Position numbers and translations under genes: made by a program. The notes beneath the pieces were generated by a model, which was not told where the DNA came from, made no database searches, and saw only the letters and a list, made by a program, of their open reading frames with translations. Shown piece after piece: positions 1 to 64,000 of a DNA stretch of 64,000 nucleotides. Numbering within the stretch: the stretch's first letter is position 1; the number at the start of each line of letters is the position of its first letter. The DNA comes from Plantactinospora endophytica (lineage in GTDB: Bacteria > Actinomycetota > Actinomycetes > Mycobacteriales > Micromonosporaceae), in assembly GCF_016862915.1 (NCBI RefSeq), contig NZ_BONW01000001.1, forward strand, positions 124,001-188,000, given 5' to 3'.

Positions 1-477
1 ACCGCCGACTCACTCTGCTTCGTGGTCGAGCGCGCCGACGGCCCGGTCGAGGATGCGGGCGAGTTCCCGGTCGAGCCCGGCGGCGAGCGGGCCGTCTTCA
101 CCGGTGACACCATTCTCGGCCGGGGCACCACGGTCGTCGCCCATCCGGACGGCGACCTGGCGGACTACCTCGCCAGCCTGGAGACGTTGACCGAGTTCTC
201 CGGGGTGCCGGCGCTGCCCGGACACGGCCCGCCGCTGGCCGACTGCGCCGCCGCGGCCCGGTTCTACCTGGCCCACCGGCGGGCCCGGCTGGAGCAGGTA
301 CGCGCGGCGGTGCGTCAGGGGGCACGGACCGCCCCGGAGGTGGTGGCGGCGGTCTACGCGGACGTGGACCGGTCGCTCTGGGGCGCCGCCGAATGGTCGG
401 TCCGGGCCCAACTCGCCTATCTTGATCACGAGAACCGGGAATCCGGCCCGGGGGCCGGTGGGTTGGACAGTCCGTGA
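1..477 (+). CDS. Metallo-beta-lactamase-fold hydrolase, 3' part
   Basis: The frame is open from base 1, so the start lies upstream of the window; 158 C-terminal residues are visible. They read TADSLCFVVE, then FTGDTILGRGTTVV and LPGHGP, which match the C-terminal half of LACTB2-type MBL-fold hydrolases: the Asp of FTGD and the His of PGHG are family metal ligands. The remaining tail is helical, as in the winged-helix C-terminus of that group. The main HxHxDH motif is outside the window. Its TGA overlaps the GTG of the cyclase gene (GTGA), so the two are probably co-translated. The substrate is unknown; a ribonuclease or thioester hydrolase role is possible from family knowledge only. Confidence 0.85.
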   Translation, partial: TADSLCFVVERADGPVEDAGEFPVEPGGERAVFTGDTILGRGTTVVAHPDGDLADYLASLETLTEFSGVPALPGHGPPLADCAAAARFYLAHRRARLEQVRAAVRQGARTAPEVVAAVYADVDRSLWGAAEWSVRAQLAYLDHENRESGPGAGGLDSP

Positions 478-3400
478 CCTGCCCGGTGTGTGGAACCGTT
501 GCCGTACCCGGTGCGCGGTTCTGCCACAACTGCGGAGTCGCGCTCCCGGCCGCCGCGACCCTTCCGGAGGCGGAGCGCCGGGTGGTAACGGTGCTCTTCG
601 GCGACCTGTCCGATTTCACCTCCTGGTCGGAGGATCTTGACCCGGAGCGGGTCAGTACGGTCACCGACCGGGTTCTCGCCGCGCTCGCGGGAGCCGTCAA
701 GACCTTCGGCGGGCACGTCGACAAGCTGACCGGCGACGGGATCATGGCCGTCTTCGGCGCCCCGGTCGCACACGAGGACGACGCCGAGCGGGCCGTCCGG
801 GCGGCGCTGTCCATGCAGCGCGCCGTGCGTCGGGTGCTCGACGACGAGCAGGGCGGTGGCGCCCCGCTTGGGCTGCGGGTCGGGCTCAACACCGGTGACG
901 TGGTCGCCGGCATCCAGGCTTCCATCGAATACACAGTCATCGGCGACACCGTGAACACCGCTGCCCGGCTGGCCGACGCCGCCGCGATCGGTGCCGTCTA
1001 CGCGGGTGTCCGGACGGCCGCCGCCACCCGCCGGGTCGCCTCCTGGCGACAGCTCCGGCCGCTGCGGCTCAAGGGCAAGCGGGAGCCGGTCGAGGCGTAC
1101 GAGCTGCTGGGGTTGTTGGACGCCCCGGGCACCCGGTCCGGGCTCGGTGACGAGGCGCCGTTCGTGGGTCGGGAGACCGAGATCGGCCGGGTCGCCGGTC
1201 GACTCGCCGAGGTGATCGACCAGGGTCAGCCCCGGGTGCTGCTGATGACCGCCGAGGCGGGGATCGGCAAGTCCCGGTTCGCCGCCGAGGTGGAGCGGCT
1301 GGCCGCCGGCTACGACGTCGGCGCCGGCCGGTACGCGACGCACACCGGCGCCCGGGTGCTCTCGGTGAAGTGCGCGGCGTTCGGCGAGCGCCGTCGGCTG
1401 GCTCCGCTCGCCGACCTGGTCCGGGCTGCGGTCGGTCTGCCGGACGGCCCGGCGACGGCGGTCACCCGGCCGGTGGTCGAGGAACGACTCCGCCGGCTCG
1501 GCCAGCGGCTCTCCCGACACCGCCCCGACCCGCCGCCGGTCGCCGTCGACCTTCTGCTGGCCCTGCTGGGCTACGCCGACCTGCCGGCGGCGCACGGCAC
1601 CGTGGCGGCCGGACCCGCCGAGTGGTCGGCCGGCGAGCCCGCCCCGGCCGCCGACGCCATCCCGGCCGCCGTCGCCGAACTGCTCAGCGCGCTCGCCGCC
1701 GAGACACCGCTGGCGGTCATCGTCGACGACCTGCACGACGCCACCCCGGAGACCACCGACGCACTCGGCGTGACGCTGTCCCGGCTGACCGGTCCGGTGC
1801 TGGTGCTGCTGCTCGGCCGCCCCGAACTGGTCCGTACGGCCGGGGCGCTGACCCGGGTCGCCGACGCCGAGGTGCACGCCCTGCCGCCGCTGCGTGGCGC
1901 GGACGCCGCCCGGCTGCTGACCGCGTACCTGGGTGGGGGGCGGCTGCCGCAGGCCGACGTGGACCGGCTGCTCGCCACCGCCCAGGGCAACCCGTTCTAT
2001 CTGGCCGAGCTGGTCACCCTGCTGATGGAGCGCGGCGCGCTCACCACGGTGCTGGACCGGGCACCGCTCCGGCCCACCGCCGTCGCCCCGGTCGTCGCAC
2101 CGGCGAGCAGCGTCGTCGGGACCGCCGAACGGGCGGGCGTCTCGGGGGCCGCATCGCGTGCCGGTGTCGCGGGCGCGGCAGGTCGGGCCGGTGTAGCTGG
2201 GGCAACCGAACCGGCCGGTGTCGCTGGGGCGGCCGAACGGGCCGGTGTCGCGGGTACGGCTGGTCGGGCCGGTACGAGCGGGTCCGGTTCCGCCGGGCGG
2301 GCCAGTGGGACAGGGGTCGCCGGTGCCGGCCTGCCGACCGCGCCGAACTCCGTCGCCGCTGCCACGGGCTCCGTCGGCAGCTCGGGCGGTACGGGCGTCG
2401 GTGCTGTTCCAGGTGCCACCGGCACGTGGCGGCTGGTGCCCGGCTCGCTGGGCAGCCGGCTGCTCTCCCGGGACCTTGCCGCCGTACTCGCGGCCCGGAT
2501 CGACGCGTTGCCGCCGGATGCCCGGGCGGCGCTGCGGGACGCCGCGGTGGTCGGCGACACGGTGCCGGCCGGTGCGCTGGAGGCGCTGCGCGAGCGGCGG
2601 GCCGGGCGCGAGGGTCGACCGACCGCCGTACTCGCGGTCGAACTGGAGCGGGCCGTCGAGGAACTGCTCCAGCGCCGGATGCTGCACCGCAACCGGGACG
2701 GTTTCATCTTCGCCACCCCACTGATGCGGGAGGCGGTCTACGCCGGCATCGGCAAGGCCGACCTCGCCGACCGGCACGCGGCGCTCGCCGAGTGGGCCGC
2801 GCCGCCGCCCGCCGGCGGCCGACCGAACGAGGCGGTCCGGGTCGGTACCGGCGCGAGCGGGTTGCCGCCCGCCGAACGCGACGCCTTCGTCGCCGAGCAC
2901 GCCGAGCGGGCCAGTGCGTTGGCCGACGTGGTCAGCCTGCGGCCCGACGCGACCGCCCGGAACGTCGCGCCGCTCGGCATGGCCGCGCTCGGCCGCTCCG
3001 CCCGCCGCGCACTCGCCGCCGGGGAGCCGGCGCAGGCCGTCGAGTACGCCGAGCGGGCCGCCCGGCTCGCCGGTGAGTCGGTACCCGGCGGCGACCGGCT
3101 GGTGCACGCCCGAGCCCTGCTCCAGGTGGGCCGGGGCGCCGACGCCCTCGCCTTCGCCGAGAAGATCGGGGCGAACGCCGGGGACGACGTCGCCGTACGG
3201 GCCGGTGCGCTGCTGGTGGCCGGTCAGGCGTACCTCGCCCAGGGCGACCGGGCGCGGGCGGTGCACTCCTGGCAGGAGGCGTTGCAGGTGGCCACCCGGG
3301 CCAACCTGCCGGGGCCACGGGCGTCGGCGATGCGGCGGCTCGGGATGGCCGACTTCGTCAGTGGTCGGCTGAGCCAGGCCAGCAGCCGGTTCGCCGGGGC

Positions 3401-4562
3401 GTACCAGGTGAACCTGGACGCCGACGACCCCCGGGGGCAGGCGTGGTCGCTACAGAACCTGGCCTGGGTCACCACCACCCGGGGTGACTTCGCCGGCACC
3501 GACGCGGTGCTCGGCCGGGCGGCCCGGCTCTTCGCCCAGATCGACGACCCGGTGGGGCGGGCCTGGCTGCGCGGCACGACGGCGTTCGCCCGGCTGCTCG
3601 CCGGTCGGCTCGGCGAGGCCCGCCGGCTGGCCCGGGTCTTCCTGCCGTTCGGCGAGCGGGTCGGTGAGGCGTGGGCGGTGGGCACGCTGCGGGCCGTGGA
3701 GGCGTTCGCCGCCGCCGAGCTGGGCGAGCTGGCCGAGGCCGACCGCGAGGCGCGGCGGGCGTACCGGGACTTCGTCGCCGCCTCCGACGACTTCGGCCGG
3801 GGCTTCGCCCTGGTCGTACGCGGTGCCGTGGCGCGTGGGGTGGGCGAGCCGGAGCACGCCACCGACCTGCTCACCGACGCGCTCGGGTACGGCCGGCGCA
3901 CCTCGCACCCGCTGCTCACCGGGTTGGCCGGCACGCTGCGCGGGTTCGTGGCGCTGGACCGGGGCGACGTCGCGGCGGCGGAACGGGACGCCGAGGCGGT
4001 GTTGGCGGCGGTGGAGCCGCACAACCCGTCGGCACCGACCCAGCTCGGTCCCCGGATGCTGCTCGCCGCGAGCCGGCTGGCCGACGGTGACGCGCCGACC
4101 GCAGTGAAGCTGCTCGAACCGATCGCGGCGGCCGGTGCGGTGCCCTCGGTGCTGTTCAGCCGCCGCCAGGCCCTGGCCCGGTACGCGTCCGCGCTGCTCG
4201 CCGACGGGCGGACGGCGGTCGCGCTGGACTGGGCCCGGCAGGCGGTCGAGGCACCGGGCGAGGACGTCCGGAGCCGGGTGATCGCCGTACGGGTGCTTGC
4301 CGAGGCGCTGGTCGCGGCGGGGCAGCCGGTGGAGGCGGCCGAGATCGCCGAGGAGGCGGTCCGGTTGGCGTACTCGACGCAGCAGACCAGTGAGCGGGCG
4401 GCGGCGGAGGCGCTGCGGGACCGGCTGCTCCGGAAGCCGGCGGAGCCGGGGCGGGGCGTGGTGATCCGGCAGCGTACCGCCGATGCCGGCACGGGTTTCG
4501 ACGCTGGGTTCGATTCCATCGATCTTCGGGATACCGCCCAACCCGGGCAGCCGTTAGCCTAG
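474..4562 (+). CDS. Zinc-ribbon / class III adenylyl cyclase / AAA ATPase / TPR regulator
   Basis: 1362 residues starting at a GTG that overlaps the upstream stop. Order: a CxxC...CxxC zinc ribbon (C3, C6, C17, C20); a class III cyclase domain (about 35-205) with metal Asp D44 in LFGDLSDFT and D88 in KLTGDG, and adenine-type residues K84 and D158 (VIGDTVNTAAR), so it should make cAMP; an AAA/STAND ATPase with P-loop AEAGIGKS near 260-267 (the first Gly is Ala) and Walker B VIVDDLHD; a low-complexity stretch 545-645; and a long TPR-like helical C-terminus. The architecture is that of large actinobacterial cyclase/LuxR-like sensor ATPases, here without a LuxR domain. It probably couples a nucleotide-driven switch to cAMP output. 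A Crp-family regulator is encoded at 22145-22822, but nothing links the two directly. Confidence 0.9.
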   Translation: MTCPVCGTVAVPGARFCHNCGVALPAAATLPEAERRVVTVLFGDLSDFTSWSEDLDPERVSTVTDRVLAALAGAVKTFGGHVDKLTGDGIMAVFGAPVAHEDDAERAVRAALSMQRAVRRVLDDEQGGGAPLGLRVGLNTGDVVAGIQASIEYTVIGDTVNTAARLADAAAIGAVYAGVRTAAATRRVASWRQLRPLRLKGKREPVEAYELLGLLDAPGTRSGLGDEAPFVGRETEIGRVAGRLAEVIDQGQPRVLLMTAEAGIGKSRFAAEVERLAAGYDVGAGRYATHTGARVLSVKCAAFGERRRLAPLADLVRAAVGLPDGPATAVTRPVVEERLRRLGQRLSRHRPDPPPVAVDLLLALLGYADLPAAHGTVAAGPAEWSAGEPAPAADAIPAAVAELLSALAAETPLAVIVDDLHDATPETTDALGVTLSRLTGPVLVLLLGRPELVRTAGALTRVADAEVHALPPLRGADAARLLTAYLGGGRLPQADVDRLLATAQGNPFYLAELVTLLMERGALTTVLDRAPLRPTAVAPVVAPASSVVGTAERAGVSGAASRAGVAGAAGRAGVAGATEPAGVAGAAERAGVAGTAGRAGTSGSGSAGRASGTGVAGAGLPTAPNSVAAATGSVGSSGGTGVGAVPGATGTWRLVPGSLGSRLLSRDLAAVLAARIDALPPDARAALRDAAVVGDTVPAGALEALRERRAGREGRPTAVLAVELERAVEELLQRRMLHRNRDGFIFATPLMREAVYAGIGKADLADRHAALAEWAAPPPAGGRPNEAVRVGTGASGLPPAERDAFVAEHAERASALADVVSLRPDATARNVAPLGMAALGRSARRALAAGEPAQAVEYAERAARLAGESVPGGDRLVHARALLQVGRGADALAFAEKIGANAGDDVAVRAGALLVAGQAYLAQGDRARAVHSWQEALQVATRANLPGPRASAMRRLGMADFVSGRLSQASSRFAGAYQVNLDADDPRGQAWSLQNLAWVTTTRGDFAGTDAVLGRAARLFAQIDDPVGRAWLRGTTAFARLLAGRLGEARRLARVFLPFGERVGEAWAVGTLRAVEAFAAAELGELAEADREARRAYRDFVAASDDFGRGFALVVRGAVARGVGEPEHATDLLTDALGYGRRTSHPLLTGLAGTLRGFVALDRGDVAAAERDAEAVLAAVEPHNPSAPTQLGPRMLLAASRLADGDAPTAVKLLEPIAAAGAVPSVLFSRRQALARYASALLADGRTAVALDWARQAVEAPGEDVRSRVIAVRVLAEALVAAGQPVEAAEIAEEAVRLAYSTQQTSERAAAEALRDRLLRKPAEPGRGVVIRQRTADAGTGFDAGFDSIDLRDTAQPGQPLA
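2127..2288 (+). repeat. 27-bp in-frame tandem repeat, six units, in cyclase gene
   Basis: Six consecutive 27-bp units encode nine-residue copies of the form xRAGVAGAA between the ATPase and TPR parts of the cyclase. Unit boundaries keep frame and the copies differ by point changes, as in an aged coding minisatellite. It is probably a flexible linker and likely to vary in copy number between strains. Confidence 0.85.
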
Positions 4563-4622
4563 ATCCACCGCCGTCCACCCGCCGTCCACACCGGACCGGC
4601 GCCGGCACCGGAGGGTCCGCAG

Positions 4623-5066
4623 GTGAGGCTGCCCAGCTCGGCCGCAGGCTGGACGATCGCCGTCTTCGGCGCGCTGGCCCTGCTGCTCGGCGCCGTCGGC
4701 CTGATCCGTCCGGAGACGACACTGGAGCTGCTCGGCTTCGAGGTGCTGCGGCCGGCCGAGCGCGCCGTCGGGGACCATACCCGGACCTTCGTGATCGCGT
4801 CGTCGATGGCCTCGTTCAACATGGGGGTCTACTACCTGCTCGCGGCATGGCAGGACTGGCGGCCGTTCTTCGGGTTCACCGTGGTCTTCCGGCTGGTGAC
4901 GTTCACCGTCTTCACCGTGCTGGTGCTGACCGACGCGGCGCCGGCCCGGTTCTTCGGAGTGGCCCTCTGGGAGGGCCTCGGTGCGGTTGCCACCGGCGCC
5001 GCGCTCTGGTACGACCGGCACCGGAATGGCAACCAGCCGGTAACAGCCACGGGTGCGGGGGGCTGA
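4623..5066 (+). CDS. Small four-helix membrane protein of unknown function
   Basis: 147 residues from GTG. Four hydrophobic segments are visible (about 10-28, 55-75, 82-100 and 108-128), with a basic, polar C-terminus, so it is an integral membrane protein. The gene follows the cyclase by 60 bp on the same strand and ends 31 bp before the kinase start, so it may belong to either unit. I recognise no catalytic motif. A role in membrane-linked signalling is a guess from position only. Confidence 0.75.
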   Translation: MRLPSSAAGWTIAVFGALALLLGAVGLIRPETTLELLGFEVLRPAERAVGDHTRTFVIASSMASFNMGVYYLLAAWQDWRPFFGFTVVFRLVTFTVFTVLVLTDAAPARFFGVALWEGLGAVATGAALWYDRHRNGNQPVTATGAGG

Positions 5067-5084
5067 ACCCGCTCATGTCTTCGG

Positions 5085-5090
5085 TATTTT
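5085..5090 (+). promoter_or_regulatory. TATTTT -10-like hexamer before leaderless kinase start
   Basis: TATTTT stands 7 nt before GTG 5098, the spacing that puts transcription start at the initiation codon in actinobacterial leaderless genes. No Shine-Dalgarno sequence precedes the GTG. No clear -35 box is visible. It supports GTG 5098 over the upstream in-frame alternative at 5053. Confidence 0.5.
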
Positions 5091-5097
5091 CGAGTCT

Positions 5098-6852
5098 GTG
5101 ACCGACACCCCGCCAGGCGCGCTGCCGCTGCCCGTCGTGCCCGGCCTGACGGATTTGCAGGTGTTTGCCCGAGGTGGCTACGCCACCGTCTACCGGGCGA
5201 CCCAGCAGTCCGTGGGGCGCGAGGTGGCGGTGAAGGTCGAGAACCGCACCCTGGACAGCGAGCGGGACCAGCGCCGTTTCCTCCGCGAGGCACGGGCGGC
5301 CGGGCGGATGTCGTCGCATCCGCACGTGGTCGACCTCTTCGACGCCGGGGTCACCGAGGACCAGCACCCATACCTGATCATGGAACTCTGCGACGGGTCG
5401 TACGCCGAGCGGATGCGTACCTCGCCGTTGACGCCGGCCGAGGCCCGCGACGTGGGAGTGAAGATCGCCGACGCGCTCGCCGACGCGCACCAGCTCGGGG
5501 TGCTGCACCGCGACGTCAAGCCGGCCAACATCCTCTACTCCCGGTTCAACGAGCCGGCGCTGGCCGACTTCGGGCTGGCCGTACTCGCCGAGGCGCGGGA
5601 CTCGGCGATCACCCTGGAGGTGCTGACCCCGGCGTACGCGCCACCGGAGATGTTCCGGCACAGCCCGCCCTCGCCGGCCGTCGACGTGTACGCGCTCTGC
5701 GCCACCCTCTACGCGGTGATGCACGGCAAGCCGCCCCGCTGGCAGGCCGACCGCAATCCGGGGCTGCTCACCCTGCTGGAACTCTTCACCGAGCCGATCC
5801 CCGAGCTGCCCGGCGTACCGACCCGGATGCTGGACCTGCTCCGTTACGGGATGGCCAACGACCCCGGCGACCGGCCAAGCGCCGAGCAGTTGCGGGACCT
5901 GCTCGCCGCCGTACCGCTGGACCCGCCGACCGTGGCGAAGGCGCCGAACCCGACGGTGACCGCCGCCGTACCCGTGTCCGGGATTCCGGTCTCCGGGATT
6001 CCGGTCTCCGGCGGCTCGGTCTCCGGCGGGTCCTGGTCCGGCGACCCGTCCTCCGGTGGCGCGGCCGGGGTCGGAAGCGGTTCGACATCCGCCGGTACGC
6101 CCTCGCCCCGGACGCCCACCTCCGGCGCACCCGTCTCCGGGGTGCCGGTGTCGGGCGTACCAGTGTCCGGTGTGCCGACCTCGGGCGGTGCGCCGCCGAG
6201 CGTCTACCTGTCGGCGTCCTACACGCCCCCGCCGCCCCGGTCGGCCTCCGACCCGCCGCAGCCCGACGCCGACCCGACCGTGTCCCGGCCCCGCCGCAAG
6301 CGTCGCTTCTGGCTCTTCGGTGGCCTGGGCGTGCTGGTCCTGGTCGGCGCCATCCTCGGCGGATCCTGGTTCGTCGCCACCCGGGGCCTGCCGGGGCCGA
6401 CGCCGAGCAAGCGGGTGGTGGCGCCGACGACCAGTTCCACCCCGACCCGCCCCTCGGCCGGGGTGGGTGCGCTGCCGGGCTGCCAGTTGCCGCTGCCGAC
6501 CGTGGCCCGGTGCCCGGCCGAGCTGGAGTGTTTCGGGCCGGTCCGGCTCCGGGGAGTCCGGGCCGAGGCCGACGAGGTGCTCTGCGCCGGGCGGCACACC
6601 TGGGAGTCCTATGCCGAGGGTGAGCTGCCGACCGGAGTGGACCCGGCCGACCATCCGGCGGTCAGGGCCGACGCGGTCGTCCGGCAGGTCTGCAACGCGA
6701 CCGTCTTCCGGCACACCACCACCCTGATCGACACCGCCGGGTGGCGGTTCGAGGTGCTGCCGCCGGCTGTCGAGGAGGCCGGGCGTACGTTCCGCTGCCT
6801 CGCCGGCAAGGGAGTCGACCGGCTCACCGGGCCCACCCTGAGCACGGACTGA
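5098..6852 (+). CDS. Transmembrane Hanks-type Ser/Thr protein kinase
   Basis: 584 residues. The kinase domain (about 15-275) shows ATP Lys K46 in VAVKVE, catalytic loop HRDVKPANIL (H137, D139) and DFG from D157; the Gly-rich loop is the weak ARGGYATVY. A Pro/Ser-Gly linker with 15-bp repeats (about 285-375) leads to a basic stop-transfer patch and one membrane helix (about 402-428), then about 150 extracytoplasmic residues with six Cys. That domain (CAGRHTWESYAEG, then VCNATVF) resembles septum-formation-type domains rather than PASTA, so it may sense an envelope signal. Start GTG 5098 is chosen because a TATTTT hexamer lies 7 nt upstream. The next gene encodes an amino-acid-binding lipoprotein, a plausible sensor partner (inference). 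Confidence 0.92.
   Translation: MTDTPPGALPLPVVPGLTDLQVFARGGYATVYRATQQSVGREVAVKVENRTLDSERDQRRFLREARAAGRMSSHPHVVDLFDAGVTEDQHPYLIMELCDGSYAERMRTSPLTPAEARDVGVKIADALADAHQLGVLHRDVKPANILYSRFNEPALADFGLAVLAEARDSAITLEVLTPAYAPPEMFRHSPPSPAVDVYALCATLYAVMHGKPPRWQADRNPGLLTLLELFTEPIPELPGVPTRMLDLLRYGMANDPGDRPSAEQLRDLLAAVPLDPPTVAKAPNPTVTAAVPVSGIPVSGIPVSGGSVSGGSWSGDPSSGGAAGVGSGSTSAGTPSPRTPTSGAPVSGVPVSGVPVSGVPTSGGAPPSVYLSASYTPPPPRSASDPPQPDADPTVSRPRRKRRFWLFGGLGVLVLVGAILGGSWFVATRGLPGPTPSKRVVAPTTSSTPTRPSAGVGALPGCQLPLPTVARCPAELECFGPVRLRGVRAEADEVLCAGRHTWESYAEGELPTGVDPADHPAVRADAVVRQVCNATVFRHTTTLIDTAGWRFEVLPPAVEEAGRTFRCLAGKGVDRLTGPTLSTD
5971..6189 (+). repeat. Two 15-bp in-frame repeat arrays in kinase linker
   Basis: Five 15-bp units (5971-6045) encode copies of PVSGI or a variant, and four more (6130-6189) encode PVSGV-type copies. 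The two arrays flank a degenerate stretch in the juxtamembrane linker of the kinase. Frame is kept throughout. The linker is likely flexible and length-variable. Confidence 0.85.
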
Positions 6853-6893
6853 TCTCGGCCACCGGGCTGCCTACCGAAGTGGACATTGGCGAC

Positions 6894-6899
6894 TACGCT
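6894..6899 (+). promoter_or_regulatory. TACGCT -10-like hexamer before leaderless lipoprotein gene
   Basis: TACGCT lies 8 nt before GTG 6908, with no Shine-Dalgarno sequence in front of either GTG 6908 or the alternative ATG 6935. This favours a leaderless transcript starting at or next to 6908. Confidence 0.45.
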
Positions 6900-6907
6900 C
6901 GGCGGTA

Positions 6908-7876
6908 GTGTCCCTTCCAGACCGGGGTCCGCCGATGACCGAGACATCGCTCCGAGGCCGGGTACGCCTGCTCGGCACGACCATGGCGGTCGTGCTCACC
7001 CTGCTGCTCGCGGCCGGAGCGGGCTGCGACAGCCAACGAGGCCCGGAACCCCCGTCGGTGCAGGAGAAGCTGAAGCAGTCGCACATCTACGGCCAGAGCA
7101 AGCTGCGGATCGGGGTCGCCACCTTCGAGCCGCTGATGGGCGTACTCGACGACAACGGCAAGTACATCGGCTTCGACATCGACATCGCGCGATATCTTGC
7201 CGCCTCGCTCGGCTACGCCGGGGACGAGCGGATCGAGTTCGTCCGGCTGGCCACCGAGGACCGCATCCCCGCTCTGCAGAGCGGGCAGGTCGACATCGTC
7301 GTCTCCAGCTTTTCCATCACCGAGGAGCGGCAGAAGCTGGTCAGTTTCGCCGGGCCGTACTTCGTCACCACCCAGGAGGTGATGATCCCGGTCAGGTTGA
7401 AGAGCGAGATCCGTACCATCGAGGACCTGCGCCGCCCCGGGCTGCGGATCTGTGTCGGCGGCGGCTCGACCACCGAGGCCGAGCTGGAGAAGCACGAGGT
7501 CAGAACGCTGGTGGTGAAGAACGTCCGGGACTGCGTGCAGGGCATCATCGACAACAGGTACGACGCGGTGAGTTCCGACGAGACCATCCTGGCCGGGTTC
7601 CGCTCCCAGCACCCGACGCAGTTCGAGATCGTCGACATGCCGTTCGGCACCAGCGAGCAGCTCGGGGTCGGCGTGCCGATCAGCGATCCCGCCCTCCGCG
7701 ACCTGGTCGCCTTCTTCCTCCAGAAGAGCTACCAGGACGGGCGTAACGGTCGGACGAGCCCGTGGCTGAGCGCGTACCACCGGAATCTTGGGCCGTGGCT
7801 GGGGCCGGACCGCCAGCAGCCGCCGCCGCTGAACGTGCCGGACCTGGTGGACTTCGACGAGAAGGCGCCGGTGTGA
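6908..7876 (+). CDS. GlnH/GluB-like amino-acid-binding lipoprotein
   Basis: 322 residues: a short basic N-terminus, hydrophobic helix and Cys in LLLAAGAGC (lipid attachment likely, though the lipobox is not canonical), then a periplasmic-binding-protein type 2 domain with LRIGVATFEPLMG, YIGFDIDIARYLA, VDIVVSSFSITEER and FAGPYFVT, all typical of glutamate/glutamine-binding proteins. It probably binds an acidic or amide amino acid outside the membrane. No ABC permease or ATPase gene is nearby. Instead it overlaps a multi-pass membrane protein by GTGA and follows a receptor kinase, which recalls the GlnH-GlnX-PknG sensing system of mycobacteria and corynebacteria. ATG 6935 is an alternative start. 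Confidence 0.9.
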   Translation: MSLPDRGPPMTETSLRGRVRLLGTTMAVVLTLLLAAGAGCDSQRGPEPPSVQEKLKQSHIYGQSKLRIGVATFEPLMGVLDDNGKYIGFDIDIARYLAASLGYAGDERIEFVRLATEDRIPALQSGQVDIVVSSFSITEERQKLVSFAGPYFVTTQEVMIPVRLKSEIRTIEDLRRPGLRICVGGGSTTEAELEKHEVRTLVVKNVRDCVQGIIDNRYDAVSSDETILAGFRSQHPTQFEIVDMPFGTSEQLGVGVPISDPALRDLVAFFLQKSYQDGRNGRTSPWLSAYHRNLGPWLGPDRQQPPPLNVPDLVDFDEKAPV

Positions 7877-9252
7877 CCCTTCCCGGGCGGGAGTCGACGA
7901 CACCCCGACCGGCCTCCGCCGACCCTCCGCCGCCCGATTCCCCGCCGGTCGACATCGCATTGGATTCCCCGCCGGTCAACACCGCGCCGGTCGACGTCGC
8001 GTCGGATTCCCCGCCGGTCGACACCGCGTCGGCGGACGCCCCGGCCGGTGGGGATCAGGGGATCGGTGGGTGGCGTGGCGGGGCCGGGCCGGAACCGGGC
8101 GGCCACGCGTCGGGCGGGTCGGCACCGGGCGGGGCGGGCGGCCGGAGCGACGGCACGGCGGCCGGGGCGGCGATCGGCTGGCCGTCCGGCGCCGACGCCG
8201 CCGAGCGGAGATCCCGGGCCAGCCAGTCGTTCTGGACGCTGGTGGTCGGGGTACCGGCGATCTTCTCGGTACTCCGGCTCGGAGTGGAGGCCGGTGGCGA
8301 GTTGCAGACCACGCTGCTGCTGGTCGCCAACGTGAACCCGGTGAACCTGGCCGCCGCGCTGGTCACCACCGCCGCCCGGCTGGTCTCGGCCGGGCTGGTC
8401 GCGGTCTTCGCGATCGGCGCCGTGCTGCTGGCCAGCGCCGAGGCCGCGCCGACACACCGGATCGGCCGGCATCCACCGCTCTTCGCCCGTTGGCGGGCCA
8501 TCACCCCGCCCTGGGTGGTGATCGCCAGCTTCGCCGTCGCGCTCGCCACCTGGCCGATCCTCTACCTGCCGCTGCTGCTGCCGGCGTTCACGGCCGCGTT
8601 CCAGCTCGGCCCGGCCCGGCTGGACGAGCGGCGGATTCCCCGACTGCTGCTGCTCGCCGCCCTGCTGGCCGGCTATGCCGTACTGATGTTGCCGACGTTG
8701 AGCGACGCGTGGCAGCAGCGGGAGGCGTTCGCCGTACTCGTGATCGCGGCGCCGCCGCTGCTGGCCCTGCTCGTCCCCGGGCCGGTACCGGTGGCGGTGG
8801 CCCGGCCGCTCGCCATGACCGTCCAGTTGGCGGTGCTGGCGATGCTGTGCTGGGCGGCGCTGCCCGTGATCACCACCCCGGTGCTGCCGCTGACCGTCAC
8901 CACGATCCGGGCCGACGGGGACGGCGGCGGAACCGGCTCGCCGGGCGACCCGGGCACCGGACCGGCGGCGCCGGGTGCCGTGGACGGCGGCGTCGAGCGG
9001 ATCCGGGGACACGTGATCACCACCGACGACGTCAGCATGGTGATCCTCCAGGAGCGCGGCGGCGTCCGGTACGTGCCGACCGGGCAGGTCGAGGAGCAGG
9101 TGCTCTGCCCGACCGAGGAGGAGTTGCCCCGGTACCGGCTGCGGATCCACGGCTTCCACGTCGAGGACTCGCTGCTGGAGGGGATGGGTCGGCGGGTACG
9201 CCCGGTGAACCGGATCGACGCGGAGTGCCGTACGGCCACCACCGTCCCCTGA
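7873..9252 (+). CDS. Multi-pass membrane protein coupled to binding lipoprotein
   Basis: 459 residues from a GTG overlapping the upstream stop (GTGA). The first 115 or so residues are a Pro/Asp-rich, repeat-bearing and probably cytoplasmic tail. About six hydrophobic segments follow, then a C-terminal soluble domain of about 110 residues that starts with a Gly-rich linker and contains VERIRGHVITTDDVSMVILQ; this part is probably extracytoplasmic. I do not recognise the family. Its coupling to the lipoprotein suggests it relays ligand binding across the membrane, in the position GlnX holds in mycobacteria, but the topology differs from GlnX and homology is not claimed. Confidence 0.75.
   Translation: MTLPGRESTTPRPASADPPPPDSPPVDIALDSPPVNTAPVDVASDSPPVDTASADAPAGGDQGIGGWRGGAGPEPGGHASGGSAPGGAGGRSDGTAAGAAIGWPSGADAAERRSRASQSFWTLVVGVPAIFSVLRLGVEAGGELQTTLLLVANVNPVNLAAALVTTAARLVSAGLVAVFAIGAVLLASAEAAPTHRIGRHPPLFARWRAITPPWVVIASFAVALATWPILYLPLLLPAFTAAFQLGPARLDERRIPRLLLLAALLAGYAVLMLPTLSDAWQQREAFAVLVIAAPPLLALLVPGPVPVAVARPLAMTVQLAVLAMLCWAALPVITTPVLPLTVTTIRADGDGGGTGSPGDPGTGPAAPGAVDGGVERIRGHVITTDDVSMVILQERGGVRYVPTGQVEEQVLCPTEEELPRYRLRIHGFHVEDSLLEGMGRRVRPVNRIDAECRTATTVP
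7936..8031 (+). repeat. Degenerate in-frame repeat of PPVDxA units
   Basis: Three near-identical 15-base cores (gattccccgccggtc) start at 7936, 7963 and 8005. They encode DSPPV copies separated by multiples of three bases in the cytoplasmic tail of the membrane protein. Confidence 0.75.
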
Positions 9253-9287
9253 GCCCGTGCCGCACTGTTCCGCACTCCCGGCCGCCG

Positions 9288-10559
9288 TCAGTAGCTCTTC
9301 GGCTGGTTGAGTACCCGCTGCGCGACGAAGTTGAGGATCATCTCGCGGCTGACCGGCGCGATCCGGCCGGCCCGTACCGCGCCGAGCAGGGTGGCGACCC
9401 CGTAGTCGGTGGTCATCCCGTTGCCGCCGTGCACCTGGATGGCGGTGTCCACGGCCAGCGCCGCCGCCTCGGCCGAGGCGTACTTGGCCAGGTTGGCGGC
9501 GACCCCGGCCTCGACGTCGCGGCCGGCGTCGTACAGGGTGGCGGCCTTGGCGATCATCAGTCGGGCGAGTTCGACCTGTACGGCGGCGTGTGCCAGGGGA
9601 TGTGACACGCCCTGGTGCGCGCCGACGGGCCGGCCCCAGACCCGGCGGGTGGCGGTGTAGGTCGAGGCCCGCTCGATGGCGTACCGGCCGGTGCCGGCGC
9701 CCATCGCGGCGACGGTGATCCGTTCCGGGTTGAGCCCGGCGAAGAGCGCCGGCAGCCCGGCGTCGAGCCCGCCCCGGTCACCCGGCTCGGCGGTCCCGCC
9801 GACCAGGGCGTCGGCCGGCAGCCGAACCTCGTCGAGGTAGAGCAGCCACTGGTTCTCCGGAGAGACGATCTCCATCTCCAGCTTCGACCTGGTCAGCCCG
9901 GGGGCGTCGGTCGGGACGAGGAAGAGCGCCGGCCGGAGGCGTTCGGCGGCCGGCCCGCCGGCCCCGCTCGGCGGGCCGGCGTCCGCCGAGCCGTTTGCCG
10001 AGTCGTTCGCCGAGTTGTTTGCCGAGTCGTTCGCCGAGTCGTCGGCGACCCGGGCGACGACCAGGACGTACGGTGCCTCGTCCACGCCGGAGATGAAGCA
10101 CTTCCGGCCGGAGAGCACCCAGTCGGCGCCGTCCCGGCGGGCGGTGGTGCCGAGCCGGTGGAAGTTCGAGCCCGCCTCCGGCTCGGTGATCGCGAAGGCG
10201 ATCTTCAGCGAGCCGTCGGCCAGCCCGGGCAGGAAGGTCTGCCGCTGCGCCTCGGTGCCGTGCCGACCGATCACCGTGCCGGCGATGGCCGGCGAGACCA
10301 CCAGCAGCAGCAGCGGGCAGCCGGCCGCCGCCAGCTCCTCGCAGACGATGGCCAGTTCGGTGATGCCGCCGCCACCGCCGCCGTACTCGGCGGGGATGTT
10401 GACGCCGAGGTAGCCGAGCTGGCCGGCCTCGTCCCACAGCTCGGTGGTGTGCTCGCCGGCCTTCGCCTTGGCGACGAAGTAGTCGTGGCCGTAGCGCCGG
10501 CCGAGGGCCCGGACGGCGTCGCGGAGCTGCCGCTGTTCGGGGGTCGGGTCGAAGTCCAT
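9288..10559 (-). CDS. Acyl-CoA dehydrogenase (first of two)
   Basis: 423 residues from ATG 10559. It has the FAD acyl-CoA dehydrogenase order: N-terminal helical domain, FAITEPEAGSNFH and LSGRKCFISGV in the middle domain, and a C-terminal helical domain with QVHGGNGMTTDYGV. It should oxidise an acyl-CoA to the 2-enoyl-CoA with electrons going to ETF. A non-family insertion near residues 172-200 consists of DSAN-type repeats encoded by five 12-bp units. It is the last gene of the operon, 44 bp after the carboxylase alpha gene. Substrate is unknown; the neighbours suggest a branched-chain or isoprenoid acyl-CoA. Confidence 0.92.
   Translation of the reverse strand: MDFDPTPEQRQLRDAVRALGRRYGHDYFVAKAKAGEHTTELWDEAGQLGYLGVNIPAEYGGGGGGITELAIVCEELAAAGCPLLLLVVSPAIAGTVIGRHGTEAQRQTFLPGLADGSLKIAFAITEPEAGSNFHRLGTTARRDGADWVLSGRKCFISGVDEAPYVLVVARVADDSANDSANNSANDSANGSADAGPPSGAGGPAAERLRPALFLVPTDAPGLTRSKLEMEIVSPENQWLLYLDEVRLPADALVGGTAEPGDRGGLDAGLPALFAGLNPERITVAAMGAGTGRYAIERASTYTATRRVWGRPVGAHQGVSHPLAHAAVQVELARLMIAKAATLYDAGRDVEAGVAANLAKYASAEAAALAVDTAIQVHGGNGMTTDYGVATLLGAVRAGRIAPVSREMILNFVAQRVLNQPKSY
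9985..10044 (-). repeat. Five 12-bp in-frame units in acyl-CoA dehydrogenase
   Basis: On the plus strand the unit reads gccgagtcgttc with point variants, five times in a row. On the coding strand it gives DSAN/NSAN repeats inserted in a surface loop of the middle domain. Confidence 0.9.
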
Positions 10560-10603
10560 ACGAGGTGCCTTCCGACGGGTGGACGTGGGCTGGGCCGGCC
10601 GGT

Positions 10604-12772
10604 TCACGCCGAATCCGGGGCTCCGGAGGGCTCGGCGGCTTCGGACGGCTGCGCGGCTTCGGGCGGCTGTGGGGTTTCGGGGGGCTGCGGGGTGACGACG
10701 GCGAGTACCGCGCCGGTCTCCACCTGGGCGCCGGCGGCGATCGGCAGCTCCGACACGACGCCGTCGGTGGGGCTGGTGACCGGATGTTCGAGCTTCATCG
10801 CCTCCAGGACGAGCAGCGGCGCTCCGGCGGCGACCCGCTGGCCGGCGGTCACGAGTACCCGGCTGACCGTGCCGGGCATCGGTGCCAGCAGCGAGCCTGC
10901 GGCCAGCTCGGGTGCCGGCTCGGCGTACCGGGGCAGCTCGGTCAGCGTGACCGCGCCGTCCGGACCGTCCACGAAGGAGACCGGCCCGACCCGGTGTACG
11001 GCGAAGGCGACCCGTACCGCGTCGACCGCCAGCACGGTGCGGGACGGATCGCAGGCGAGCAACGCCACCTCGGGCAGGGCCACCTCCGGCGCCCCGCTCG
11101 GCTGGGCGGATTCGGGCGGGTTGGCGGATCCGGCGGGCTTGGCGGGTTCGCTCGGCTCGGCGGGTCCGCTCGGCTTGGCGGATTCGGGTGGTGGGGTGTC
11201 GAGTGGGCGGACCGTCCAGGTGACCAGGTTGCCGGAGCGGTCGAGGCGGTAGTCGACCTCGACCGGGCCGGTCGGGCCGGCGTACCCGATGGTCTGTGGG
11301 CCGCTCGGCACGTTGCGCCAGCCGGACGGCAGCGTGCCGAGCACCGGGGCGGCAGCCCGGGCTGCGGCGGCCCCGGCCAGCGCGGCGGCCAGGCAGGCCG
11401 GCCCGATCCGGTCCGGGGGCAGCAGCGGGGCGAAGACCTCCGGATGCCGGCCCAGGAAACCGGTGTCGATCTCGCCGGCCCGGAACTCCGGCGAGCGCAG
11501 CACCCGGACCAGCAGGTCCCGGTTGGTCGGTACGCCGTGCAGCTCGGCCCGGCGCAGCGCGCTGGCCAGGGCCCGGGCCGCCTCGTCCCGGGTCGGGGCC
11601 CAGGCGACCAGCTTGGCGACCATCGAGTCGTAGTGCACGCCGACCACCGAGCCGTCCCGGACCCCGGAGTCGAGCCGCAGCCCGGAGTCGTGCCGAGGGT
11701 CGGTGCCGAACTCGACCGTCACCCTGGGTACCGCGAACCGGTGCAGCGTGCCGGTGGCCGGCAGCCAGTCGGCGGCCGGGTCCTCGGTGCAGAGGCGTAC
11801 CTCGATGGCGTGTCCGGTGGTCGGCGGAGCGGTGGTCGGCAGCGCGCCGCCCTCGGCGACCAGCAGTTGCAGTCGGACCAGGTCGGTGCCGGTGACACAC
11901 TCGGTGACCGCGTGCTCGACCTGGAGCCGGGTGTTCATCTCCAGGAAGTGGAACTCGCCGGCCGGGGTGAGCAGGAACTCGACCGTACCGACGCCCAGGT
12001 AGTCGACGGCCCGGGCGGCGGCCACCGCAGCACTCTCCAGCCCGGTCCGCAGTTCCGGGGTGACCGCGACCGAGGGCGTCTCCTCGACGATCTTCTGGTG
12101 CCGGCGCTGGATCGAGCACTCGCGCTCGCCGAGGGAGAGCACGGTGCCGTACGCGTCGGCGACGATCTGCACCTCGACGTGCCGGGCCCGCTCGACGTAC
12201 GGCTCGACGAAGACCGTGCCGTCGCCGAACGCGGCTGCCGCCTCCCGCCGGGCCGACTCGATCGCCCCGGGTAGCTCATCGGGGTCGCGGACGATCCGCA
12301 TCCCGCGCCCGCCGCCGCCGGCCGCCGCCTTGACCAGTACCGGAAACGCCCCGACCTGACCGGCGGTGGTGTACGTCGGCAGCATCGGCACGCCCGCGTC
12401 GGCCAGCAGCGCCTTCGCCTCGGTCTTGTCGCCCATCGCCGCGATCGCCTTGGCGGGCGGGCCGACCCAGGTCAGCCCGGCCTCCCCGACCGCGCTGGCG
12501 AAGCCGGCGTGCTCGGCGAGGAAGCCGTACCCGGGATGCACCGCGTCGGCACCGGTCCGCAGGGCCGCCGCGACCAGCAGGTCGACCCGGAGGTACGTGT
12601 CGACCGGCGCGGCACCCGGCAGCCGCACCGCGACGTCGGCCTCGGCGACGTACGGGGCGTCGGCGTCCGGGGCGGAGTGCACGGCGACCGTCTCGATGCC
12701 GAGGGACCGGCAGGTGGCGAAGATCCGTCGGGCGATCTCGCCCCGGTTGGCCACCAGCAGTCTGCGGATCAT
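10604..12772 (-). CDS. Acyl-CoA carboxylase alpha subunit (biotin carboxylase-BCCP)
   Basis: 722 residues from ATG 12772. Biotin carboxylase domain (1-450): LLVANRGEIARRI, ATP-grasp glycine loop KAAAGGGGRGMR, catalytic region FLEMNTRLQVEHAVTE. A linker with 18-bp repeats follows (about 527-556). The biotinyl domain has EAMKLEH, Lys near 659, a variant of EAMKM. A Pro/Glu-rich tail, also repeat-encoded, ends the protein. This is the size and order of MccA/AtuF-type subunits. It would carboxylate biotin with ATP and bicarbonate and pass CO2 to the beta subunit encoded upstream in the operon. The true acyl substrate (methylcrotonyl, geranyl or other) is not settled by sequence. Confidence 0.93.
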   Translation of the reverse strand: MIRRLLVANRGEIARRIFATCRSLGIETVAVHSAPDADAPYVAEADVAVRLPGAAPVDTYLRVDLLVAAALRTGADAVHPGYGFLAEHAGFASAVGEAGLTWVGPPAKAIAAMGDKTEAKALLADAGVPMLPTYTTAGQVGAFPVLVKAAAGGGGRGMRIVRDPDELPGAIESARREAAAAFGDGTVFVEPYVERARHVEVQIVADAYGTVLSLGERECSIQRRHQKIVEETPSVAVTPELRTGLESAAVAAARAVDYLGVGTVEFLLTPAGEFHFLEMNTRLQVEHAVTECVTGTDLVRLQLLVAEGGALPTTAPPTTGHAIEVRLCTEDPAADWLPATGTLHRFAVPRVTVEFGTDPRHDSGLRLDSGVRDGSVVGVHYDSMVAKLVAWAPTRDEAARALASALRRAELHGVPTNRDLLVRVLRSPEFRAGEIDTGFLGRHPEVFAPLLPPDRIGPACLAAALAGAAAARAAAPVLGTLPSGWRNVPSGPQTIGYAGPTGPVEVDYRLDRSGNLVTWTVRPLDTPPPESAKPSGPAEPSEPAKPAGSANPPESAQPSGAPEVALPEVALLACDPSRTVLAVDAVRVAFAVHRVGPVSFVDGPDGAVTLTELPRYAEPAPELAAGSLLAPMPGTVSRVLVTAGQRVAAGAPLLVLEAMKLEHPVTSPTDGVVSELPIAAGAQVETGAVLAVVTPQPPETPQPPEAAQPSEAAEPSGAPDSA
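10629..10692 (-). repeat. 18-bp repeat, about 3.5 units, at carboxylase C-terminus
   Basis: Units start at 10629, 10647, 10665 and 10683 on the plus strand, each beginning ggct. They encode PQPPE/AQPSE-type repeats after the biotinyl domain. Confidence 0.8.
11105..11194 (-). repeat. Five 18-bp in-frame units in carboxylase linker
   Basis: Five exact-length 18-bp units, each beginning ggcgg on the plus strand, encode the Pro/Ala/Ser linker between biotin carboxylase and biotinyl domains. The period is exact although unit sequences have drifted. Confidence 0.85.
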
Positions 12773-12824
12773 CCGCCGTTCCTCCTTCGGGTGGTGTGTC
12801 TGGAGTTGTCCGTTCGCGGGGGCC

Positions 12825-12917
12825 GGGATCGCTCGTTCGGGCCGGGATCGCTGGGTCGGGCCGGAATCGCTCGTTCGGGCTGGATGGTTTGTTCGGGCTG
12901 GGAGGGTTTGTTCGGCC
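12825..12917. repeat. Intergenic tandem repeat, five 18-19 bp units
   Basis: In the 171-bp gap between the two carboxylase genes, five units of the form gggatcgctcgttcgggcc (19, 19, 19, 18, 18 bp) follow one another. They would be transcribed within the operon mRNA. No ORF crosses them convincingly. They may set spacing or RNA structure between beta and alpha genes, or be neutral. Confidence 0.8.
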
Positions 12918-12943
12918 GGGCGGGTCAGCCGGGCCGGGGTGGT

Positions 12944-14545
12944 TCAGAGCCGGAAGACGCCGAAGGTGTCGGCACCCCGGACGGGTCCACTGTGGATGGC
13001 GGAGAGACAGAGCCCGAGCACCGTACGGGTGTCCCGGGGGTCGACAATGCCGTCGTCGTAGAGCCGTCCGGAGAGGTGCAGCGCGGCCGACTCCGCCTCG
13101 ATCTGCCGCTCCACCATGAGTCGCATGGCGGCGTCGGAGTCCTCGTCGTAGGGGCGGCCCCTGGCCTGGGCCGCCTGCCGGGCGACGATCGAGAGCACCC
13201 CGGCGAGCTGTGCCGGGCCCATCACCGCCGACTTCGCGTTCGGCCAGGTGAACAGGAACCTCGGCTCGTACGCCCGCCCGCACATGCCGTAGTTGCCCGC
13301 CCCGTACGACGCGCCGAGGTTGACCGTCAGGTGCGGAACGGTCGAGTTCGACACCGCGTTGATCATCAGTGCGCCGTGCTTGATGATGCCGCGCTGTTCG
13401 TACTCGGTGCCGACCATGTAGCCGGTGGTGTTCTGGAGGAACAGCAGTGGGGTGTCGGCGGCGTTGGCGAGCTGGATGAACTGGGCCGCCTTCTGCGCCT
13501 CCTCGGAGAACAGCACCCCCTGGACGTTCGCCAGCACACCGATCGGATAGCCGTGCAACTCGCCCCATCCGGTGGCCAGGGCGCGGCCGTACGCCGGCTT
13601 GAACTCGTCGAACTGCGAACCGTCCAGGATCCGGGCCAGTACCTCGCGCGGGTCGAACGGCACCCGCAGGTCGCCGCTGGGGATGCCGAGCAACTCCTCG
13701 GGGTCGTACTTCGGCGGCTCGGGGACGGTGGATCGGGGCGGCGGGCCGTGCTTGCGCCAGGCGAGCCGGCGTACGCACTGCCGGGCCAGGCGCAGTCCGT
13801 CCCGCTCGTCGGCGGCGACGAAGTCGGCCAGTCCGGAGGTGCCGGCGTGCATGGCCGCGCCGCCCAGTGACTCGTCGTCGGCCTCTTCGCCGGTGGCCAT
13901 CTTGACCAGTGGCGGCCCGGCCAGGAAGACCTTCGCCCGGTCGCGCACCATGATGGTGTAGTCGGACATCCCCGGCACGTACGCCCCGCCGGCCGTCGCG
14001 GTGCCGAACACCACCGAGACGGTCGGGATCCGGGCCGCCGAGAGTCGGGTCAGGTCCCGGAAGACCCGCCCACCCGGGATGAAGATCTCCGCCTGGCTGG
14101 GCAGGTCGGCGCCGCCCGACTCGACCAGGTTGATCATCGGCAGCCGGTTCGCCAGCGCGATCTCGCCGGCCCGCTGGGTCTTGCGCAGGGTGTACGGGTT
14201 GACCGCGCCGCCGCGTACCGTCGGGTCGTTGGCGACGATCATGCACTCGACGCCCTCGACCACCCCGATCCCGGTGACCACGCTGGCGCCGGTCGGGAAG
14301 TCGGTGCCCCAGCCGGCGACCGGGGCGAGTTCCAGGAACGGGGCGTCCCGGTCGAGCAGCAGCTCGATCCGTTCCCGGGCCAGCAGTTTGCCCCGGGCGT
14401 GGTGCCGGGTCACGTACTTCTCTCCGCCGCCGGCCCGGGCGGCGTCCAGCGCGGCCTCCAGCTCCGCCAGCCGGTCCAGCATCGCCGCCCGGTTCTCCAG
14501 GTACGTCGGAGCCGCCGGATCGACGGCCGTCCGCAACACGCTCAC
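12944..14545 (-). CDS. Acyl-CoA carboxylase beta subunit (carboxyltransferase)
   Basis: 533 residues from GTG 14545, with an AGGAGG-type site just upstream. Crotonase-fold carboxyltransferase of the MccB/AtuC kind: RHHARGKLLARERIELLLD, LVESGGADLPSQ, GTATAGGAYVPGMSD and GASYGAGNYGMCGRAY, with LQNTTGYMVG in the C-terminal half. It transfers CO2 from carboxybiotin to an acyl-CoA. Together with the alpha subunit encoded next it forms a two-subunit carboxylase. The family covers methylcrotonyl-CoA and geranyl-CoA enzymes; the AtuA-family neighbour makes a terpenoid or leucine-type route plausible, but no hydratase or lyase gene is in the window. Confidence 0.93.
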   Translation of the reverse strand: MSVLRTAVDPAAPTYLENRAAMLDRLAELEAALDAARAGGGEKYVTRHHARGKLLARERIELLLDRDAPFLELAPVAGWGTDFPTGASVVTGIGVVEGVECMIVANDPTVRGGAVNPYTLRKTQRAGEIALANRLPMINLVESGGADLPSQAEIFIPGGRVFRDLTRLSAARIPTVSVVFGTATAGGAYVPGMSDYTIMVRDRAKVFLAGPPLVKMATGEEADDESLGGAAMHAGTSGLADFVAADERDGLRLARQCVRRLAWRKHGPPPRSTVPEPPKYDPEELLGIPSGDLRVPFDPREVLARILDGSQFDEFKPAYGRALATGWGELHGYPIGVLANVQGVLFSEEAQKAAQFIQLANAADTPLLFLQNTTGYMVGTEYEQRGIIKHGALMINAVSNSTVPHLTVNLGASYGAGNYGMCGRAYEPRFLFTWPNAKSAVMGPAQLAGVLSIVARQAAQARGRPYDEDSDAAMRLMVERQIEAESAALHLSGRLYDDGIVDPRDTRTVLGLCLSAIHSGPVRGADTFGVFRL

Positions 14546-14630
14546 GACCAGCTCCTCCTGTCCACGGTGGACCTCCTGTCCCGGTCCCCGATGGGCGACA
14601 CCATCGGGTGATCGGTAACCCCGGCCACGG

Positions 14631-15851
14631 TCAGATCCCCAGGCTTCCCGCGACGATCTCGTTCATGATCTCCGTGGTGCCGCCGCCGATGCCCAGGATC
14701 CGGGCGTCCCGGTAGTGCCGTTCGACCTCGGAGTCCCGCAGGTAGCCGTACCCGCCGTGCAGTTGGACGGCCTGGTCGACCACCCAGTCACAGGCGGCAA
14801 CTGCGGCGTTCTTGGCCATCGCGACCTCCGCCGGCACCTTCTCGCCGGCCGCCACCCGGTCGGCGACCTCCCGGACGTACGCACCGGCCGCCGCCGTCCG
14901 GGTGGCCATCTCGGCGAGCCGGTGCCGGACGACCTGCCGCCGCGCGAGCGGACTGCCGAAGGTGTGCCGGTCCCGGCACCAGGCCAGGGTCAGGTCGAGG
15001 CAGCGCCGGGCGGTCGCGTACGCCTGGGTGGCCAGGGAGAGCCGTTCGGTGCCGAACTGCCGCATGAGGGCGCCGAAGCCGGAGTTCTCGGCGCCGACCA
15101 GGTTCCGCACCGGCACCCGAACGTCGGTGAAGGACAGTGCGGCGGTGTCCGAGCAGTGCCAGCCGAGCTTGTCCAGCCGGCGGTCGACGGTGCAGCCCGG
15201 CGTGTCCTTGTCGACCACCAGCAGTGAGATGCCGGCCGCACCGGGTGGCCCGGTCCGGACGGCGGTGGTGACGAAGTCGGCCCGTACCCCGCTGGTGATA
15301 AAGGTCTTGGCACCGTTGACGAGGTAGTGGTCGCCGTCCCGGCGGGCGGTGGTACGCAGCGCCGCGACGTCCGAGCCGCCGTCCGGCTCGGTGACGGCGA
15401 GCGCCCCGATCCGGTCCCCAGCCAGGGCCGGCCGAACGTACCGGTCGACCAACTCGGCGGAGTCGCCGGTCACCCGTCGGCCGGCGGCGGCGGTTGTCGG
15501 TCTGTCGGCGGAGTCGGCGGTTGTCGGTTGGTCGGCGTGCTGCCAGGCTTCGACGATGTGCGGCACCGCGATGCCGTGCGTGAAGAGTGCGGCGACCAGC
15601 CCGGACGAACCGCCGGCCAGGATCAGCTCCTCGGTCACCGCGAGACTGTCCCGCAGGTCGCCGCCGCTGCCGCCGACCGCCTCCGGGAAGCCGACCCCGA
15701 GCAGGCCCAGCTCTGCGGCGGTGGCGTGCAGCGCCCGGGGCACCTCACCGGCCCGCTCCCAGCCGTCCAGGTGCGGCAGCACCTCGCGTACGACGAACCG
15801 CCGGGTCAGCTCGCGGAGCTGCCGCCGTTCGAGACTCTCCGGCGCGGTCAT
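14631..15851 (-). CDS. Acyl-CoA dehydrogenase (second of two)
   Basis: 406 residues from ATG 15851, overlapping the AtuA-family stop by ATGA. Typical motifs: LAVTEPDGGSDVAALRTTA, LVNGAKTFITSG, TFGSPLARRQVV and QLHGGYGYLRDSEVERHYRDARI, with the C-terminal GGTTEIM seen in isovaleryl/citronellyl-type dehydrogenases. An Ala/Thr/Asp-rich insertion (about 104-125) carries a partial 27-bp duplication (copies of ggcggttgtcggt at 15489 and 15516). It probably performs the alpha-beta dehydrogenation preceding carboxylation. The substrate is inferred from context only. Confidence 0.92.
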   Translation of the reverse strand: MTAPESLERRQLRELTRRFVVREVLPHLDGWERAGEVPRALHATAAELGLLGVGFPEAVGGSGGDLRDSLAVTEELILAGGSSGLVAALFTHGIAVPHIVEAWQHADQPTTADSADRPTTAAAGRRVTGDSAELVDRYVRPALAGDRIGALAVTEPDGGSDVAALRTTARRDGDHYLVNGAKTFITSGVRADFVTTAVRTGPPGAAGISLLVVDKDTPGCTVDRRLDKLGWHCSDTAALSFTDVRVPVRNLVGAENSGFGALMRQFGTERLSLATQAYATARRCLDLTLAWCRDRHTFGSPLARRQVVRHRLAEMATRTAAAGAYVREVADRVAAGEKVPAEVAMAKNAAVAACDWVVDQAVQLHGGYGYLRDSEVERHYRDARILGIGGGTTEIMNEIVAGSLGI

Positions 15852-17683
15852 GAGGTGGCGGCGGGACTGGTCGGCGGCTCGTCGAGCAGCCGGGCCGGCA
15901 GGTCGACGAGTCGGGCGCGCAGCAGTTCGCCGAGCGCCTTGGCCTGCGGGTCGAACCGGGTCGAACCGGCGGCGCCGGCCCCCAGCAGGCCATGCAGGAC
16001 GAAGTTGACCGCCCGTAGGTTCGGCAGTTCGTAGCGATCCACCGGCAGCGCGGCGGCCTCCGGCAGCAGTGTGCGCAGGCGCTCCACGGTCAGCCAGCCG
16101 CGCAGCCAGCGGTACCCGTCGGTCGACCGCGCCCACACCCCGAGGTTGGCGTCGCCGCCCTTGTCGCCCGACCGGGCCCCGACCAGCACCCCGAGCGGCA
16201 ACCGCCGGGTCGGGCCGTCCTCCGCCGCTGAACCATCGCGCTCGCTCACGCTGTTGCTCTTGCGGTTACGGTTCCTCTCGCCGTCGCCGTCGCCGTCGCC
16301 GCTGCCGTCGCCGCTGCCGTCGTTGTGGCCGTTGCCGGCCCGGTAGCCGTTGCTGGGCTCGGGCTCGGGGTGGTCGGCGTACGGCGCGGTGAGCGTCGGG
16401 GGTGCGATCTCGACGCGCTCGCCGGAGGGCAGGACCGCGACCTGGCGTACCTGGTCCTGGGCGACCTCCTCGGCGGCGAAGACTCCGTACGGGCTGGCGT
16501 CGCCGGGCGGGGTGGTCAGGGTGCAGCCGGGATAGGAGGCCAGGGCCAGTTCGACGGCGGCGGCCGAGAAGGCCCGCCCGGCCCGCTTCGGGTCGGCGTC
16601 GGTCAGGTGTACGTGCAGCAGCGCGCTCGCCGTCTCGGTGTCGGCCGCGTCGGCGTGGTCGGTACGGGCGAGGGTGAACTCCAGCCCGTCGGTGCCGATC
16701 GCGTCGGTGAGCTGGGCTCGGACCAGTGCCGCCTTCGCCTCGATGTCGAGTCCACAGAGGACGAAGGTCATCGAGTTGCGGAAGCCGCCGAGCCGGGTCA
16801 CCCCGACCTTGAGGGTGGGTGGCGGTGGGGTGCCGCGCGCCCCGCTGACGCGTACCCGGTCGGGGCCGGCGTCGGTCAGGATGACCGTGTCGAGCCGGCT
16901 GACCACGTCCGGGCCGAGGTAGTCGGGGCCGGCGATCTCGTACAGCAGTTGGGCGGTGACCGTCTCCCGGGTGACCGCGCCGCCGGTGCCCGGGTGCTTG
17001 GTGAGCACCGCCGAGCCGTCCGGGTGCAGTTCGGCGACGGGGAAACCGGGCCGGCGCCCGCCGTCCGGCAACTCCGTGAAGAAGCTGAAGTTGCCGCCGG
17101 TGACCTGGGCGCCGCATTCCAGCAGGTGGCCGGTGACGGTGGCCCCGGCGAGCGGATCGAGATCGTCCCGGGTCCAGCCGAAGTGGGCGATCGCCGGGCC
17201 GACCGTCAGCGAGGCGTCGGTGACCCGTCCGGTGACCACCACGTCCGCCCCCTCGCGCAGGCAGGCGGCGATGCCGAACGCCCCCAGGTACGCGTTCGCG
17301 GTCAACGTGCCCGGCCGGTCCAGGGCGTCGCCGTCGACGTACCCGATCCGGACCGGCAGCCCGAGCCGGTCGGCGAGGGTACCCAGCGCGGCGGCCAGCC
17401 CGGCCGGGTTGAGTCCGCCCGCGTTCGTCACAATCCGTACGCCCCGGTCCAGCGCGTTGCCGAGGCAGGGTTCGAGCTGCCGGAGGAAGGTGCGGGCGTA
17501 ACCGAGCTGCGGGTCGCGCTGCCGGTCCCGGCCGAGGATCAGCATGGTCAGCTCGGCCAGGTAGTCGCCGGTCAGCACGTCGAGGTCGCCGCCGTCGAGC
17601 ATCTCTCGCCAGGCGCTGGACCGGTCGCCGTAGAACCCGGACGCGTTGCCGATCCGCAGCACCTCCGCGCCGGCCCCGATCAC
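15848..17683 (-). CDS. AtuA-family (acyclic terpene utilisation / DUF1446) protein
   Basis: 611 residues from a GTG overlapping the upstream stop (GTGA). The main domain (1-440) has EVLRIGNASGFYGDR, TNAGGLNPAG, DVVVTGRVTDASLTVGP and ECGAQVTGGNF, as in AtuA/DUF1446 proteins. After a hydrophilic linker (about 441-481) comes a 110-residue C-terminal domain with VGARSGDKGGDANLGVW, the usual second AtuA-like domain. AtuA is needed for citronellol/geraniol catabolism in Pseudomonas, but its reaction is not established. The linker is encoded by a CGCCGT hexanucleotide microsatellite. The position between dehydrogenase and carboxylase genes supports a role in branched acyl-CoA breakdown. Confidence 0.9.
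   Translation of the reverse strand: MIGAGAEVLRIGNASGFYGDRSSAWREMLDGGDLDVLTGDYLAELTMLILGRDRQRDPQLGYARTFLRQLEPCLGNALDRGVRIVTNAGGLNPAGLAAALGTLADRLGLPVRIGYVDGDALDRPGTLTANAYLGAFGIAACLREGADVVVTGRVTDASLTVGPAIAHFGWTRDDLDPLAGATVTGHLLECGAQVTGGNFSFFTELPDGGRRPGFPVAELHPDGSAVLTKHPGTGGAVTRETVTAQLLYEIAGPDYLGPDVVSRLDTVILTDAGPDRVRVSGARGTPPPPTLKVGVTRLGGFRNSMTFVLCGLDIEAKAALVRAQLTDAIGTDGLEFTLARTDHADAADTETASALLHVHLTDADPKRAGRAFSAAAVELALASYPGCTLTTPPGDASPYGVFAAEEVAQDQVRQVAVLPSGERVEIAPPTLTAPYADHPEPEPSNGYRAGNGHNDGSGDGSGDGDGDGERNRNRKSNSVSERDGSAAEDGPTRRLPLGVLVGARSGDKGGDANLGVWARSTDGYRWLRGWLTVERLRTLLPEAAALPVDRYELPNLRAVNFVLHGLLGAGAAGSTRFDPQAKALGELLRARLVDLPARLLDEPPTSPAATS
16279..16322 (-). repeat. CGCCGT/CGCTGC microsatellite in AtuA-family gene
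   Basis: A run of six-base units of the cgccgt type lies in the linker between the two AtuA-like domains. It encodes alternating Gly-Asp/Gly-Ser residues on the minus strand. A slippage-prone hexamer keeps frame. Confidence 0.8.
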
Positions 17684-18576
17684 GCCGCCCCGCCCGGCCC
17701 GGACAGCGCTGCTCGGTCGGGCCCCGACAGCGCAGCCCCGGTCGGTCCGGACACTGCCGTTTCGCTCGGTCCGTCGTGGCCGACCGGTGTGCGGTGGGCG
17801 GCGGGCTGTCGGCCGGGGCCGGGTGGGCCGGCGAAGACCTGGGCGATGCCGAGCCATTCGGTGGCGACCGGCCCGACCGCGACCAGGGCCAGGTCGGTGT
17901 GGTGCCGCCGCTGGGTGACCAGCAGGCAGAAGTCCAGCGCCGGCCCGGAGATCCGGTCCGCCGCGTCGGCCGGCCCGAACTGCCAGGAGTCGCCGTCGGG
18001 CCCGGTCAGCTCGATCCGTAGCGGTGCGTCGGGGACCGGGCGGCCGTGCGCGGCGAAGGCGTGTCCGACGGTACGGGCGCCGAGGTAGGCGACGTGCCGG
18101 AGCCGGGCGGTCGGCGTACGGGTGATGCCGAGCGCGTCGGCGACGTCTCCGCCGTGCGCCCAGGTCTCCATGATCCGGGCGGTGGCCATCGAGGTGGCCG
18201 ACATCCGGGTGCCGTACCAGGGCAGTCGCTCGCCGGCCGGTACCCCGCGCAGGGCCAGGGCCAGCGCGGATCGGCCGTTCCGCCACCGGTCCAGCAACTC
18301 GGGCGGCGGGGCCAGGAACTCCGCCGCGCCCCGGTCGACGAAGCCGTCCGGATCGGTGGCCGCGTGCCGGATCGAGTGGGCGAACGCGTCGACGTCGGTC
18401 GCGGCCAGCGTGGCGACGTGGTCGGTCCAGGCGAGGTGGGCGATCTGGTGTGCGACGGTCCAGCCCGGCGCGGGGGTGGGCCGGCTCCAGTCGGCCTCGG
18501 GCAGCGCCACCACCAGGGTCTCCAGTTCCGCCGACTCGGCGGCCAGATCCGTCAGCAGACTGTCGAGGTCGACCAT
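17680..18576 (-). CDS. TIGR03084-type DinB/MDMPI-fold protein
   Basis: 298 residues from ATG 18576 with an AAGGAG site. The N-terminal half is a DinB-like four-helix bundle: WSRPTPAPGWTVAHQIAHLAW, LPWYGTRMSATSMATARIMETWAHG. The spaced His residues suit a divalent metal site. A C-terminal domain follows and then a repetitive SGPxxAAL tail. Proteins of this type are regular partners of AtuA-family and carboxylase genes in actinobacteria, and some MDMPI-fold members use mycothiol; the reaction here is unknown. Its stop overlaps the AtuA-family start by 4 bp and it lies 31 bp after the TetR gene. Confidence 0.85.
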   Translation of the reverse strand: MVDLDSLLTDLAAESAELETLVVALPEADWSRPTPAPGWTVAHQIAHLAWTDHVATLAATDVDAFAHSIRHAATDPDGFVDRGAAEFLAPPPELLDRWRNGRSALALALRGVPAGERLPWYGTRMSATSMATARIMETWAHGGDVADALGITRTPTARLRHVAYLGARTVGHAFAAHGRPVPDAPLRIELTGPDGDSWQFGPADAADRISGPALDFCLLVTQRRHHTDLALVAVGPVATEWLGIAQVFAGPPGPGRQPAAHRTPVGHDGPSETAVSGPTGAALSGPDRAALSGPGGAA

Positions 18577-18607
18577 GCGGGGCTCCTTGCCGCTCGGCGG
18601 TGACGGG

Positions 18608-19222
18608 TCAGTGCGGTGCGGTGGCGAGGATCGAGGCGAGTTGTCGTTTCCAGGTGCCGAGCAGGGCGGCGCGTCGGGCCGAGTCGTCGGAGAGCAGGTT
18701 GGCCACCCCGAGCCCGCGGAGCAGGTCGAGGGTCGCCTGGATGGCCTCGCGTACCCCTGGTTGCCGCTCGTCGGCGCCGAGCAGTTCGACGGTGAGCCGG
18801 TGCATCTCGCGGCCGACCCGGGCCTCCAGCGGCACCAGTGCGTCCCGCAGCTCCGGATCGGTCCGACCGGCCAGCCACAGCTCCAGGGCGGCGACGAAGA
18901 GCGGCCCGGTGAACGCGGTGGCCAGCATGTCGACGACCCGGTCGAGCCGCTCGGGACCGGCCGGCAGGTCGACCGCCTCGGCGCGGATCTCGGCCGCCCG
19001 GCGCTCGGCCAGGTGCTCGACGGCGGCCATCACCAGCGCGCTCTTGGTCGGGTAGTGGTGCAGTTGGGCGCCCCGGGAGACGCCGGCCCGGGCCGCCACC
19101 ACGGTTGTGGTGGTGCCGGACCAGCCGCGCTCGACCAGGCACTCCACGGTGGCTTCGAGCACCCGGGCCTGGGTGGCCCGGCTGCGTTCCCGCTGGGGCG
19201 TACGGGTCGGGGTGCCGGACAT
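18608..19222 (-). CDS. TetR-family repressor of the acyl-CoA operon
   Basis: 204 residues from ATG 19222 (an upstream in-frame start at 19249 would overlap the operator). The helix-turn-helix is at about 19-62: RVLEATVECLVERGWSGTTTTVVAARAGVSRGAQLHHYPTK in segments, the standard TetR layout with the HYPTKSAL end. The C-terminal ligand domain is helical and presumably binds an acyl-CoA or a related metabolite. It is the first gene of the operon and an inverted repeat stands just upstream (19243-19270), so autoregulation together with control of the catabolic genes is likely. Confidence 0.9.
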   Translation of the reverse strand: MSGTPTRTPQRERSRATQARVLEATVECLVERGWSGTTTTVVAARAGVSRGAQLHHYPTKSALVMAAVEHLAERRAAEIRAEAVDLPAGPERLDRVVDMLATAFTGPLFVAALELWLAGRTDPELRDALVPLEARVGREMHRLTVELLGADERQPGVREAIQATLDLLRGLGVANLLSDDSARRAALLGTWKRQLASILATAPH

Positions 19223-19242
19223 CTGCCCAGCCTGCCTGCCCC

Positions 19243-19270
19243 GAAACAAACAGTCAAGCCTGCTTGTTTC
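19243..19270. promoter_or_regulatory. TetR operator candidate, 14+14 imperfect palindrome
   Basis: Arms gaaacaaacagtca and agcctgcttgtttc match at 11 of 14 positions around a centre at 19256.5. The AT-rich outer arms stand out from the local GC content. It lies 20 bp upstream of the repressor ATG, the usual place for a TetR dimer site. Confidence 0.7.
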
Positions 19271-19376
19271 TGTCAGGTGGGAGCGGCTTTCCGGTCGTCC
19301 GGTGCAGGGCTCCTACCGTGGGAGAATGGGTCGTCCGAACCGACCTGGTCGTAGGCCCGCAGAGAGGCGATCGCGT

Positions 19377-19553
19377 ATGTCGGGTGCGGCCTTGGTGGTG
19401 ATCGCCGGTTCGATCGTGCTTTTTGCCGCGCTACTGCTGGTGATCATCGGGTTACTGGGTCGGCGTGCGCGGGCCGGGCGGCGGGCGGGCCGATACACGT
19501 CACGCTCAGGCAACTCGTCAGACAACAGCTCGTCGTCGACGGGCGGTGGATGA
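19377..19553 (+). CDS. 58-residue single-pass membrane protein
   Basis: ATG 19377 is preceded by AGAGAGGCG. One long hydrophobic helix (about 5-27) is followed by a basic stretch RRARAGRRAGR and a Ser/Asn-rich tail, so the N-terminus is probably outside and the tail cytoplasmic. An in-frame ATG at 19326, preceded by GGGAG, would add 17 basic residues. I do not recognise a family. It is transcribed away from the TetR gene and could be a small regulator or membrane-complex subunit. Confidence 0.6.
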   Translation: MSGAALVVIAGSIVLFAALLLVIIGLLGRRARAGRRAGRYTSRSGNSSDNSSSSTGGG

Positions 19554-19589
19554 GGCCCGAAAGGTCGCCTTGCCGTAATTTGGAGTTGG

Positions 19590-19618
19590 TTGACGACGTC
19601 CTATGTGGATAGTACGTT
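19590..19618 (+). promoter_or_regulatory. Sigma-70-type promoter TTGACG-17-TACGTT
   Basis: TTGACG (19590-19595) and TACGTT (19613-19618) are separated by 17 bp in an unusually AT-rich patch. Transcription would start near 19625, about 50 nt before the acidic micro-ORF. It is one of the clearest vegetative promoters in the window. Confidence 0.65.
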
Positions 19619-19677
19619 GTGCCTGCTCCGTGTCGTGCCGGGGCAGTTGGCTTCGGGTTGAAGGGCAGGTCGACAGG

Positions 19678-19776
19678 ATGTTCGACGAACTGATCGAGGA
19701 AGTCCAGGAAGACCTCGACGAGCTGGAGGACGCACTGGAGGACGTCGGCATCGACGTCGAGATCGACGGCGAGTGA
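19678..19776 (+). CDS. 32-residue extremely acidic peptide
   Basis: ATG 19678 follows GAAGGGCAGG and reads 32 codons to TGA. Sixteen residues are Asp or Glu and there is no Lys, Arg or His, giving a charge near -16. Most third codon positions are G or C (4 of 31 sense codons after ATG end in A), which suggests coding. The pattern FDELIEEVQEDLDELEDAL forms an amphipathic helix with Leu/Ile/Val spacing. A good promoter lies upstream and an XRE regulator gene follows in the same direction. It could be a DNA mimic or a partner peptide of the regulator; this is inference, and I recognise no family. Confidence 0.6.
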   Translation: MFDELIEEVQEDLDELEDALEDVGIDVEIDGE

Positions 19777-19953
19777 TCGTCCGGGGCGGTCGGCACGAGC
19801 CGGCTGCCCCGTCCCCGTCGGCACCGAAAACCACACCGGTAGTCCTGTCGTTCCGCTGAGTACGAACGTCGCGTGTACCGTCCGAGAGGGGCGTTCACCG
19901 TTGTCAGCGGCTGAGCCTCGCCCAGTCCCTTTGCCGGGAAGGTTGTCGCGGGT

Positions 19954-21141
19954 ATGACCCAGACGGACACGATCGGGGCGCGGATCCGGTACTGGCGGCT
20001 ACGCCGGGGCGGCATGACCCAGGCCGTGCTGGCTGGGCTGGCCGGGGTCTCGCAGTCGTACATTTCGCAGGTGGAGGCGGGACGTAAGGGCGTCGAACGT
20101 CGGTCGACCCTGGTCGGCATCGCCTCGGCGCTCCAGGTGACCGTCGCCGACCTGCTGGGCCTGCCCGGCGATCCGACCGATCCGGTCAAGGCAGGCGCCG
20201 CCGACACGGTACCGGCGATCTGGGCGGCCCTGATCGAGATCGAGGAGGGCGAGCGGCGTCCCCCGACCCGGACCGACGCGGAGTTGACGGCCGCGATCGC
20301 GTACAGCGCGGAGTTGCGGGACCGCGCGGACTACCCGGCCATCGCCCGTCTGCTGCCGGGCCTGATGCCGGATGCCGCCGCCCTCGGCGGGGTGTACCTA
20401 GCCCAAGTCGGGTACCACGCTGCGGCGTGCCTGCGACACCTCGGCTATCGGCATCTGGCGCTCTCGGCTGCCCGGGTGGCGTTGGCCGCCGCAGAGGCGG
20501 CCGAGTCGCCGGCTTGGATCGGCGCGGCCCGATTCGCCTGTACCCAGGCACTGCCGATCGAGGCGGCCGGGATCGCGAGTCGGGTTGCCGATCGGGCCCT
20601 GGCCGATCTCCAGGCTGCGGCGTCAGCCCGGGACGTACGCCAGATGCTCGGTCAACTGCACCTGTCGGCGGCCCTCACCTCCACGGTGGACGGCCGGCTC
20701 GACGACACCCGGGCGCATCTGGCGGAGGCGAGCCGGGAGGCGGAGGGCCTCGGTGAGCCCGAGGACGGTGCCGGCTTCAACCACTGCGGCTTCGGCCCGA
20801 CCAACGTGGGGCTCTGGGAGATGTCGATCGCGGCGGAATGCGGCGAGTACGGCCGGGTGCTCGAACTGAGCCGTTCGGTCCGTCCCGATGCGCTGCGAGC
20901 CGCCATCCGGCATTCGTCGTACTGGATGGACCTCGGACGGGCGTTGGCGCACTCCGGCCGGTCCGATCGAGAGGCGCTTGTGGCGTTCATGCGAGCCGAA
21001 CGCGCCGCGCCGGCACCGTTCGCGCTGAACCCGCTGGCCCGGGACGCGGTGTTGACGATGGTTCGCCGGGCGCGACGGCGTTCGGTCTCCGAGGACCTGC
21101 GGATCCTTGCCCGCAGGTTCGGTGTGGATGCTGCCGCATAA
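19954..21141 (+). CDS. XRE-family helix-turn-helix regulator with TPR-like C-terminus
   Basis: 395 residues from ATG 19954. Residues 7-70 are a Cro/C1-type HTH: IGARIRYWRLRRGGMTQAVLAGLAGVSQSYISQVEAGRKGV in pieces, then LVGIASALQVTVADLLGL. The rest is a run of helical pairs (AALGGVYLAQVGYHAAACLRHLG, ALIRHSSYW-like segments) resembling TPR sensors that bind peptides or other ligands in actinobacterial and RRNPP-type regulators. Two small genes follow on the same strand and an acidic micro-ORF precedes it. Regulation by a short peptide is an attractive but unproven reading. Confidence 0.88.
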   Translation: MTQTDTIGARIRYWRLRRGGMTQAVLAGLAGVSQSYISQVEAGRKGVERRSTLVGIASALQVTVADLLGLPGDPTDPVKAGAADTVPAIWAALIEIEEGERRPPTRTDAELTAAIAYSAELRDRADYPAIARLLPGLMPDAAALGGVYLAQVGYHAAACLRHLGYRHLALSAARVALAAAEAAESPAWIGAARFACTQALPIEAAGIASRVADRALADLQAAASARDVRQMLGQLHLSAALTSTVDGRLDDTRAHLAEASREAEGLGEPEDGAGFNHCGFGPTNVGLWEMSIAAECGEYGRVLELSRSVRPDALRAAIRHSSYWMDLGRALAHSGRSDREALVAFMRAERAAPAPFALNPLARDAVLTMVRRARRRSVSEDLRILARRFGVDAAA

Positions 21142-21367
21142 CCGTGAGTAATTAGCCCACTGTTCAGCAATCCGTAGCCTTGCCGTCACGGAAGTGGCGC
21201 CCCGATCCCCGTCGGCAAACGGCATAGCGGGTGCCGCGTCCGCTCCGCAGGTGCGAGACGGCTTCCCCTTACCGCTTCGTACCTGGTCGACGGGTGCGGT
21301 GGTCGGTGCCGTGTGGGCCCGGCCGCCGCGCTCTCAGGAATCAGGACTTGGCGGCGAGGAGACTGCG

Positions 21368-21628
21368 ATGCGCGGATGGTGGCGGGCCCGCCGGGCCGAT
21401 GCGACGTTCGACCTGGTGGGACCGGCGACGACCTATCCCGCCCAGCGGGGCGGCTACGCCGAGGGCGCCGCCCCGGCCGAGCGGCAACCACCGGATCCGC
21501 CCGCGCCACCCGAGGAGCCATCGCCTGCGGGGGCAGAGCCGAGCACGGACGGGGAGATCGACGAGCCGGACAGGGCCGGCGGAACTGGCCGGCGGCGCGG
21601 GTACCGGCGGGACGGTATCGGCCGATGA
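21368..21628 (+). CDS. 86-residue Pro/Glu-rich hypothetical protein
   Basis: ATG 21368 with GAGGAG nine bases upstream. The sequence starts MRGWWRARRADATFDL and then becomes Pro-, Ala-, Glu- and Gly-rich, ending in a basic RRRGYRRDG tail, so it is probably disordered apart from the aromatic N-terminus. It overlaps the next gene by ATGA. No family is recognised. It is likely in the same transcript as the following gene and possibly the XRE gene. Confidence 0.55.
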   Translation: MRGWWRARRADATFDLVGPATTYPAQRGGYAEGAAPAERQPPDPPAPPEEPSPAGAEPSTDGEIDEPDRAGGTGRRRGYRRDGIGR

Positions 21629-22038
21629 CGGAGCAGGCGGGGAGCGGTCGCCGCCCGGGGCTGGTGATTGCCCGGACCGTGATCGCGATGCGTCGGACCG
21701 CTGGGCGGTGCTGGCACTCCAGAGCGGACGGAACGGCGGGATGCGTCCTGCTCGACTGGGCAGTCGAGGGGGTCACTCGGCGTACTCTGAGGCTGGCCGC
21801 TCGGCGGATCGTCGCTGAGCACTGGCCGACCGCCGCTGATGGCTGTCCGGTCTGCGGGACGCCGGACTGCCCGGCGTTTCGGACCGCCGTCGCGTACCTG
21901 GATTTGATCGGCGACGACTACCTGCCACTGCCGGTACGGTCCGGCGATGCGCTGCTGGTACCGGCGGTCTCGACGGTGGTTGCCGTCCGGGCCGCCGATG
22001 CGGCGGTGGACGGGTCGGTCGGGTCGGCTCCAGAGTGA
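21625..22038 (+). CDS. 137-residue protein with CxxC...C motif
   Basis: ATG 21625 overlaps the upstream stop. The N-terminal half is basic (RRPGLVIARTVIAMRRTAGRCW) and the middle contains LDWAVEGVTRRTLRLAARRIVAEHW, a helix, followed by CPVCGTPDCPAF, a likely zinc-binding knuckle. The C-terminus is hydrophobic but short. I do not recognise a family. Placement behind an XRE-TPR regulator suggests it is that regulator's target or partner. Confidence 0.6.
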   Translation: MTEQAGSGRRPGLVIARTVIAMRRTAGRCWHSRADGTAGCVLLDWAVEGVTRRTLRLAARRIVAEHWPTAADGCPVCGTPDCPAFRTAVAYLDLIGDDYLPLPVRSGDALLVPAVSTVVAVRAADAAVDGSVGSAPE

Positions 22039-22095
22039 TCAACACCGTATCCAACCGACCCGGGCACCGACGGCATGGCGGGGCGGAGAGGCAGG

Positions 22096-22130
22096 AGCCC
22101 CGCACCACCCGTCGGCGGTGATGCGGGGCT
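22096..22130. terminator. Bidirectional hairpin between convergent genes
   Basis: Arms agccccgca and tgcggggct pair perfectly over 9 bp around a 17-base loop, between the end of the 137-residue gene (+) and the end of crp (-). There is no T-run, as is usual for actinobacterial terminators. Confidence 0.6.
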
Positions 22131-22144
22131 GGAGGCGTACGCGG

Positions 22145-22822
22145 TCAGACGCGGGCGCGGCGGGCCAGACGTTCCGGGTCGAGGATGATGATGCTCTTGC
22201 CGTCCAGGCGCAGCCAGCCGCGCGAGGCGAAGTCCGCGAGCGCCTTGTTGACGGTCTCCCGGGAGGCGCCGACGAGCTGGGCGATCTCCTCCTGGGTCAG
22301 GTCGTGGGTGACCCGGAGTACGCCGCCGTCCCGGGTGCCGAACCGGCCCGCCATCTGGAGCAGGTTCTTCGCCACCCGGCCGGGTACGTCGGTGAAGATC
22401 AGGTCGGCCAGGTTGTCGTTCGTCCGGCGCAGCCTGCGGGCGAGCACCCGGAGCAGTTGTTCTGCTATTTCCGGCCGATTGTTCAGCCACGGGCGCAGGG
22501 CCTGCTTGCGCAGCCGGGCGAGCCGGGTGTCGATCACGGCGGTGGCGGTCGCCGTACGCGGGCCGGGGTCGAACAGCGAGAGTTCGCCGACCATGTCGGA
22601 CGGGCCCATCACGGCGATCAGGTTCTGTCGGCCGTCAGCGGCCCGTCGACCAACCTTGATCTTGCCACTCAGGACGATATAGAGGCTGTCGCCTGGTTCG
22701 CCCTCGTTGAAGACGATTTCGCCCTTGCGGACCTCAAGCGTCTCCATGTCCTTCGCGAGTGCCTCGGCAGCCTCGGGGTCCACGCCCTGGAAGATCCCGC
22801 TCCGAGCCAACACCTCGTCCAT
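22145..22822 (-). CDS. crp: Crp/GlxR-type cAMP receptor transcription factor
   Basis: 225 residues from ATG 22822, preceded by GGAGGT; upstream in-frame codons are rejected on this basis. The cyclic-nucleotide domain has [23 protein letters not shown] and [20 protein letters not shown] (the GELS and RTATA phosphate cassette), and the winged helix has [30 protein letters not shown]. Size and sequence match mycobacterial Crp (Rv3676) and corynebacterial GlxR. It regulates many genes in those hosts; cAMP from the cyclase at 474-4562 could be one input (inference). A TAGACT -10-like element lies on the minus strand at 22896-22891. Confidence 0.95.
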
Positions 22823-23191
22823 CGCGCACCTCCGCCCACGCGAGCCGTCCAGCGGCCGGGTTCCGGCCGGCGATCCGGCGCGCGCCGCCAAGTCTAGGCG
22901 CATGTGAAGAGTAATCGGAGGAGCACCCCTGGAATCTTGATCTGGTGCCGGGGCACGTAACCCCAGATGGGCCGGGGGTACGCCCGGTTTGCCGCGCAGT
23001 GTGCCGGGCCGGGCGGGTCACGTGCCGCCCGAACCGCGTAGAGGCACCGGACACTGGTTGGCTGCGAGACTGTCGAGCTGCCCCGTTTGTGCGTCCGATC
23101 GGGTTGGCGCCGGTTTCCGCCAGCCACGTCCGGAACGATCCAGGGCACGGCCGAGCGGCGGCGGGGACCGGCCGGACCGTAGAGTCGGCCG
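22823..23191. promoter_or_regulatory. Divergent crp / cbiZ intergenic region
   Basis: 369 bp without a convincing gene. On the minus strand it holds the crp ribosome site (GGAGG) and a TAGACT hexamer at 22896-22891. On the plus strand TAGAGT (23180-23185) stands 6 nt before the cbiZ GTG. I saw no Crp-type TGTGA-N6-TCACA site and no cobalamin riboswitch core. The middle is GC-rich with no clear structure. Confidence 0.5.
23180..23185 (+). promoter_or_regulatory. TAGAGT -10-like hexamer before leaderless cbiZ
   Basis: TAGAGT is 6 nt before GTG 23192 and no ribosome site is visible, so the message probably begins at the start codon. Confidence 0.45.
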
Positions 23192-23944
23192 GTGCCTGTC
23201 GAGCCGCTGCTGACCCACCGTCCCGAGGACGGGCGGGACGTCCCGCTGCTGGTCTGGCGACTCGACCGGCCGGCCCTGGCGATCAGTTCCGGCCCGCTCG
23301 GCGGCGGGATCGGGGTACGACACTGGGTGGTCAACGCGACCGTGCCGATGTCGTACCGCCGGGACGACCCGGACGCCCACCTCGGTGAACTGGCCGACCA
23401 CCTCGGCCTGCGCGGACCCGGGATCGGGCTGCTCACCGGCGTCGACGTCGCGGAGGTGGTGATCGCCGACGACGCCGGTGTCCGGGTCTGGGCCACGGTG
23501 GGCCTGGGTGCCCCGATCTGGGCGGCGGCCGATCCCAACCCGGCACCCAACCAGGCACCGAACCCGGCCGGCCCGGCCCACCTCACCGGCCCGGCCCATC
23601 CGATCCGCCGAGCGCATCCGATTGGGCCGGCGCATCCGGTCGGCCCGGCCTACCCGGTCGGCACGGTCAACATCGTCGCGCTGTTGCCGGAGCGGTTGGC
23701 CGACGCTGCCCTGGTCAACGCCGTCGCCACGGTCACCGAGGCGAAGGCGCAGGCGTTGCGCGACCTGGGCCTGCCGGCCACCGGTACCGCCACCGACGCG
23801 GTTGCCGTGCTCTGCCCGCCCGACGGCCCGGCCGCCCCGTACGGCGGACCGAGGTCGCACTGGGGTGCCCGGCTGGCCCGCGCCGCCCACCGGGCGGTAC
23901 GCGACGGCGGCGCCCGGCCGACCGTCCCCTGGTCGAGGCGGTGA
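23192..23944 (+). CDS. cbiZ: Adenosylcobinamide amidohydrolase CbiZ
   Basis: 250 residues. The CbiZ core is visible: LAISSGPLGGGIGVRHWVVNATVP, DDPDAHLGELADHLGL and GIGLLTGVDVAEV, then TVNIVALLPERLADAALVNAVATVTEAKAQAL. CbiZ cleaves the aminopropanol side chain of (pseudo)cobinamides to give adenosylcobyric acid for cobalamin salvage. A non-family insertion (about 112-158) built of five GPAHPI-like units splits the domain before the TVNIV strand; the family otherwise runs straight through. It is the only cobamide gene in the window. It lies divergent to crp, where mycobacteria have Rv3674c-Rv3675-type genes. Confidence 0.88.
   Translation: MPVEPLLTHRPEDGRDVPLLVWRLDRPALAISSGPLGGGIGVRHWVVNATVPMSYRRDDPDAHLGELADHLGLRGPGIGLLTGVDVAEVVIADDAGVRVWATVGLGAPIWAAADPNPAPNQAPNPAGPAHLTGPAHPIRRAHPIGPAHPVGPAYPVGTVNIVALLPERLADAALVNAVATVTEAKAQALRDLGLPATGTATDAVAVLCPPDGPAAPYGGPRSHWGARLARAAHRAVRDGGARPTVPWSRR
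23570..23659 (+). repeat. Five 18-bp in-frame units inside cbiZ
   Basis: Units start at 23570, 23588, 23606, 23624 and 23642 and encode GPAHLT, GPAHPI, RRAHPI, GPAHPV and GPAYPV. The array lies inside the enzyme domain, before a conserved strand, so it must loop out. Confidence 0.88.
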
Positions 23945-24036
23945 AAGCGGGGCTGCGGCGGCAGCCCGGGTACGCCATCATGACTCCCGTCGATCTGATT
24001 GACACGGCGTCGTGCCGGCTACGGGGGAGCGATTCG

Positions 24037-25125
24037 ATGCGACGACTCGGCGGCATCCTGCTGACCTTCGCGCTGGCCGGTGGGGTCGCCGGCTGTGGCG
24101 GTGGCGGTGGCGAGAAGTCCGGCCTGCTGCCGGTCCCGGAGACCTTCGTCGTCGAGGGCACCTCCCGGCTGACCGACCCGTTCGGCGACCTGGACTTGGA
24201 GTCGCGGGAGCTGCCCGACGACGCCGTACTCGTCGGTGCGGAGTACGAGGTGGCACTGGGCCGGTACGGCGTGGCGACCGAGCTGACCGAGGAGGCGGTC
24301 CGGGAGTTGCGGCTGCGGGGTCAGGCGCAGGCCGCGCCCTGGCTGGCCGGTGACGGCCGGGAGTTCCTACTGCTCCACCTGACCGAGCGCGACCAGCGCG
24401 AACGTGCCCTCTCCAACCGCTTCCCGAAGGCGGCGGTGCTGGTCGACGGCGAGGCCCGAGAACTCGGCGAGACGGCACTGCTGCCGAACGCGGTCGTCGT
24501 CGTCTCGGTACCGGCGGGATCGGACGCGGTCCTCGCGGTCACCGAGGGCGGGCAGACCCAGTCGATCAGCATTCGTACCGGCAAGCTCGTCGGACCGTCG
24601 CCGAAGCCGGTGGCGCCGAGGACGACCGCGCCCACGGCGGGCCGGCCGGTCGCCTCGGGTTCCGTGCGGCTGGCCGACTACGTCGCCGTGCCCCGCCGCG
24701 ATCCGGGGATGGGCTGGGACGCCCTGATCGACGTCGACGTCGAGGTCGTACTGCGTGAATCCGACGAGAAGCGGGGCGCGGCCCCGGACGGCGCCCTCTG
24801 GGCACGGGTCGGCGTCAAACTGCACGCCAATCCCACCCGGGTCAACTTCAAGATCGATCTGGCCCGGAGCCTGACCATCAAGACGGCCGCCGGGCAGGTG
24901 CTGCGGATCCCGGCCGGTACGACGGTGACGGTGCCCAACTATCAGGCGCCGGGTTCGACGCTGACGGTCCCGGTCACCTGGTCCGAGGCGTTCCGGGTGC
25001 CGGCGGGAACGCGGAAGCTGTCGGTGACCTACCGGACCCGCGCGACCGTCGCCGGGAACGACGGGCGGAAGGAGGCGTTCGAGCGGCGCGACACCCGCAA
25101 CACCGGCACCATCACCCTGAAGTGA
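24037..25125 (+). CDS. Secreted lipoprotein of unknown function
   Basis: 362 residues from ATG 24037, chosen for GGGGGAG upstream and the signal sequence; an in-frame extension to 23941 has no ribosome site. MRRLGGILLTFALAGGVAGC is a lipoprotein signal with Cys near residue 20, followed by a Gly run. The mature part is beta-rich: TFVVEGTSRLTD, then a middle linker, and a C-terminal region WARVGVKLHANPTRVNFKIDL and LTVPVTWSEAFRVPAGTRKLSVTYRTR, which looks like an Ig-like or DUF4352-type beta-sandwich. Family not recognised. It probably sits on the outer face of the cytoplasmic membrane. Confidence 0.8.
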   Translation: MRRLGGILLTFALAGGVAGCGGGGGEKSGLLPVPETFVVEGTSRLTDPFGDLDLESRELPDDAVLVGAEYEVALGRYGVATELTEEAVRELRLRGQAQAAPWLAGDGREFLLLHLTERDQRERALSNRFPKAAVLVDGEARELGETALLPNAVVVVSVPAGSDAVLAVTEGGQTQSISIRTGKLVGPSPKPVAPRTTAPTAGRPVASGSVRLADYVAVPRRDPGMGWDALIDVDVEVVLRESDEKRGAAPDGALWARVGVKLHANPTRVNFKIDLARSLTIKTAAGQVLRIPAGTTVTVPNYQAPGSTLTVPVTWSEAFRVPAGTRKLSVTYRTRATVAGNDGRKEAFERRDTRNTGTITLK

Positions 25126-25231
25126 CGTGACCAGCCGGAGGTGACGGGACGGTGCGCCGTCCGGGGAAAGTCCCGACCGGCGGCGCGGCAACATCGCCCG
25201 GTCGGCGGTCGCCCCGGCCCGTCGATCCCGG

Positions 25232-25237
25232 TACTGT
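25232..25237 (+). promoter_or_regulatory. TACTGT -10-like hexamer before CapA-family gene
   Basis: TACTGT ends 9 nt before ATG 25247, with no ribosome site between them. This suggests a leaderless or near-leaderless message. Confidence 0.4.
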
Positions 25238-25246
25238 TCCCGAGCG

Positions 25247-26446
25247 ATGTACGACACCGAGCCGCACACCCCGAAGTCCCGTCGTTCGCCCCGCAGCGCC
25301 GGCCGGACGGCCCTCGTCGTTACTGCGGTCCTCGTCGTGCTGCTCGGCACGGGTGTGGCCGGCGTGGCGGCGTTCAACATGCTCGGCGACGACGAGCCGG
25401 CCGGGCCGCAGGCGGCGCCCAGCGCCACCGGCTCCGCCTCGGCCGACGCGTCGCCCACAGGTGAGCCCGAGCCGAAGGTGATCTCGATGTCCGCCACCGG
25501 GGACATCGTGATGGGCAACGCACCGGGCCGGCTGCCGTCCAACGGCGGCAAGGGCTTCTTCGACTCGGTCGAGAAGGCGCTCGCCGCCGACCTGGTGATG
25601 GGCAACCTCGAAGAGCCGCTGACCGACGACACCGGTACCTCCAAGTGCGGCGCCAACTCCACCCGCTGCCACCAGTTCCGGGCCCCGCCGTCGTACGCCG
25701 CGCACCTCAAGGACGCCGGCTTCGAGCTGCTCAACCAGGCCAACAACCACGGGTACGACTACGGCAAGGCCGGCTACGAGAACACCCAGGAAGCTCTGGA
25801 GAAGTACGGACTGGAGCACACCGGCGCGCCCAACCAGATCACCGTGGTCGACGTCGAGGGCGTCAAGGTGGCCGTGGCCGGCTTCTCGTCGTACGTCTGG
25901 TCCAACAGCCTGATCAACATCAGCTCGGCGAAGAAGGTGATCCAGAAGGCCGCCACCATGGCGGACCTGGTCGTCGTGCAGGTGCACATGGGCGGCGAGG
26001 GGTCGGACAAGACCCGGGTACGGCCGGGCACCGAGATGTTCCTCGGCGAGAACCGGGGCGATCCGGTCAAGTTCTCCCGCTCGATGATCGACGCCGGCGC
26101 CGACCTGATCGTCGGGCACGGGCCGCACGTGATGCGGGCACTGGAGTTCTACAAGGGCCGGCTGATCGCGTACAGCCTCGGCAACTTCGCCGGTGGCGGC
26201 GGGACGCTCAGCAACAACGGGCGGCTGGGTTGGGGTGCCGTGTTGAAGGTGTCGCTGACCGCCGAGGGCGAATGGGCGGGCGGGCAGCTCATCTCGACGT
26301 ACATGAACGGTGCGGGCAAGCCGACGATGGACTCGCAGCGGCGCGCGGCCGGCCTTGTCCGGGACCTGTGCAAGTCCGACTTTCCGAAGACCGGGGCGAA
26401 GCTGGCCGCCGACGGCAAGATCTCACCGCCGACCGCCGCGAGCTGA
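25247..26446 (+). CDS. CapA-family (PGA_cap) metallophosphatase-like membrane protein
   Basis: 399 residues from ATG 25247. A cytoplasmic basic tail, one membrane helix (about 24-46) and a Ser/Pro spacer lead to an extracytoplasmic CapA domain (about 78-370): SATGDIVMGN, VMGNLEEPL, ELLNQANNHGYDYG, VVVQVHMGGE and DLIVGHGPHVMRALEFYKGRLIAYSLGNF in pieces. The Asp, Asn and His residues are the calcineurin-like metal site of this family. CapA is needed for poly-gamma-glutamate capsule export in Bacillus, but many actinobacterial homologues are not linked to that polymer, and no capB/capC gene is here. A role in cell-envelope phosphoester chemistry is likely. Confidence 0.88.
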   Translation: MYDTEPHTPKSRRSPRSAGRTALVVTAVLVVLLGTGVAGVAAFNMLGDDEPAGPQAAPSATGSASADASPTGEPEPKVISMSATGDIVMGNAPGRLPSNGGKGFFDSVEKALAADLVMGNLEEPLTDDTGTSKCGANSTRCHQFRAPPSYAAHLKDAGFELLNQANNHGYDYGKAGYENTQEALEKYGLEHTGAPNQITVVDVEGVKVAVAGFSSYVWSNSLINISSAKKVIQKAATMADLVVVQVHMGGEGSDKTRVRPGTEMFLGENRGDPVKFSRSMIDAGADLIVGHGPHVMRALEFYKGRLIAYSLGNFAGGGGTLSNNGRLGWGAVLKVSLTAEGEWAGGQLISTYMNGAGKPTMDSQRRAAGLVRDLCKSDFPKTGAKLAADGKISPPTAAS

Positions 26447-26618
26447 GCTGGTCTGTCCTGGGCCGAGTCGACCGCGCCCGAGGTGAGCCGGCCGGTTCCG
26501 AGCTGAGTGGGCTGGAGATGGCTGGGTCGGGCCTGGGCTGAGCCGAGGAGCGGGTGCGGTTCCGGTCCCAGGGTTCGGCCGCGTCGGGCTCCCGGGCGTT
26601 GTTGTCCGAACCGCGACG

Positions 26619-26624
26619 TAGGCT
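26619..26624 (+). promoter_or_regulatory. TAGGCT -10-like hexamer before leaderless nth
   Basis: TAGGCT ends 7 nt before GTG 26632. No ribosome site is present, so GTG 26632 is preferred and the mRNA is likely leaderless. Confidence 0.5.
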
Positions 26625-26631
26625 GGCCGGC

Positions 26632-27495
26632 GTGAGTGCGAGAGACGACTCCGCGAACGGCGCCGGGGTCGGGGTGGCGCCCGGCGAGGCGACCCGGGCG
26701 ATCCGGGCGGCGCGGCCGAGCCGACGTACGGTGGAATCCGATCTTGGCCGCAAGCGGCGGGCCCGGCGGATCGGCCGGGCGTTGACCGAGACGCACCCGG
26801 ACGCCCACTGCGAACTGGACCACCGAGGGCCGCTGCAACTGGCCGTGGCGACCATCCTCTCCGCCCAGTGCACCGACCAGCGGGTCAACGAGGTGACGCC
26901 CCGGCTGTTCGCACGCTATCCGACGGCGGCCGACTACGCCGGGGCGGACCGGGCCGAGCTGGAGGAGCTGATCCGGCCCACCGGCTTCTTCCGGAACAAG
27001 ACCAACTCGTTGATCAACCTGGGTCGACAGCTCGTCGAGCGGTACGACGGCGAGGTGCCGCGCCGGATGACCGACCTGGTGACCCTGCCGGGAATCGGCC
27101 GGAAGACCGCCAACGTCATCCTCGGAAACGCCTTCGGGGTGCCCGGGATCACCGTCGACACCCACTTCGACCGGCTCACGCATCGCTGGGAGCTGACGAC
27201 CGAAACCGATCCGGTCAAGATCGAGCACGCCGTCGGCGCACTGTTCGAGCGGCGCGACTGGACCATGCTGTCGCATCGGGTGATCTTCCACGGGCGGCGG
27301 GTCTGCCACGCCCGCAAACCCGCCTGCGGCGCCTGCACGCTGGCCCGGCTCTGCCCCTCCTACGGCCTCGGCCCGACCGATCCGGCCGCCGCCGCGAAAC
27401 TGCTCAAGGGTCCGCGGGCCCGCGAGCTTGCGGTGCAGGCCGGGGTCGATCCCGACCTGGTGCCGGCGACCGCCGCCGTCGGCGACGTTCCGTGA
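26632..27495 (+). CDS. nth: Endonuclease III (DNA glycosylase/AP lyase)
   Basis: 287 residues. Motifs: [21 protein letters not shown], helix-hairpin-helix [13 protein letters not shown] with the catalytic Lys, and [14 protein letters not shown] with the catalytic Asp. The iron-sulfur loop [17 protein letters not shown] has C-x6-C-x2-C-x5-C spacing. It excises oxidised pyrimidines and cuts the abasic site. An N-terminal 40-residue basic extension is present. It is translationally coupled (GTGA) to the TlpA-like gene, and the order nth-TlpA-Nudix-marP copies Rv3674c-Rv3671c of Mycobacterium tuberculosis. Confidence 0.95.
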
Positions 27496-28145
27496 AGCGG
27501 CTGCCGTTCGGCGGGGCGCTGCTGGCGGTGCTGCTGCTGGCCGCCGCCTGCACCGGCCCGGACGCGGCATCGGAGACGACCGGCCCGGCATCCGGCGACG
27601 ACAGCGGCACGACGACGGCCTTCGCCGACTGCGGCGCCCTGACCACCCCGCTCGCCGCGCCCACCGCGTCGAACACCCCGGTCGGCGCGTCCGGCACGCC
27701 GGCCGGAGCCGGAGCCGGCGGGGTGCTGCCGGCGCTGTCCCTGCCCTGTTTCGTCGGCGAGGGTCCGGTCGCCGTCGGCGAGCTGCGTGGGCCGGCCGTC
27801 GTCAACCTGTGGGCCTCCTGGTGCCCGCCGTGCCGCAAGGAGCTGCCCGCCTTCCAGCGGCTCGCCGAGCGGGCCGGCGACCGGATCCGGGTGGTCGGCG
27901 TGAACACCGGGGACGGGCGGTCCGCCGCCCGGTCGATCGGCGAGGACTTCGGGCTGGAGTTCCCGAACCTCTACGACCGCGACCAGAAGCTGTTGCGTGG
28001 GCTGGGCGGCCGGGCAGTCCTGCCGGTCACGCTTCTGGTGGACGCGCAGGGGCGGATCAAACACCGGGACGAGACCGGGGTACTCGACGACGCCGAGCTG
28101 ACCGCACTGGTCCGGCAGCACCTGGGGGTGGCGGTGCCGTCGTGA
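27492..28145 (+). CDS. TlpA/ResA-like thioredoxin-fold lipoprotein
   Basis: 217 residues from a GTG overlapping the nth stop. The signal [20 protein letters not shown] is a lipoprotein signal with the last Cys as anchor. After a Thr/Ala/Gly spacer comes the thioredoxin fold with [20 protein letters not shown] (CxxC active site) and [14 protein letters not shown] (cis-Pro region). It should act as a membrane-bound thiol-disulfide reductase outside the cell. It corresponds to Rv3673c in the mycobacterial cluster. Its stop overlaps the Nudix start. Confidence 0.92.
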
Positions 28146-28840
28146 CCGAGCCGCAGCTTCCGGCATGGTGCGAGCCGCTGCTCACCCGGGTCAGGTCGGC
28201 CCGTGCCGAGGACTTCACCCGGCTACGCACCCCGGCCAACGGCGGGCGGGCCAGTGCCGTACTGGTCCTCCTCGGCGAGCAGCCGGAGCACGGGCTCGAC
28301 GTGCTGATCCTGCAACGGGCCGCCACCCTGCGTACGCACGCCGGGCAGCCGGCGTTTCCGGGCGGGGCGTGCGACCCGGACGACAAGGACGAGGCGGCGA
28401 CCGCCCTGCGCGAGGCGCACGAGGAGGTCGGCCTCGATCCGGAGAGCGTCACCGTACTGGCCCAGCTTCCCCGGCTGTGGATTCCGGTGAGCAGCTTCGT
28501 GGTCACCCCGATCCTCGCCTGGTGGCACCGACCGCATCCGGTGCACTCCCGGGAGCCGGCCGAGGTGGCACACGTGGCCCGGCTGCCGATCGCGGAACTC
28601 GTCGACCCGGCCAACCGGGTCCGGGTACGCCATCCCAGCGGCTGGATCGGCCCGGCCTTCCAGTCCCGGGGCATGTTGGTCTGGGGCTTCACCGCCGGAG
28701 TCCTGGCCACGTTGCTGGAAATGGCCGGCTGGGCGCGGCCCTGGCCGCAGGACCGGGTGCTGGACCTGCCGCCGACCAGCCCGCCACCGACTCCGACGGC
28801 CGGCACCGGCGAGCCCGACGAAGCGACAGCACACCCCTGA
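28142..28840 (+). CDS. CoA-pyrophosphatase-type Nudix hydrolase
   Basis: 232 residues from a GTG overlapping the upstream stop. It has the LLxxRxxxLRxHxGQ-type pre-motif (ILQRAATLRTHAGQPAFPGG) of NudL/UPF0035 proteins and a Nudix box ALREAHEEVGL. Family members hydrolyse CoA and its thioesters to 4-phosphopantetheine and 3',5'-ADP. The C-terminal 30 residues are Pro/Thr-rich. It matches Rv3672c in position. Membrane-attached redox and protease genes on either side suggest conserved co-transcription rather than a shared pathway. Confidence 0.9.
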   Translation: MTEPQLPAWCEPLLTRVRSARAEDFTRLRTPANGGRASAVLVLLGEQPEHGLDVLILQRAATLRTHAGQPAFPGGACDPDDKDEAATALREAHEEVGLDPESVTVLAQLPRLWIPVSSFVVTPILAWWHRPHPVHSREPAEVAHVARLPIAELVDPANRVRVRHPSGWIGPAFQSRGMLVWGFTAGVLATLLEMAGWARPWPQDRVLDLPPTSPPPTPTAGTGEPDEATAHP

Positions 28841-28931
28841 GCGGCGTTCAGCCTGCGGGACGACGGCACGCGGCCGGAAACAGATTCGGTTGTCTACTGC
28901 GGTGGCCCGGGCCATTCCCAGATCGCCCCCG

Positions 28932-28937
28932 TACCCT
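28932..28937 (+). promoter_or_regulatory. TACCCT -10-like hexamer before leaderless marP
   Basis: TACCCT lies 6 nt before GTG 28944. There is no ribosome site, and the 103-bp gap from the Nudix gene would allow a separate promoter. Confidence 0.45.
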
Positions 28938-28943
28938 TAACGG

Positions 28944-30122
28944 GTGTCGGTGGTGGATGTCGTACTGATTCTGCTCATGTTGCTGTTCGCGATCAGCGGC
29001 TACCGGCAGGGGTTCGTCATCGGCCTGCTCTCCTTCACCGGGTTCTTCGGCGGCGCCCTGATCGGGTTGCAGGTCGGCCCGCTGCTCGCGCAGCAGTTCT
29101 CCAGCAACTCGACCCGGGTCGTGGTCGCACTCGTCTCGATCTTCGGACTGGCGGTGCTCGGCCAGGCCCTCGCCGGCTGGCTCGGCTCACACCTGCGGCA
29201 CGCCATCACCAGCCAGGCCGGCCGTACGGCGGACGACGTCGGCGGTGCGGTGGTCTCGCTGCTCGCCGTACTCCTGGTGGCCTGGCTGGTGGCCGTCCCG
29301 CTGGCCTCCTCGTCGCTGCCCTGGCTGGCCAGCGCGGTCCGGAACAGCGCACTGCTGACCGTGGTGGACCGGGTGCTGCCGCCCGAGGCGCAGGCGCTGT
29401 CCCGGGCGCTGCGGGACACGGTCGACACCAACGGCTTCCCGGACGTCTTCGGCGGGCTGGCCCCGACCCGGTCCCGCGAGGTGGCCTCGCCCGATCCGGC
29501 CCTGGCCGGCTCACAGGTCGTGGTGAACGGTCGACGCTCGGTGGTCAAGGTGCTCGGCAACGCGCCCAGTTGCCAGCGCCGGATCGAGGGCTCCGGTTTC
29601 GTGTACGCCGAGGACCGGGTGATGACCAACGCGCACGTGGTGGCCGGCACCAGGAGCGTCTCCGTCGAGGTGAACGGTGACCGGCACAACGCCCGGGTCG
29701 TCGTCTACGACCCCGACCGCGACCTGGCCGTGCTGTACGTGCCGAACCTGTCCGCCCCGGTGATGCGGTTCGCCACCGGCGAGGCGGCGATCGAGGACGA
29801 CGCCATCGTGCTCGGGTTTCCGCTGGACGGCCCGTACAACGCGCAGCCCGCCCGGATCCGGGACGTCGGCGAGATCGCCGGGCCGGACATCTACGAGTCG
29901 GGCCGGGTGAACCGGGAGATCTACACGATCCGGGGGCTGGTGCGCAGTGGCAACTCCGGCGGCCCGCTGGTGGCACCCGACGGCCAGGTACTCGGGGTGA
30001 TCTTCGCGGCGGCGGCGGACGACCCGAACACCGGCTTCGCGGTGACGGCCGACGAGGCCCGGTCCACCGCCAGCACCGGCCTGGAACGGACCCGGGTCAC
30101 CAACACCGGCGCCTGCACCTGA
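28944..30122 (+). CDS. marP: MarP-like membrane serine protease
   Basis: 392 residues from GTG 28944, against about 397 for Rv3671c. Four membrane helices (CvpA-like, residues 1-125) precede a chymotrypsin-like periplasmic domain with catalytic His231 (TNAHVV), Asp260 (DPDRDLAVL) and Ser338 (SGNSGGPL). Cys210 and Cys391 are the only Cys in the domain and match the positions of the redox-sensitive disulfide known in mycobacterial MarP. MarP protects mycobacteria against acid and oxidative stress. Its end lies 109 bp from the convergent mycP end. Confidence 0.93.
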   Translation: MSVVDVVLILLMLLFAISGYRQGFVIGLLSFTGFFGGALIGLQVGPLLAQQFSSNSTRVVVALVSIFGLAVLGQALAGWLGSHLRHAITSQAGRTADDVGGAVVSLLAVLLVAWLVAVPLASSSLPWLASAVRNSALLTVVDRVLPPEAQALSRALRDTVDTNGFPDVFGGLAPTRSREVASPDPALAGSQVVVNGRRSVVKVLGNAPSCQRRIEGSGFVYAEDRVMTNAHVVAGTRSVSVEVNGDRHNARVVVYDPDRDLAVLYVPNLSAPVMRFATGEAAIEDDAIVLGFPLDGPYNAQPARIRDVGEIAGPDIYESGRVNREIYTIRGLVRSGNSGGPLVAPDGQVLGVIFAAAADDPNTGFAVTADEARSTASTGLERTRVTNTGACT

Positions 30123-30231
30123 CGGGAGCAGGGCGGCAGCCGACGGCTCCCGGGCGAGGAGCCCGCGAGCACGGCGAGGAACCCGCACCTGACGGGGGCC
30201 GGGGCAGCCGGCCGGCGGCGGAGGGGCTCGG

Positions 30232-31533
30232 TCAGGGACGGTCGCGGTGTAGCCGGCGGCGGACCACCAGGGCCACCCCGGCGGCGAGTACGAGGAAGAG
30301 CACTCCGCCGCCGTTCCACAACGCGGACAGCGGGCGGCCGAGCTGGTTGCCCGCCGGTTCGGCGGTCCAGTCGGCCGAGCGGCCGGACGCCGCCGTACCG
30401 ACGCCCTCCGGTCCCTCGGAGGCCGGTGGGCTGGTCGGCTCCTGGCCGGGTGCCGAGCCGAACCCGGCGACGCCGGGCGGCGCCTCGCCGTCGTCCAGCG
30501 GATTCGTCCGTACGCTGGACACCTCGCCGTTCAGCGCGGCGACCGGGTCGACGACGCCGAAGCCGAACCGGTCGTCCCGGCCGGACGGCCCGACGTCCCG
30601 AGCGGTGTTGATCAGCCGGTTGACCACGTCACCGGCGGACATCTTCGGCCAGTGTGACCGGACCAGGGCCGCCGACGCGGCCACCAGCGGTGCGGCGAAG
30701 CTGGTGCCCTGGACCCGCCAGAAACCGCCGGGGCGGGCCCCGGTGAGCCCGGTGGCCGGGGCGGAGAGCACCGTCTCCGGGCCGGTGATCGAGCCGGACC
30801 AGAGCGCGTCGCTCTCGCGTTCCAGGCCCGCCACCGCGACCACGCCCGGCTCCCGGGCCGGATACCAGACCCGCTTGCCGGCGGACGAACCCAGGTTGCC
30901 GGTGCAGGCGACCACGACCACGTCCCGGGCGGCGGCGTAGTCGAGGGCGGCGGCCAGCGCCGGGCTGTCCCCGGTACCGCCGAGCGACAGGTTGACCACC
31001 TGGGCGCCGTTGTCGACCGCCCAGCGGACGCCCTTCGCCACGATCAGCGCGTCGTCGTAGCGGTTCTCCTCGTCCAGCACCCGGACGGGCAGGATCTTGG
31101 CCTTGGGGGCGAGGCCGACCACGCCCCGGGTGTCGTCGTTGCGGCCGGCGATCAGCGCGGCGACGGTGGTGCCGTGCCCGACCGGGTCGGTCTGCCCGTT
31201 GCCGGTCCCTTCGACCAGGTCGATGCCGGGCAGCACCTGGCCGGCGAGGTCGGCGTGCGAGGCGTCCACCCCGGAGTCGACCACCGCCACCGTGATGCCC
31301 TTGCCGGTGGCGACCTTCCAGGCGGCCTTGGCGTTGAACGCGGCCAACTGCCACTGCTCGTCGCGCACCGCGTCGGCGACCACGGGCAGCCTGACCGGCG
31401 GCGCCGGCACGGCGGCGGTCGCCGGTGCCGGGCGCGGACCGACCAGCGATCCGGCGATCCCGGCCGTGGCGAGCAGCGCCGCTCCGGCGACCCGGGCGAC
31501 AGCACGTTCGTGTTGATGCGGCAGCCTGGTCAC
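30232..31533 (-). CDS. mycP: Type VII secretion mycosin (subtilisin-like protease)
   Basis: 433 residues from GTG 31533. Signal peptide or anchor at 12-42; S8 protease domain with Asp86 (VAVVDSGVD), His120 (GHGTTVAALI) and Ser278 (QGTSFAAP); Pro/Gly linker; C-terminal membrane helix (about 400-425) and a short basic tail. This is the exact mycosin layout: the protease sits outside the membrane and is needed for ESX stability. The eccC gene is upstream on the same strand, 179 bp away. The propeptide-like region (43-60) is short. An inverted repeat lies in its promoter. Confidence 0.93.
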   Translation of the reverse strand: MTRLPHQHERAVARVAGAALLATAGIAGSLVGPRPAPATAAVPAPPVRLPVVADAVRDEQWQLAAFNAKAAWKVATGKGITVAVVDSGVDASHADLAGQVLPGIDLVEGTGNGQTDPVGHGTTVAALIAGRNDDTRGVVGLAPKAKILPVRVLDEENRYDDALIVAKGVRWAVDNGAQVVNLSLGGTGDSPALAAALDYAAARDVVVVACTGNLGSSAGKRVWYPAREPGVVAVAGLERESDALWSGSITGPETVLSAPATGLTGARPGGFWRVQGTSFAAPLVAASAALVRSHWPKMSAGDVVNRLINTARDVGPSGRDDRFGFGVVDPVAALNGEVSSVRTNPLDDGEAPPGVAGFGSAPGQEPTSPPASEGPEGVGTAASGRSADWTAEPAGNQLGRPLSALWNGGGVLFLVLAAGVALVVRRRLHRDRP

Positions 31534-31543
31534 AGCATGGTCA

Positions 31544-31608
31544 TTTCACCCCGGGGGTCACACGATGCACGGAGGTTACCCCGTTTCACCCCCGTCGCGT
31601 GGTGAAAC
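31544..31608. promoter_or_regulatory. Inverted repeat GTTTCACC-N10-GGTGAAAC upstream of mycP
   Basis: Perfect 8-bp arms at 31583-31590 and 31601-31608 with a 10-bp spacer, and a third half-site TTTCACC at 31544-31550. It lies 50-75 bp before the mycP start in the 179-bp gap after eccC. This fits a dimeric regulator, possibly bound cooperatively; the regulator is unknown. Confidence 0.5.
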
Positions 31609-31653
31609 TTTGCAACCGATCTGAGATCGACTGTCCACCGCCCCGAGACCGGA

Positions 31654-31690
31654 AGGCCCGGCCGTCCCGGTGATCGGGTCGGCCGGGCCT
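31654..31690. terminator. Hairpin after eccC
   Basis: Arms aggcccggccg and cggccgggcct pair perfectly over 11 bp with a 15-base loop, 23 bp past the eccC stop in its transcription direction. There is no T-run. If it terminates, mycP needs its own promoter, which the next repeat region could provide. Confidence 0.65.
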
Positions 31691-31712
31691 CCAGGCTCGA
31701 CGGATGGTCGGA

Positions 31713-34700
31713 TCAGGTGGACGGCAGGTACGCGAGCTGCACGAGCCGGACGCCTTCCTTGCGGGTGATCAGCCGGCCCCGGCCGGGCGGCATCGGGCCG
31801 GGGCGTACCGAGCCGATCAACGCGCCCTCGTCCTTGCTGCCCGACATCACCAGACCGGGCGAGGAGAGCTCCCGCAGGCGCTGGATGATCGGCTCGTAGA
31901 GCGACCGGGAGGCGCCACCCGAGCGCCGGGTCAGCACCAGGTGCAGACCGACGTCCCGAGCCTGCGGGAGGTATTCCACCAGCGGCAGCAGCGGGTTGTT
32001 CGGGCCGGTGGCGACCAGGTCGTAGTCGTCGACGAGTACGAACAGTTCCGGACCGGTCCACCAGGAGCGGTCCCGGAGCTGCTGCGGGGTGACGTCCGGC
32101 CCCGGCAGCCGGCGCTGCATGTAACCGGCGACCGACTCGATCAGCTCGCTGGTCGCCTGGGCCGCGGTGCCGTACCCGATCAGGTGGTCGGACTGGATCA
32201 CGCCCAGCAGGCTGCGCCGGAAGTCGACCAGGATGATCCGGGCCTGCTCCGGGGTGTACCGGCTGGTGATCGAGGTGGCCAGTGCGCGCAGGAAGGACGA
32301 CTTGCCGCACTCGGCGTCGCCGAAGAGCAGGAAGTGCGGCTCGGAGGCGAAGTCGACCGCCACCTGCTGGAGGTCCGCCTCGGAGATGCCGATCGGCAGC
32401 CGCAGGCCGGCCGCACCGGCGATGTCCATGTCGGCGTACGGCAGCACCGGCGGGAGCAGCCGGACCCGGGGTGCCGGTGCGCCGCTCCAGTTGCCGGCAA
32501 CCGCCTTGACCAGGGCCTGGGTCTGCCCGCCGCTCAGGCTGGACAGCTCCGGCAGCACGGTCAGGAAGTGCAGGCTCTCGGCCGTGATGCCCCGACCCGG
32601 CGTCTTCTCCGGCACGTTCACCGCCGCCTTGCGGGAGACGATCGAGTCGGTGGGGTCACCGAGCCGCAGCTCCAGCCGGGAGCCGAACAGGTCGCGGATC
32701 GCCGGCCGGAAGTCCATCCAGCGGGGCGCCGCCGCGACCACGTGCACGCCGTACGAGAGGCCACGGGTGGCGATGTCGGTGACCAGGGGTTCCAGGTCGT
32801 CGTACTCGCCGCGGAGGGTGGGCCAGCCGTCGATGACCAGGAACACGTCACCGAACGGGTCGGCGCCGACCCCGACCCCGCCGGCCGAGGCGCGCCGCTT
32901 CCGGTACGCCGGCATCGACTCCACGCCCAGCTCGGCGAAGCGCTGCTCACGCTCGTTGAGCAGGGTGGAGATCTCACCGACGGTACGGCGCACCGCCGCC
33001 GCCTCGGACCGCCCGGCGACCCCGCCGACGTGCGGCAGGTCGCGCAGCGCCGCCAGCGAGCCGCCACCGAAGTCGAGGCAGTAGACCTGCACCTCGGCCG
33101 GGGTGTGGGTGAGCGCCAGCCCGCAGATCATCGTGCGCAGCAGGCTGGACTTGCCGGACTGCGGACCGCCGGCCACCGCCACGTGCCCGGCGCCGCCCTC
33201 CAGGCTGAGCCAGAGCAGGTCACGCCGCTGCTCGAACGGCTTGTCGATCATCGCCACCGGCACCTGGAGCGCGCCGTGCAGCTCGGGGTTGCCGAAGGTG
33301 AGCCCGCGCGCCGGGTCGGTGACCACCGGGCCGAGGATTTCGTCCAGCGCCGGGGCCTGGGACAGCGGCGGCAGCCACACCTGGTGGGCCGGCGGGCCCT
33401 GGCCGACCAGCCGGGAGACCATCACGTCGAGCAGGCTCTGCGCCGTCGGGTCCTCCGGGACCGGCTTCGGGGCGGCCGGCACCACCGGCTTGGTGACCGG
33501 AGCGAAGTGCGTCGAGTACGACAGCAGCAGCGGCCCGGTGTAGCCCTGCGCGCCCGGCCCACCCACTGCGGTCTTCTGGTAGGGCCCGGAGACGTACGCC
33601 GCCTTGAACCGGACCAGTGGCTCGGTGCCGAACTTCAGGTAGCCGTGTCCCGGTGCCCGGGGCAGCTCGTACGCGTCCGGCACGCCGAGCACCGCCCGGG
33701 ACTCCAGCGCGGAGAAGGTACGCAGACCGATCCGGTACGACAGGTGCGTGTCCAGCCCGCGCAGCCGGCCCTCCTCCAGCCGCTGCGAGGCGAGCAGCAG
33801 GTGCACCCCGAGCGACCGGCCCAGCCGGCCGATCTGCACGAAGAGGTCGATGAAGTCGGGCTTGGCGCTGAGCAGCTCGGAGAACTCGTCACAGATGATC
33901 AGCAGCGAGGGGAGCGGGGCCAGCGCGGCACCGCCGGAGCGGGCCTTGTCGTAGTCCTTCAGGTTGGCGTAGTTGCCGGCCTTACGCAGCAACTCCTGCC
34001 GGCGGATCATCTCGCCGTTGATCGCGTCCACCATCCGGTCGACCAGCGGCAGCTCGTCGGCCAGGTTGGTGATCACGGCGGCGGTGTGCGGCAGCCGGTC
34101 CAGCGAGGCGAAGGTCGCGCCACCCTTGAAGTCGACGAGGACGAAGTTGAGCGCCTCGGACGAGTGCGTCGCCGCCAACCCGAGCACCAGGGTGCGGAGC
34201 AGCTCGGACTTACCGGAACCGGTGGCGCCGATCAGCAGGCCGTGCGGGCCCATACCGTCCTGGGCGGACTCCTTGAGGTCCAGGTCGACCACGCCGCCGT
34301 CGGCGCCGACACCGATCGGCACCCGCAGCTTGTCCCGGTTCGGCCGGGGCGCCCAGCCCTGCACCGTGCTGAAGTTCTCCGGGTCGCCGACCCCGAGCAG
34401 CTCGCCCAGGGTCATCTCCTTGACCAGCGGGGCGTCCGAGGAGCCCTTCTGGGCGGCGGCCAGCCGCAGCGGGGCGAGCCGGCGGGCGACCGCCTCGGCC
34501 TCCTCGACGCTGAGCCGGTCCGGGGTGCCGACCTCGGCGTCCCCGTCCATGGTGAAGGTGTTCAGCCGGTCGCCGACGGTCTCCAGCACCAGCGTGGCCC
34601 GGTCGAGCAACCGGGGCGGCGGGCTGTCCAGGTCGATGATGGTGACCGCGTCGATGCCGCTGTCCCCGGCCAGATAGCTGGCGCCGTTCAGGTCGCCGCC

Positions 34701-35693
34701 GTCGAGCACGATCACCACGTGCGGGCCGTCGGTCGCCGGGCCGGAGAGGCTGAACCGGGAGCGGTTGCCGACCACGTCGTCGATGAGCTTCTCCAGCTCC
34801 ACGGCGGAGCTGGCGACCAGGCGTACCGGGCCGAGGGCGTCGACGGCGGTCGGGTGGTGGGCGTGCGGCAGCCACTTGGCCCACTCCCACCGGGCCCGGC
34901 GTTCCGGCCCGGCGCAGATCGCGACCAGCAGCTCCTCCGGGGCGTGGAAGACGGAGAGCTGGGTCAGCACCGCCCGGGCCAGCGCCTGCGGGTCGCCGCC
35001 GGACGGCTCACGGGACAGGTCGCGCTGGCCGGGACCGTTGCGCACGAAGACCCGGGCGAAACCCCGGATGGAGAGCGCCACCGGCAGGTCCGGCACCACC
35101 GAGTACGCGTCGAGGAACCGGCGCAGCGCACCGGCGGTCATCGGCTCCAGGTCCTCCAGCGGCCGGGTCACCGGCGGCACCAGCGGGGTGGCCAGGGTCT
35201 GCGGGCCGACCGCGACCCGGACCACGCCGAAGTCGCCGTCGCTGGGGCGCCGCTCCCAGACCCGGTAACTGCCCACCGTGGACCAGAGCTGGGCCGGGTC
35301 GGGGTGCCGGTAGAAGAGGCCGGCCCGCTGCTTGGAGGCGGTCTCCCGGACCCGTCGCCGCAGCGTCGCCAGGTGTCGCAGGTATTCCCGGCGGGCCTGC
35401 ATCATCTCGGACTTCTTCGGCGAGCCGGAGGCGCTGCCCCAGGAGGAGGCCACCATGGCCAGCGAGGAGACGCCGAACATCGCGCCGACGACGTACGAGT
35501 ACGCGCCGCCGCCGCGACCGAACATCATCGCCATCGCGACGGAGCCGCCGAGCATCGGCAGCACCATCATGAGCTGCTGCCACTTGCCACCGGTGGCCTG
35601 CGGGATCTCGGGCGGCGCCTCGACGGCGAGTTCGCCGGTCGGAATGTCCGGCGCCGGCCGGCGCGGCGGGCGCTTGATGACGACGGTGCTCAC
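31713..35693 (-). CDS. eccC: Type VII secretion ATPase EccC
   Basis: 1326 residues from GTG 35693 (MSTVVIKRPPR), the usual EccC N-terminus. Two membrane helices lie near 40-80. Three FtsK/SpoIIIE ATPase domains follow with P-loops GATGSGKSE (about 488), GGPQSGKSS (about 838) and GDAECGKSS (about 1124), so EccCa and EccCb are fused in one chain. Walker B of the first is LLIICDEFSELL. It is the motor that binds WXG100 substrates and drives export with EccB/D/E and MycP. It is read divergently from eccD. No eccB, eccE or esx gene is between 30122 and 38147. Confidence 0.95.
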   Translation of the reverse strand: MSTVVIKRPPRRPAPDIPTGELAVEAPPEIPQATGGKWQQLMMVLPMLGGSVAMAMMFGRGGGAYSYVVGAMFGVSSLAMVASSWGSASGSPKKSEMMQARREYLRHLATLRRRVRETASKQRAGLFYRHPDPAQLWSTVGSYRVWERRPSDGDFGVVRVAVGPQTLATPLVPPVTRPLEDLEPMTAGALRRFLDAYSVVPDLPVALSIRGFARVFVRNGPGQRDLSREPSGGDPQALARAVLTQLSVFHAPEELLVAICAGPERRARWEWAKWLPHAHHPTAVDALGPVRLVASSAVELEKLIDDVVGNRSRFSLSGPATDGPHVVIVLDGGDLNGASYLAGDSGIDAVTIIDLDSPPPRLLDRATLVLETVGDRLNTFTMDGDAEVGTPDRLSVEEAEAVARRLAPLRLAAAQKGSSDAPLVKEMTLGELLGVGDPENFSTVQGWAPRPNRDKLRVPIGVGADGGVVDLDLKESAQDGMGPHGLLIGATGSGKSELLRTLVLGLAATHSSEALNFVLVDFKGGATFASLDRLPHTAAVITNLADELPLVDRMVDAINGEMIRRQELLRKAGNYANLKDYDKARSGGAALAPLPSLLIICDEFSELLSAKPDFIDLFVQIGRLGRSLGVHLLLASQRLEEGRLRGLDTHLSYRIGLRTFSALESRAVLGVPDAYELPRAPGHGYLKFGTEPLVRFKAAYVSGPYQKTAVGGPGAQGYTGPLLLSYSTHFAPVTKPVVPAAPKPVPEDPTAQSLLDVMVSRLVGQGPPAHQVWLPPLSQAPALDEILGPVVTDPARGLTFGNPELHGALQVPVAMIDKPFEQRRDLLWLSLEGGAGHVAVAGGPQSGKSSLLRTMICGLALTHTPAEVQVYCLDFGGGSLAALRDLPHVGGVAGRSEAAAVRRTVGEISTLLNEREQRFAELGVESMPAYRKRRASAGGVGVGADPFGDVFLVIDGWPTLRGEYDDLEPLVTDIATRGLSYGVHVVAAAPRWMDFRPAIRDLFGSRLELRLGDPTDSIVSRKAAVNVPEKTPGRGITAESLHFLTVLPELSSLSGGQTQALVKAVAGNWSGAPAPRVRLLPPVLPYADMDIAGAAGLRLPIGISEADLQQVAVDFASEPHFLLFGDAECGKSSFLRALATSITSRYTPEQARIILVDFRRSLLGVIQSDHLIGYGTAAQATSELIESVAGYMQRRLPGPDVTPQQLRDRSWWTGPELFVLVDDYDLVATGPNNPLLPLVEYLPQARDVGLHLVLTRRSGGASRSLYEPIIQRLRELSSPGLVMSGSKDEGALIGSVRPGPMPPGRGRLITRKEGVRLVQLAYLPST

Positions 35694-35960
35694 CGGTCGC
35701 CTCCGCCCGCTCGGCCGGCAGCACCGTGGCGCAGGCCACCGTGGTCCACATGGGACCTGCTGGCGAAAGACAGGAAACCAGGCACTGGTCGCCACCTCCC
35801 CTAAGGCCGCGCCGACGGTCGTAGTTGGCCGTCCCGGCGGGCCATCCGACGCCCCCGCGTCGCAAATGTCATCGCGCTCGGTCGGACGAGCTTGACCCAT
35901 CCTAGGTAAAGTGCGGTCGTCCGCGCAGCCATGGGTTGCCCCCTCGATGGAGGACTGTCG
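35694..35960. promoter_or_regulatory. Divergent eccC / eccD promoter region
   Basis: 267 bp between the two divergent starts. GGAGGA lies 8 nt before the eccD ATG. TAGGTA (35904) and an upstream TTGACC are seen on the plus strand, but their spacing is not standard, so the promoter is not assigned. No small esx-like ORF is present. Confidence 0.45.
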
Positions 35961-37388
35961 ATGAGTACCGGGCTCGCCCGCGTCACGATCAGCGCGCCGC
36001 AGCGACGGGTGGACGTCGCGCTGCCCGAACACCTGCCGCTGGCCGAACTTCTGCCCGAGGTTCTCCGGCATGCCGGCGAGGGGTTGGCGGACGACGGCGA
36101 GAAGCACGGCGGCTGGCTGCTGCGCCGTACCGACGGCGAACCGCTGGCCGCCGGCAAGGCCCTGCTGCCGCAGGGGGTACGCGACGGCGACGTGCTGCAC
36201 CTGGTGCCGGCCCGGGCACAGTGGCCGGAACTGGAATACGACGACGTCGTGGAGGCGATCGCCGACGGAGCCCGCCGCCGGGGTAGCGCCTGGTCCGGCC
36301 GGAACACCCGGATCGGCACGTTGAGCGCGGCGGGTGCCCTGCTCACCGTCTGCCTGCTCGCGGTGATCGCCGGTGGTACGGCGTGGCAACTGGGCGCCTT
36401 CGTGGCCCTCGGAGCGGCCGTACTGCTGTCGTTGGCCGCAGTGGTGGCCTCCCGGGCGTACGGGGACGCCACGGCCGGTGCCGCCCTCGGCGGGTACGCG
36501 ATGCCGTTCGCCTTCTTCGGCGGTGCCCTGCTGGTGGCCTCCGGCGACCCGGTGGGGGTGGTCGGTCCGGTCCGCTGGCTCGGTGCGCCCGAGGCACTGG
36601 CCGGATCGGTAGCGTTGCTGCTGATCGCGGTGCTCGGCATGGTCGGGGTCGCCGCCGGGCTGCGGGTCTACGCCGCCGGGGTCTCGGTCGGGCTGCTCGG
36701 CGCGGTGACCGCGCTGGTCGGGTTCCTGCTGTCGGCGGCCGGCTCCGCCGCGATCCTGATGGCCGCGCTGGTCTGCGCGATCGGGATGCTGCCGCTGCTG
36801 GCGATCCGGTTCGGCAAGCTGCCGATGCCGCCGATCACGCTGCCGACCGGTGCCGAGGCGGCCGAGGGCTTCACGGCGGCCAGCCCGGTGGCGAGCGGGG
36901 TACGCGAGCGGCCGGACCGGGGGCGGGTCTTCGCGGCGGTCGCCCGGACCGAGGAGATGCTCACCGGGATGCTGGTCGGGCACGCCGTACTGGCCGTGTT
37001 GGCGGCACTGGTGCTGGTGGTCGCGGGCGGGTTCTCGGGCCGGCTGATGGTCGCGGTCTCGGCCGCCGCCCTGCTGCTCCGGTCGCGGCTGTTCGTCACG
37101 GTTCGACAACGGGTTCCGCTGATGGCCGCCGGGGTCGGCTCCGCCGTGGTGCTCGGGATCGCCCTGCTGTTCCGGGCGCAGGAGACCGGCCTGCTGCTGC
37201 TCACCGCCGGTGGGCTGGCGTTCGCCCTGGTGGTGGTCGGGGCCGGCGCGACGTACTCGAAGCGGGAGCCGGGGCCGTACCTCGGGCGGACCGCCGACAT
37301 CATCGACACCCTGATGGTGGTCGCGGTGGTGCCGGTGGCGTGCGCGGTGCTTGGCCTGTACGCCCAGGCCCGGGGCCTGCTCGGCTGA
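35961..37388 (+). CDS. eccD: Type VII secretion membrane pore protein EccD
   Basis: 475 residues from ATG 35961, chosen for GGAGGA upstream. A ubiquitin-like cytoplasmic domain (about 5-90: LARVTISAPQRRVDVALPEHLPLAELLPEVL in parts) is followed by about 11 hydrophobic helices to the end, as in EccD. It forms the channel-lining part of the ESX membrane complex with EccB, EccC and EccE. It is divergent from eccC, so the two may be controlled from one regulatory region. It ends against ppa with a shared hairpin between. Confidence 0.93.
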   Translation: MSTGLARVTISAPQRRVDVALPEHLPLAELLPEVLRHAGEGLADDGEKHGGWLLRRTDGEPLAAGKALLPQGVRDGDVLHLVPARAQWPELEYDDVVEAIADGARRRGSAWSGRNTRIGTLSAAGALLTVCLLAVIAGGTAWQLGAFVALGAAVLLSLAAVVASRAYGDATAGAALGGYAMPFAFFGGALLVASGDPVGVVGPVRWLGAPEALAGSVALLLIAVLGMVGVAAGLRVYAAGVSVGLLGAVTALVGFLLSAAGSAAILMAALVCAIGMLPLLAIRFGKLPMPPITLPTGAEAAEGFTAASPVASGVRERPDRGRVFAAVARTEEMLTGMLVGHAVLAVLAALVLVVAGGFSGRLMVAVSAAALLLRSRLFVTVRQRVPLMAAGVGSAVVLGIALLFRAQETGLLLLTAGGLAFALVVVGAGATYSKREPGPYLGRTADIIDTLMVVAVVPVACAVLGLYAQARGLLG

Positions 37389-37428
37389 CGCCCGGGCCGG
37401 CCCGGGCCGGCCGTGCTGATCATGAAAT

Positions 37429-37463
37429 CGGCCGGTGGCTCCCCTCGGGGATGCCGCCGGCCG
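37429..37463. terminator. Bidirectional hairpin between eccD and ppa
   Basis: An outer stem of 11 bp with one mismatch (cggccgg...ccggccg) encloses an inner tcccc/gggga hairpin. It lies midway in the 93-bp gap between convergent genes and can serve both. Confidence 0.65.
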
Positions 37464-37481
37464 TTCGCTGTCCGGGTGGGG

Positions 37482-37988
37482 TCAGTGCGGCGACTCGCCC
37501 CGTTCGACCGCTTCCTGGTGCCGACGGTAGGAACTCCGGATCTCGGCCTCGGCCTCGGTCCGACCGACCCAGGTGGCGCCTTCGACCGACTTGCCCGGTT
37601 CGAGGTCCTTGTACACCTCGAAGAAGTGCTGGATCTCCAGCCGGTCGAACTCGCCGAGGTGGTGGATGTCCCGGAGGTGCTCCTGACGCGGGTCCTCGTA
37701 CGGCACGCAGAGGACCTTGTCGTCGCCGCCCTTCTCGTCCGTCATCCGGAACATGCCGATCGTCCGGCACCGGATGAGGCAACCTGGAAACGTGGGTTCG
37801 GGTACCAGTACCAGGGCGTCGAGGGGGTCGCCGTCCTCACCCAGCGTGCCTTCGATGAAACCGTAGTCGGCCGGGTACTGGGTCGACGTGAAGAGTGTGC
37901 GGTCCAGCCGGATCCGGCCGGTCGCGTGGTCCACCTCGTACTTGTTGCGGTGACCCTTGGGGATCTCAACCGTGACGTCGAAATCCAT
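37482..37988 (-). CDS. ppa: Inorganic pyrophosphatase
   Basis: 168 residues from ATG 37988 ([12 protein letters not shown]), the standard start of soluble family I enzymes. [25 protein letters not shown] contains the DxDPxD metal signature, and the Lys/Glu/Arg phosphate ligands are present ([18 protein letters not shown]-type segment). It hydrolyses pyrophosphate in the cytoplasm. An upstream in-frame extension to 38105 is rejected because it adds a non-family tail. It is read divergently from the dacB-type gene, as also seen in mycobacteria (ppa and Rv3627c). Confidence 0.95.
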
Positions 37989-38147
37989 CTCGCACGCTCC
38001 CTCGTTTGCCGGCGCTGGCCAACGGAACCACAACGGTCGGCACCTGCGCGGGTGATCTGGGCGATTCACCTTGCTGCGCCGGCCCCCGTGCGGTGTTCGG
38101 ACCAAAGTAGTGTCGCCTAGGCAGATTTCGACGGGGAGGAGGGGCCG

Positions 38148-40268
38148 GTGGGGAGTGAAGATTCACACTCGGGCCTGACCGGAGAGAACCCGCCGGACCG
38201 TCCGGCGCAGGGCCGGGTGGTCGTGCCGGGGGCCAGCGGGCCGCAGCCGCCCGCCGGGTCGCCGCCTGCCCGTGGCCGGGCGGTCGTGCCGCTGCCCGCC
38301 AGCGTGCCGATCCCGCCGTCGAACACACCGAACCCGCCACCGAACCCGTCGGGTCGGGCCACGCCTCCGCCCGCCGCCGAGAGCTGGTCCGGGCAGCACC
38401 TCCCGATTCCGCCGAGCGCCGCCGGCCGGGCCGGGCCGGACGTGCCCACCCCGCCACCCACTGCGGCCGACTGGTCGGGACAGAACGTTCCGGCACCGCC
38501 GGCCGGGTCGGGGCGGGCGACCCCGCCGGCCGGTGCCGGCTGGTCGGGGCAGAACCCGGCCGTTCCGCCCGGCGGGCCGGGAAGTTCTCCGGTCGACGGT
38601 TCCGGCTGGTCGGACCGGCCCGCGCCGCCGGCCTGGCCGGGCCGGTCGACCGGTGACGCGCCGGGTGCGTCGGGCGCCCTCGGTGGTCCACCACCTCCGG
38701 GTACGACGGCTCCGGCCCGCCCGCCGTCGGGCAACAGCGCGCCACCGGGCGCCACGCCACCGGGCGGGACGGTTCCCGGGGGCGTACCCGCGCCGGGCGG
38801 CCGTCGCCGGGGCAGGCTGGTCGGCACGCTCGCCACCCTGCTGGTGCTCGCGCTCGCCGTCGCCGGGGTGGCCGTGCTCCGCCCCGGGCCGGTGGACGGC
38901 TGGCTGGGCGGGGACGACTCCGCCACCCCCGGCGCGGTCGACCCGAGCGAACCGGCGCCACCACCCGTACTCGCCGCCGTCGGCAGCACCGCGCCGGTGC
39001 CCACCCCGGAGGGCGTACGGGCCGCGCTGACCCCGCTGCTCACCGGCTCCACGCTCGGCGACGAGGTGAACATCTCGGTGGTCGACGCGGTCACCGGGCA
39101 GGCGCTCTACGAGAAGGGGCAGGACACCCCGACCGTACCGGCGTCGACCACGAAACTGGTGACTGCGGCGGCCGTACTGGCGGCCCGGGGGCCGGCGTAC
39201 CGGATCGGCACCCGGGCGGTGGCCGGGGCGAACCCGGGCGAGGTGGTGCTGATCGGCGCCGGTGACCCGACGCTGGCGGTGAACGCCACCGGCTGGTACC
39301 CGGGCGCCGGCCGGCTCGACCGGCTGGCCGCCCAGGTGAAGAAGGCGCTCGGCGGCACCGCCCCGACGAAGGTTGTCGTCGACGGCACGCTCTTCCCCGG
39401 CCCGGTCGTCGAGCCGGACTGGGACTCGGACATCCCCACCGGCGGGTTCGGTGCGGTGATCACGGCGCTGATGACCGACGGCGCCCGGAAGGACCCGGAG
39501 GACAAGGGCCGGGGCCAGGAGCGGTACGCCAAGCCCGACGAGGCGGCCGGTCGGGCCTTCGCCAAGCTGCTCGGGCTGCCGAACTCGGCGGTGGTCAGCG
39601 GCAAGGCACCGGCCGCCGCCGCCACCGCACCCGCTGCGGCGGCCAGTGCCAGCCCCGGCGCCCAGAGCGCCGGCCCACCGGTCGCCGGTGCGGAGCTGGG
39701 CCGGGTCGAGTCCCCGCCGATGATCCGGCTGGTCGAGTTCATGCTCCGGGAGAGCGACAACGTGGTGGCCGAGGCGCTGGCCCGGCAGGTGGCGCTGACC
39801 CGCGACAAGCCGGCCTCGTTCGTCGGCGCGGCGGAGGCGGTGGACGAGATGGTCGGCGAACTCGGCCTGCCGGTGGCGGAGAGCGCGCTGGCCGACGGCA
39901 GCGGGCTGTCCCGGGCCAACCGGGTCACCCCGAGCCTGCTGACCGACGTGCTGACGCTGTCGGCGAAGGGAAGCCGGCCGGAACTCGCGGGACTGTTCCC
40001 GGGGCTGCCCGTGGCGGCCTGGTCGGGCACGCTCAGCGACCGGTTCGACCGGTCGGGCGAGAAACCGACCAGGGCCGGGGCCGGCGTGGTACGCGCCAAG
40101 ACCGGCACGCTGAGCGGGGTGCACGCGATCTCCGGCGTGGTGACCACCGCCGACGGCCGACTGCTGGCCTTCGCCGTACTCGCCAACCGGGTGCCGGTGG
40201 GGCAGGACGAGGCGCAGCCCGAGCTGGACCGGATCGCCACCACCCTGGCCGGCTGCGGCTGCCGCTGA
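38148..40268 (+). CDS. dacB: PBP4-type D-alanyl-D-alanine carboxypeptidase (S13)
   Basis: 706 residues from GTG 38148 with GGAGGAGG upstream. Residues 1-220 are a Pro/Gly-rich, repeat-like cytoplasmic tail, then one membrane helix (about 224-244) and the periplasmic S13 domain: Ser333-x-x-Lys336 (ASTTKL), a SDN motif ([10 protein letters not shown]) and KTG at Lys651 ([11 protein letters not shown]). It trims or cleaves peptidoglycan stem peptides. The long N-terminal tail is unusual for PBP4 enzymes outside actinobacteria. The order ppa / dacB / zincin / tilS / hpt / ftsH resembles Rv3628-Rv3610c. Confidence 0.93.
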
Positions 40269-40304
40269 GCACCCGAGGCAGGGGTGGTGGTGTGAACACC
40301 CGGG

Positions 40305-40310
40305 TACGGT
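40305..40310 (+). promoter_or_regulatory. TACGGT -10-like hexamer before leaderless zincin gene
   Basis: TACGGT is 6 nt before ATG 40317, with no ribosome site in the 48-bp gap after dacB. Confidence 0.45.
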
Positions 40311-40316
40311 GGTGGT

Positions 40317-41387
40317 ATGGCGCAGTTCGTGGACTGGGATCTGGCCGCCGCCACCGCCGGGGCGTTGGGAAAGTCGGGACCACGCGTCTCGTACGACGAG
40401 GCGACCGAGGTGGTGGCCGAGCTGCGTCGGTTGACCGACGAGGCCGCCGGCCACGTGCTGGCGTACACGGGGTTGCGGTCGCAGGTGGCCCATCCGCCGG
40501 TACGGGTGGTGGACCGGCGGGACTGGGCGGCGACCAACATCGCCGGGCTGCGTGAGGTGATCACTCCGCTGATCACCCGCCTCTCCGGGGACAAGCCGCC
40601 CGGGGTCATCACCGACACGATCGGGTCCCGGCTGACCGGGGTGCAGGCCGGCACGGTGCTGGCCTACCTCTCCGGCCGGGTCCTCGGCCAGTACGAGGTC
40701 TTCTCCGCCGACCCGGGTCAACTGTTGCTGGTCGCCCCGAACATCGTCGAGGTGGAGCGGAAGTTGCAGGCCGACCCGCGCGACTTCCGGCTCTGGGTCT
40801 GCCTGCACGAGGTGACCCACCGCACCCAGTTCACCGCCGTGCCGTGGATGCGCGGGCACTTCCTCGGCGAGGTGCAGGCGTTCGTGGACGCCTCCCAGGC
40901 CGGCGGGGACAACTTCCTCGACCGGATCCGACGCGGTGTCGGCACCCTCTCCGACTCGATCCGCAACCCGGAGAGCCGGGCCAGCGTCCTGGACATCGTG
41001 CAGACGCCCGGCCAGCGGGCCGTACTCGACCGGCTGACGTCGCTGATGACCCTGTTGGAGGGGCACGCGGAGTTCGTGATGGACGGCGTCGGGCCGGAGG
41101 TTATCCCGAGCGTCGAGTCGATCCGGGCCAAGTTCAACCGGCGCCGCGAGTCCGGCAACCCGCTGGAGAAGGCGATCCGCAAGCTGCTCGGCGTCGACGT
41201 GAAGATGCGCCAGTACGCGGAGGGCCGCAAGTTCGTGCACGGCGTGGTGGACCGGGTCGGCATGGAGGGCTTCAACAAGATCTTCAGTTCTCCGCTGACC
41301 CTGCCCCGGCTGGAGGAGCTCGCCGACCCGGACGCCTGGGTGGCCCGGGTGCACGGCCCGGTCGGCCCGGTCGCCGCCACCGGCTGA
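40317..41387 (+). CDS. Zinc metallopeptidase-like protein of the F420-associated family
   Basis: 356 residues from ATG 40317. HEVTH at 164-168 is a zincin motif within LWVCLHEVTHRTQF, and LLEGHAEFVMDGVG supplies a downstream Glu. The protein matches the conserved actinobacterial zinc-dependent metalloprotease family (TIGR03624/TIGR03883 type) named for association with coenzyme F420 organisms. The substrate is unknown. It lies between dacB and tilS as Rv3626c does in mycobacteria, so position alone supports the family call. Confidence 0.88.
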   Translation: MAQFVDWDLAAATAGALGKSGPRVSYDEATEVVAELRRLTDEAAGHVLAYTGLRSQVAHPPVRVVDRRDWAATNIAGLREVITPLITRLSGDKPPGVITDTIGSRLTGVQAGTVLAYLSGRVLGQYEVFSADPGQLLLVAPNIVEVERKLQADPRDFRLWVCLHEVTHRTQFTAVPWMRGHFLGEVQAFVDASQAGGDNFLDRIRRGVGTLSDSIRNPESRASVLDIVQTPGQRAVLDRLTSLMTLLEGHAEFVMDGVGPEVIPSVESIRAKFNRRRESGNPLEKAIRKLLGVDVKMRQYAEGRKFVHGVVDRVGMEGFNKIFSSPLTLPRLEELADPDAWVARVHGPVGPVAATG

Positions 41388-41399
41388 CCGGCGTCTGTC

Positions 41400-42491
41400 G
41401 TGGCCGCCCTGCCGCCACCGGTAGCCGCGATCCGGGTCGCCGTCCGGCGGGCGCTTTCCGACGTACCCGGGAACGGGCCGGTTTTGGTCGCCTGCTCCGG
41501 CGGCGCCGACTCGCTCGCGCTGGCCGCCGGCACCGCCTTCGTCGCCGCCCGGCTGGGGGTGCCGGCCGGGCTGGTCACCGTCGACCACGGTCTTCAGGAG
41601 GGCTCGGCGCGGCGGGCCGCCGACGTCGCGAAGTGGGCGGGTGAGCAGGGGTTCGCGCCGGTCGAGGTGGCGACCGTGCGGGTCGCCGGCCGGCCCGGGG
41701 GGCCGGAGGCGGCGGCCCGGGAGGCGCGCTACCGGGCCCTGGTCGAGGCCGCACACCGGTACGACGCCGGCACCGTGCTGCTCGGGCACACCCGGGACGA
41801 CCAGGCCGAGACGGTACTGCTCGCGCTCGCCCGGGGCGCCGGCCCGCGCGGGCTCGCCGGCATGCCGGCCACCCGGGAGTACGCCGGGGTGACGCTGGCC
41901 CGGCCACTGTTGGAGATCACCCGTGCGCAGACCCGGAAGGCGTGCGCGTCGCTCGGGTTGACCCCGTGGGAGGACCCGCACAACACCGACGACCGGTACG
42001 CCCGGGCCCGGGTCCGGGCCGACGTGCTGCCGACGCTGGTCCGGGCGCTCGGTCCGGGGGTGCTGGACAACCTGGCCCGTACCGCCCGGCTGGCGGCCGA
42101 GGACGGCGCCGCGCTGGACGACCTGGCCCGGGCCGGTTACGCCGAGGCCCACATCCCACCGGCCGTCCCGCCGCCCGATCCGCTCTCCGTCTCCGATCCG
42201 GTCTCCGGGTCCGGGCCGGTCTCCGGGACCGGAGCGACGAGCGGCCCGGCGCCGACGGCCGGGGCGGTCGGCGGGCTGGCCGTGCCGGTGCTGGCCGGGA
42301 TGCCGCCGGCGGTCCGGAGCCGGGTGCTGCACCTGTGGTGCCGGGAGCTGGGTGCGCCACCGGCGGCGCTGTCGTACCGGCACGTCGCCGCGCTGAACGC
42401 GTTGGTCACCGCGTGGCGTGGGCAGGGCGCGGTGCACCTGCCCGGGGACATCCGGGCGACCCGGCGCGGCGGGGTGCTGATCGCGGAGTAG
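41400..42491 (+). CDS. tilS: tRNA(Ile)-lysidine synthetase
   Basis: 363 residues from GTG 41400. PP-loop SGGADS from Ser33, then VTVDHGLQEGS and LLGHTRDDQAETVLLALARG, and NTDDRYARARVR: the TilS N-type ATPase set. It converts C34 of the AUA-reading tRNA-Ile to lysidine and is essential in most bacteria. A Pro/Ser/Gly insertion with SDPVSGSGPVSG repeats lies around 260-285, before the C-terminal region. The start is weak: no good ribosome site. In mycobacteria hpt follows directly; here four other genes intervene. Confidence 0.92.
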   Translation: MAALPPPVAAIRVAVRRALSDVPGNGPVLVACSGGADSLALAAGTAFVAARLGVPAGLVTVDHGLQEGSARRAADVAKWAGEQGFAPVEVATVRVAGRPGGPEAAAREARYRALVEAAHRYDAGTVLLGHTRDDQAETVLLALARGAGPRGLAGMPATREYAGVTLARPLLEITRAQTRKACASLGLTPWEDPHNTDDRYARARVRADVLPTLVRALGPGVLDNLARTARLAAEDGAALDDLARAGYAEAHIPPAVPPPDPLSVSDPVSGSGPVSGTGATSGPAPTAGAVGGLAVPVLAGMPPAVRSRVLHLWCRELGAPPAALSYRHVAALNALVTAWRGQGAVHLPGDIRATRRGGVLIAE

Positions 42492-42500
42492 ACATGGGGG

Positions 42501-44147
42501 ATGCCTACCCCCCGACAACCGGTCTTCGCCCCGAACGGTGCCGTCGCCACCAGTCAGCCGCTCGCCGCCGCCGTCGGACTGGCGGTGCTGCGCCGGGGCG
42601 GCAACGCCGTCGACGCCGCCCTGGCCACCGCGATCACCCTCACGGTGGTCCAGCCCGGCTCCAACGACATCGGCGGTGACCTGTTCGCCATCGTCTGGGA
42701 CGGGCAGCGGTTGCACGGGCTGAACGCGTCCGGCCGGTCACCGGCGGGGCTGACCCGGGAGACGGTGCTCGCCGCGACCGGCGGGCGGGGTGCCGAGCCG
42801 ACGGCGGGGCACGGCGGTGCCCAGGCCGCCGGACCGGCGATGCCGGCCCGGGGCTGGCTGCCGGTGACCGTACCGGGTGCGCCGGCCGGTTGGCGGGACC
42901 TGCACGAGCGGTTCGGCAGGCTGCCGTTCGCGGAGTTGTTCGCCGACGCGGTCGGCTACGCCGAGTACGGCTTCCCGGTCTCGCCCCGGGTCGCCGCGAG
43001 CTGGGCCCGCTCGGTCGAGCTGCACGCCGAGCTGACCGGCGAGGAGTACGCCGAGTGGGGGCGGATCTTCACCGTCGACGGTGGACGGGCGCCCCGGGCC
43101 GGCGAGCGGTGGCGCAACCCGGACGCCGCCGGCACGCTGCGCCGGATCGCGCAGACCGGTGCGGCGGACTTCTACACCGGTCGGATCGCCGAGACACTGG
43201 CCGGGTACGCGGCCCGGACCGGTGGCCCGCTGCGCGGCGACGACCTGGCTGGGCACGCCTCGACCTGGGTGGACCCGGTCCGGGCCGGTTACCGGGGGCA
43301 CGAGGTGTGGGAGCTGCCGCCGAACGGGCAGGGCGTGGCGGCGCTGCTCGCGCTGAACATCCTCGACGGGGTGGACCTGGCCGCGTTGAGCCCCGCCGAG
43401 CGGCTGCACTGGCAGATCGAGGCGGTGAAGCTCGGCTTCGCCGACGCGCACGCGTACGTGGCCGACCCGGACCGGGTGCACGTGCCGACCGCCGAACTGC
43501 TCACCCGTGAGTACGCTGCCGCCCGGCGGGCGCTGGTCACCGACTCGGCCGGTACGCCGGCACCCGGCGACCCGGCCCGGGGCGGCACCGTCTACCTGTG
43601 TGCCGCCGACGCGGGCGGGATGATGGTGAGCCTGATCCAGTCCAACTACCTCGGCTTCGGCTCGTACGTCGTGCCGCCCGGGCTCGGCTTCGGCTTGCAG
43701 AACCGGGGTGCCGGGTTCAGCCTCGACCCGGCCCACCCGAACGTGGTGGCACCGGGCAAGCGCCCGTTCCACACCATCATCCCCGGGTTCCTCGGCCGGG
43801 ACGGCGAGCCGGTGGGACCGTTCGGGGTGATGGGCGGGCACATGCAGCCGCAGGGGCACGTACAACTCGTCTCCGCGACCGTGGACGCCGGGCTCGACCC
43901 GCAGGCCGCGCTGGACCGGCCGCGCTGGTACTGGCACGCCGGGCGGTCGGTGCTGGTCGAGCCGGGGCTGGCGGTCGACGGGTCGGGCCGGGAGGTGGTC
44001 GGGTCGTTGCGGTCCAGGGGGCACGAGGTCACCGTCGAGCCGGAGGCGTCCGCCTTCGGGTACGGCCAGGCGATCTGGCGGCTGCCGGACGGCGGGTACG
44101 TGGCCGGCTCGGAGCCCCGCGCCGACGGCTGCGCGGTCGGCTACTGA
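42501..44147 (+). CDS. ggt: Gamma-glutamyltransferase family protein
   Basis: 548 residues from ATG 42501, 9 bp after tilS. Ntn-hydrolase of the GGT family: FAPNGAVATSQPLAAAVGLAVLRRGGNAVDAALA, LPPNGQGVAAL, and the autocleavage Thr near 363 in GGTVYLCAADAGGMMVSLIQS, with VVAPGKRPFHTIIPGF late. No signal peptide is visible, so it is likely cytoplasmic, as in many actinobacterial GGT-like acylases. It may act on gamma-glutamyl compounds or as an amidase. It interrupts the usual tilS-hpt adjacency. Confidence 0.9.
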   Translation: MPTPRQPVFAPNGAVATSQPLAAAVGLAVLRRGGNAVDAALATAITLTVVQPGSNDIGGDLFAIVWDGQRLHGLNASGRSPAGLTRETVLAATGGRGAEPTAGHGGAQAAGPAMPARGWLPVTVPGAPAGWRDLHERFGRLPFAELFADAVGYAEYGFPVSPRVAASWARSVELHAELTGEEYAEWGRIFTVDGGRAPRAGERWRNPDAAGTLRRIAQTGAADFYTGRIAETLAGYAARTGGPLRGDDLAGHASTWVDPVRAGYRGHEVWELPPNGQGVAALLALNILDGVDLAALSPAERLHWQIEAVKLGFADAHAYVADPDRVHVPTAELLTREYAAARRALVTDSAGTPAPGDPARGGTVYLCAADAGGMMVSLIQSNYLGFGSYVVPPGLGFGLQNRGAGFSLDPAHPNVVAPGKRPFHTIIPGFLGRDGEPVGPFGVMGGHMQPQGHVQLVSATVDAGLDPQAALDRPRWYWHAGRSVLVEPGLAVDGSGREVVGSLRSRGHEVTVEPEASAFGYGQAIWRLPDGGYVAGSEPRADGCAVGY

Positions 44148-44198
44148 GCTGTCACTCAGTTGCGGAGATCTCCTACCGTTGGCGCCCACCTGTGCGTT

Positions 44199-44213
44199 GA
44201 GGAGGTTTCCTTG
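44199..44213 (+). promoter_or_regulatory. Strong ribosome site deciding a TTG start
   Basis: GAGGAGG followed by five bases and TTG at 44211 fixes the start of the secreted protein at a codon that is rare as an initiator. Confidence 0.7.
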
Positions 44214-45068
44214 CCCCGACCGTCCATCCTCTGGCCGGTACGCTCGCTGGCCGTCCTGGGGATCGTCGCCGTCACCGTCGCCGTCGCGGCGCCGGCCTCG
44301 GCCAACCCGCTGAAGTCCGCCGACGTGACCGTCACCTTCGAGGCGGCCCGCAACATCCTGCCGACCGACGGCTGGAGCAGCGTCTCGGCTGTGGTCCGCA
44401 ACGCCGGTCCCGTTCCGGCCAGAGGCGCCCGGGTCACCCTCACCATGCCGGCCCCCTTCGAGAACTACGGGCTAAGCACGTCGAGCGACTGGGACTGCGT
44501 CCACACCTACCCGGCCGTCTCCTTCGACTGCCGCTACCTGCGGGAACTCGCCCCGGGGGCGAAGGCCGAGGCGGCACGGATCACCCCGCAACTGCGGGGC
44601 GCCACGGTTGGGCAGCGGCTCACAGGGCGGGCGACGGCCAGCACGCCACGGGAGACGAACACCGGCAACAACGCGGACGAGCAGGTCTTCCAGGTCGTCG
44701 GCAACGGCCTGATCGAGGGCGTGTTCTGGCACGACGTGGACGCCGACGGCGTACGGGAGGCGGGCGAGCCGATCGTGGACCCGGTGCACTATGTGGCCCG
44801 GAGCGTGGACGACGAGGACCGCTACGGATGGTCGAACAACTTCGGCCCGTACCGGATCCAGGTGCCGGCGAAGCGATACTCCGTCGAGGTGGAGCTGTCG
44901 ACGCAGCGGTGGCGGTTCACCCGGCCGAACGTCGGGAGTGACGCGACCGACTCGGACCTGGTGCCGTACTCGGAGACCACCTACTACCAGTACGGCCGGT
45001 TCGGTCCGTTCACGGTCGACGTGAACCGGCCGACGGTGATCGACGTGGGACTCGTCGCCACCTCCTGA
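44211..45068 (+). CDS. Secreted protein with SdrD_B-like domain
   Basis: 285 residues from TTG 44211, chosen because GAGGAGG stands 5 nt upstream; the in-frame GTG/ATG-like alternatives have none. A Sec signal peptide ends at APASAN. The first domain (about 35-165) is beta-sandwich, DUF11-like (VVRNAGPVPARGARVTLTMP), and the second starts GLIEGVFWHDVDADGVREAGEP, the Ca-binding start of SdrD_B/Cna-B-like domains. No sortase motif or anchor is seen, so it is likely released. Function unknown; adhesion or matrix binding is plausible. Confidence 0.8.
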   Translation: MPRPSILWPVRSLAVLGIVAVTVAVAAPASANPLKSADVTVTFEAARNILPTDGWSSVSAVVRNAGPVPARGARVTLTMPAPFENYGLSTSSDWDCVHTYPAVSFDCRYLRELAPGAKAEAARITPQLRGATVGQRLTGRATASTPRETNTGNNADEQVFQVVGNGLIEGVFWHDVDADGVREAGEPIVDPVHYVARSVDDEDRYGWSNNFGPYRIQVPAKRYSVEVELSTQRWRFTRPNVGSDATDSDLVPYSETTYYQYGRFGPFTVDVNRPTVIDVGLVATS

Positions 45069-45075
45069 CGGTCCT

Positions 45076-45103
45076 CCGGGCGTGCGGCCGGCCGCACGCC
45101 CGG
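45076..45103. terminator. 28-bp perfect palindrome between convergent genes
   Basis: A perfect 14+14 palindrome with no loop (ccgggcgtgcggcc plus its complement) in the 51-bp gap between the secreted-protein gene and the AraC-type gene. It probably acts as a bidirectional terminator. Confidence 0.65.
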
Positions 45104-45119
45104 GTCGCTCCCGCGGAGT

Positions 45120-46106
45120 TCAGGCGTTGACCGGCTCGTGCCCGGCCACCGGGAGCCGGCCCCGGAACGTGGACCGGTAGGCGTGCGGGGTGGCGCCGAG
45201 CCGGCGGCCGAAGTGGTGCCGCAGGGTGGCCGCGTCGCCGAAGCCGGCCCGGGTGGCCACCGCCTCGATGCTCAGTTCGGTCTCCTCCAGCAGCCGCCGG
45301 GCCAGCAGCACCCGCTGGTTGGTGATCCAGTCGTGCGGGGTGGTGCCGGTCTCGGCCCGGAACCGGCGGGCGAAGGTCCGGGGCGCCATGTGTGCCCGGC
45401 CGGCCAGGTCGTCGACGGTGAGCGGCCGGTCGAGGTGCTCGATCAGCCAGCCCAGCACCGGTTCGAGGGTGGGCGCGGCCGGGGTGGGCGCGATCGGTGC
45501 CTCGATGTACTGCGCCTGCCCGCCGTCGCGGTGCGGTGGCACCACCATCCGCCGGGCCAGTTTGGTGGCGAGCGCCGAGCCGTGCTCCTGGCGGACCAGG
45601 TGCAGGCAGGCGTCGATCCCGGCGGCGGTGCCGGCGCCGGTGAGCAGGTTGCCGTCCTGCACGTATAGGGAGTTGCAGCGCACCTTGGCCCGGGGGTACA
45701 TCTCGGCGAGCCGGTCGGCGTACTTCCAGTGGGTGGTGCACTCGCGGTCGTCCAGCAGGCCCGCCGCGGCCAGCACGAACGCGCCCGAGCAGACGCTCAA
45801 CACGTACGCCCCACGGTCGGCGGCACGGCGCAGCGCGGCCAGCACCGTCTCCGGGATCGGGGCGCCGATGGTGTGCACCGCCGGGATGGCGACCAGGTCG
45901 GCGTCCTCGACCGGGGTCAGGTCGGCGCTCGGGGTGAGCCCGAAGCCGGAGCGGGTGCTGACCGGCTTGCCGTCGTGGGTGCAGACGTCGAAGCGGTAGC
46001 CGGGGAAGCCGTCGACCGTCCGGTCGGTGCCGAAGACCTCGCAGAGCACGCCCAGCTCGAAGGGGGCGACCGGGTCCAGGGCGATCACTGCCACGTTGCG
46101 AAGCAT
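45120..46106 (-). CDS. AraC-type regulator with DJ-1/PfpI (GATase1-like) domain
   Basis: 328 residues from ATG 46106. The N-terminal domain (1-175) is DJ-1/PfpI-like: MLRNVAVIALDPVAPFELGVLCEVFG, VLSVCSGAFVLAAAGLLDD with the nucleophile-elbow Cys, and TTHWKYADRL. The C-terminal AraC HTH (about 225-320) has LTVDDLAGRAHMAPRTFARRFRAETG and IEAVATRAGFGDAATLRHHF. This matches FtrA/GlxA-type activators. The inducer is unknown. TATCGT 6 nt upstream suggests a leaderless message. A pair of direct repeats lies in the 183-bp gap before the next gene. Confidence 0.92.
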   Translation of the reverse strand: MLRNVAVIALDPVAPFELGVLCEVFGTDRTVDGFPGYRFDVCTHDGKPVSTRSGFGLTPSADLTPVEDADLVAIPAVHTIGAPIPETVLAALRRAADRGAYVLSVCSGAFVLAAAGLLDDRECTTHWKYADRLAEMYPRAKVRCNSLYVQDGNLLTGAGTAAGIDACLHLVRQEHGSALATKLARRMVVPPHRDGGQAQYIEAPIAPTPAAPTLEPVLGWLIEHLDRPLTVDDLAGRAHMAPRTFARRFRAETGTTPHDWITNQRVLLARRLLEETELSIEAVATRAGFGDAATLRHHFGRRLGATPHAYRSTFRGRLPVAGHEPVNA

Positions 46107-46112
46107 GTATCG

Positions 46113-46118
46113 ACGATA
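46113..46118 (-). promoter_or_regulatory. TATCGT -10-like hexamer before leaderless AraC gene
   Basis: On the minus strand TATCGT ends 6 nt before ATG 46106, with no ribosome site. This is the leaderless spacing seen at several other genes here. Confidence 0.45.
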
Positions 46119-46127
46119 ACCGAGAAC

Positions 46128-46157
46128 TGGCAGAAAATCGATGGTGCATGGCAAAGC
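46128..46157. promoter_or_regulatory. Direct repeat TGGCA, 21 bp apart, AraC-site candidate
   Basis: TGGCAGAAA (46128) and TGGCAAAGC (46149) are two helical turns apart, 22-51 bp upstream of the AraC-type ATG and on the side facing the next plus-strand genes. AraC-family monomers often bind such direct repeats. Confidence 0.45.
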
Positions 46158-46289
46158 TGCCACTGTCCCGTTAGCACCCGGCGGCGCAGACTTGAGTCGT
46201 AACAAGCCGGTGCGCACCGGCGGCGAACCAAAAGACCTGGTCAGACCCGGAGTTTCGGGTCGGCCGCAACCAGTGGAGGTCACGCCGCC

Positions 46290-46421
46290 ATGGAACTCTT
46301 CGTCCCGCTCTTCTTCCTCGTTCTCGTCCTCGCCTCCGTCCTCGGCCTGACCGCCGACAGCCGCGACTCGGCTGACTGGCGGCCCAGCAACGGCGGTTGG
46401 CGGTCGTCGCCCCGTGGCTGA
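46290..46421 (+). CDS. 43-residue membrane peptide
   Basis: ATG 46290 is preceded by GGAGG (TGGAGGTCACGCCGCC), and 43 codons run to TGA. A hydrophobic helix (residues 3-20, MELFVPLFFLVLVLASVLG) is followed by a charged, Trp-containing tail (DWRPSNGGWRSSPRG). Codon usage is GC3-rich. It lies 102 bp before hpt on the same strand. Single-pass micro-membrane proteins like this are often regulators of larger complexes; its target is unknown and the call as a gene rests on the ribosome site and composition. Confidence 0.6.
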   Translation: MELFVPLFFLVLVLASVLGLTADSRDSADWRPSNGGWRSSPRG

Positions 46422-46523
46422 CGAACCGTGTCGAACAATCCGCGCCTGGCCAGCCGGGGTGGGCACCGCAGGAAGGTGCCGCCCCGGCGACAGCCGCGAA
46501 CCGGCGTACGGCAGGCTAGGCGC

Positions 46524-47099
46524 ATGGCTCAGGGCTCCTGGTACGACGCCGACATCGACCACGTGATCATCTCGGAGGAGCAGATTCGGGAAAAGATCGC
46601 GGAACTGGCCAAACAGGTAGCCGCCGACTACGCCGACGAGGCGGACGGGCTCCTCCTGGTGTGTGTGCTCAAGGGTGCGGTCATGTTCATGGCCGACTTC
46701 GCCCGGGCGCTCGGGCGGCACGGGCCGCCGGCCGAGCTGGAGTTCATGGCCCTCTCCACGTACGGGCAGGGCACCACCTCCTCCGGTACCGTGCGGATCC
46801 GCAAGGACCTGGACCGGGACATCGCCGGTCGGCACGTGGTGGTGGTGGAGGACATCGTCGACTCCGGGCTCACCCTCTCCTGGCTGACGCGCTACCTGGA
46901 GTCCCGGGCGGCGGCCAGCGTCGAGGTGGTGGCACTCTTCCGCAAGCCGGACGCGATCAAGGTCTCGGTGCCGGTGAAGTACGTCGGCTTCGACATTCCG
47001 AGCGAGTTCGTGGTCGGCTACGGGCTGGACTTCGCCGAGCGCTACCGCGAGGTGCCGTACGTCGGCGTGCTGAAGCCCGAGGTCTACGCCCGGTCCTGA
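46524..47099 (+). CDS. hpt: Hypoxanthine-guanine phosphoribosyltransferase
   Basis: 191 residues from ATG 46524 ([21 protein letters not shown]), the standard hpt start; an in-frame upstream extension to 46428 is basic and not family-like. The PRPP motif [14 protein letters not shown] lies near 104-117 and [15 protein letters not shown] is the N-terminal substrate loop. It salvages hypoxanthine and guanine to IMP and GMP. It precedes ftsH, as in mycobacteria (Rv3624c-Rv3610c). Confidence 0.95.
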
Positions 47100-47589
47100 C
47101 CCGGGTCGATCACCGGTCCTGATCCGGCTCGATCCGTCCGGTCCAGGCCCCTCCGTCCCGTCGTCGACCCCGATCGTCATCCGGTACGCCCCGACCGTCC
47201 TGAATGTCGGTGCGGAAATATCGAGTCGACGTACAGCGCGCTCCCAGGAAACGCGGTTACGGTATGCGGTGGTGGCGCGGAAGCATCCCGCGCCGGGCCT
47301 CCTGCCCAGTTTGCCCCGGAAGATCGGGTCGGACGGGGTCAGGCGCCCGGTACCGGTCCGTCGCCACCCGGCACCCGGGCGGGGCGAACCTGTTACCCCA
47401 GGGCTCGCAGGCTCGCTCCTCGCGTTCACGGTGTACCGTCGAATGACCGCGGCGCGGTACCAAGCGCCCGGAGTCGAGGCCGGCTCGCACGGGGCGGCTT
47501 CGGCCCGTCGCTCCGGCGGCGGCAGAAGGCAACCAGACGATCAGGACGTCGATCAGGAGGGTCCGGGCGTTACGGCGCTCGACAACAGC
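47100..47589 (+). promoter_or_regulatory. ftsH upstream region with no separate gene
   Basis: 490 bp. It is open in the ftsH frame from 47269, so a longer ftsH start is possible: ATG 47443 would add 49 residues that look unstructured. AGGAGG at 47555-47560 is 30 bp before ATG 47590 and faces only a GTT codon. I see no promoter that I would assign. The region has no small ORF with a ribosome site. Confidence 0.4.
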
Positions 47590-49619
<2,030 letters not shown>

Positions 49620-49623
<4 letters not shown>

Positions 49624-50345
49624 GCAGCGGACCGGACCACCAGGCCGTCGGCGGTAACGCCGGCGGCCTGTCCGCGTCGGCCACCGAGCCGGACGGTGAC
49701 GAGGAACTGGACTACCTCGCCGCCCGGCTGGTCAACGGCAGGCTCGGCGGCGGCCCGGTCGAGGACGCCGTCGACCTGGCCAGGATCGAGAAGGCGGTCC
49801 GGGAGATCCTGATCGCCGTCGGCGAGGACCCCGACCGGGACGGCCTGCGGCAGACACCGGCCCGGGTCGCCCGGGCGTACGCCGAACTCTTCGCCGGGCT
49901 GCGGGTCGATCCGGCCCAGGTGCTCAGCACCACCTTCGAGGCCAACCACGAGGAACTCGTACTGGTCCGGGACATCGACGTGATGAGCCTCTGCGAGCAC
50001 CACCTGCTGCCGTTCCGGGGCTCGGCGCACATCGGCTACATCCCGGGCGAGCACGGCCGGATCACCGGGCTCTCCAAGCTGGCCCGGCTGGTCGAGGTCT
50101 ACGCCCGCCGTCCTCAGGTGCAGGAGCGGCTCACCTCGCAGATCGCCGACCTGCTGATGGAGAAACTGGAGCCACGCGGCGTACTGGTGGTGCTGGAGTG
50201 CGAGCACATGTGCATGGCGATGCGCGGCATCCAGAAGGCCGGCGCCAGGACCATCACCTCGGCGGTACGCGGGCTGCTGCAACGGGACGCCAAGTCCCGG
50301 GCCGAGGCGATGAGCCTGATCCTGAACGCCAACCGGATCGTCTGA
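49620..50345 (+). CDS. folE: GTP cyclohydrolase I, probable CTG start
   Basis: 241 residues if initiated at CTG 49620, which overlaps the ftsH stop as CTGA. No ATG, GTG or TTG exists in frame between 49620 and the conserved core, and the only alternatives are inside ftsH. Core motifs: [35 protein letters not shown], zinc ligands CEHHLLPF near 125 and CEHMCM near 195, and the C-terminal [17 protein letters not shown]. It forms 7,8-dihydroneopterin triphosphate for folate. The related species' form GTGAGC would give a normal coupled start; here the G has become C. Confidence 0.9.
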
Positions 50346-50349
50346 CTGC

Positions 50350-50409
50350 CCCGACCACCCGCCCGGCGCCGTCCGGCGGCCGTGCCGCTGCCCGACCACC
50401 CGCCCGGCG
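50350..50409. repeat. 19-bp direct repeat after folE
   Basis: cccgaccacccgcccggcg occurs at 50350-50368 and 50391-50409, 41 bp apart, directly before the palindrome. It may be a remnant of a duplication in this gap. Confidence 0.7.
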
Positions 50410-50437
50410 TTCGCTGGCGGGCAGTACTGCTGTCGTT

Positions 50438-50477
50438 GTCATGCCAGGTAGTCGTAATTATGACTCCTTGGCATGAC
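50438..50477. repeat. 40-bp near-perfect palindrome, AT-rich centre
   Basis: Arms of 20 bp, gtcatgccaggtagtcgtaa and ttatgactccttggcatgac, match at 17 of 20 positions with no loop. The centre (taattat) is far more AT-rich than the surroundings. It lies between convergent folE and the 146-residue gene. It may be a terminator, a binding site or a multi-copy palindromic element. Confidence 0.75.
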
Positions 50478-50542
50478 GCTCATCGGGGAACATGCTTCCG
50501 CCCGGACGACCGGCGGGGCCGTGTCGGCGGCCCGGTCAGCCG

Positions 50543-50983
50543 CTATCCGCGCAGCCCGACGAGGTAGACGCCGCCGAGGCAGAGCACGGCCAGCAGCGCC
50601 AGCAGGGCCACCGTGAGCGCGCCGTAGAGGAGTATCCGGGTCCAGGGCAGCGGGCCGGCCCCGGGCAGCCGGGTGGCGGCGTCGGCCGCGTCGGCGGTCG
50701 AACGGGCCTCCCGCAGCGCCGCCAGCACCGACTGGGGGCCACCGACCATCGCCTGACCGGCCACCGCTACCTCCGGCGCAGACGGCACCAGTTCCGCCTC
50801 GGCGACGCCCAACGCGCGTAGCCGGGACTGCTGCGGCACCAGCCGGGCCCGTACCCCGGCCAACTCCTCCCGGGCGCTGTGCACGCCCCGCTCCTGTTCG
50901 GCGGCGGCGGTCGCGGCGGACCGGCGTACCGCGTCCAGCCGCTGCGCGGCGGCCAGGTAGTCCTGCCAGGCGTCCCCGCTCAC
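50543..50983 (-). CDS. Tail-anchored helical protein, partner of FtsK-like ATPase
   Basis: 146 residues from GTG 50983, overlapping the FtsK-like stop (GTGA). The N-terminal part is a long helix with heptads (WQDYLAAAQRLDAVRRSAATAAAEQERGVHSAREELAGVRARL in pieces), then a linker and one C-terminal membrane helix (about 119-140), so it is probably tail-anchored. The helical part could assemble with the ATPase N-terminus, which is also Ala-rich helix. I do not recognise a family; the strict coupling shows it works with the ATPase. Confidence 0.75.
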   Translation of the reverse strand: MSGDAWQDYLAAAQRLDAVRRSAATAAAEQERGVHSAREELAGVRARLVPQQSRLRALGVAEAELVPSAPEVAVAGQAMVGGPQSVLAALREARSTADAADAATRLPGAGPLPWTRILLYGALTVALLALLAVLCLGGVYLVGLRG

Positions 50984-53916
50984 GGCCGACCCTCCCCGCC
51001 CGGTGCGGCGTACGGCACGACCAGGCTGGCCTGGCCGGTGCGGCGGTCGTACAGCAGCGCCCGGCCGGGCCGGGGGCGCCACCGTACCGGCCGGCCCAGC
51101 AGCCCGGCCACCTCCGTCTCGGGTACGTCGAGCAGCACCAGCCCGTCCACGGTCGCCCCACCTGCGGCAACCGCCCCGGCACCGTCACCCGGCTCCGAAC
51201 TCCCGCCCGCTTCGGAACCGGCACCCCCATCGGGACCTGCGACCTCATCACCGACGACCGCTTCGGGACCTCTGACGTCTTCGGGACCTCTGACATGTTC
51301 GGCACCGGCGACGTCTTCAGGACCGGGGGCCTCCTCGGCACCAGGGGCTTTCTCGGGCTGCGGCGGCGCGGCTTCGGGTTGCGGCGGTGTGGCGAGCAAG
51401 GCGGCGAACGGAGCCGTCGCCCGCCACCAGCCGAGCAGGTGCACACCCCGCGCAGGCCCGTCGCGCAGCAGCGCCCGGATCCGGTCCGCCGACAGGTGTG
51501 CGCCGGCCACCAGCTCGTCAGCCGCGAACAGCACCAGATAGCCGGGTCCGGCCAGCTCCAGCGCCCCGGCCAGCCCGGCGGCGTCCACCCGGCCGACCCG
51601 ATGCCGCCGGGCCAACTCGGCGGTGAGCGCGTCGGCGGCCGGGTCCGCTGCCGGTGCGGCGACCATAAACTCGACGCTGCCGGCGGGATGCCGGGCGGCA
51701 AGCCCTCGGGCCGCACCGGCCAGTACGCCCGCGCCGGCCGGGTCCGCTCCGAGGACCGCGAGGTGTCGGCCCGGCGACCGGTCGAGCGGCAACTCCGCCG
51801 GCCGTGGCGGCACGTCGACCAGCAGTCCGACCGGTGCGCCGATCACCGCCGCCGGCCCGTCGGTCGCGTCCGTACGTGCTCCGCCGGCCGCTGCCGGACC
51901 CGCCGTCGGGGCGGCCACGGCCGGCTCGCGCCGAACGGTCGTGTCCGGCCCGGCACCCGGTGCGGGGACCGGCGGGGCCGGTGGGGTCAGGTAGCCGGTG
52001 AAGACGCCGGGGGCGGGCGTACCGGCGGGACGGTCCGCCCAGAGCCGGTGCCGCAGCCCGCTGAGCGCGCCCGGATCGGCGTGCGGATCGGGGAACCGGA
52101 CCGTCCGCTCGTGCCCCCGGGTCGCGCCTCGGGGCCCGCCCAGCCCACCGGCGGTGTTCACCACCGCCGTACCCAGGGGCAGGCCGGCGGCCGAGTCGTT
52201 CGTCGGCTCCAGCACGTCCGCACCGCCGGGTAGCGCCACCCGGACCGGGAACTGCCCGAGGAACGAGTCCCGCCGGGCGCGCAGCGCGGCCAGCACCGGT
52301 GTCGGCCGCCCGGTCAGGATCAGGTGTACGCCGGCCGAGCGGCCCCGCCGGGCCACCGACTCCAGTCGGGCCAGCGCCTCGGTGCCGATCTCGTCCTCGT
52401 CGGCCAGCAGCAGTGCGAACTCGTCCAGTACGCAGAGGATCCGGTGCGCCGGTCGGGCGCTCGCACCCCGCTGGGCGGGTACCCGGGTCTCCGGCGCGGT
52501 CCGGCGGTCCAGTTCGGCGTCGAGTTCGCGGAGCACCGCGAGGCCGTACTCCCGGTCGGCCTGCACCCCGACGGCCCGGACGTGCGGCAGCCACGGCCCG
52601 CCCGGCGCCGTACCGTCGGACCCGTCCGCCGGCTCCGGTACGAACTCGGTGAACGCCGTCCCGTCCGCGAAGTCGACCAGGTAGAGCGCCAACTCGTCGG
52701 GGTGGTAGCGGGTGCAGAGCCCGTAGAGCACGTTGACCAGGAACGCACTCTTGCCGGCGGCGTCCCGGCCGCCGACCAGCCAGTGCGGGGTGCGTTCGTC
52801 GAAGCCGAGCGGTACCGTCCGCTCACCGTCGTGCCCGACCGGAGTGCTCAGCCCGTCGGCCGAGGACTCGGTCCAGAACCCGTCCGGCGATTCCGGCAGC
52901 AGGTCGTCGACGGTACGCCGGTAGTCGGCGTGGAACCGCGCGGCCAGGTCCCGGCAGACCCGGTCCAGCAGCGGTACCGGCGGGCACTCGTCGAGGAAGA
53001 CCGGCGAGTTGAGTCCGGTGCCCGGCAGGTGCGGCACCGGAGCGCTGAACGGGCCGCCGGGCGGATCGCCGACCAGCGCGTACGGGTTGCGCATCGCGAT
53101 CATCGTGGACCGGGCGAGCGGCGCCTGACTGGTCTCCGCCGTCAACGGTGGCGGTGGCCAGCCGGCGACGATCAGGTGCAGTCCCGCCTCGGGACCCTCC
53201 CGGGCCAGTGCACCGATCCGGGCCAGGTCGGCAGCCTCGGTCAGCTCCGGCAGCGAGCCGACCACCACCAGCAGGGTGCGGTCGTGCCGGTTGTAGCGGG
53301 CGGCGGCCGGGCGCGTGGGGCGTACCCACTGCTCGGCCTCGGCCAGCACGGCCCGCAGCCCGGTGCGGTCGGTGACCGGCGGCGGCATCAGGCCGGCGTC
53401 GGCGAGCGGCGCGAACGGCGCGAAGAGCTGGCCCTCGGCGGTCGCGTCGACGCCGCGCACCAGCAGCGAGCCGGCCGGGGCGGCGGCGAGCAGCCGGAGG
53501 AGTACGGAACGGAGCAGCCCGGCGACCCGGGGATCGCGGCTGTCCGCGTCGACGGTGAGGTGACCGGTGCCGAGCAGTGGCACCACCACCGGGAACCGGG
53601 CGTCGTCCAGCGGCTGGGCGGTGCCGATCCGGACGAAGGCCGGCTGGGCGGGCCCGCCGAGCGGGGCGTCCTCGGACTGGGCGTCCAGCGGTGCGCCGAG
53701 CCAACCGGGGGTGAGCAGGCTCGCCGCGGCACGCAGCCGTTCGGCGAGTTCGTGCTGTTCCCGCTGGTCGGCCGGGATCGGCCGGATCGCGTCCAGCGCG
53801 GTCGCCGCCGCGGCGGCGGTCGCGGCGGCCCGGCGGTGCAGCGCGGCGGCGGTGCCGGCGGCGGCCCGCCAGCGCAGCGTGGCGGCGTGCCCGGTCGGTC
53901 CCTTCCAGGTGTCCAC
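50980..53916 (-). CDS. FtsK/SpoIIIE-like ATPase, candidate coupling protein
   Basis: 978 residues from GTG 53916 (GAGGGAG upstream; an in-frame extension to 54090 lacks one). N-terminal Ala-rich helix, a first degenerate ATPase-like part (about 80-330), then an FtsK domain with P-loop GGRDAAGKSAF near 380 and Walker B ILCVLDEFALLL near 495, and a degenerate third part. The C-terminal region carries a Pro/Glu repeat linker. No membrane helix is evident. The layout recalls EccC or T4SS coupling ATPases without the anchor. Location beside the T4SS-like operon makes a VirD4/TcpA-like role plausible; an EccC-like role is the alternative. Confidence 0.82.
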   Translation of the reverse strand: MDTWKGPTGHAATLRWRAAAGTAAALHRRAAATAAAAATALDAIRPIPADQREQHELAERLRAAASLLTPGWLGAPLDAQSEDAPLGGPAQPAFVRIGTAQPLDDARFPVVVPLLGTGHLTVDADSRDPRVAGLLRSVLLRLLAAAPAGSLLVRGVDATAEGQLFAPFAPLADAGLMPPPVTDRTGLRAVLAEAEQWVRPTRPAAARYNRHDRTLLVVVGSLPELTEAADLARIGALAREGPEAGLHLIVAGWPPPPLTAETSQAPLARSTMIAMRNPYALVGDPPGGPFSAPVPHLPGTGLNSPVFLDECPPVPLLDRVCRDLAARFHADYRRTVDDLLPESPDGFWTESSADGLSTPVGHDGERTVPLGFDERTPHWLVGGRDAAGKSAFLVNVLYGLCTRYHPDELALYLVDFADGTAFTEFVPEPADGSDGTAPGGPWLPHVRAVGVQADREYGLAVLRELDAELDRRTAPETRVPAQRGASARPAHRILCVLDEFALLLADEDEIGTEALARLESVARRGRSAGVHLILTGRPTPVLAALRARRDSFLGQFPVRVALPGGADVLEPTNDSAAGLPLGTAVVNTAGGLGGPRGATRGHERTVRFPDPHADPGALSGLRHRLWADRPAGTPAPGVFTGYLTPPAPPVPAPGAGPDTTVRREPAVAAPTAGPAAAGGARTDATDGPAAVIGAPVGLLVDVPPRPAELPLDRSPGRHLAVLGADPAGAGVLAGAARGLAARHPAGSVEFMVAAPAADPAADALTAELARRHRVGRVDAAGLAGALELAGPGYLVLFAADELVAGAHLSADRIRALLRDGPARGVHLLGWWRATAPFAALLATPPQPEAAPPQPEKAPGAEEAPGPEDVAGAEHVRGPEDVRGPEAVVGDEVAGPDGGAGSEAGGSSEPGDGAGAVAAGGATVDGLVLLDVPETEVAGLLGRPVRWRPRPGRALLYDRRTGQASLVVPYAAPGGEGRP
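51262..51351 (-). repeat. Five 18-bp in-frame units in FtsK-like gene
   Basis: Five units starting at 51262, 51280, 51298, 51316 and 51334, of the form ttcgggacctctgacgtc on the plus strand, encode a Pro/Glu-rich linker (RGPEDV copies). Further degenerate copies extend on both sides. Confidence 0.85.
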
Positions 53917-54179
53917 CGCACCAACTCCCTCGTTCTGGACTGAGACGGTATCCCAGCGCGGGGGCATCTTCGCGGACCTCCGGCGACGGCCGTGGCACAG
54001 ATAGCCGGGGTACCACCGGCACCATGCCGGCCGGGCCGCCCCGGGTGCACGGCCGACCGCTCCGAACCGCACAGCCGACCGATCCGGCATAGCGGATAGT
54101 TATCGGTTGCTCCCTTTTGGTTACCAAGCTGGAATTCACGCCCATTGGGTACGCGGCCCGCAACGGCTAGCCTCAGGGG
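53917..54179. promoter_or_regulatory. Divergent region with TTGGTTACCAA palindrome
   Basis: 263 bp between the FtsK-like gene and the 188-residue gene. It contains an 11-bp palindrome TTGGTTACCAA (54117-54127) and, for the plus-strand gene, TTGGGT (54145-54150) 17 bp before TAGCCT (54168-54173), which ends 6 nt before GTG 54180. Confidence 0.55.
54145..54173 (+). promoter_or_regulatory. Promoter TTGGGT-17-TAGCCT, leaderless start
   Basis: A -35/-10 pair at standard 17-bp spacing puts transcription start at about GTG 54180, so the 188-residue gene is probably leaderless. It is the clearest complete example in the window. Confidence 0.6.
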
Positions 54180-54746
54180 GTGGAATCAGTGCCTCCCCCG
54201 ACCGATTCCCAGGTGTCCCGGGTACCGTCCCAGCGGACCCCGCCCGGACAGGCCGACGCCCCGCCGGTCGCACCGCCACCGGCGCCGCGTCGACGGCGAG
54301 CGGGCCTGGTGCTGGCGGTGGTCGGCGGCGCACTGGCGCTGCTCTGCCTGGCCGGTGCCGCCGTCGCGTACGTCGCCTACGACCGGTTCACCGCACCCGA
54401 CCGGAGCGCCCCGGACGTCGTGGTCGACAACTACCTGCGAGCCTTCCTGGTCGACGAGAACGACGTACTCGCCGAGCAGTTCGAGTGCGCCGACAAGGCC
54501 GGGCTGGCGCCGCTGCGTACGCTCCGGAGCGACCTGACGGCCCGGGAGAAGCAGTTCCAGATCACCTTCGTGGTCAAGTGGGGGCCGCTGGGGGTACGCG
54601 CCCAGGGGGAGAGCGCCGAGGTCACGGTGGAACTGGTCATCTCGTACCTGGTGGACAACCTCTCGCAGACCGAGCACCAGCAGTGGCGATTCGGCACCGA
54701 GCAGGACGACGGCTGGCGGGTCTGCCAGGCCGCCCCGGTGAGCTAA
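54180..54746 (+). CDS. Membrane-anchored protein with NTF2-like C-terminal domain
   Basis: 188 residues from GTG 54180. A Pro-rich cytoplasmic tail (1-42), one membrane helix (about 43-66) and an extracytoplasmic domain of about 120 residues beginning VVDNYLRAFLVDENDVLAEQF and ending QQWRFGTEQDDGWRVCQ, the pattern of DUF4878/NTF2-like folds. It is the only plus-strand gene inside the ATPase/T4SS-like region and converges with the 209-residue gene. A structural role, perhaps like VirB8, is possible but unproven. Confidence 0.75.
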   Translation: MESVPPPTDSQVSRVPSQRTPPGQADAPPVAPPPAPRRRRAGLVLAVVGGALALLCLAGAAVAYVAYDRFTAPDRSAPDVVVDNYLRAFLVDENDVLAEQFECADKAGLAPLRTLRSDLTAREKQFQITFVVKWGPLGVRAQGESAEVTVELVISYLVDNLSQTEHQQWRFGTEQDDGWRVCQAAPVS

Positions 54747-54756
54747 CCCGACCCGG

Positions 54757-54798
54757 GCAGGCGTCACTCGATCCAGCGCAGGCGTCACTCGATCCAGA
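54757..54798. repeat. 21-bp tandem duplication at a gene end
   Basis: gcaggcgtcactcgatccag occurs twice in a row (54757-54777 and 54778-54798). The second copy contains the stop and the last residues of the 209-residue gene. The duplication therefore copied that gene's end into the 38-bp gap. Confidence 0.8.
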
Positions 54799-55414
54799 GC
54801 AGGTGTACCGGCACCTCCAGGGTGGTCGGCGGCCGGCCGCTCCACGCCCAGCGGTACCAGTCGAGTTCGGCGGTGACCCGTACGCAGATGTCACCGTCGG
54901 CGCTGTTGTAGACCTCGGTGACCGCCCGCAGGTCGCGCCGCTCCACCCCGTCGACGACCTGCACCACCCGGCGGCCGGCGACCGCGTCCGTTTCGACCAC
55001 CGGCACCGGGGTCCGGTGCGTCGGCGCGTCCAGCGACACCAGCCGGGAGATCACGTCCGGTCGGGCCGGCCGGGGGATCGGCGGGGTGGTGGCGTCCCAG
55101 ACCGAGATCTCGCCGAGCGTCTCCACCCAGACCCGTTCCGCCGGTACCAGCGGGGCGAAGACCTCGATCTGTTCGGCCTCCGCCCGGTACCACTCGTGCT
55201 CGGCGAGCACCGGCACGTAGCTGCGGCTGCCCTGCACCACCCGCTCGTCCGCCCGCAGGTCGGCCCGCCAGCCGAGCCCGGGCAGCCCGACCAGCACCCG
55301 CCGACCGCGCAGGTCCGTCCGGCCGGCTGCGGCGGCGATGACGATCGGTCGGGGCGGCGCCGGAGCCCAGTCGGGCTGGCCGGCGAACGGATCGGGCAGT
55401 GGATCGTGGCTCAC
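54785..55414 (-). CDS. 209-residue hypothetical protein, last gene of T4SS-like operon
   Basis: From GTG 55414, 16 bp after the peptidase gene. No signal peptide or membrane helix. The sequence is beta-rich (RRVLVGLPGLGWRADLRADERVVQG, AEQIEVFAPLVPAERVWVETLGEI, VTEVYNSADGDICVRVTAELDWYRWAWSG in pieces), so it is probably a cytoplasmic beta-structured protein. No family is recognised. Its operon position suggests an accessory, chaperone-like or effector role for the secretion apparatus. Confidence 0.65.
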   Translation of the reverse strand: MSHDPLPDPFAGQPDWAPAPPRPIVIAAAAGRTDLRGRRVLVGLPGLGWRADLRADERVVQGSRSYVPVLAEHEWYRAEAEQIEVFAPLVPAERVWVETLGEISVWDATTPPIPRPARPDVISRLVSLDAPTHRTPVPVVETDAVAGRRVVQVVDGVERRDLRAVTEVYNSADGDICVRVTAELDWYRWAWSGRPPTTLEVPVHLLWIE

Positions 55415-55430
55415 GCAGTGCTCCGCCGGC

Positions 55431-56564
55431 TCATCCGCCGTCCGTCAGCGGTGCGCCCCGGTCGCGCATGAACGGCACCGGGTCGACCGCGCCGTGCTTG
55501 CTCCGGTCGCCGCGCAGGTGCACCTCGAAGTGCAGGTGCGGCCCCGAGGAGTTGCCGCTCGACCCGACCCGCCCGATCACCTGCCCGGCCTCCACCATGT
55601 CGTTCTTCGAAACCATCGGTCTGCTGACCATATGGCAGTACCGGGTGATCACGTTGCCCGCGTGCAGAATGTCGACGAACCAGCCGCAGCCGCCCTTGCC
55701 CGGGAAGCCGTCCACGTCACAGCTCAACCGGCCCCGCCGGTCCGGGTCGCAGCGGGAGACCAGCACCCGGCCGGCCGCCGCCGATTTGATCTCGGTGGTG
55801 TACTTCGGTGCCCCGATGTCGACGCCGTTGTGCGAGGGTCGGGCGGCGGTGCGGAACCCGGAGCCGACCGAGCCGGGAATCGGCGCGGTCCAGCCGGAGG
55901 CGGCGATCTCCGCCCCGTCGGCGCAACCGAGGTCGAGGTCGGTACCGGCGGCCCGGGCGGCGCCACCGGTCAACGCGTTCACGATCTCGGTCGCCAGCGG
56001 CTCGTGCTTGGCGTACGCGTCCGGAAAGGCGCTGATCTGCACCGCCTGGGCGGCCCGGGTGAGGGAGCGCTTCTGCCAGTTCCGAATGGTCTTCAACTTC
56101 TCGTAGAACTTCCGGGCCGCGTACTCCGGGTTGCGGATCTGCTCCGGGGTGCCCCAGCCGGTGCTGGGCCGCTGCTGGAAGAGCCCGAGCGAGTCGTGGT
56201 CGTTGCGGTCGCCGAGGTGCCCGTGGTTGGTCAGGTTGGACTCCTGCATGGCGGTGGCGACCGCGATCACCCAGGCCCGGGGCGGCAGCTTCATCTCCCG
56301 GCCGACCTTGATGATGATCGCCGCGTTCCGCATCTGGCTCGCCTTGTACGGCCCGACCAGCGGCAACTCACCCTCGATCTTGATCGGGTCGCTGTTGCCG
56401 CAGCCGAAGGTGGTCGCCGCCAGGTTCTCCTCCTCGGAGGCGAACATGGTCACCAGGAACGCCCCGGTGCCCCCGACACAGCAGAGCAGCGCGAGTACGC
56501 CGGTCAGTGTCATCGCCAGCGCGACCCGGCGTACCGGCCGTCGGGCCGTACCGCGGTCGGTCAT
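55431..56564 (-). CDS. VirB1-like cell-wall hydrolase: lysozyme-like plus M23 peptidase
   Basis: 377 residues from ATG 56564. One membrane helix (about 15-38), then a lysozyme/SLT-like region (about 75-165) with AVATAMQESNLTNHGHLGD and SLGLFQQRPSTGWG where the Glu is the candidate catalytic residue. An M23/LytM endopeptidase domain follows (about 225-360) with zinc ligands in SHNGVDIG and GPHLHFEVH. Both walls of the peptidoglycan mesh could be cut. This bifunctional design is common in conjugation systems of Gram-positive bacteria (VirB1-like), where it opens the wall locally. It lies 24 bp after the VirB8-like gene. Confidence 0.9.
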   Translation of the reverse strand: MTDRGTARRPVRRVALAMTLTGVLALLCCVGGTGAFLVTMFASEEENLAATTFGCGNSDPIKIEGELPLVGPYKASQMRNAAIIIKVGREMKLPPRAWVIAVATAMQESNLTNHGHLGDRNDHDSLGLFQQRPSTGWGTPEQIRNPEYAARKFYEKLKTIRNWQKRSLTRAAQAVQISAFPDAYAKHEPLATEIVNALTGGAARAAGTDLDLGCADGAEIAASGWTAPIPGSVGSGFRTAARPSHNGVDIGAPKYTTEIKSAAAGRVLVSRCDPDRRGRLSCDVDGFPGKGGCGWFVDILHAGNVITRYCHMVSRPMVSKNDMVEAGQVIGRVGSSGNSSGPHLHFEVHLRGDRSKHGAVDPVPFMRDRGAPLTDGG

Positions 56565-56588
56565 CCCCCACCCACCTCCCCGCGCCGC

Positions 56589-57134
56589 TCAGCGCCGTTG
56601 CCAGTCCACCGTGTCGACCTGCCAGCGCCCCTCCGGAGCCACCAGCCCGAGCCGGAGTTCACCGGAGTCCACCGGTACGACCACCTCGACCAGGCTGTCG
56701 TTCTGCGGTACGACCCGTGGCTCGCCGGTGATCCGGTCGGCCGGCACGGTGACCGGGTCGACCCCGGTCAACTGCTCGGCCAGTTGCGCGGTGGCGAGCG
56801 GCCGGAGCCTGTCGTGCCACTCCCGCGCGGTCACGTCCTGGTGGTCGAGCCAGGCGGTGGTGAACGACCGGGCCACCGCCTCCGGCTCGGGCGCGCCGGG
56901 GCTGGTCCGGGGCGTCGGCTCCGCGGTCACGGTCAGCCCGTCGTCGCCGGCCTCCGGATCGGTGACGCTGATCGGGCCGGGCGTCCCGCCGATCAGGGTT
57001 GGCCCGCCGTCGCCACCTCCGGCGACCAGCCGGGCCGCGCCGATGATGCCGAGGATCACCACGGCCAGCCCGATCGCGATGCCGAGCCGGGACCGGAGGA
57101 TCCGGGTGAAGAGGAACTCGATCGCCCGCCGCAT
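56589..57134 (-). CDS. VirB8/TcpC-like membrane protein
   Basis: 181 residues from ATG 57134, 4 bp after the VirB6-like stop. A basic N-terminus and one membrane helix (about 19-38) are followed by a linker and a C-terminal NTF2-like domain (about 80-181): AVARSFTTAWLDHQ, WHDRLRPLATAQLAEQLTGV and LRLGLVAPEGRWQVDTVDWQ. Size, topology and operon position match VirB8-like assembly factors of Gram-positive type IV systems (TcpC family). The assignment rests on topology and context rather than sequence identity. Confidence 0.7.
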   Translation of the reverse strand: MRRAIEFLFTRILRSRLGIAIGLAVVILGIIGAARLVAGGGDGGPTLIGGTPGPISVTDPEAGDDGLTVTAEPTPRTSPGAPEPEAVARSFTTAWLDHQDVTAREWHDRLRPLATAQLAEQLTGVDPVTVPADRITGEPRVVPQNDSLVEVVVPVDSGELRLGLVAPEGRWQVDTVDWQRR

Positions 57135-57138
57135 CGCG

Positions 57139-59169
57139 TCACCTCGCCTCGGAGCGGATCCGTGGCGCGGGTGCCGGTGCCGGGTCCGGGGCGGGTGCCG
57201 AGTCGGGCCGGTAGATGACGTAGGACGGGTTCTCGACCGGTACGTCGGGCTCGGTCCACTCGGCCGGCCGGCGCCGGGACGACGGCCGACCACGGGCCGG
57301 CCGGGAACCACCACCGCCGCCGGCAGGGGCGTCCGCCGGGGGCGCGTCGGGCGGGTCGGTGCCCGGGGCGGTACCGGTCTCCGGGCGGCTGGCGGCACCG
57401 CTCTGCGCCGGGTCCTCGTGCCGGGCCTCCGGGCGTACGTTGGTCTGCTGGACCAGTACGTTGCGGTTCTTGACCCGGACGTCGCGTTCCTCGGACTCGC
57501 TCTCCAGCCGGGAGGCGGCCCGGACGTCCCGGAAGAACCGGCGGTGCCACGAGCCGGCCGAGCCGATCACCTCGGTGCTGTCCTTGCCGCCGAGCTGGGT
57601 GATCCGGCGGTACGGCCGCAGCAGCAGCCAGCCGACCACCCCGCAGAGCCAGACCAGCACCACCTGGAGCCAGCCGGGGATGGTGGGGGTGCTCATCACC
57701 AGGTCGACGGCGAAGAGGTAGATCGCCGCGCCGGTGCCGAAGATGGCGATGTTGAACACGGCGGCCACCACCGCGTTGCCCAGCCGGCGCAGACCGGCGC
57801 TGGCCGGGCGGAGCAGCCCGACCGTGCCGAGCACCGGGGCGGCGATCACCGCCCACCGGAAGAGCAGGAAGCCGAGCAGCACCAGCAGGGAGGCGGTCAG
57901 GTCGAACATCGCGAAGAGGATCGCGGCCAGGATGGCGATCAGTCCGGCACCGATCCGGTCCGAGTCACGGGCGCCGCGCAGGTATTCGTACGCCTCCGGG
58001 TCCTCCTGCTTGATCTGCTCGGCGACCTTCATCCACTGTTCCTGCTTCTCCTTCACCGTCGCCGGTCGGGTGGCCGGGTTGGCGGCGATCCGGGCCGCCT
58101 CCTCCCAGGTGAACGCCTTGGCGTCGTAGAGCGCCCGGCCGTACTTGCGGGCCGTCTCGCTGTCCGAGGAGCCGAGCGCGCCGCGCAGCCAGTTGCGGTA
58201 GAGCATCGTCTCGGTGGCGGTGTCGCCGGCCCGCAGCGCCGGTGGCCGGTTGTCCTTGCAGCCGGCCGGGTTGAGCGAGCCGCACCGGTCGGCCGGGATG
58301 CTCTTGTCCCGGGGGCCGACCGCCTCGTGCACCACGTTCAGCGTGGTCACCAGGGTGCCGTCGGCGACGTTCGCGGACCGGACCGGCCAGGCGGCGATCG
58401 CGGTCACCGCGACCATCACCAGTACCGCCCAGCCGGCGGTGGTCATCGCGTTGCTCATGTCGGACTGCCGGGAACGCCAGAGCAGGTAGACGCCGACGAC
58501 GCAGAGGGTGATGATGCCGAAGACGCTGAACACCCGCTCGTAGACGGCCTTGGTGGCCTGCTCGACCAGGGGATCGGCCCAGTCCCACATGGTGCGCGGA
58601 TCCCAGGCCCGCTCGCGCAGCGCGTTCGAGGCGCCGATGATCGCGGCGGCGATCCGGATCTCGCCGTCCGCGATCTTGTTGAACACCTTGCTGCCCGGGT
58701 CGATCACGTCCGAGGCGCAGCCACCGCTGTCGTCGTACGTCTCGTAGCTGTAGCCGGCGTTGCCGTACTCGGTGTACATGCCCTTCACGCCCGGCTGGCT
58801 GCTCGCCTCCGGGCGGGTGGCGAACCAGCCGCCGAGCCCCTGGTCCGGTGCGCTCGGCGTCGGTGCGTTCACACAGTCCCGGATGTTCTGGCCGACGTCG
58901 GCGAGCCGGTCGACACAGTCCCGGAAGTTCGCCTCCCACTCGGCGGTGGTGCAGAGCGCCGCCTTCGCCTGGGTCGGGACCGGCGCGGCCGACGCGGGCG
59001 CCGCGCCGCCCAGCACCGGCCAGACCAGCGTGGCGGTCGCGAGCACCCCGATCGCGAGCAGCAGGGCGGCGACGCGGGCGCCGCTCCTCGCCGTCGAACC
59101 CTCTTCAACCCGAACAGCGCGGCGCTGGCGGCCACGGCGGACGGCAACGGGAGGTCGAAGAAGGTTCAT
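57139..59169 (-). CDS. VirB6/TrbL-like polytopic membrane protein
   Basis: 676 residues from ATG 59169. A signal peptide or N-terminal helix (about 33-62), a Cys-containing extracytoplasmic segment (CTTAEWEANFRDCVDRLADVGQNIRDCV), then helices near 213-232, 244-263, 415-460 (two to three), 480-500 and 510-530, and a Pro-rich cytoplasmic tail of about 130 residues. This polytopic form with an extracytoplasmic loop matches VirB6/TrbL-type channel proteins. It follows the VirB4-like gene by 3 bp. Confidence 0.72.
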   Translation of the reverse strand: MNLLRPPVAVRRGRQRRAVRVEEGSTARSGARVAALLLAIGVLATATLVWPVLGGAAPASAAPVPTQAKAALCTTAEWEANFRDCVDRLADVGQNIRDCVNAPTPSAPDQGLGGWFATRPEASSQPGVKGMYTEYGNAGYSYETYDDSGGCASDVIDPGSKVFNKIADGEIRIAAAIIGASNALRERAWDPRTMWDWADPLVEQATKAVYERVFSVFGIITLCVVGVYLLWRSRQSDMSNAMTTAGWAVLVMVAVTAIAAWPVRSANVADGTLVTTLNVVHEAVGPRDKSIPADRCGSLNPAGCKDNRPPALRAGDTATETMLYRNWLRGALGSSDSETARKYGRALYDAKAFTWEEAARIAANPATRPATVKEKQEQWMKVAEQIKQEDPEAYEYLRGARDSDRIGAGLIAILAAILFAMFDLTASLLVLLGFLLFRWAVIAAPVLGTVGLLRPASAGLRRLGNAVVAAVFNIAIFGTGAAIYLFAVDLVMSTPTIPGWLQVVLVWLCGVVGWLLLRPYRRITQLGGKDSTEVIGSAGSWHRRFFRDVRAASRLESESEERDVRVKNRNVLVQQTNVRPEARHEDPAQSGAASRPETGTAPGTDPPDAPPADAPAGGGGGSRPARGRPSSRRRPAEWTEPDVPVENPSYVIYRPDSAPAPDPAPAPAPRIRSEAR

Positions 59170-59172
59170 CGG

Positions 59173-62100
59173 TCAAGCCTCCAGGTCCGCGATGGGGGAA
59201 GGGAGGTTGGCCACGGCGGCCTTTGCCGTGACCGGGGTGGTGTCCAGGTGGTCGAGCAGGCCGGAGACGTACGACACGTCGACGCGTACCTTCTGCACCC
59301 GGCCGTCGACGTCGCGCATCACGAACTCCCGGAAACCGAGCCGGTCCGCCGACGACGTGTCCACGTTGGACAGCGAGGCCAGGGTCGCCTCGTAGCCGTC
59401 GTTGACCGGTACCCGGAGCAGTCGCAGCGCCTCGGAGGCGATGTCCACGTCCTCGGCGATCCGGCCGACGAAGACGGTGGAGACCAGGTTCTGCACGTCG
59501 AGCCCGAGGATGTCCTTCGGGTTCTGCGAGGAGACCAGTGCGGCGAGGTTCCACTTGCGGGAGTCCCGGGCCAGCCGGACCAGGAAGGACCGGCCGGAGC
59601 GCCAGCCCTCCATGAAGTGCGCCTCGTCGAGACCGACCAGCTTGCGCGAGCCCATCGAGCCGCCGTAGCAGCGGCGTACCGCCAGCCGGTGCGCGGTGTG
59701 CAGCATCGGCAGCGCCAGCGCCTCCTCGGCCGACCAGTACTCCCGCTCGATCTTGAGATCGGGCAGCCGCAGCCCGGCCATGGTGATCACGGTCAGCGTG
59801 GCGTCGGCGCCCAGCAGCCCCTCCGGCGGCCGGCCGAAGAAGAGCAGCGCCAGCGGCATCTCGGCGGTGTCCAGCAGCAGGTTGGCCAGCTCCCGGCCCT
59901 CGTCCTCCAGCCCGGCCAGGCAGGCCACCACATCGTCCAGAGTGGACGTCTCCTCGGCCGGCACCTGTCGGACGGCGTGCCGGAACAGCGTCGCGGTGGA
60001 CGCCTCCCGGGCCACCTGCGGCGGCACCAGCATCATGCAGATGTCCTGCACCAGCATCCGCCGCTCGGCCCGGGCGTTCGAGACCGCGATCTGGAACTCC
60101 CGGTCGCCGCCCGCCCCGGTCGGGAACTCGCTGCGCAGCGGCGTCGGGATCAGCGCGTAGGGTGCCAAAGTGCCGTGCTCGGAACCGGTCAGGTTCAGCA
60201 CGCGTGAATAGGGTCGCAGCTCCGGCATCGCACAGAGCCGGGCCAGCGGGCCGGACGGGTCCAGCAGGGTCACCTGCACCCCGCGCCGGGCGGCCAGATA
60301 GCCGAGCGCGCCGAGCAGGGTCGACTTGCCACCGCCCGGCTCGGCGACGAAGACGGCGAGGCCGGACCGCTCGCGTACCTCCATCGGGAAGTGCAGGTCC
60401 AGGAAGACCGGGCGGCGGCAGGTGCCGGCGGTACGCCCGATCAGGTCGCCGCGCCGGTCGCCGACCGTGGAGGCCGCCTGCGGCAGCGCGGCGGCCAGCA
60501 GCGGTACCGGCATCCGGCGCAGGTAACCGGTGTTCGCGATCGGCTCGCCGGGAATGAACTCCCGGGCCAGCCAGTCCTGGTTCTTCGGATGCTGGAGCGA
60601 GATCCGCAGCTCCCGCGAGTAGAGCTGGATCAGCCGCCGGGCCCGCTCCAGGCACTCCTCCCTGGTCCGCCCGCCGACCGCGATCCGGTGCCAGCCGTGC
60701 GCCCGGGCCGAGTCCACCGGCAGCCCGGTGGTCATCTCGTCACCGATCACCAGCGCCCGCTTGGCCAGCCGCTCCAGCTCGGGCGGGGCGTCGATGCCGT
60801 GCTCGGCGTAGTCGAGCTGCTGGGAACGGATCATCCGCAGCCGGTGCTCCAGATTGCGGAACGAGTCGCCGGAACCGAGGATGTCGACCCGGGTGGAGAT
60901 CTCCATCGGCCACGGCAGCCGCTCGTGGAAGTGCAGCCACGGCTCGTGCCGCTCCGGGATCTCCAGCGGCTCCATCCGACCCACCGCGAGTACGGCGACG
61001 TGCCGCTCCTCCCCGGTCATCCGGTTGACCAGCTTCACCGTCGACCCGTACGGGGTGCGGTAGCGCTCCACCTGCTCGGTCAGGGCCAGCAGGTCACCGC
61101 GCTCCCAGTGGCCGTTGGTGACCGGTGAGAGGGCGCCGGGCGGGGCCATGCAGAGCGCCACGGAGCGGTACATCAGCCACTCCAGCTCCTCGGCGGTGAC
61201 CTGCCGGCCACGCATCCCGAACGCGCCGAGCACCTCGTCGAACTGCTCGACGGTCCGGCCCAGCTTGCGGCGCTCCCCGTCGGCGGTACCCCGGCCGAAG
61301 GCCCGGAGGAACCGTTCGGCCAGCGAGTTGCCGAGCGACCGGCGGGCGAAGGTGACCCCGAGGTAGGTCTGGCCCTCGGCGTGGTTGACCGAGAGCAGGT
61401 GCCGCTGCGCCGCCACCAGGTGGTCCGACCAGCTCGGTGCACCGGCCACGGTGGCCAGCGGCGCCGGGGTGTGCGTGTCGATCGTCCGGGCCCACTCGTC
61501 GGCCGGGAACGGCCGGGTCGTGCGGCGCAGGTGCAGCCGGAACCCGGCGAGGCCGGCGTACTGCTCGGAGATGGCCGAGAGCAGTGCCTCCCGCTCGGCG
61601 TCCGGGCGGAACGCCCAGCGCACCTCCGGCAGCCAGTACCAGGCGGTGACGGTGTTCGGGGTGAAGGTGAGGTGCCCGGCGATCTCGGTGATGGCCAGCT
61701 CGACGGCGGGATCCCGGTCGCCGAAGCGGAGCTTCGGTGCGCGTACCCGCTGGGGTTTGGTCAGCGACTGCGGCCGGGTCGGCTTCGGCGTGCTCCGGCG
61801 CTGCTTCGGGGCGACCGCCGTGCTGTCCCGGTCCGGGCGGCCGCCGGACCGGCGGGTCGGCTGTTCGGCCGGCTCGCGGACCAGCGGCAGCGCGCCGGAG
61901 TGCTCGCCGCCGCGCTGCTGCGGCGCCGGACTCGGCCGCCCGGAGTACGCCTCGGAGGCGGCGTCCGGCCCGGACCGGGGCGCGGGCGGTTCGGCGGGCC
62001 AGCCGGCGGCGGTCGCCGGGCCGGGATCGGGGCGGGCCGGCTCCACCTGCCGGATCGTGGCCGTGGTGTCGAGCCGGGCGGTGGCGGTGTCGTCGTGCGC

Positions 62101-62640
62101 CGGCCGGGCGGGCGGGGCGGCCGGTGGGGCGTACCGGGCGGCGGGCTGGGCAGGTGCGGCCGAGGTCTCCCGCCGGGTGGTGTCGGTCGTCGGAGTCTCG
62201 TCCCGCTTCCAGGCCGGCAGGCCGACGGCGGCGGCGTCCGGGTCCTCGCCCCAGCGCCCGCGTGGCTGCGGCGAGGGGGTGCGGTGCGCCGGTCGGGGTG
62301 CCGGTGCGGCCGGCGGCGGTGGGCCGGCGGGGGCCGACTGGACCGGCCCGGCACCGAAGAGGTCGAGGAAGGGCGAGTCGATGTCCGGATGCTCGACCGG
62401 TGCCGGTGGCCGGGCCGGTGTGCCGGCGGCGGGCCGGGCCGGACGGTTCCGGGCCGGCGGCTGCGGCGCCTGGAAGACCGCGACCCCGCCGTGCCCGGTG
62501 TTGCTGAGCAGTGCGGCGTCGTACTCGGTCTCCTCGGCCGGCTCGGACCCGTGGTAGCCGGAGGACTGCGTACCGTTACCGGGGTTGTCGGCCGGTCGAC
62601 CTGCCGGGTGCGAGGAGCCCGGCGGAGAGGGGCGGGTCAT
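59173..62640 (-). CDS. VirB4/TraC-like secretion ATPase with long disordered N-terminus
   Basis: 1155 residues from ATG 62640. About 300 N-terminal residues are Pro/Ala/Arg-rich and probably disordered, unlike normal VirB4 (about 800 residues). The core has a TraC/VirB4 N-domain, then VFVAEPGGGKSTLLGALGYLAARRG with P-loop near 765 (the first Gly is Ala), Walker B KLVGLDEAHF near 1000, and ALVSSQNPKDILG after it, as in HerA/VirB4 ATPases. It powers pilus or channel assembly in type IV systems. The gene is linked upstream to PrgI-like by two overlapping micro-ORFs. Confidence 0.85.
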   Translation of the reverse strand: MTRPSPPGSSHPAGRPADNPGNGTQSSGYHGSEPAEETEYDAALLSNTGHGGVAVFQAPQPPARNRPARPAAGTPARPPAPVEHPDIDSPFLDLFGAGPVQSAPAGPPPPAAPAPRPAHRTPSPQPRGRWGEDPDAAAVGLPAWKRDETPTTDTTRRETSAAPAQPAARYAPPAAPPARPAHDDTATARLDTTATIRQVEPARPDPGPATAAGWPAEPPAPRSGPDAASEAYSGRPSPAPQQRGGEHSGALPLVREPAEQPTRRSGGRPDRDSTAVAPKQRRSTPKPTRPQSLTKPQRVRAPKLRFGDRDPAVELAITEIAGHLTFTPNTVTAWYWLPEVRWAFRPDAEREALLSAISEQYAGLAGFRLHLRRTTRPFPADEWARTIDTHTPAPLATVAGAPSWSDHLVAAQRHLLSVNHAEGQTYLGVTFARRSLGNSLAERFLRAFGRGTADGERRKLGRTVEQFDEVLGAFGMRGRQVTAEELEWLMYRSVALCMAPPGALSPVTNGHWERGDLLALTEQVERYRTPYGSTVKLVNRMTGEERHVAVLAVGRMEPLEIPERHEPWLHFHERLPWPMEISTRVDILGSGDSFRNLEHRLRMIRSQQLDYAEHGIDAPPELERLAKRALVIGDEMTTGLPVDSARAHGWHRIAVGGRTREECLERARRLIQLYSRELRISLQHPKNQDWLAREFIPGEPIANTGYLRRMPVPLLAAALPQAASTVGDRRGDLIGRTAGTCRRPVFLDLHFPMEVRERSGLAVFVAEPGGGKSTLLGALGYLAARRGVQVTLLDPSGPLARLCAMPELRPYSRVLNLTGSEHGTLAPYALIPTPLRSEFPTGAGGDREFQIAVSNARAERRMLVQDICMMLVPPQVAREASTATLFRHAVRQVPAEETSTLDDVVACLAGLEDEGRELANLLLDTAEMPLALLFFGRPPEGLLGADATLTVITMAGLRLPDLKIEREYWSAEEALALPMLHTAHRLAVRRCYGGSMGSRKLVGLDEAHFMEGWRSGRSFLVRLARDSRKWNLAALVSSQNPKDILGLDVQNLVSTVFVGRIAEDVDIASEALRLLRVPVNDGYEATLASLSNVDTSSADRLGFREFVMRDVDGRVQKVRVDVSYVSGLLDHLDTTPVTAKAAVANLPSPIADLEA

Positions 62641-62708
62641 ACCGCCGCCTCGCCCAGCCCGGCAGGCTCCACCGCACGGCGGTGGAGAGATCTTGTTCGC
62701 TCGGTCAC
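62637..62708 (-). CDS. 23-residue micro-ORF linking PrgI- and VirB4-like genes
   Basis: GTG 62708 overlaps the stop of a 9-residue ORF (GTGA) and its own TGA overlaps the VirB4-like ATG (ATGA). It reads MTERTRSLHRRAVEPAGLGE and three more residues. It may be a real micro-protein or a coupling relay for ribosomes. Only its strict overlaps and GC3-rich codons support it. Confidence 0.35.
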   Translation of the reverse strand: MTERTRSLHRRAVEPAGLGEAAV

Positions 62709-62734
62709 GCCGTCACCTCGCTGCGGTCGGTCAT
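62705..62734 (-). CDS. 9-residue micro-ORF after PrgI-like gene
   Basis: ATG 62734 overlaps the PrgI-like stop (ATGA) and reads MTDRSEVTA to a TGA shared with the next GTG. Alone it would be dismissed; as a link in a chain of 4-nt overlaps it may carry ribosomes to the VirB4-like start. Confidence 0.25.
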   Translation of the reverse strand: MTDRSEVTA

Positions 62735-63093
62735 GTCAACTGCTCCCGGATCCGGATACGGGTCGCGACCAGTCGTGGGTCGCGCTGCTCTGTCGCCGGT
62801 TCGCGGGTGCGCCGCCAGTCGGTCAGTGCCGTCCGGATCACCATCCGGGCGGGCCGGTCGGGGTCGACGTACCGGAAGACGAACGAGGTCGTCACGATGG
62901 CGAGCGCGATCTCCCAGGCGGGGATCAGCTCGACCCTGAGCGTGAACGTCCAATGAATGAACATGAAGAGCGGCACCAGCAACATGAACAGCCCGTACTG
63001 CGTGTAAGGCAGGTGGATGGGCAGTGTGTAGCCGGGCGGCCCCAGGTAGACCAGGCGGGCCCGATAGATGTCGTCGTCGGTGCGCAGCCGCAT
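62731..63093 (-). CDS. PrgI-family (VirB3-like) membrane protein
   Basis: 120 residues from ATG 63093, 15 bp after the pilin-like gene. A short N-terminus (LRTDDDIYRARLVYLGPPGYTL) leads to two close membrane helices (about 32-51 and 58-76), then a basic, charged tail. Two helices with a charged C-tail directly before a VirB4 gene is the PrgI/VirB3 arrangement of Gram-positive T4SS loci. VirB3-like proteins anchor VirB4 to the inner membrane. Confidence 0.78.
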   Translation of the reverse strand: MRLRTDDDIYRARLVYLGPPGYTLPIHLPYTQYGLFMLLVPLFMFIHWTFTLRVELIPAWEIALAIVTTSFVFRYVDPDRPARMVIRTALTDWRRTREPATEQRDPRLVATRIRIREQLT

Positions 63094-63108
63094 CTCGTGC
63101 TCCGCGGT

Positions 63109-63420
63109 CTATTCGAAGATCAGGTTGATCAGGTTCTCGCCGACGAAGAACAGCGTCGCCGCCCCGGCGATGAAGGCCAGGCCGAGCAGCGCGATCGCCG
63201 AGCTGGTCAGCACCTTGGAGACCTCGCCCTTGCTGGCTCGACCGATGAAGATCACTCCGAGTACGGCGAGCAGGATGGGCGCGATGTTGGTGGCGAAGAA
63301 GCCGACAATCCCATCGGTGTCGATATTGCCCTCGGGCTCGGCCGCCGTCACGGACGCGAGGGTGTGGAGCGCGTGCGTGGCAGCCGGCCATGCCGTCTCC
63401 ACCAGCTCCATGGCGAACAT
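63109..63420 (-). CDS. VirB2/TrbC-like two-helix pilin-type membrane protein
   Basis: 103 residues from ATG 63420, with GGGAGG six bases upstream; an ATG three codons in is weaker. A hydrophilic N-terminal segment with Thr/Glu is followed by two hydrophobic helices (about 38-58 and 72-96) joined by a basic loop (GRASKGEVSK), ending in LINLIFE. This size and topology match VirB2/TrbC-like subunits. It is the first gene of the operon, 15 bp before the PrgI-like gene. Whether it forms a pilus is unknown. Confidence 0.72.
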   Translation of the reverse strand: MFAMELVETAWPAATHALHTLASVTAAEPEGNIDTDGIVGFFATNIAPILLAVLGVIFIGRASKGEVSKVLTSSAIALLGLAFIAGAATLFFVGENLINLIFE

Positions 63421-63814
63421 CGGAATCCTCCCCGGGTGCGGCCCCGTCTCGGCACCGCACTGCTGTCAAGCCCGGTCAACCGGGTCGGTCGTGGGGTGTT
63501 GATCGACCCTGCGTCTCGCAATCACCGCGAAGGGTGATGGTTTGTGGGCATCTTTGTCCTGATTCGGCCCATCTCTTAAGTTCTGGCATCTGGCTGATGC
63601 GAGCGTACGGCGCGTGCCTGTTTGGAACAAGCGGCGCCGAGTGCCACCGATCCGCCCCGGGCGGGCAGTTTCACGTGCCCCGCCGTACCCGCCGGATTGC
63701 CCGGCTCACCGCCTGTGATCAGCGTCGGGGCACGACCCCGGAGCCGCCCCTCGGGCACCGGTGGCCCGGCCGGCCGGTCAGGAAGGCACCGGGGCTGGTG
63801 GGTAACGTCTACCC
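63421..63814. promoter_or_regulatory. Divergent region between T4SS-like operon and folP
   Basis: 394 bp. On the minus strand TTGACA (63469-63464) has no matching -10. A perfect ATCACC-N6-GGTGAT (63521-63538) and a GCATC-N5-GATGC repeat lie further up. On the plus strand TAACGT (63803-63808) ends 6 nt before the folP GTG. No gene is seen; a short minus-strand ORF at 63576-63758 has no support. Confidence 0.5.
63803..63808 (+). promoter_or_regulatory. TAACGT -10-like hexamer before leaderless folP
   Basis: TAACGT ends 6 nt before GTG 63815. This is a new promoter for a gene that in mycobacteria is read through from folE. Confidence 0.5.
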
Positions 63815-64000
63815 GTGACCGAGTCAGTCCCGGGCCCCGCCACGACCGGCGGCGGACCCCCGACCGTCGGCGACCTGCTCCGCCCGCCCCGGCCGGTGGT
63901 GATGGGCGTCCTCAACGTCACGCCCGACTCCTTCTCCGACGGCGGCCGGTACGCCGACCTCGACGCCGCCGTCCGGCACGGTGTGCAGATGCACTCCGAC
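63815..64000 (+). CDS. folP: Dihydropteroate synthase, 5' part
   Basis: 62 residues visible from GTG 63815, running off the window. After a Pro/Gly-rich start, PVVMGVLNVTPDSFSDGGRY is the conserved first strand and pyrophosphate-loop signature of dihydropteroate synthase. It joins pterin and p-aminobenzoate in folate synthesis. folE at 49620-50345 is its usual neighbour; about 13.5 kb now lies between. Confidence 0.93.
   Translation, partial: MTESVPGPATTGGGPPTVGDLLRPPRPVVMGVLNVTPDSFSDGGRYADLDAAVRHGVQMHSD

Follow-up and report, generated by a model that had tools for sequence, protein, structure and literature searches.

Conjugation machines are usually encoded by accessory genes, and Ptl, Brucella VirB, ComB, and Trw, with which the type IV secretion system (T4SS) described here can be compared, are Gram-negative machines with outer-membrane core parts. 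According to the available sections of one account, these four are VirB machines that lack VirD4 (PMC12857230), and the operon described here has no recognisable VirD4 either. The T4SSs of Patescibacteria are also chromosomal and widespread, a relaxase is absent from most of their clusters, and co-option has been proposed, but these belong to another lineage with an epibiotic lifestyle and have VirD4 homologues, a minority of them near virB4 (PMC12102498, in the part available). The sole phenotyped chromosomal case in actinobacteria that we found in the literature is cmdABCDEF (SCO4126-4131) of Streptomyces coelicolor, which is likewise chromosomal, encodes a VirB4-like ATPase and membrane proteins, and occurs in several Streptomyces; in the accessible portion of its description, cmdA-F deletions impaired sporulation and chromosome segregation and had no significant effect on how an SLP2-derived plasmid was transferred, and SLP2 proteins were compared with the Cmd proteins (PMC2782261). 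For Micromonosporaceae, the M. lupini Lupac 08 paper mentions one VirB4 gene amid function-unknown proteins common to two other Micromonospora genomes (PMC4182475), and a Frankia genome paper notes a single VirB4 gene; the available text of these papers contains no description of a T4SS set, of its family-wide conservation, or of its origin. M. lupini Lupac 08 carries the locus analyzed below (L098), and nothing in our literature search presented it as a core T4SS of the whole family.

Based on an ORF reading of the window, a 64,000-nucleotide stretch of Plantactinospora endophytica DNA, seven ORFs between folE and folP are genuine genes that form a single run on the minus strand (Table 1). 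In the order B2 to G7 the intergenic gaps are 15, 90, 3, 4, 24, and 16 bp, with the 90-bp gap between B3 and B4 counted from the first in-frame B4 start. The original prediction of a seven-gene T4SS-like operon with gaps of 3-24 bp therefore holds for the genes themselves and for five of the gaps, and fails for the B3-B4 gap and for G7. G7, which has no Pfam or NCBIfam family match, was rejected as a T4SS component because it tracks folE rather than the T4SS: a homologue stays at folE in two genomes where the T4SS lies elsewhere (G004 and G117) and in one where the T4SS was not found (G085). The window contains no tRNA gene, and an Rfam scan gave two matches, both far under their gathering scores. 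In a scan for developmental motifs upstream of B2, with consensus sequences taken from general knowledge, sigma-WhiG-like or BldD-like motifs were found in 0 of 67 sequences and GACAC or GTGTC in 19 of 67.

Table 1. The T4SS locus and its neighbours, in window positions
Feature	Position	Strand	Length (aa)	Description
FolE flank	49635-50345	+		GTP_cyclohydroI, 1.2e-76
EccC-like neighbour	50980..54090	-		FtsK/HerA ATPase; PF01580, 2.7e-15
Rv0361-like neighbour	54180..54746	+		Single TM (hydropathy); NF051431 at 2.5e-6, below cut-off
G7	54785..55414	-	209	Conserved protein without family match; co-oriented folE neighbour, outside the T4SS part list
B1	55431..56564	-	377	VirB1-like cell-wall hydrolase: lysozyme-like domain and M23 peptidase
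B8	56589..57134	-	181	Bitopic protein in VirB8 position
B6	57139..59169	-	676	Polytopic membrane protein, VirB6/TrbL-like
B4	59173..62640	-	1155	VirB4-family ATPase with long N-terminal extension
B3	62731..63093	-	120	Membrane protein in VirB3/PrgI position
B2	63109..63420	-	103	Small protein in VirB2/TrbC position, two predicted TM segments
FolP flank ORF	starts 63815	+		Orthologue in L035 is FolP (Pterin_bind, 1.8e-81)

The identities of the six remaining products were drawn from profile searches. B4 matches AAA_10 in Pfam (2.2e-19) and, far under the cut-off, the TcpF-type profile NF052333 (5e-16); its C-terminal ∼815 aa served as the query, and hhalign linked B4 at 100% to f17 B4, which matches TcpF (1.6e-73) and VirB4_CagE (1e-15), both below cut-off. 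The Walker A pattern of B4 is present in 31/31 aligned rows and the DEAH motif in 30/31, and the B1 M23 motifs HxH and HxGxD are present in 27/31 and 30/31, these alignments including one genome twice. Five module genes are tied by profiles to their linear-plasmid counterparts at 98-100%. For B6 this match is 100% (6.6e-71), next to 99.5% for f17 B6, which itself matches NF046089 (7e-22, below cut-off) and TrbL PF04610 (1.2e-5, just below cut-off). B1, with matches to Peptidase_M23 (3.7e-22) and weakly to SLT_3 (E 0.014), aligns with plasmid B1 at 100% over some 150 alignment columns in its lysozyme-like part and with f17 B1 at 0.5%. B8, with one TM segment by hydropathy, scores 99.4% with plasmid B8, 99.6% with f3 B8, 93.3% with f17 B8, and 3.5-4.9% with full TcpC; f17 B8 matches TpcC PF12642 weakly (E 0.012). 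B3 scores 99.1% with linear-plasmid B3, 98.5% with f3 B3, and 1.6-4.3% with TcpE-type proteins. B2 has no Pfam match above cut-off and scores 98.1% with linear-plasmid B2, 91.5% with f17 B2, and just 27.6% with f3 B2. A PDB sequence search returned no match for B4; the hits for B8 (two) and B6 (one) were weak and involved unrelated proteins.

From these profile matches, we conclude that the VirB4 ATPase, a VirB6 homologue, and the VirB1 wall hydrolase of a Gram-positive (MPF_FATA-like) T4SS are all present, as had been predicted, with the VirB6 match reached through homologues; the putative VirB8 and VirB3 assignments rest on profile-profile matches and gene position. The expectation of a near-minimal T4SS gene set was thus borne out. 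The VirB8/TcpC-like call has a weak profile link through homologues and low direct scores with full TcpC, and the PrgI call for B3 found no Pfam or NCBIfam match.

By homology and arrangement, the six genes B2-B3-B4-B6-B8-B1 are a T4SS module arranged as on the linear plasmids of actinobacteria. Nine such plasmids were examined (among them pSM17C, pSSFR2, pRVR2, and pRaL13d); they share this order and the compared genes are homologous, although pRVR2 has only a 97-aa ORF where B8 would lie. The VirB4 proteins of these plasmids are 31-37% identical to the core VirB4, their B1 proteins are annotated as NlpC/P60 or C40 in 7/9 cases, in contrast to the M23 peptidase of core B1, and an FtsK/VirD4-type coupling protein is encoded nearby in 8/9, whereas the core locus is without a recognisable one. 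Plasmid records with a relative number 279, of which 183 were typed as mobilizable or conjugative. Kinship to the cmd cluster was assessed through SLP2 rather than through cmd sequences, and the SLP2 relatives of Cmd have no detectable homology to core B4, B6, B3, or B2 (2.0% for B4 and 0.5% for B6), so that the cmd parallel is an analogy and its link to the core locus is weak. The loci L070/L071, considered as a possible cmd locus, were set aside because, of 61 Streptomycetaceae genomes, only the query itself gave a full-length match.

Conservation of the module reaches far beyond the strain from which the window was taken. A VirB4 match was found in 114 of 121 Micromonosporaceae genomes, or 113 after a spurious short hit in G094 was removed, and the six genes are in identical order in all 22 family loci inspected. 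Among 80 named loci at folE-folP, of which 51 are complete, none deviated in the order of those genes that were found. A close VirB4 is missing from 8/121 genomes, among them G023 (one contig, 99% complete), so the module is not essential family-wide. In two loci (L097 and L131) other DNA takes the place of B2, B3, and FolP, with a break inside the N-terminal part of B4 that may be an assembly error or a loss; in another (L040) the B6 and B1 genes appear as short ORFs, and in four genomes the module is sited away from folE. Distances for B4 and FolP are correlated (r 0.901, with 0 of 999 permutations as high). Across five pairs, every dN/dS value computed for the six genes was <0.5, except that of B8 in the closest pair (0.66); the module is under purifying selection. 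Based on its presence in 113/121 genomes, the order in 22 loci, and the B4-FolP distance correlation, the module appears to have been fixed in the Micromonosporaceae ancestor and then inherited vertically as a single core locus.

The original prediction that no relaxase is present was upheld for the two relaxase families searched, as PF03432 and PF08751 had no match in the whole genome (each matches in 1 of 14 control genomes). Relaxase absence alone is no proof of domestication, since 8/9 of the close plasmid relatives are also typed without a relaxase; the proposal of a domesticated, chromosomal machine is instead backed by conservation across the family and by the lack of a recognisable coupling protein. 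No VirD4/TcpA/FtsK coupling protein is recognisable in the operon, and PF12696, which matches in 4 of 14 control genomes, gave a single match genome-wide (28.6 bits, in an EccC-like paralogue). This search found no convincing VirD4-type coupling protein, although an FtsK-type one may be encoded elsewhere in the genome. Lacking a relaxase of the two searched families and a recognisable coupling protein in the locus, the module is probably not self-sufficient for conjugation.

It is unlikely that the module still moves DNA, as a chromosomal apparatus that serves resident plasmids in trans or passes chromosomal DNA from hypha to hypha, an FtsK/EccC-like ATPase acting as the coupling protein. The relaxase-free typing of the plasmid relatives and the FtsK/T4CP gene near 8/9 of them favor such a role, as does the EccC-like ATPase gene that adjoins 76 of the 80 named loci (L104, L134, and L142 have no EccC-like match, with 4 kb of flank remaining). 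However, this ATPase is closer to T7SS EccC than to plasmid coupling proteins, with which it has no specific kinship; it is retained beside folE in G023, which has no T4SS, and was not found at folE in seven further genomes, six of which have the T4SS. It was therefore rejected as a plasmid-type coupling protein and is a weak candidate for a coupling ATPase. By hydropathy, the window protein has no TM segment and its L098 counterpart two weak peaks. Vertical inheritance as a core gene set would also be unusual for a transfer apparatus.

We favor, with a probability of about 0.6, the reading that a plasmid-type module was fixed in the Micromonosporaceae ancestor as a vertical core locus, probably not self-sufficient in conjugation, and took on a job in the envelope or in differentiation. 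In such a machine, B1 would open the peptidoglycan, B6, B8, and B3 together with B2 would form an envelope channel or a short pseudopilus, and the VirB4 ATPase would drive assembly and transport. Because the coupling protein is missing, substrates would probably be taken after Sec export or through another ATPase, and the job most likely lies in mycelial cell-envelope physiology or differentiation.

A Trw-like role as in Bartonella, in which the machine is a pilus or adhesin on the cell surface and translocates nothing, is about as unlikely as continued DNA transfer; B2 is pilin-like with its two TM segments, and the available part of the literature gives Trw as a precedent without a T4CP (PMC12857230). 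Against this, the operon has a single B2, conserved in 16 aligned rows, whereas the Trw counterpart is amplified and variable, and none of the operon genes is a VirB5 candidate. A DNA uptake machine like Helicobacter ComB is quite unlikely, as we know of no natural competence in Micromonosporaceae. VirB4 is the sole ATPase in the module and ComB also lacks VirD4, but ComB has VirB7, VirB9, and VirB10 homologues, according to the sections available (PMC12857230), and none was recognised in the operon. An ordinary or decaying integrative conjugative element is highly improbable and was rejected: the parts descend from conjugation genes, and in G106 and G095 phage tail genes occur close to the second copies, but the module sits at the same locus across genera, dN/dS is mostly <0.5, Walker A is intact in every row, PF03432 and PF08751 are unmatched, and variable presence and insertion sites were not seen, with a close VirB4 in 113/121 genomes and one gene order in 80 named loci, though the module does lie away from folE in four genomes.

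A phage origin of the second copies was not sustained, as five viral_contigs stretches matched a search pattern and none was confirmed, and three phage records gave partial matches of 22-23%. In the VirB4 tree, the core VirB4 branches as sister to a second copy that two genomes carry and that has an FtsK-type ATPase downstream. Two other families have universal copies (80/80 and 81/81 genomes) that are placed elsewhere in the VirB4 tree, a placement that rejects one shared chromosomal origin for the copies of the three families. From these separate tree positions, plasmid-type T4SSs appear to have entered the core genome more than once. We raise only tentatively the broader possibility that core organelles of the hypha were derived from linear-plasmid conjugation modules repeatedly and independently among mycelial actinobacteria; in that case, a T4SS without relaxase, present in all or nearly all members of each of at least three families, would serve the mycelium as a channel through the envelope or the cross-walls.

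In an antibiotic-producing family, this T4SS locus behaves like part of the core genome, and two more families keep separately derived ones. By analogy, the cmd phenotypes suggest that VirB4-containing chromosomal clusters can affect development and antibiotic output. Here, a monoderm T4SS may serve cell biology in place of gene transfer.

ORF calling gave a run of seven open reading frames in this 9.7-Mb genome, flanked by FolE and a FolP orthologue, whose identities were confirmed by Pfam. The six type IV secretion (T4SS) genes are named here by VirB position (B2, B3, B4, B6, B8, and B1) and the seventh ORF is called G7. In direct profile searches, B4 matched AAA_10 (2.2e-19), and B1 matched M23 (3.7e-22) and, weakly, a lysozyme-like family; no family match above the cut-off was obtained for B2, B3, B6, B8, or G7 when the window proteins were searched.

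Features and their coordinates (window positions unless a locus is named)
Feature	Position	Strand	Basis
Seven-ORF run between folE and folP	54785-63420	-	ORF calling
B1	55431-56564	-	Profile search
Two conserved blocks upstream of B2	63421-63815		Ten sampled sequences
EccC-like ATPase beside folE	50980-54090	-	Sequence comparison
Type VII EccD and EccC-type ATPase	31713-37388		PF19053 (EccD)
EccC-like paralogue, another contig	L078:9001-11544		42% identity
VirB4 with insert, G623	L194:7456-11745		LAGLIDADG_3 domain

The same six genes occur in the same order on nine plasmids inspected, with just a 97-aa ORF where B8 would stand in L179; the VirB4 of these close relatives is 31–37% identical to B4. 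Profile-profile comparison of the family and plasmid proteins gave probabilities of 98.1% (B2), 99.1% (B3), 100% (B6), 99.4% (B8), and 100% (B1), with five unrelated control pairs all at ≤0.4%. The proteins called VirB2, VirB6, and VirB8 in the original prediction have plasmid counterparts, but B8 reached only 3.5–4.9% against full TcpC. By the same method, B3 scored 1.6–4.3% against TcpE-type proteins, B2 only 27.6% against the B2 of f3, and B1 0.5% and B6 99.5% against their counterparts in f17 (f3 and f17 being two other actinobacterial families). The f17 B6 matches NF046089 (7e-22), with a TrbL match slightly below its cut-off. Because the TpcC match of the f17 homologue of B8 has an E value of 0.012, the VirB8 assignment is a weaker case than the VirB6 assignment. 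Hydropathy predicts two transmembrane segments in B2, several in B6, and one each in B8 and B1.

B1 also matches the C-terminal part of the phage tape-measure family phrog_10030 (3.3e-64), and thus the lysozyme plus M23 arrangement is common to B1 and phage tails. Two short promoter-like blocks, centered on GCTTGT and CGTACGCT, lie upstream of B2 and are near-identical in ten sampled sequences.

A VirB4 match was found in 114 of the 121 Micromonosporaceae genomes (41 of 44 genera), or in 113 after removal of a spurious short match in G094; partial or split matches include G059, G099, and G118. The eight genomes without VirB4 (G005, G023, G038, G054, G063, G074, G085, and G094) include three from one genus (g24), and the assemblies of some are incomplete. 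In all 22 family loci inspected, the six genes are present and identically ordered. Among the best 80 of 281 named loci, no deviating order was seen among the genes found; conservation beyond this strain, on which the original prediction had staked itself, is thus observed. In this set of 80, the closest VirB4 proteins are from two Plantactinospora (97–98%), followed by Micromonospora, Phytohabitans, Asanoa, Salinispora, Verrucosispora, and Actinoplanes. This places the genome in Micromonosporaceae and probably in Plantactinospora. Of the 80 loci, 51 contain the complete FolP-to-FolE block. Fourteen of the 29 incomplete loci lack FolP, B2, and B3: in 12 the contig stops where B4 begins, and in L097 (Micromonospora echinofusca) and L131 (Micromonospora sp. 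HK10) >8 kb of other DNA replaces these genes, the break falling in the B4 N-terminal region at the spot where the 12 other contigs end. Our guess is that this replacement is a misassembly. Four of the 29 have no EccC-like match, with about 4 kb of sequence left in three of these (L104, L134, and L142), and the remaining incomplete loci lack FolE alone, at the right-hand end. The B6 and B1 ORFs of Phytohabitans suffuscus (L040/L112) are shorter than those of relatives, possibly through a frameshift or assembly error.

B4 distances correlated with those of FolP (r 0.901) and FolE (r 0.812), and in each case 0 of 999 permutations was as high. For the six genes, dN/dS was <0.5 (NG86, five pairs, with B2 and B3 values absent for one), except for B8 in the closest pair (0.66); the controls gave 0.11–0.36 for FolE and 0.16–0.82 for FolP, the 0.82 stemming from a 62-codon fragment.

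In seven genomes without FolE in the locus, the module lies far from folE (G014, G117, G004, and G013) or 11–14 kb from it (G040, G007, and G050). A G7 homologue adjoins folE in G004 (42%) and G117 (41%), both with the T4SS elsewhere, and in G085 (37.5%), which has no T4SS match; no G7 call was made next to folE in G014, G013, or G023. The EccC-like ATPase adjoins folE in G023, a genome without the T4SS, and in G040, and was unmatched beside folE in the other seven folE loci compared. Therefore, neither G7 nor this ATPase tracks the T4SS, and the seven-gene T4SS-like operon originally proposed stands for the six genes that plasmids match in order but not for G7. In sequence comparison, the ATPase resembles plasmid coupling proteins less closely than it does the T7SS EccC. 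A 42% identical EccC-like paralogue with weak TraG-D_C similarity lies apart from the T4SS, and a type VII EccD (PF19053, 1.5e-80) with an EccC-type triple FtsK ATPase lies 17–23 kb from the operon.

As originally stated, no relaxase was found, here for the two families searched: PF08751 and PF03432 have no match in the genome (each matches 1 of 14 control genomes). The one PF12696 match, to an EccC-like paralogue encoded on a different contig, scores 28.6 bits; this profile matches 4 of 14 control genomes. The step from this absence to domestication fares less well, because eight of the nine close plasmids are also typed without a relaxase (the exception, L182, is MOBP); relaxase absence is not specific to the Micromonosporaceae locus. 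The 279 plasmid records with a relative comprise 96 non-mobilizable and 183 mobilizable or conjugative ones. An FtsK or VirD4-type gene lies near the module in eight of the nine plasmids (that of L174 counted by 75% identity to L075's); none was seen in L175.

In a class-wide sample, 71 of 393 genomes had a VirB4 match, many of them weak, and f17 and f3 were conspicuous. Family f17, in or near Streptosporangiaceae (95.7% match to Nonomuraea), has a VirB4 of 76–100% in 81 of 81 genomes, and three Nocardiopsis plasmids carry this type at 72–75%. Family f3, of the same GTDB order as the window and which we take to be Pseudonocardiaceae, has VirB4 in 80 of 80 genomes (72 at 83–100%, five at 64–66%, and three split by an in-frame insert). 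Its gene order is B3-B4-B6-B8-B1, followed in most of the seven loci inspected by two small genes. Five loci (L059, L060, L194, L199, and L200) have an RNase H/phosphatase gene on the B2 side, and three (L059, L060, and L200) have panB on the opposite side; identities were confirmed for three of the RNase H genes and two of the panB genes. The divergent locus L197 has a different context. Scanning five f3 loci with three plasmid coupling proteins gave no match at E 1e-3. The insert in the split VirB4 genes (G623, G626, and G597) is ∼390 aa; that of G623 looks like an intein, since it begins directly after the Walker A lysine and carries a LAGLIDADG_3 domain.

In a VirB4 tree of 36 rows (LG+G4, a simple model, with long branches present), the Micromonosporaceae proteins form one clade, sister to second copies in G106 and G095; f3 joins plasmids (100/99; 93/93 with Pseudonocardia and Rhodococcus plasmids), and f17 lies far away. 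An earlier 51-row quick tree agrees. AU tests, on groups chosen after the first tree had been seen, reject a single clade of the Micromonosporaceae locus, f3, and the second copies (p 0.0047), and of these with f17 (5e-6). Judged from these trees, the T4SS seems to have been domesticated separately in Micromonosporaceae, f3, and f17 ("repeated domestication"). The second copies (VirB4 64–65%, with an FtsK-type ATPase; L057, L082, and L083 in G106; L058, L084, and L085 in G095) have phage tail genes in their vicinity, with a tape measure gene in each genome and a tail tube gene in G106, a hint that they may belong to a composite mobile element.

Chromosomal T4SSs without a relaxase (Patescibacteria; PMC12102498) and T4SSs without a coupling protein (PMC12857230) are already known. 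Earlier genome papers had noted a single virB4 (Micromonospora lupini; PMC4182475) or one VirB4 conserved among three Frankia (PMC2266912). No account of a family-wide core operon or of separate recruitments was found in the open-access literature searched, nor was the locus linked there to any phenotype. Among chromosomal actinobacterial clusters with a phenotype, the closest found is cmdA-F of Streptomyces coelicolor, whose deletion delayed aerial growth, disturbed septation and segregation, raised actinorhodin, and did not significantly change transfer of an SLP2-derived plasmid (PMC2782261); a transposon study again ties cmdBCDEF to actinorhodin (PMC6585502). The likeness is one of analogy, not demonstrated homology, because the proteins of SLP2, the plasmid with which Cmd was compared, do not align with those of the Micromonosporaceae locus. 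L070 and L071 (from G215 and G356) were rejected as the cmd locus: they hold an accessory VirB4-type operon of Streptomycetaceae, and of 61 genomes sampled only one, that of the query, matched its VirB4 over the full length.

The families with a universal T4SS are generally mycelial. Among the genomes listed in the class-wide sample, those of f2, presumably Mycobacteriaceae, comprise 20 without a VirB4 match and one with a weak match. The universal T4SS of mycelial families, set against its near-absence in the listed f2 genomes, would fit a mycelial role.
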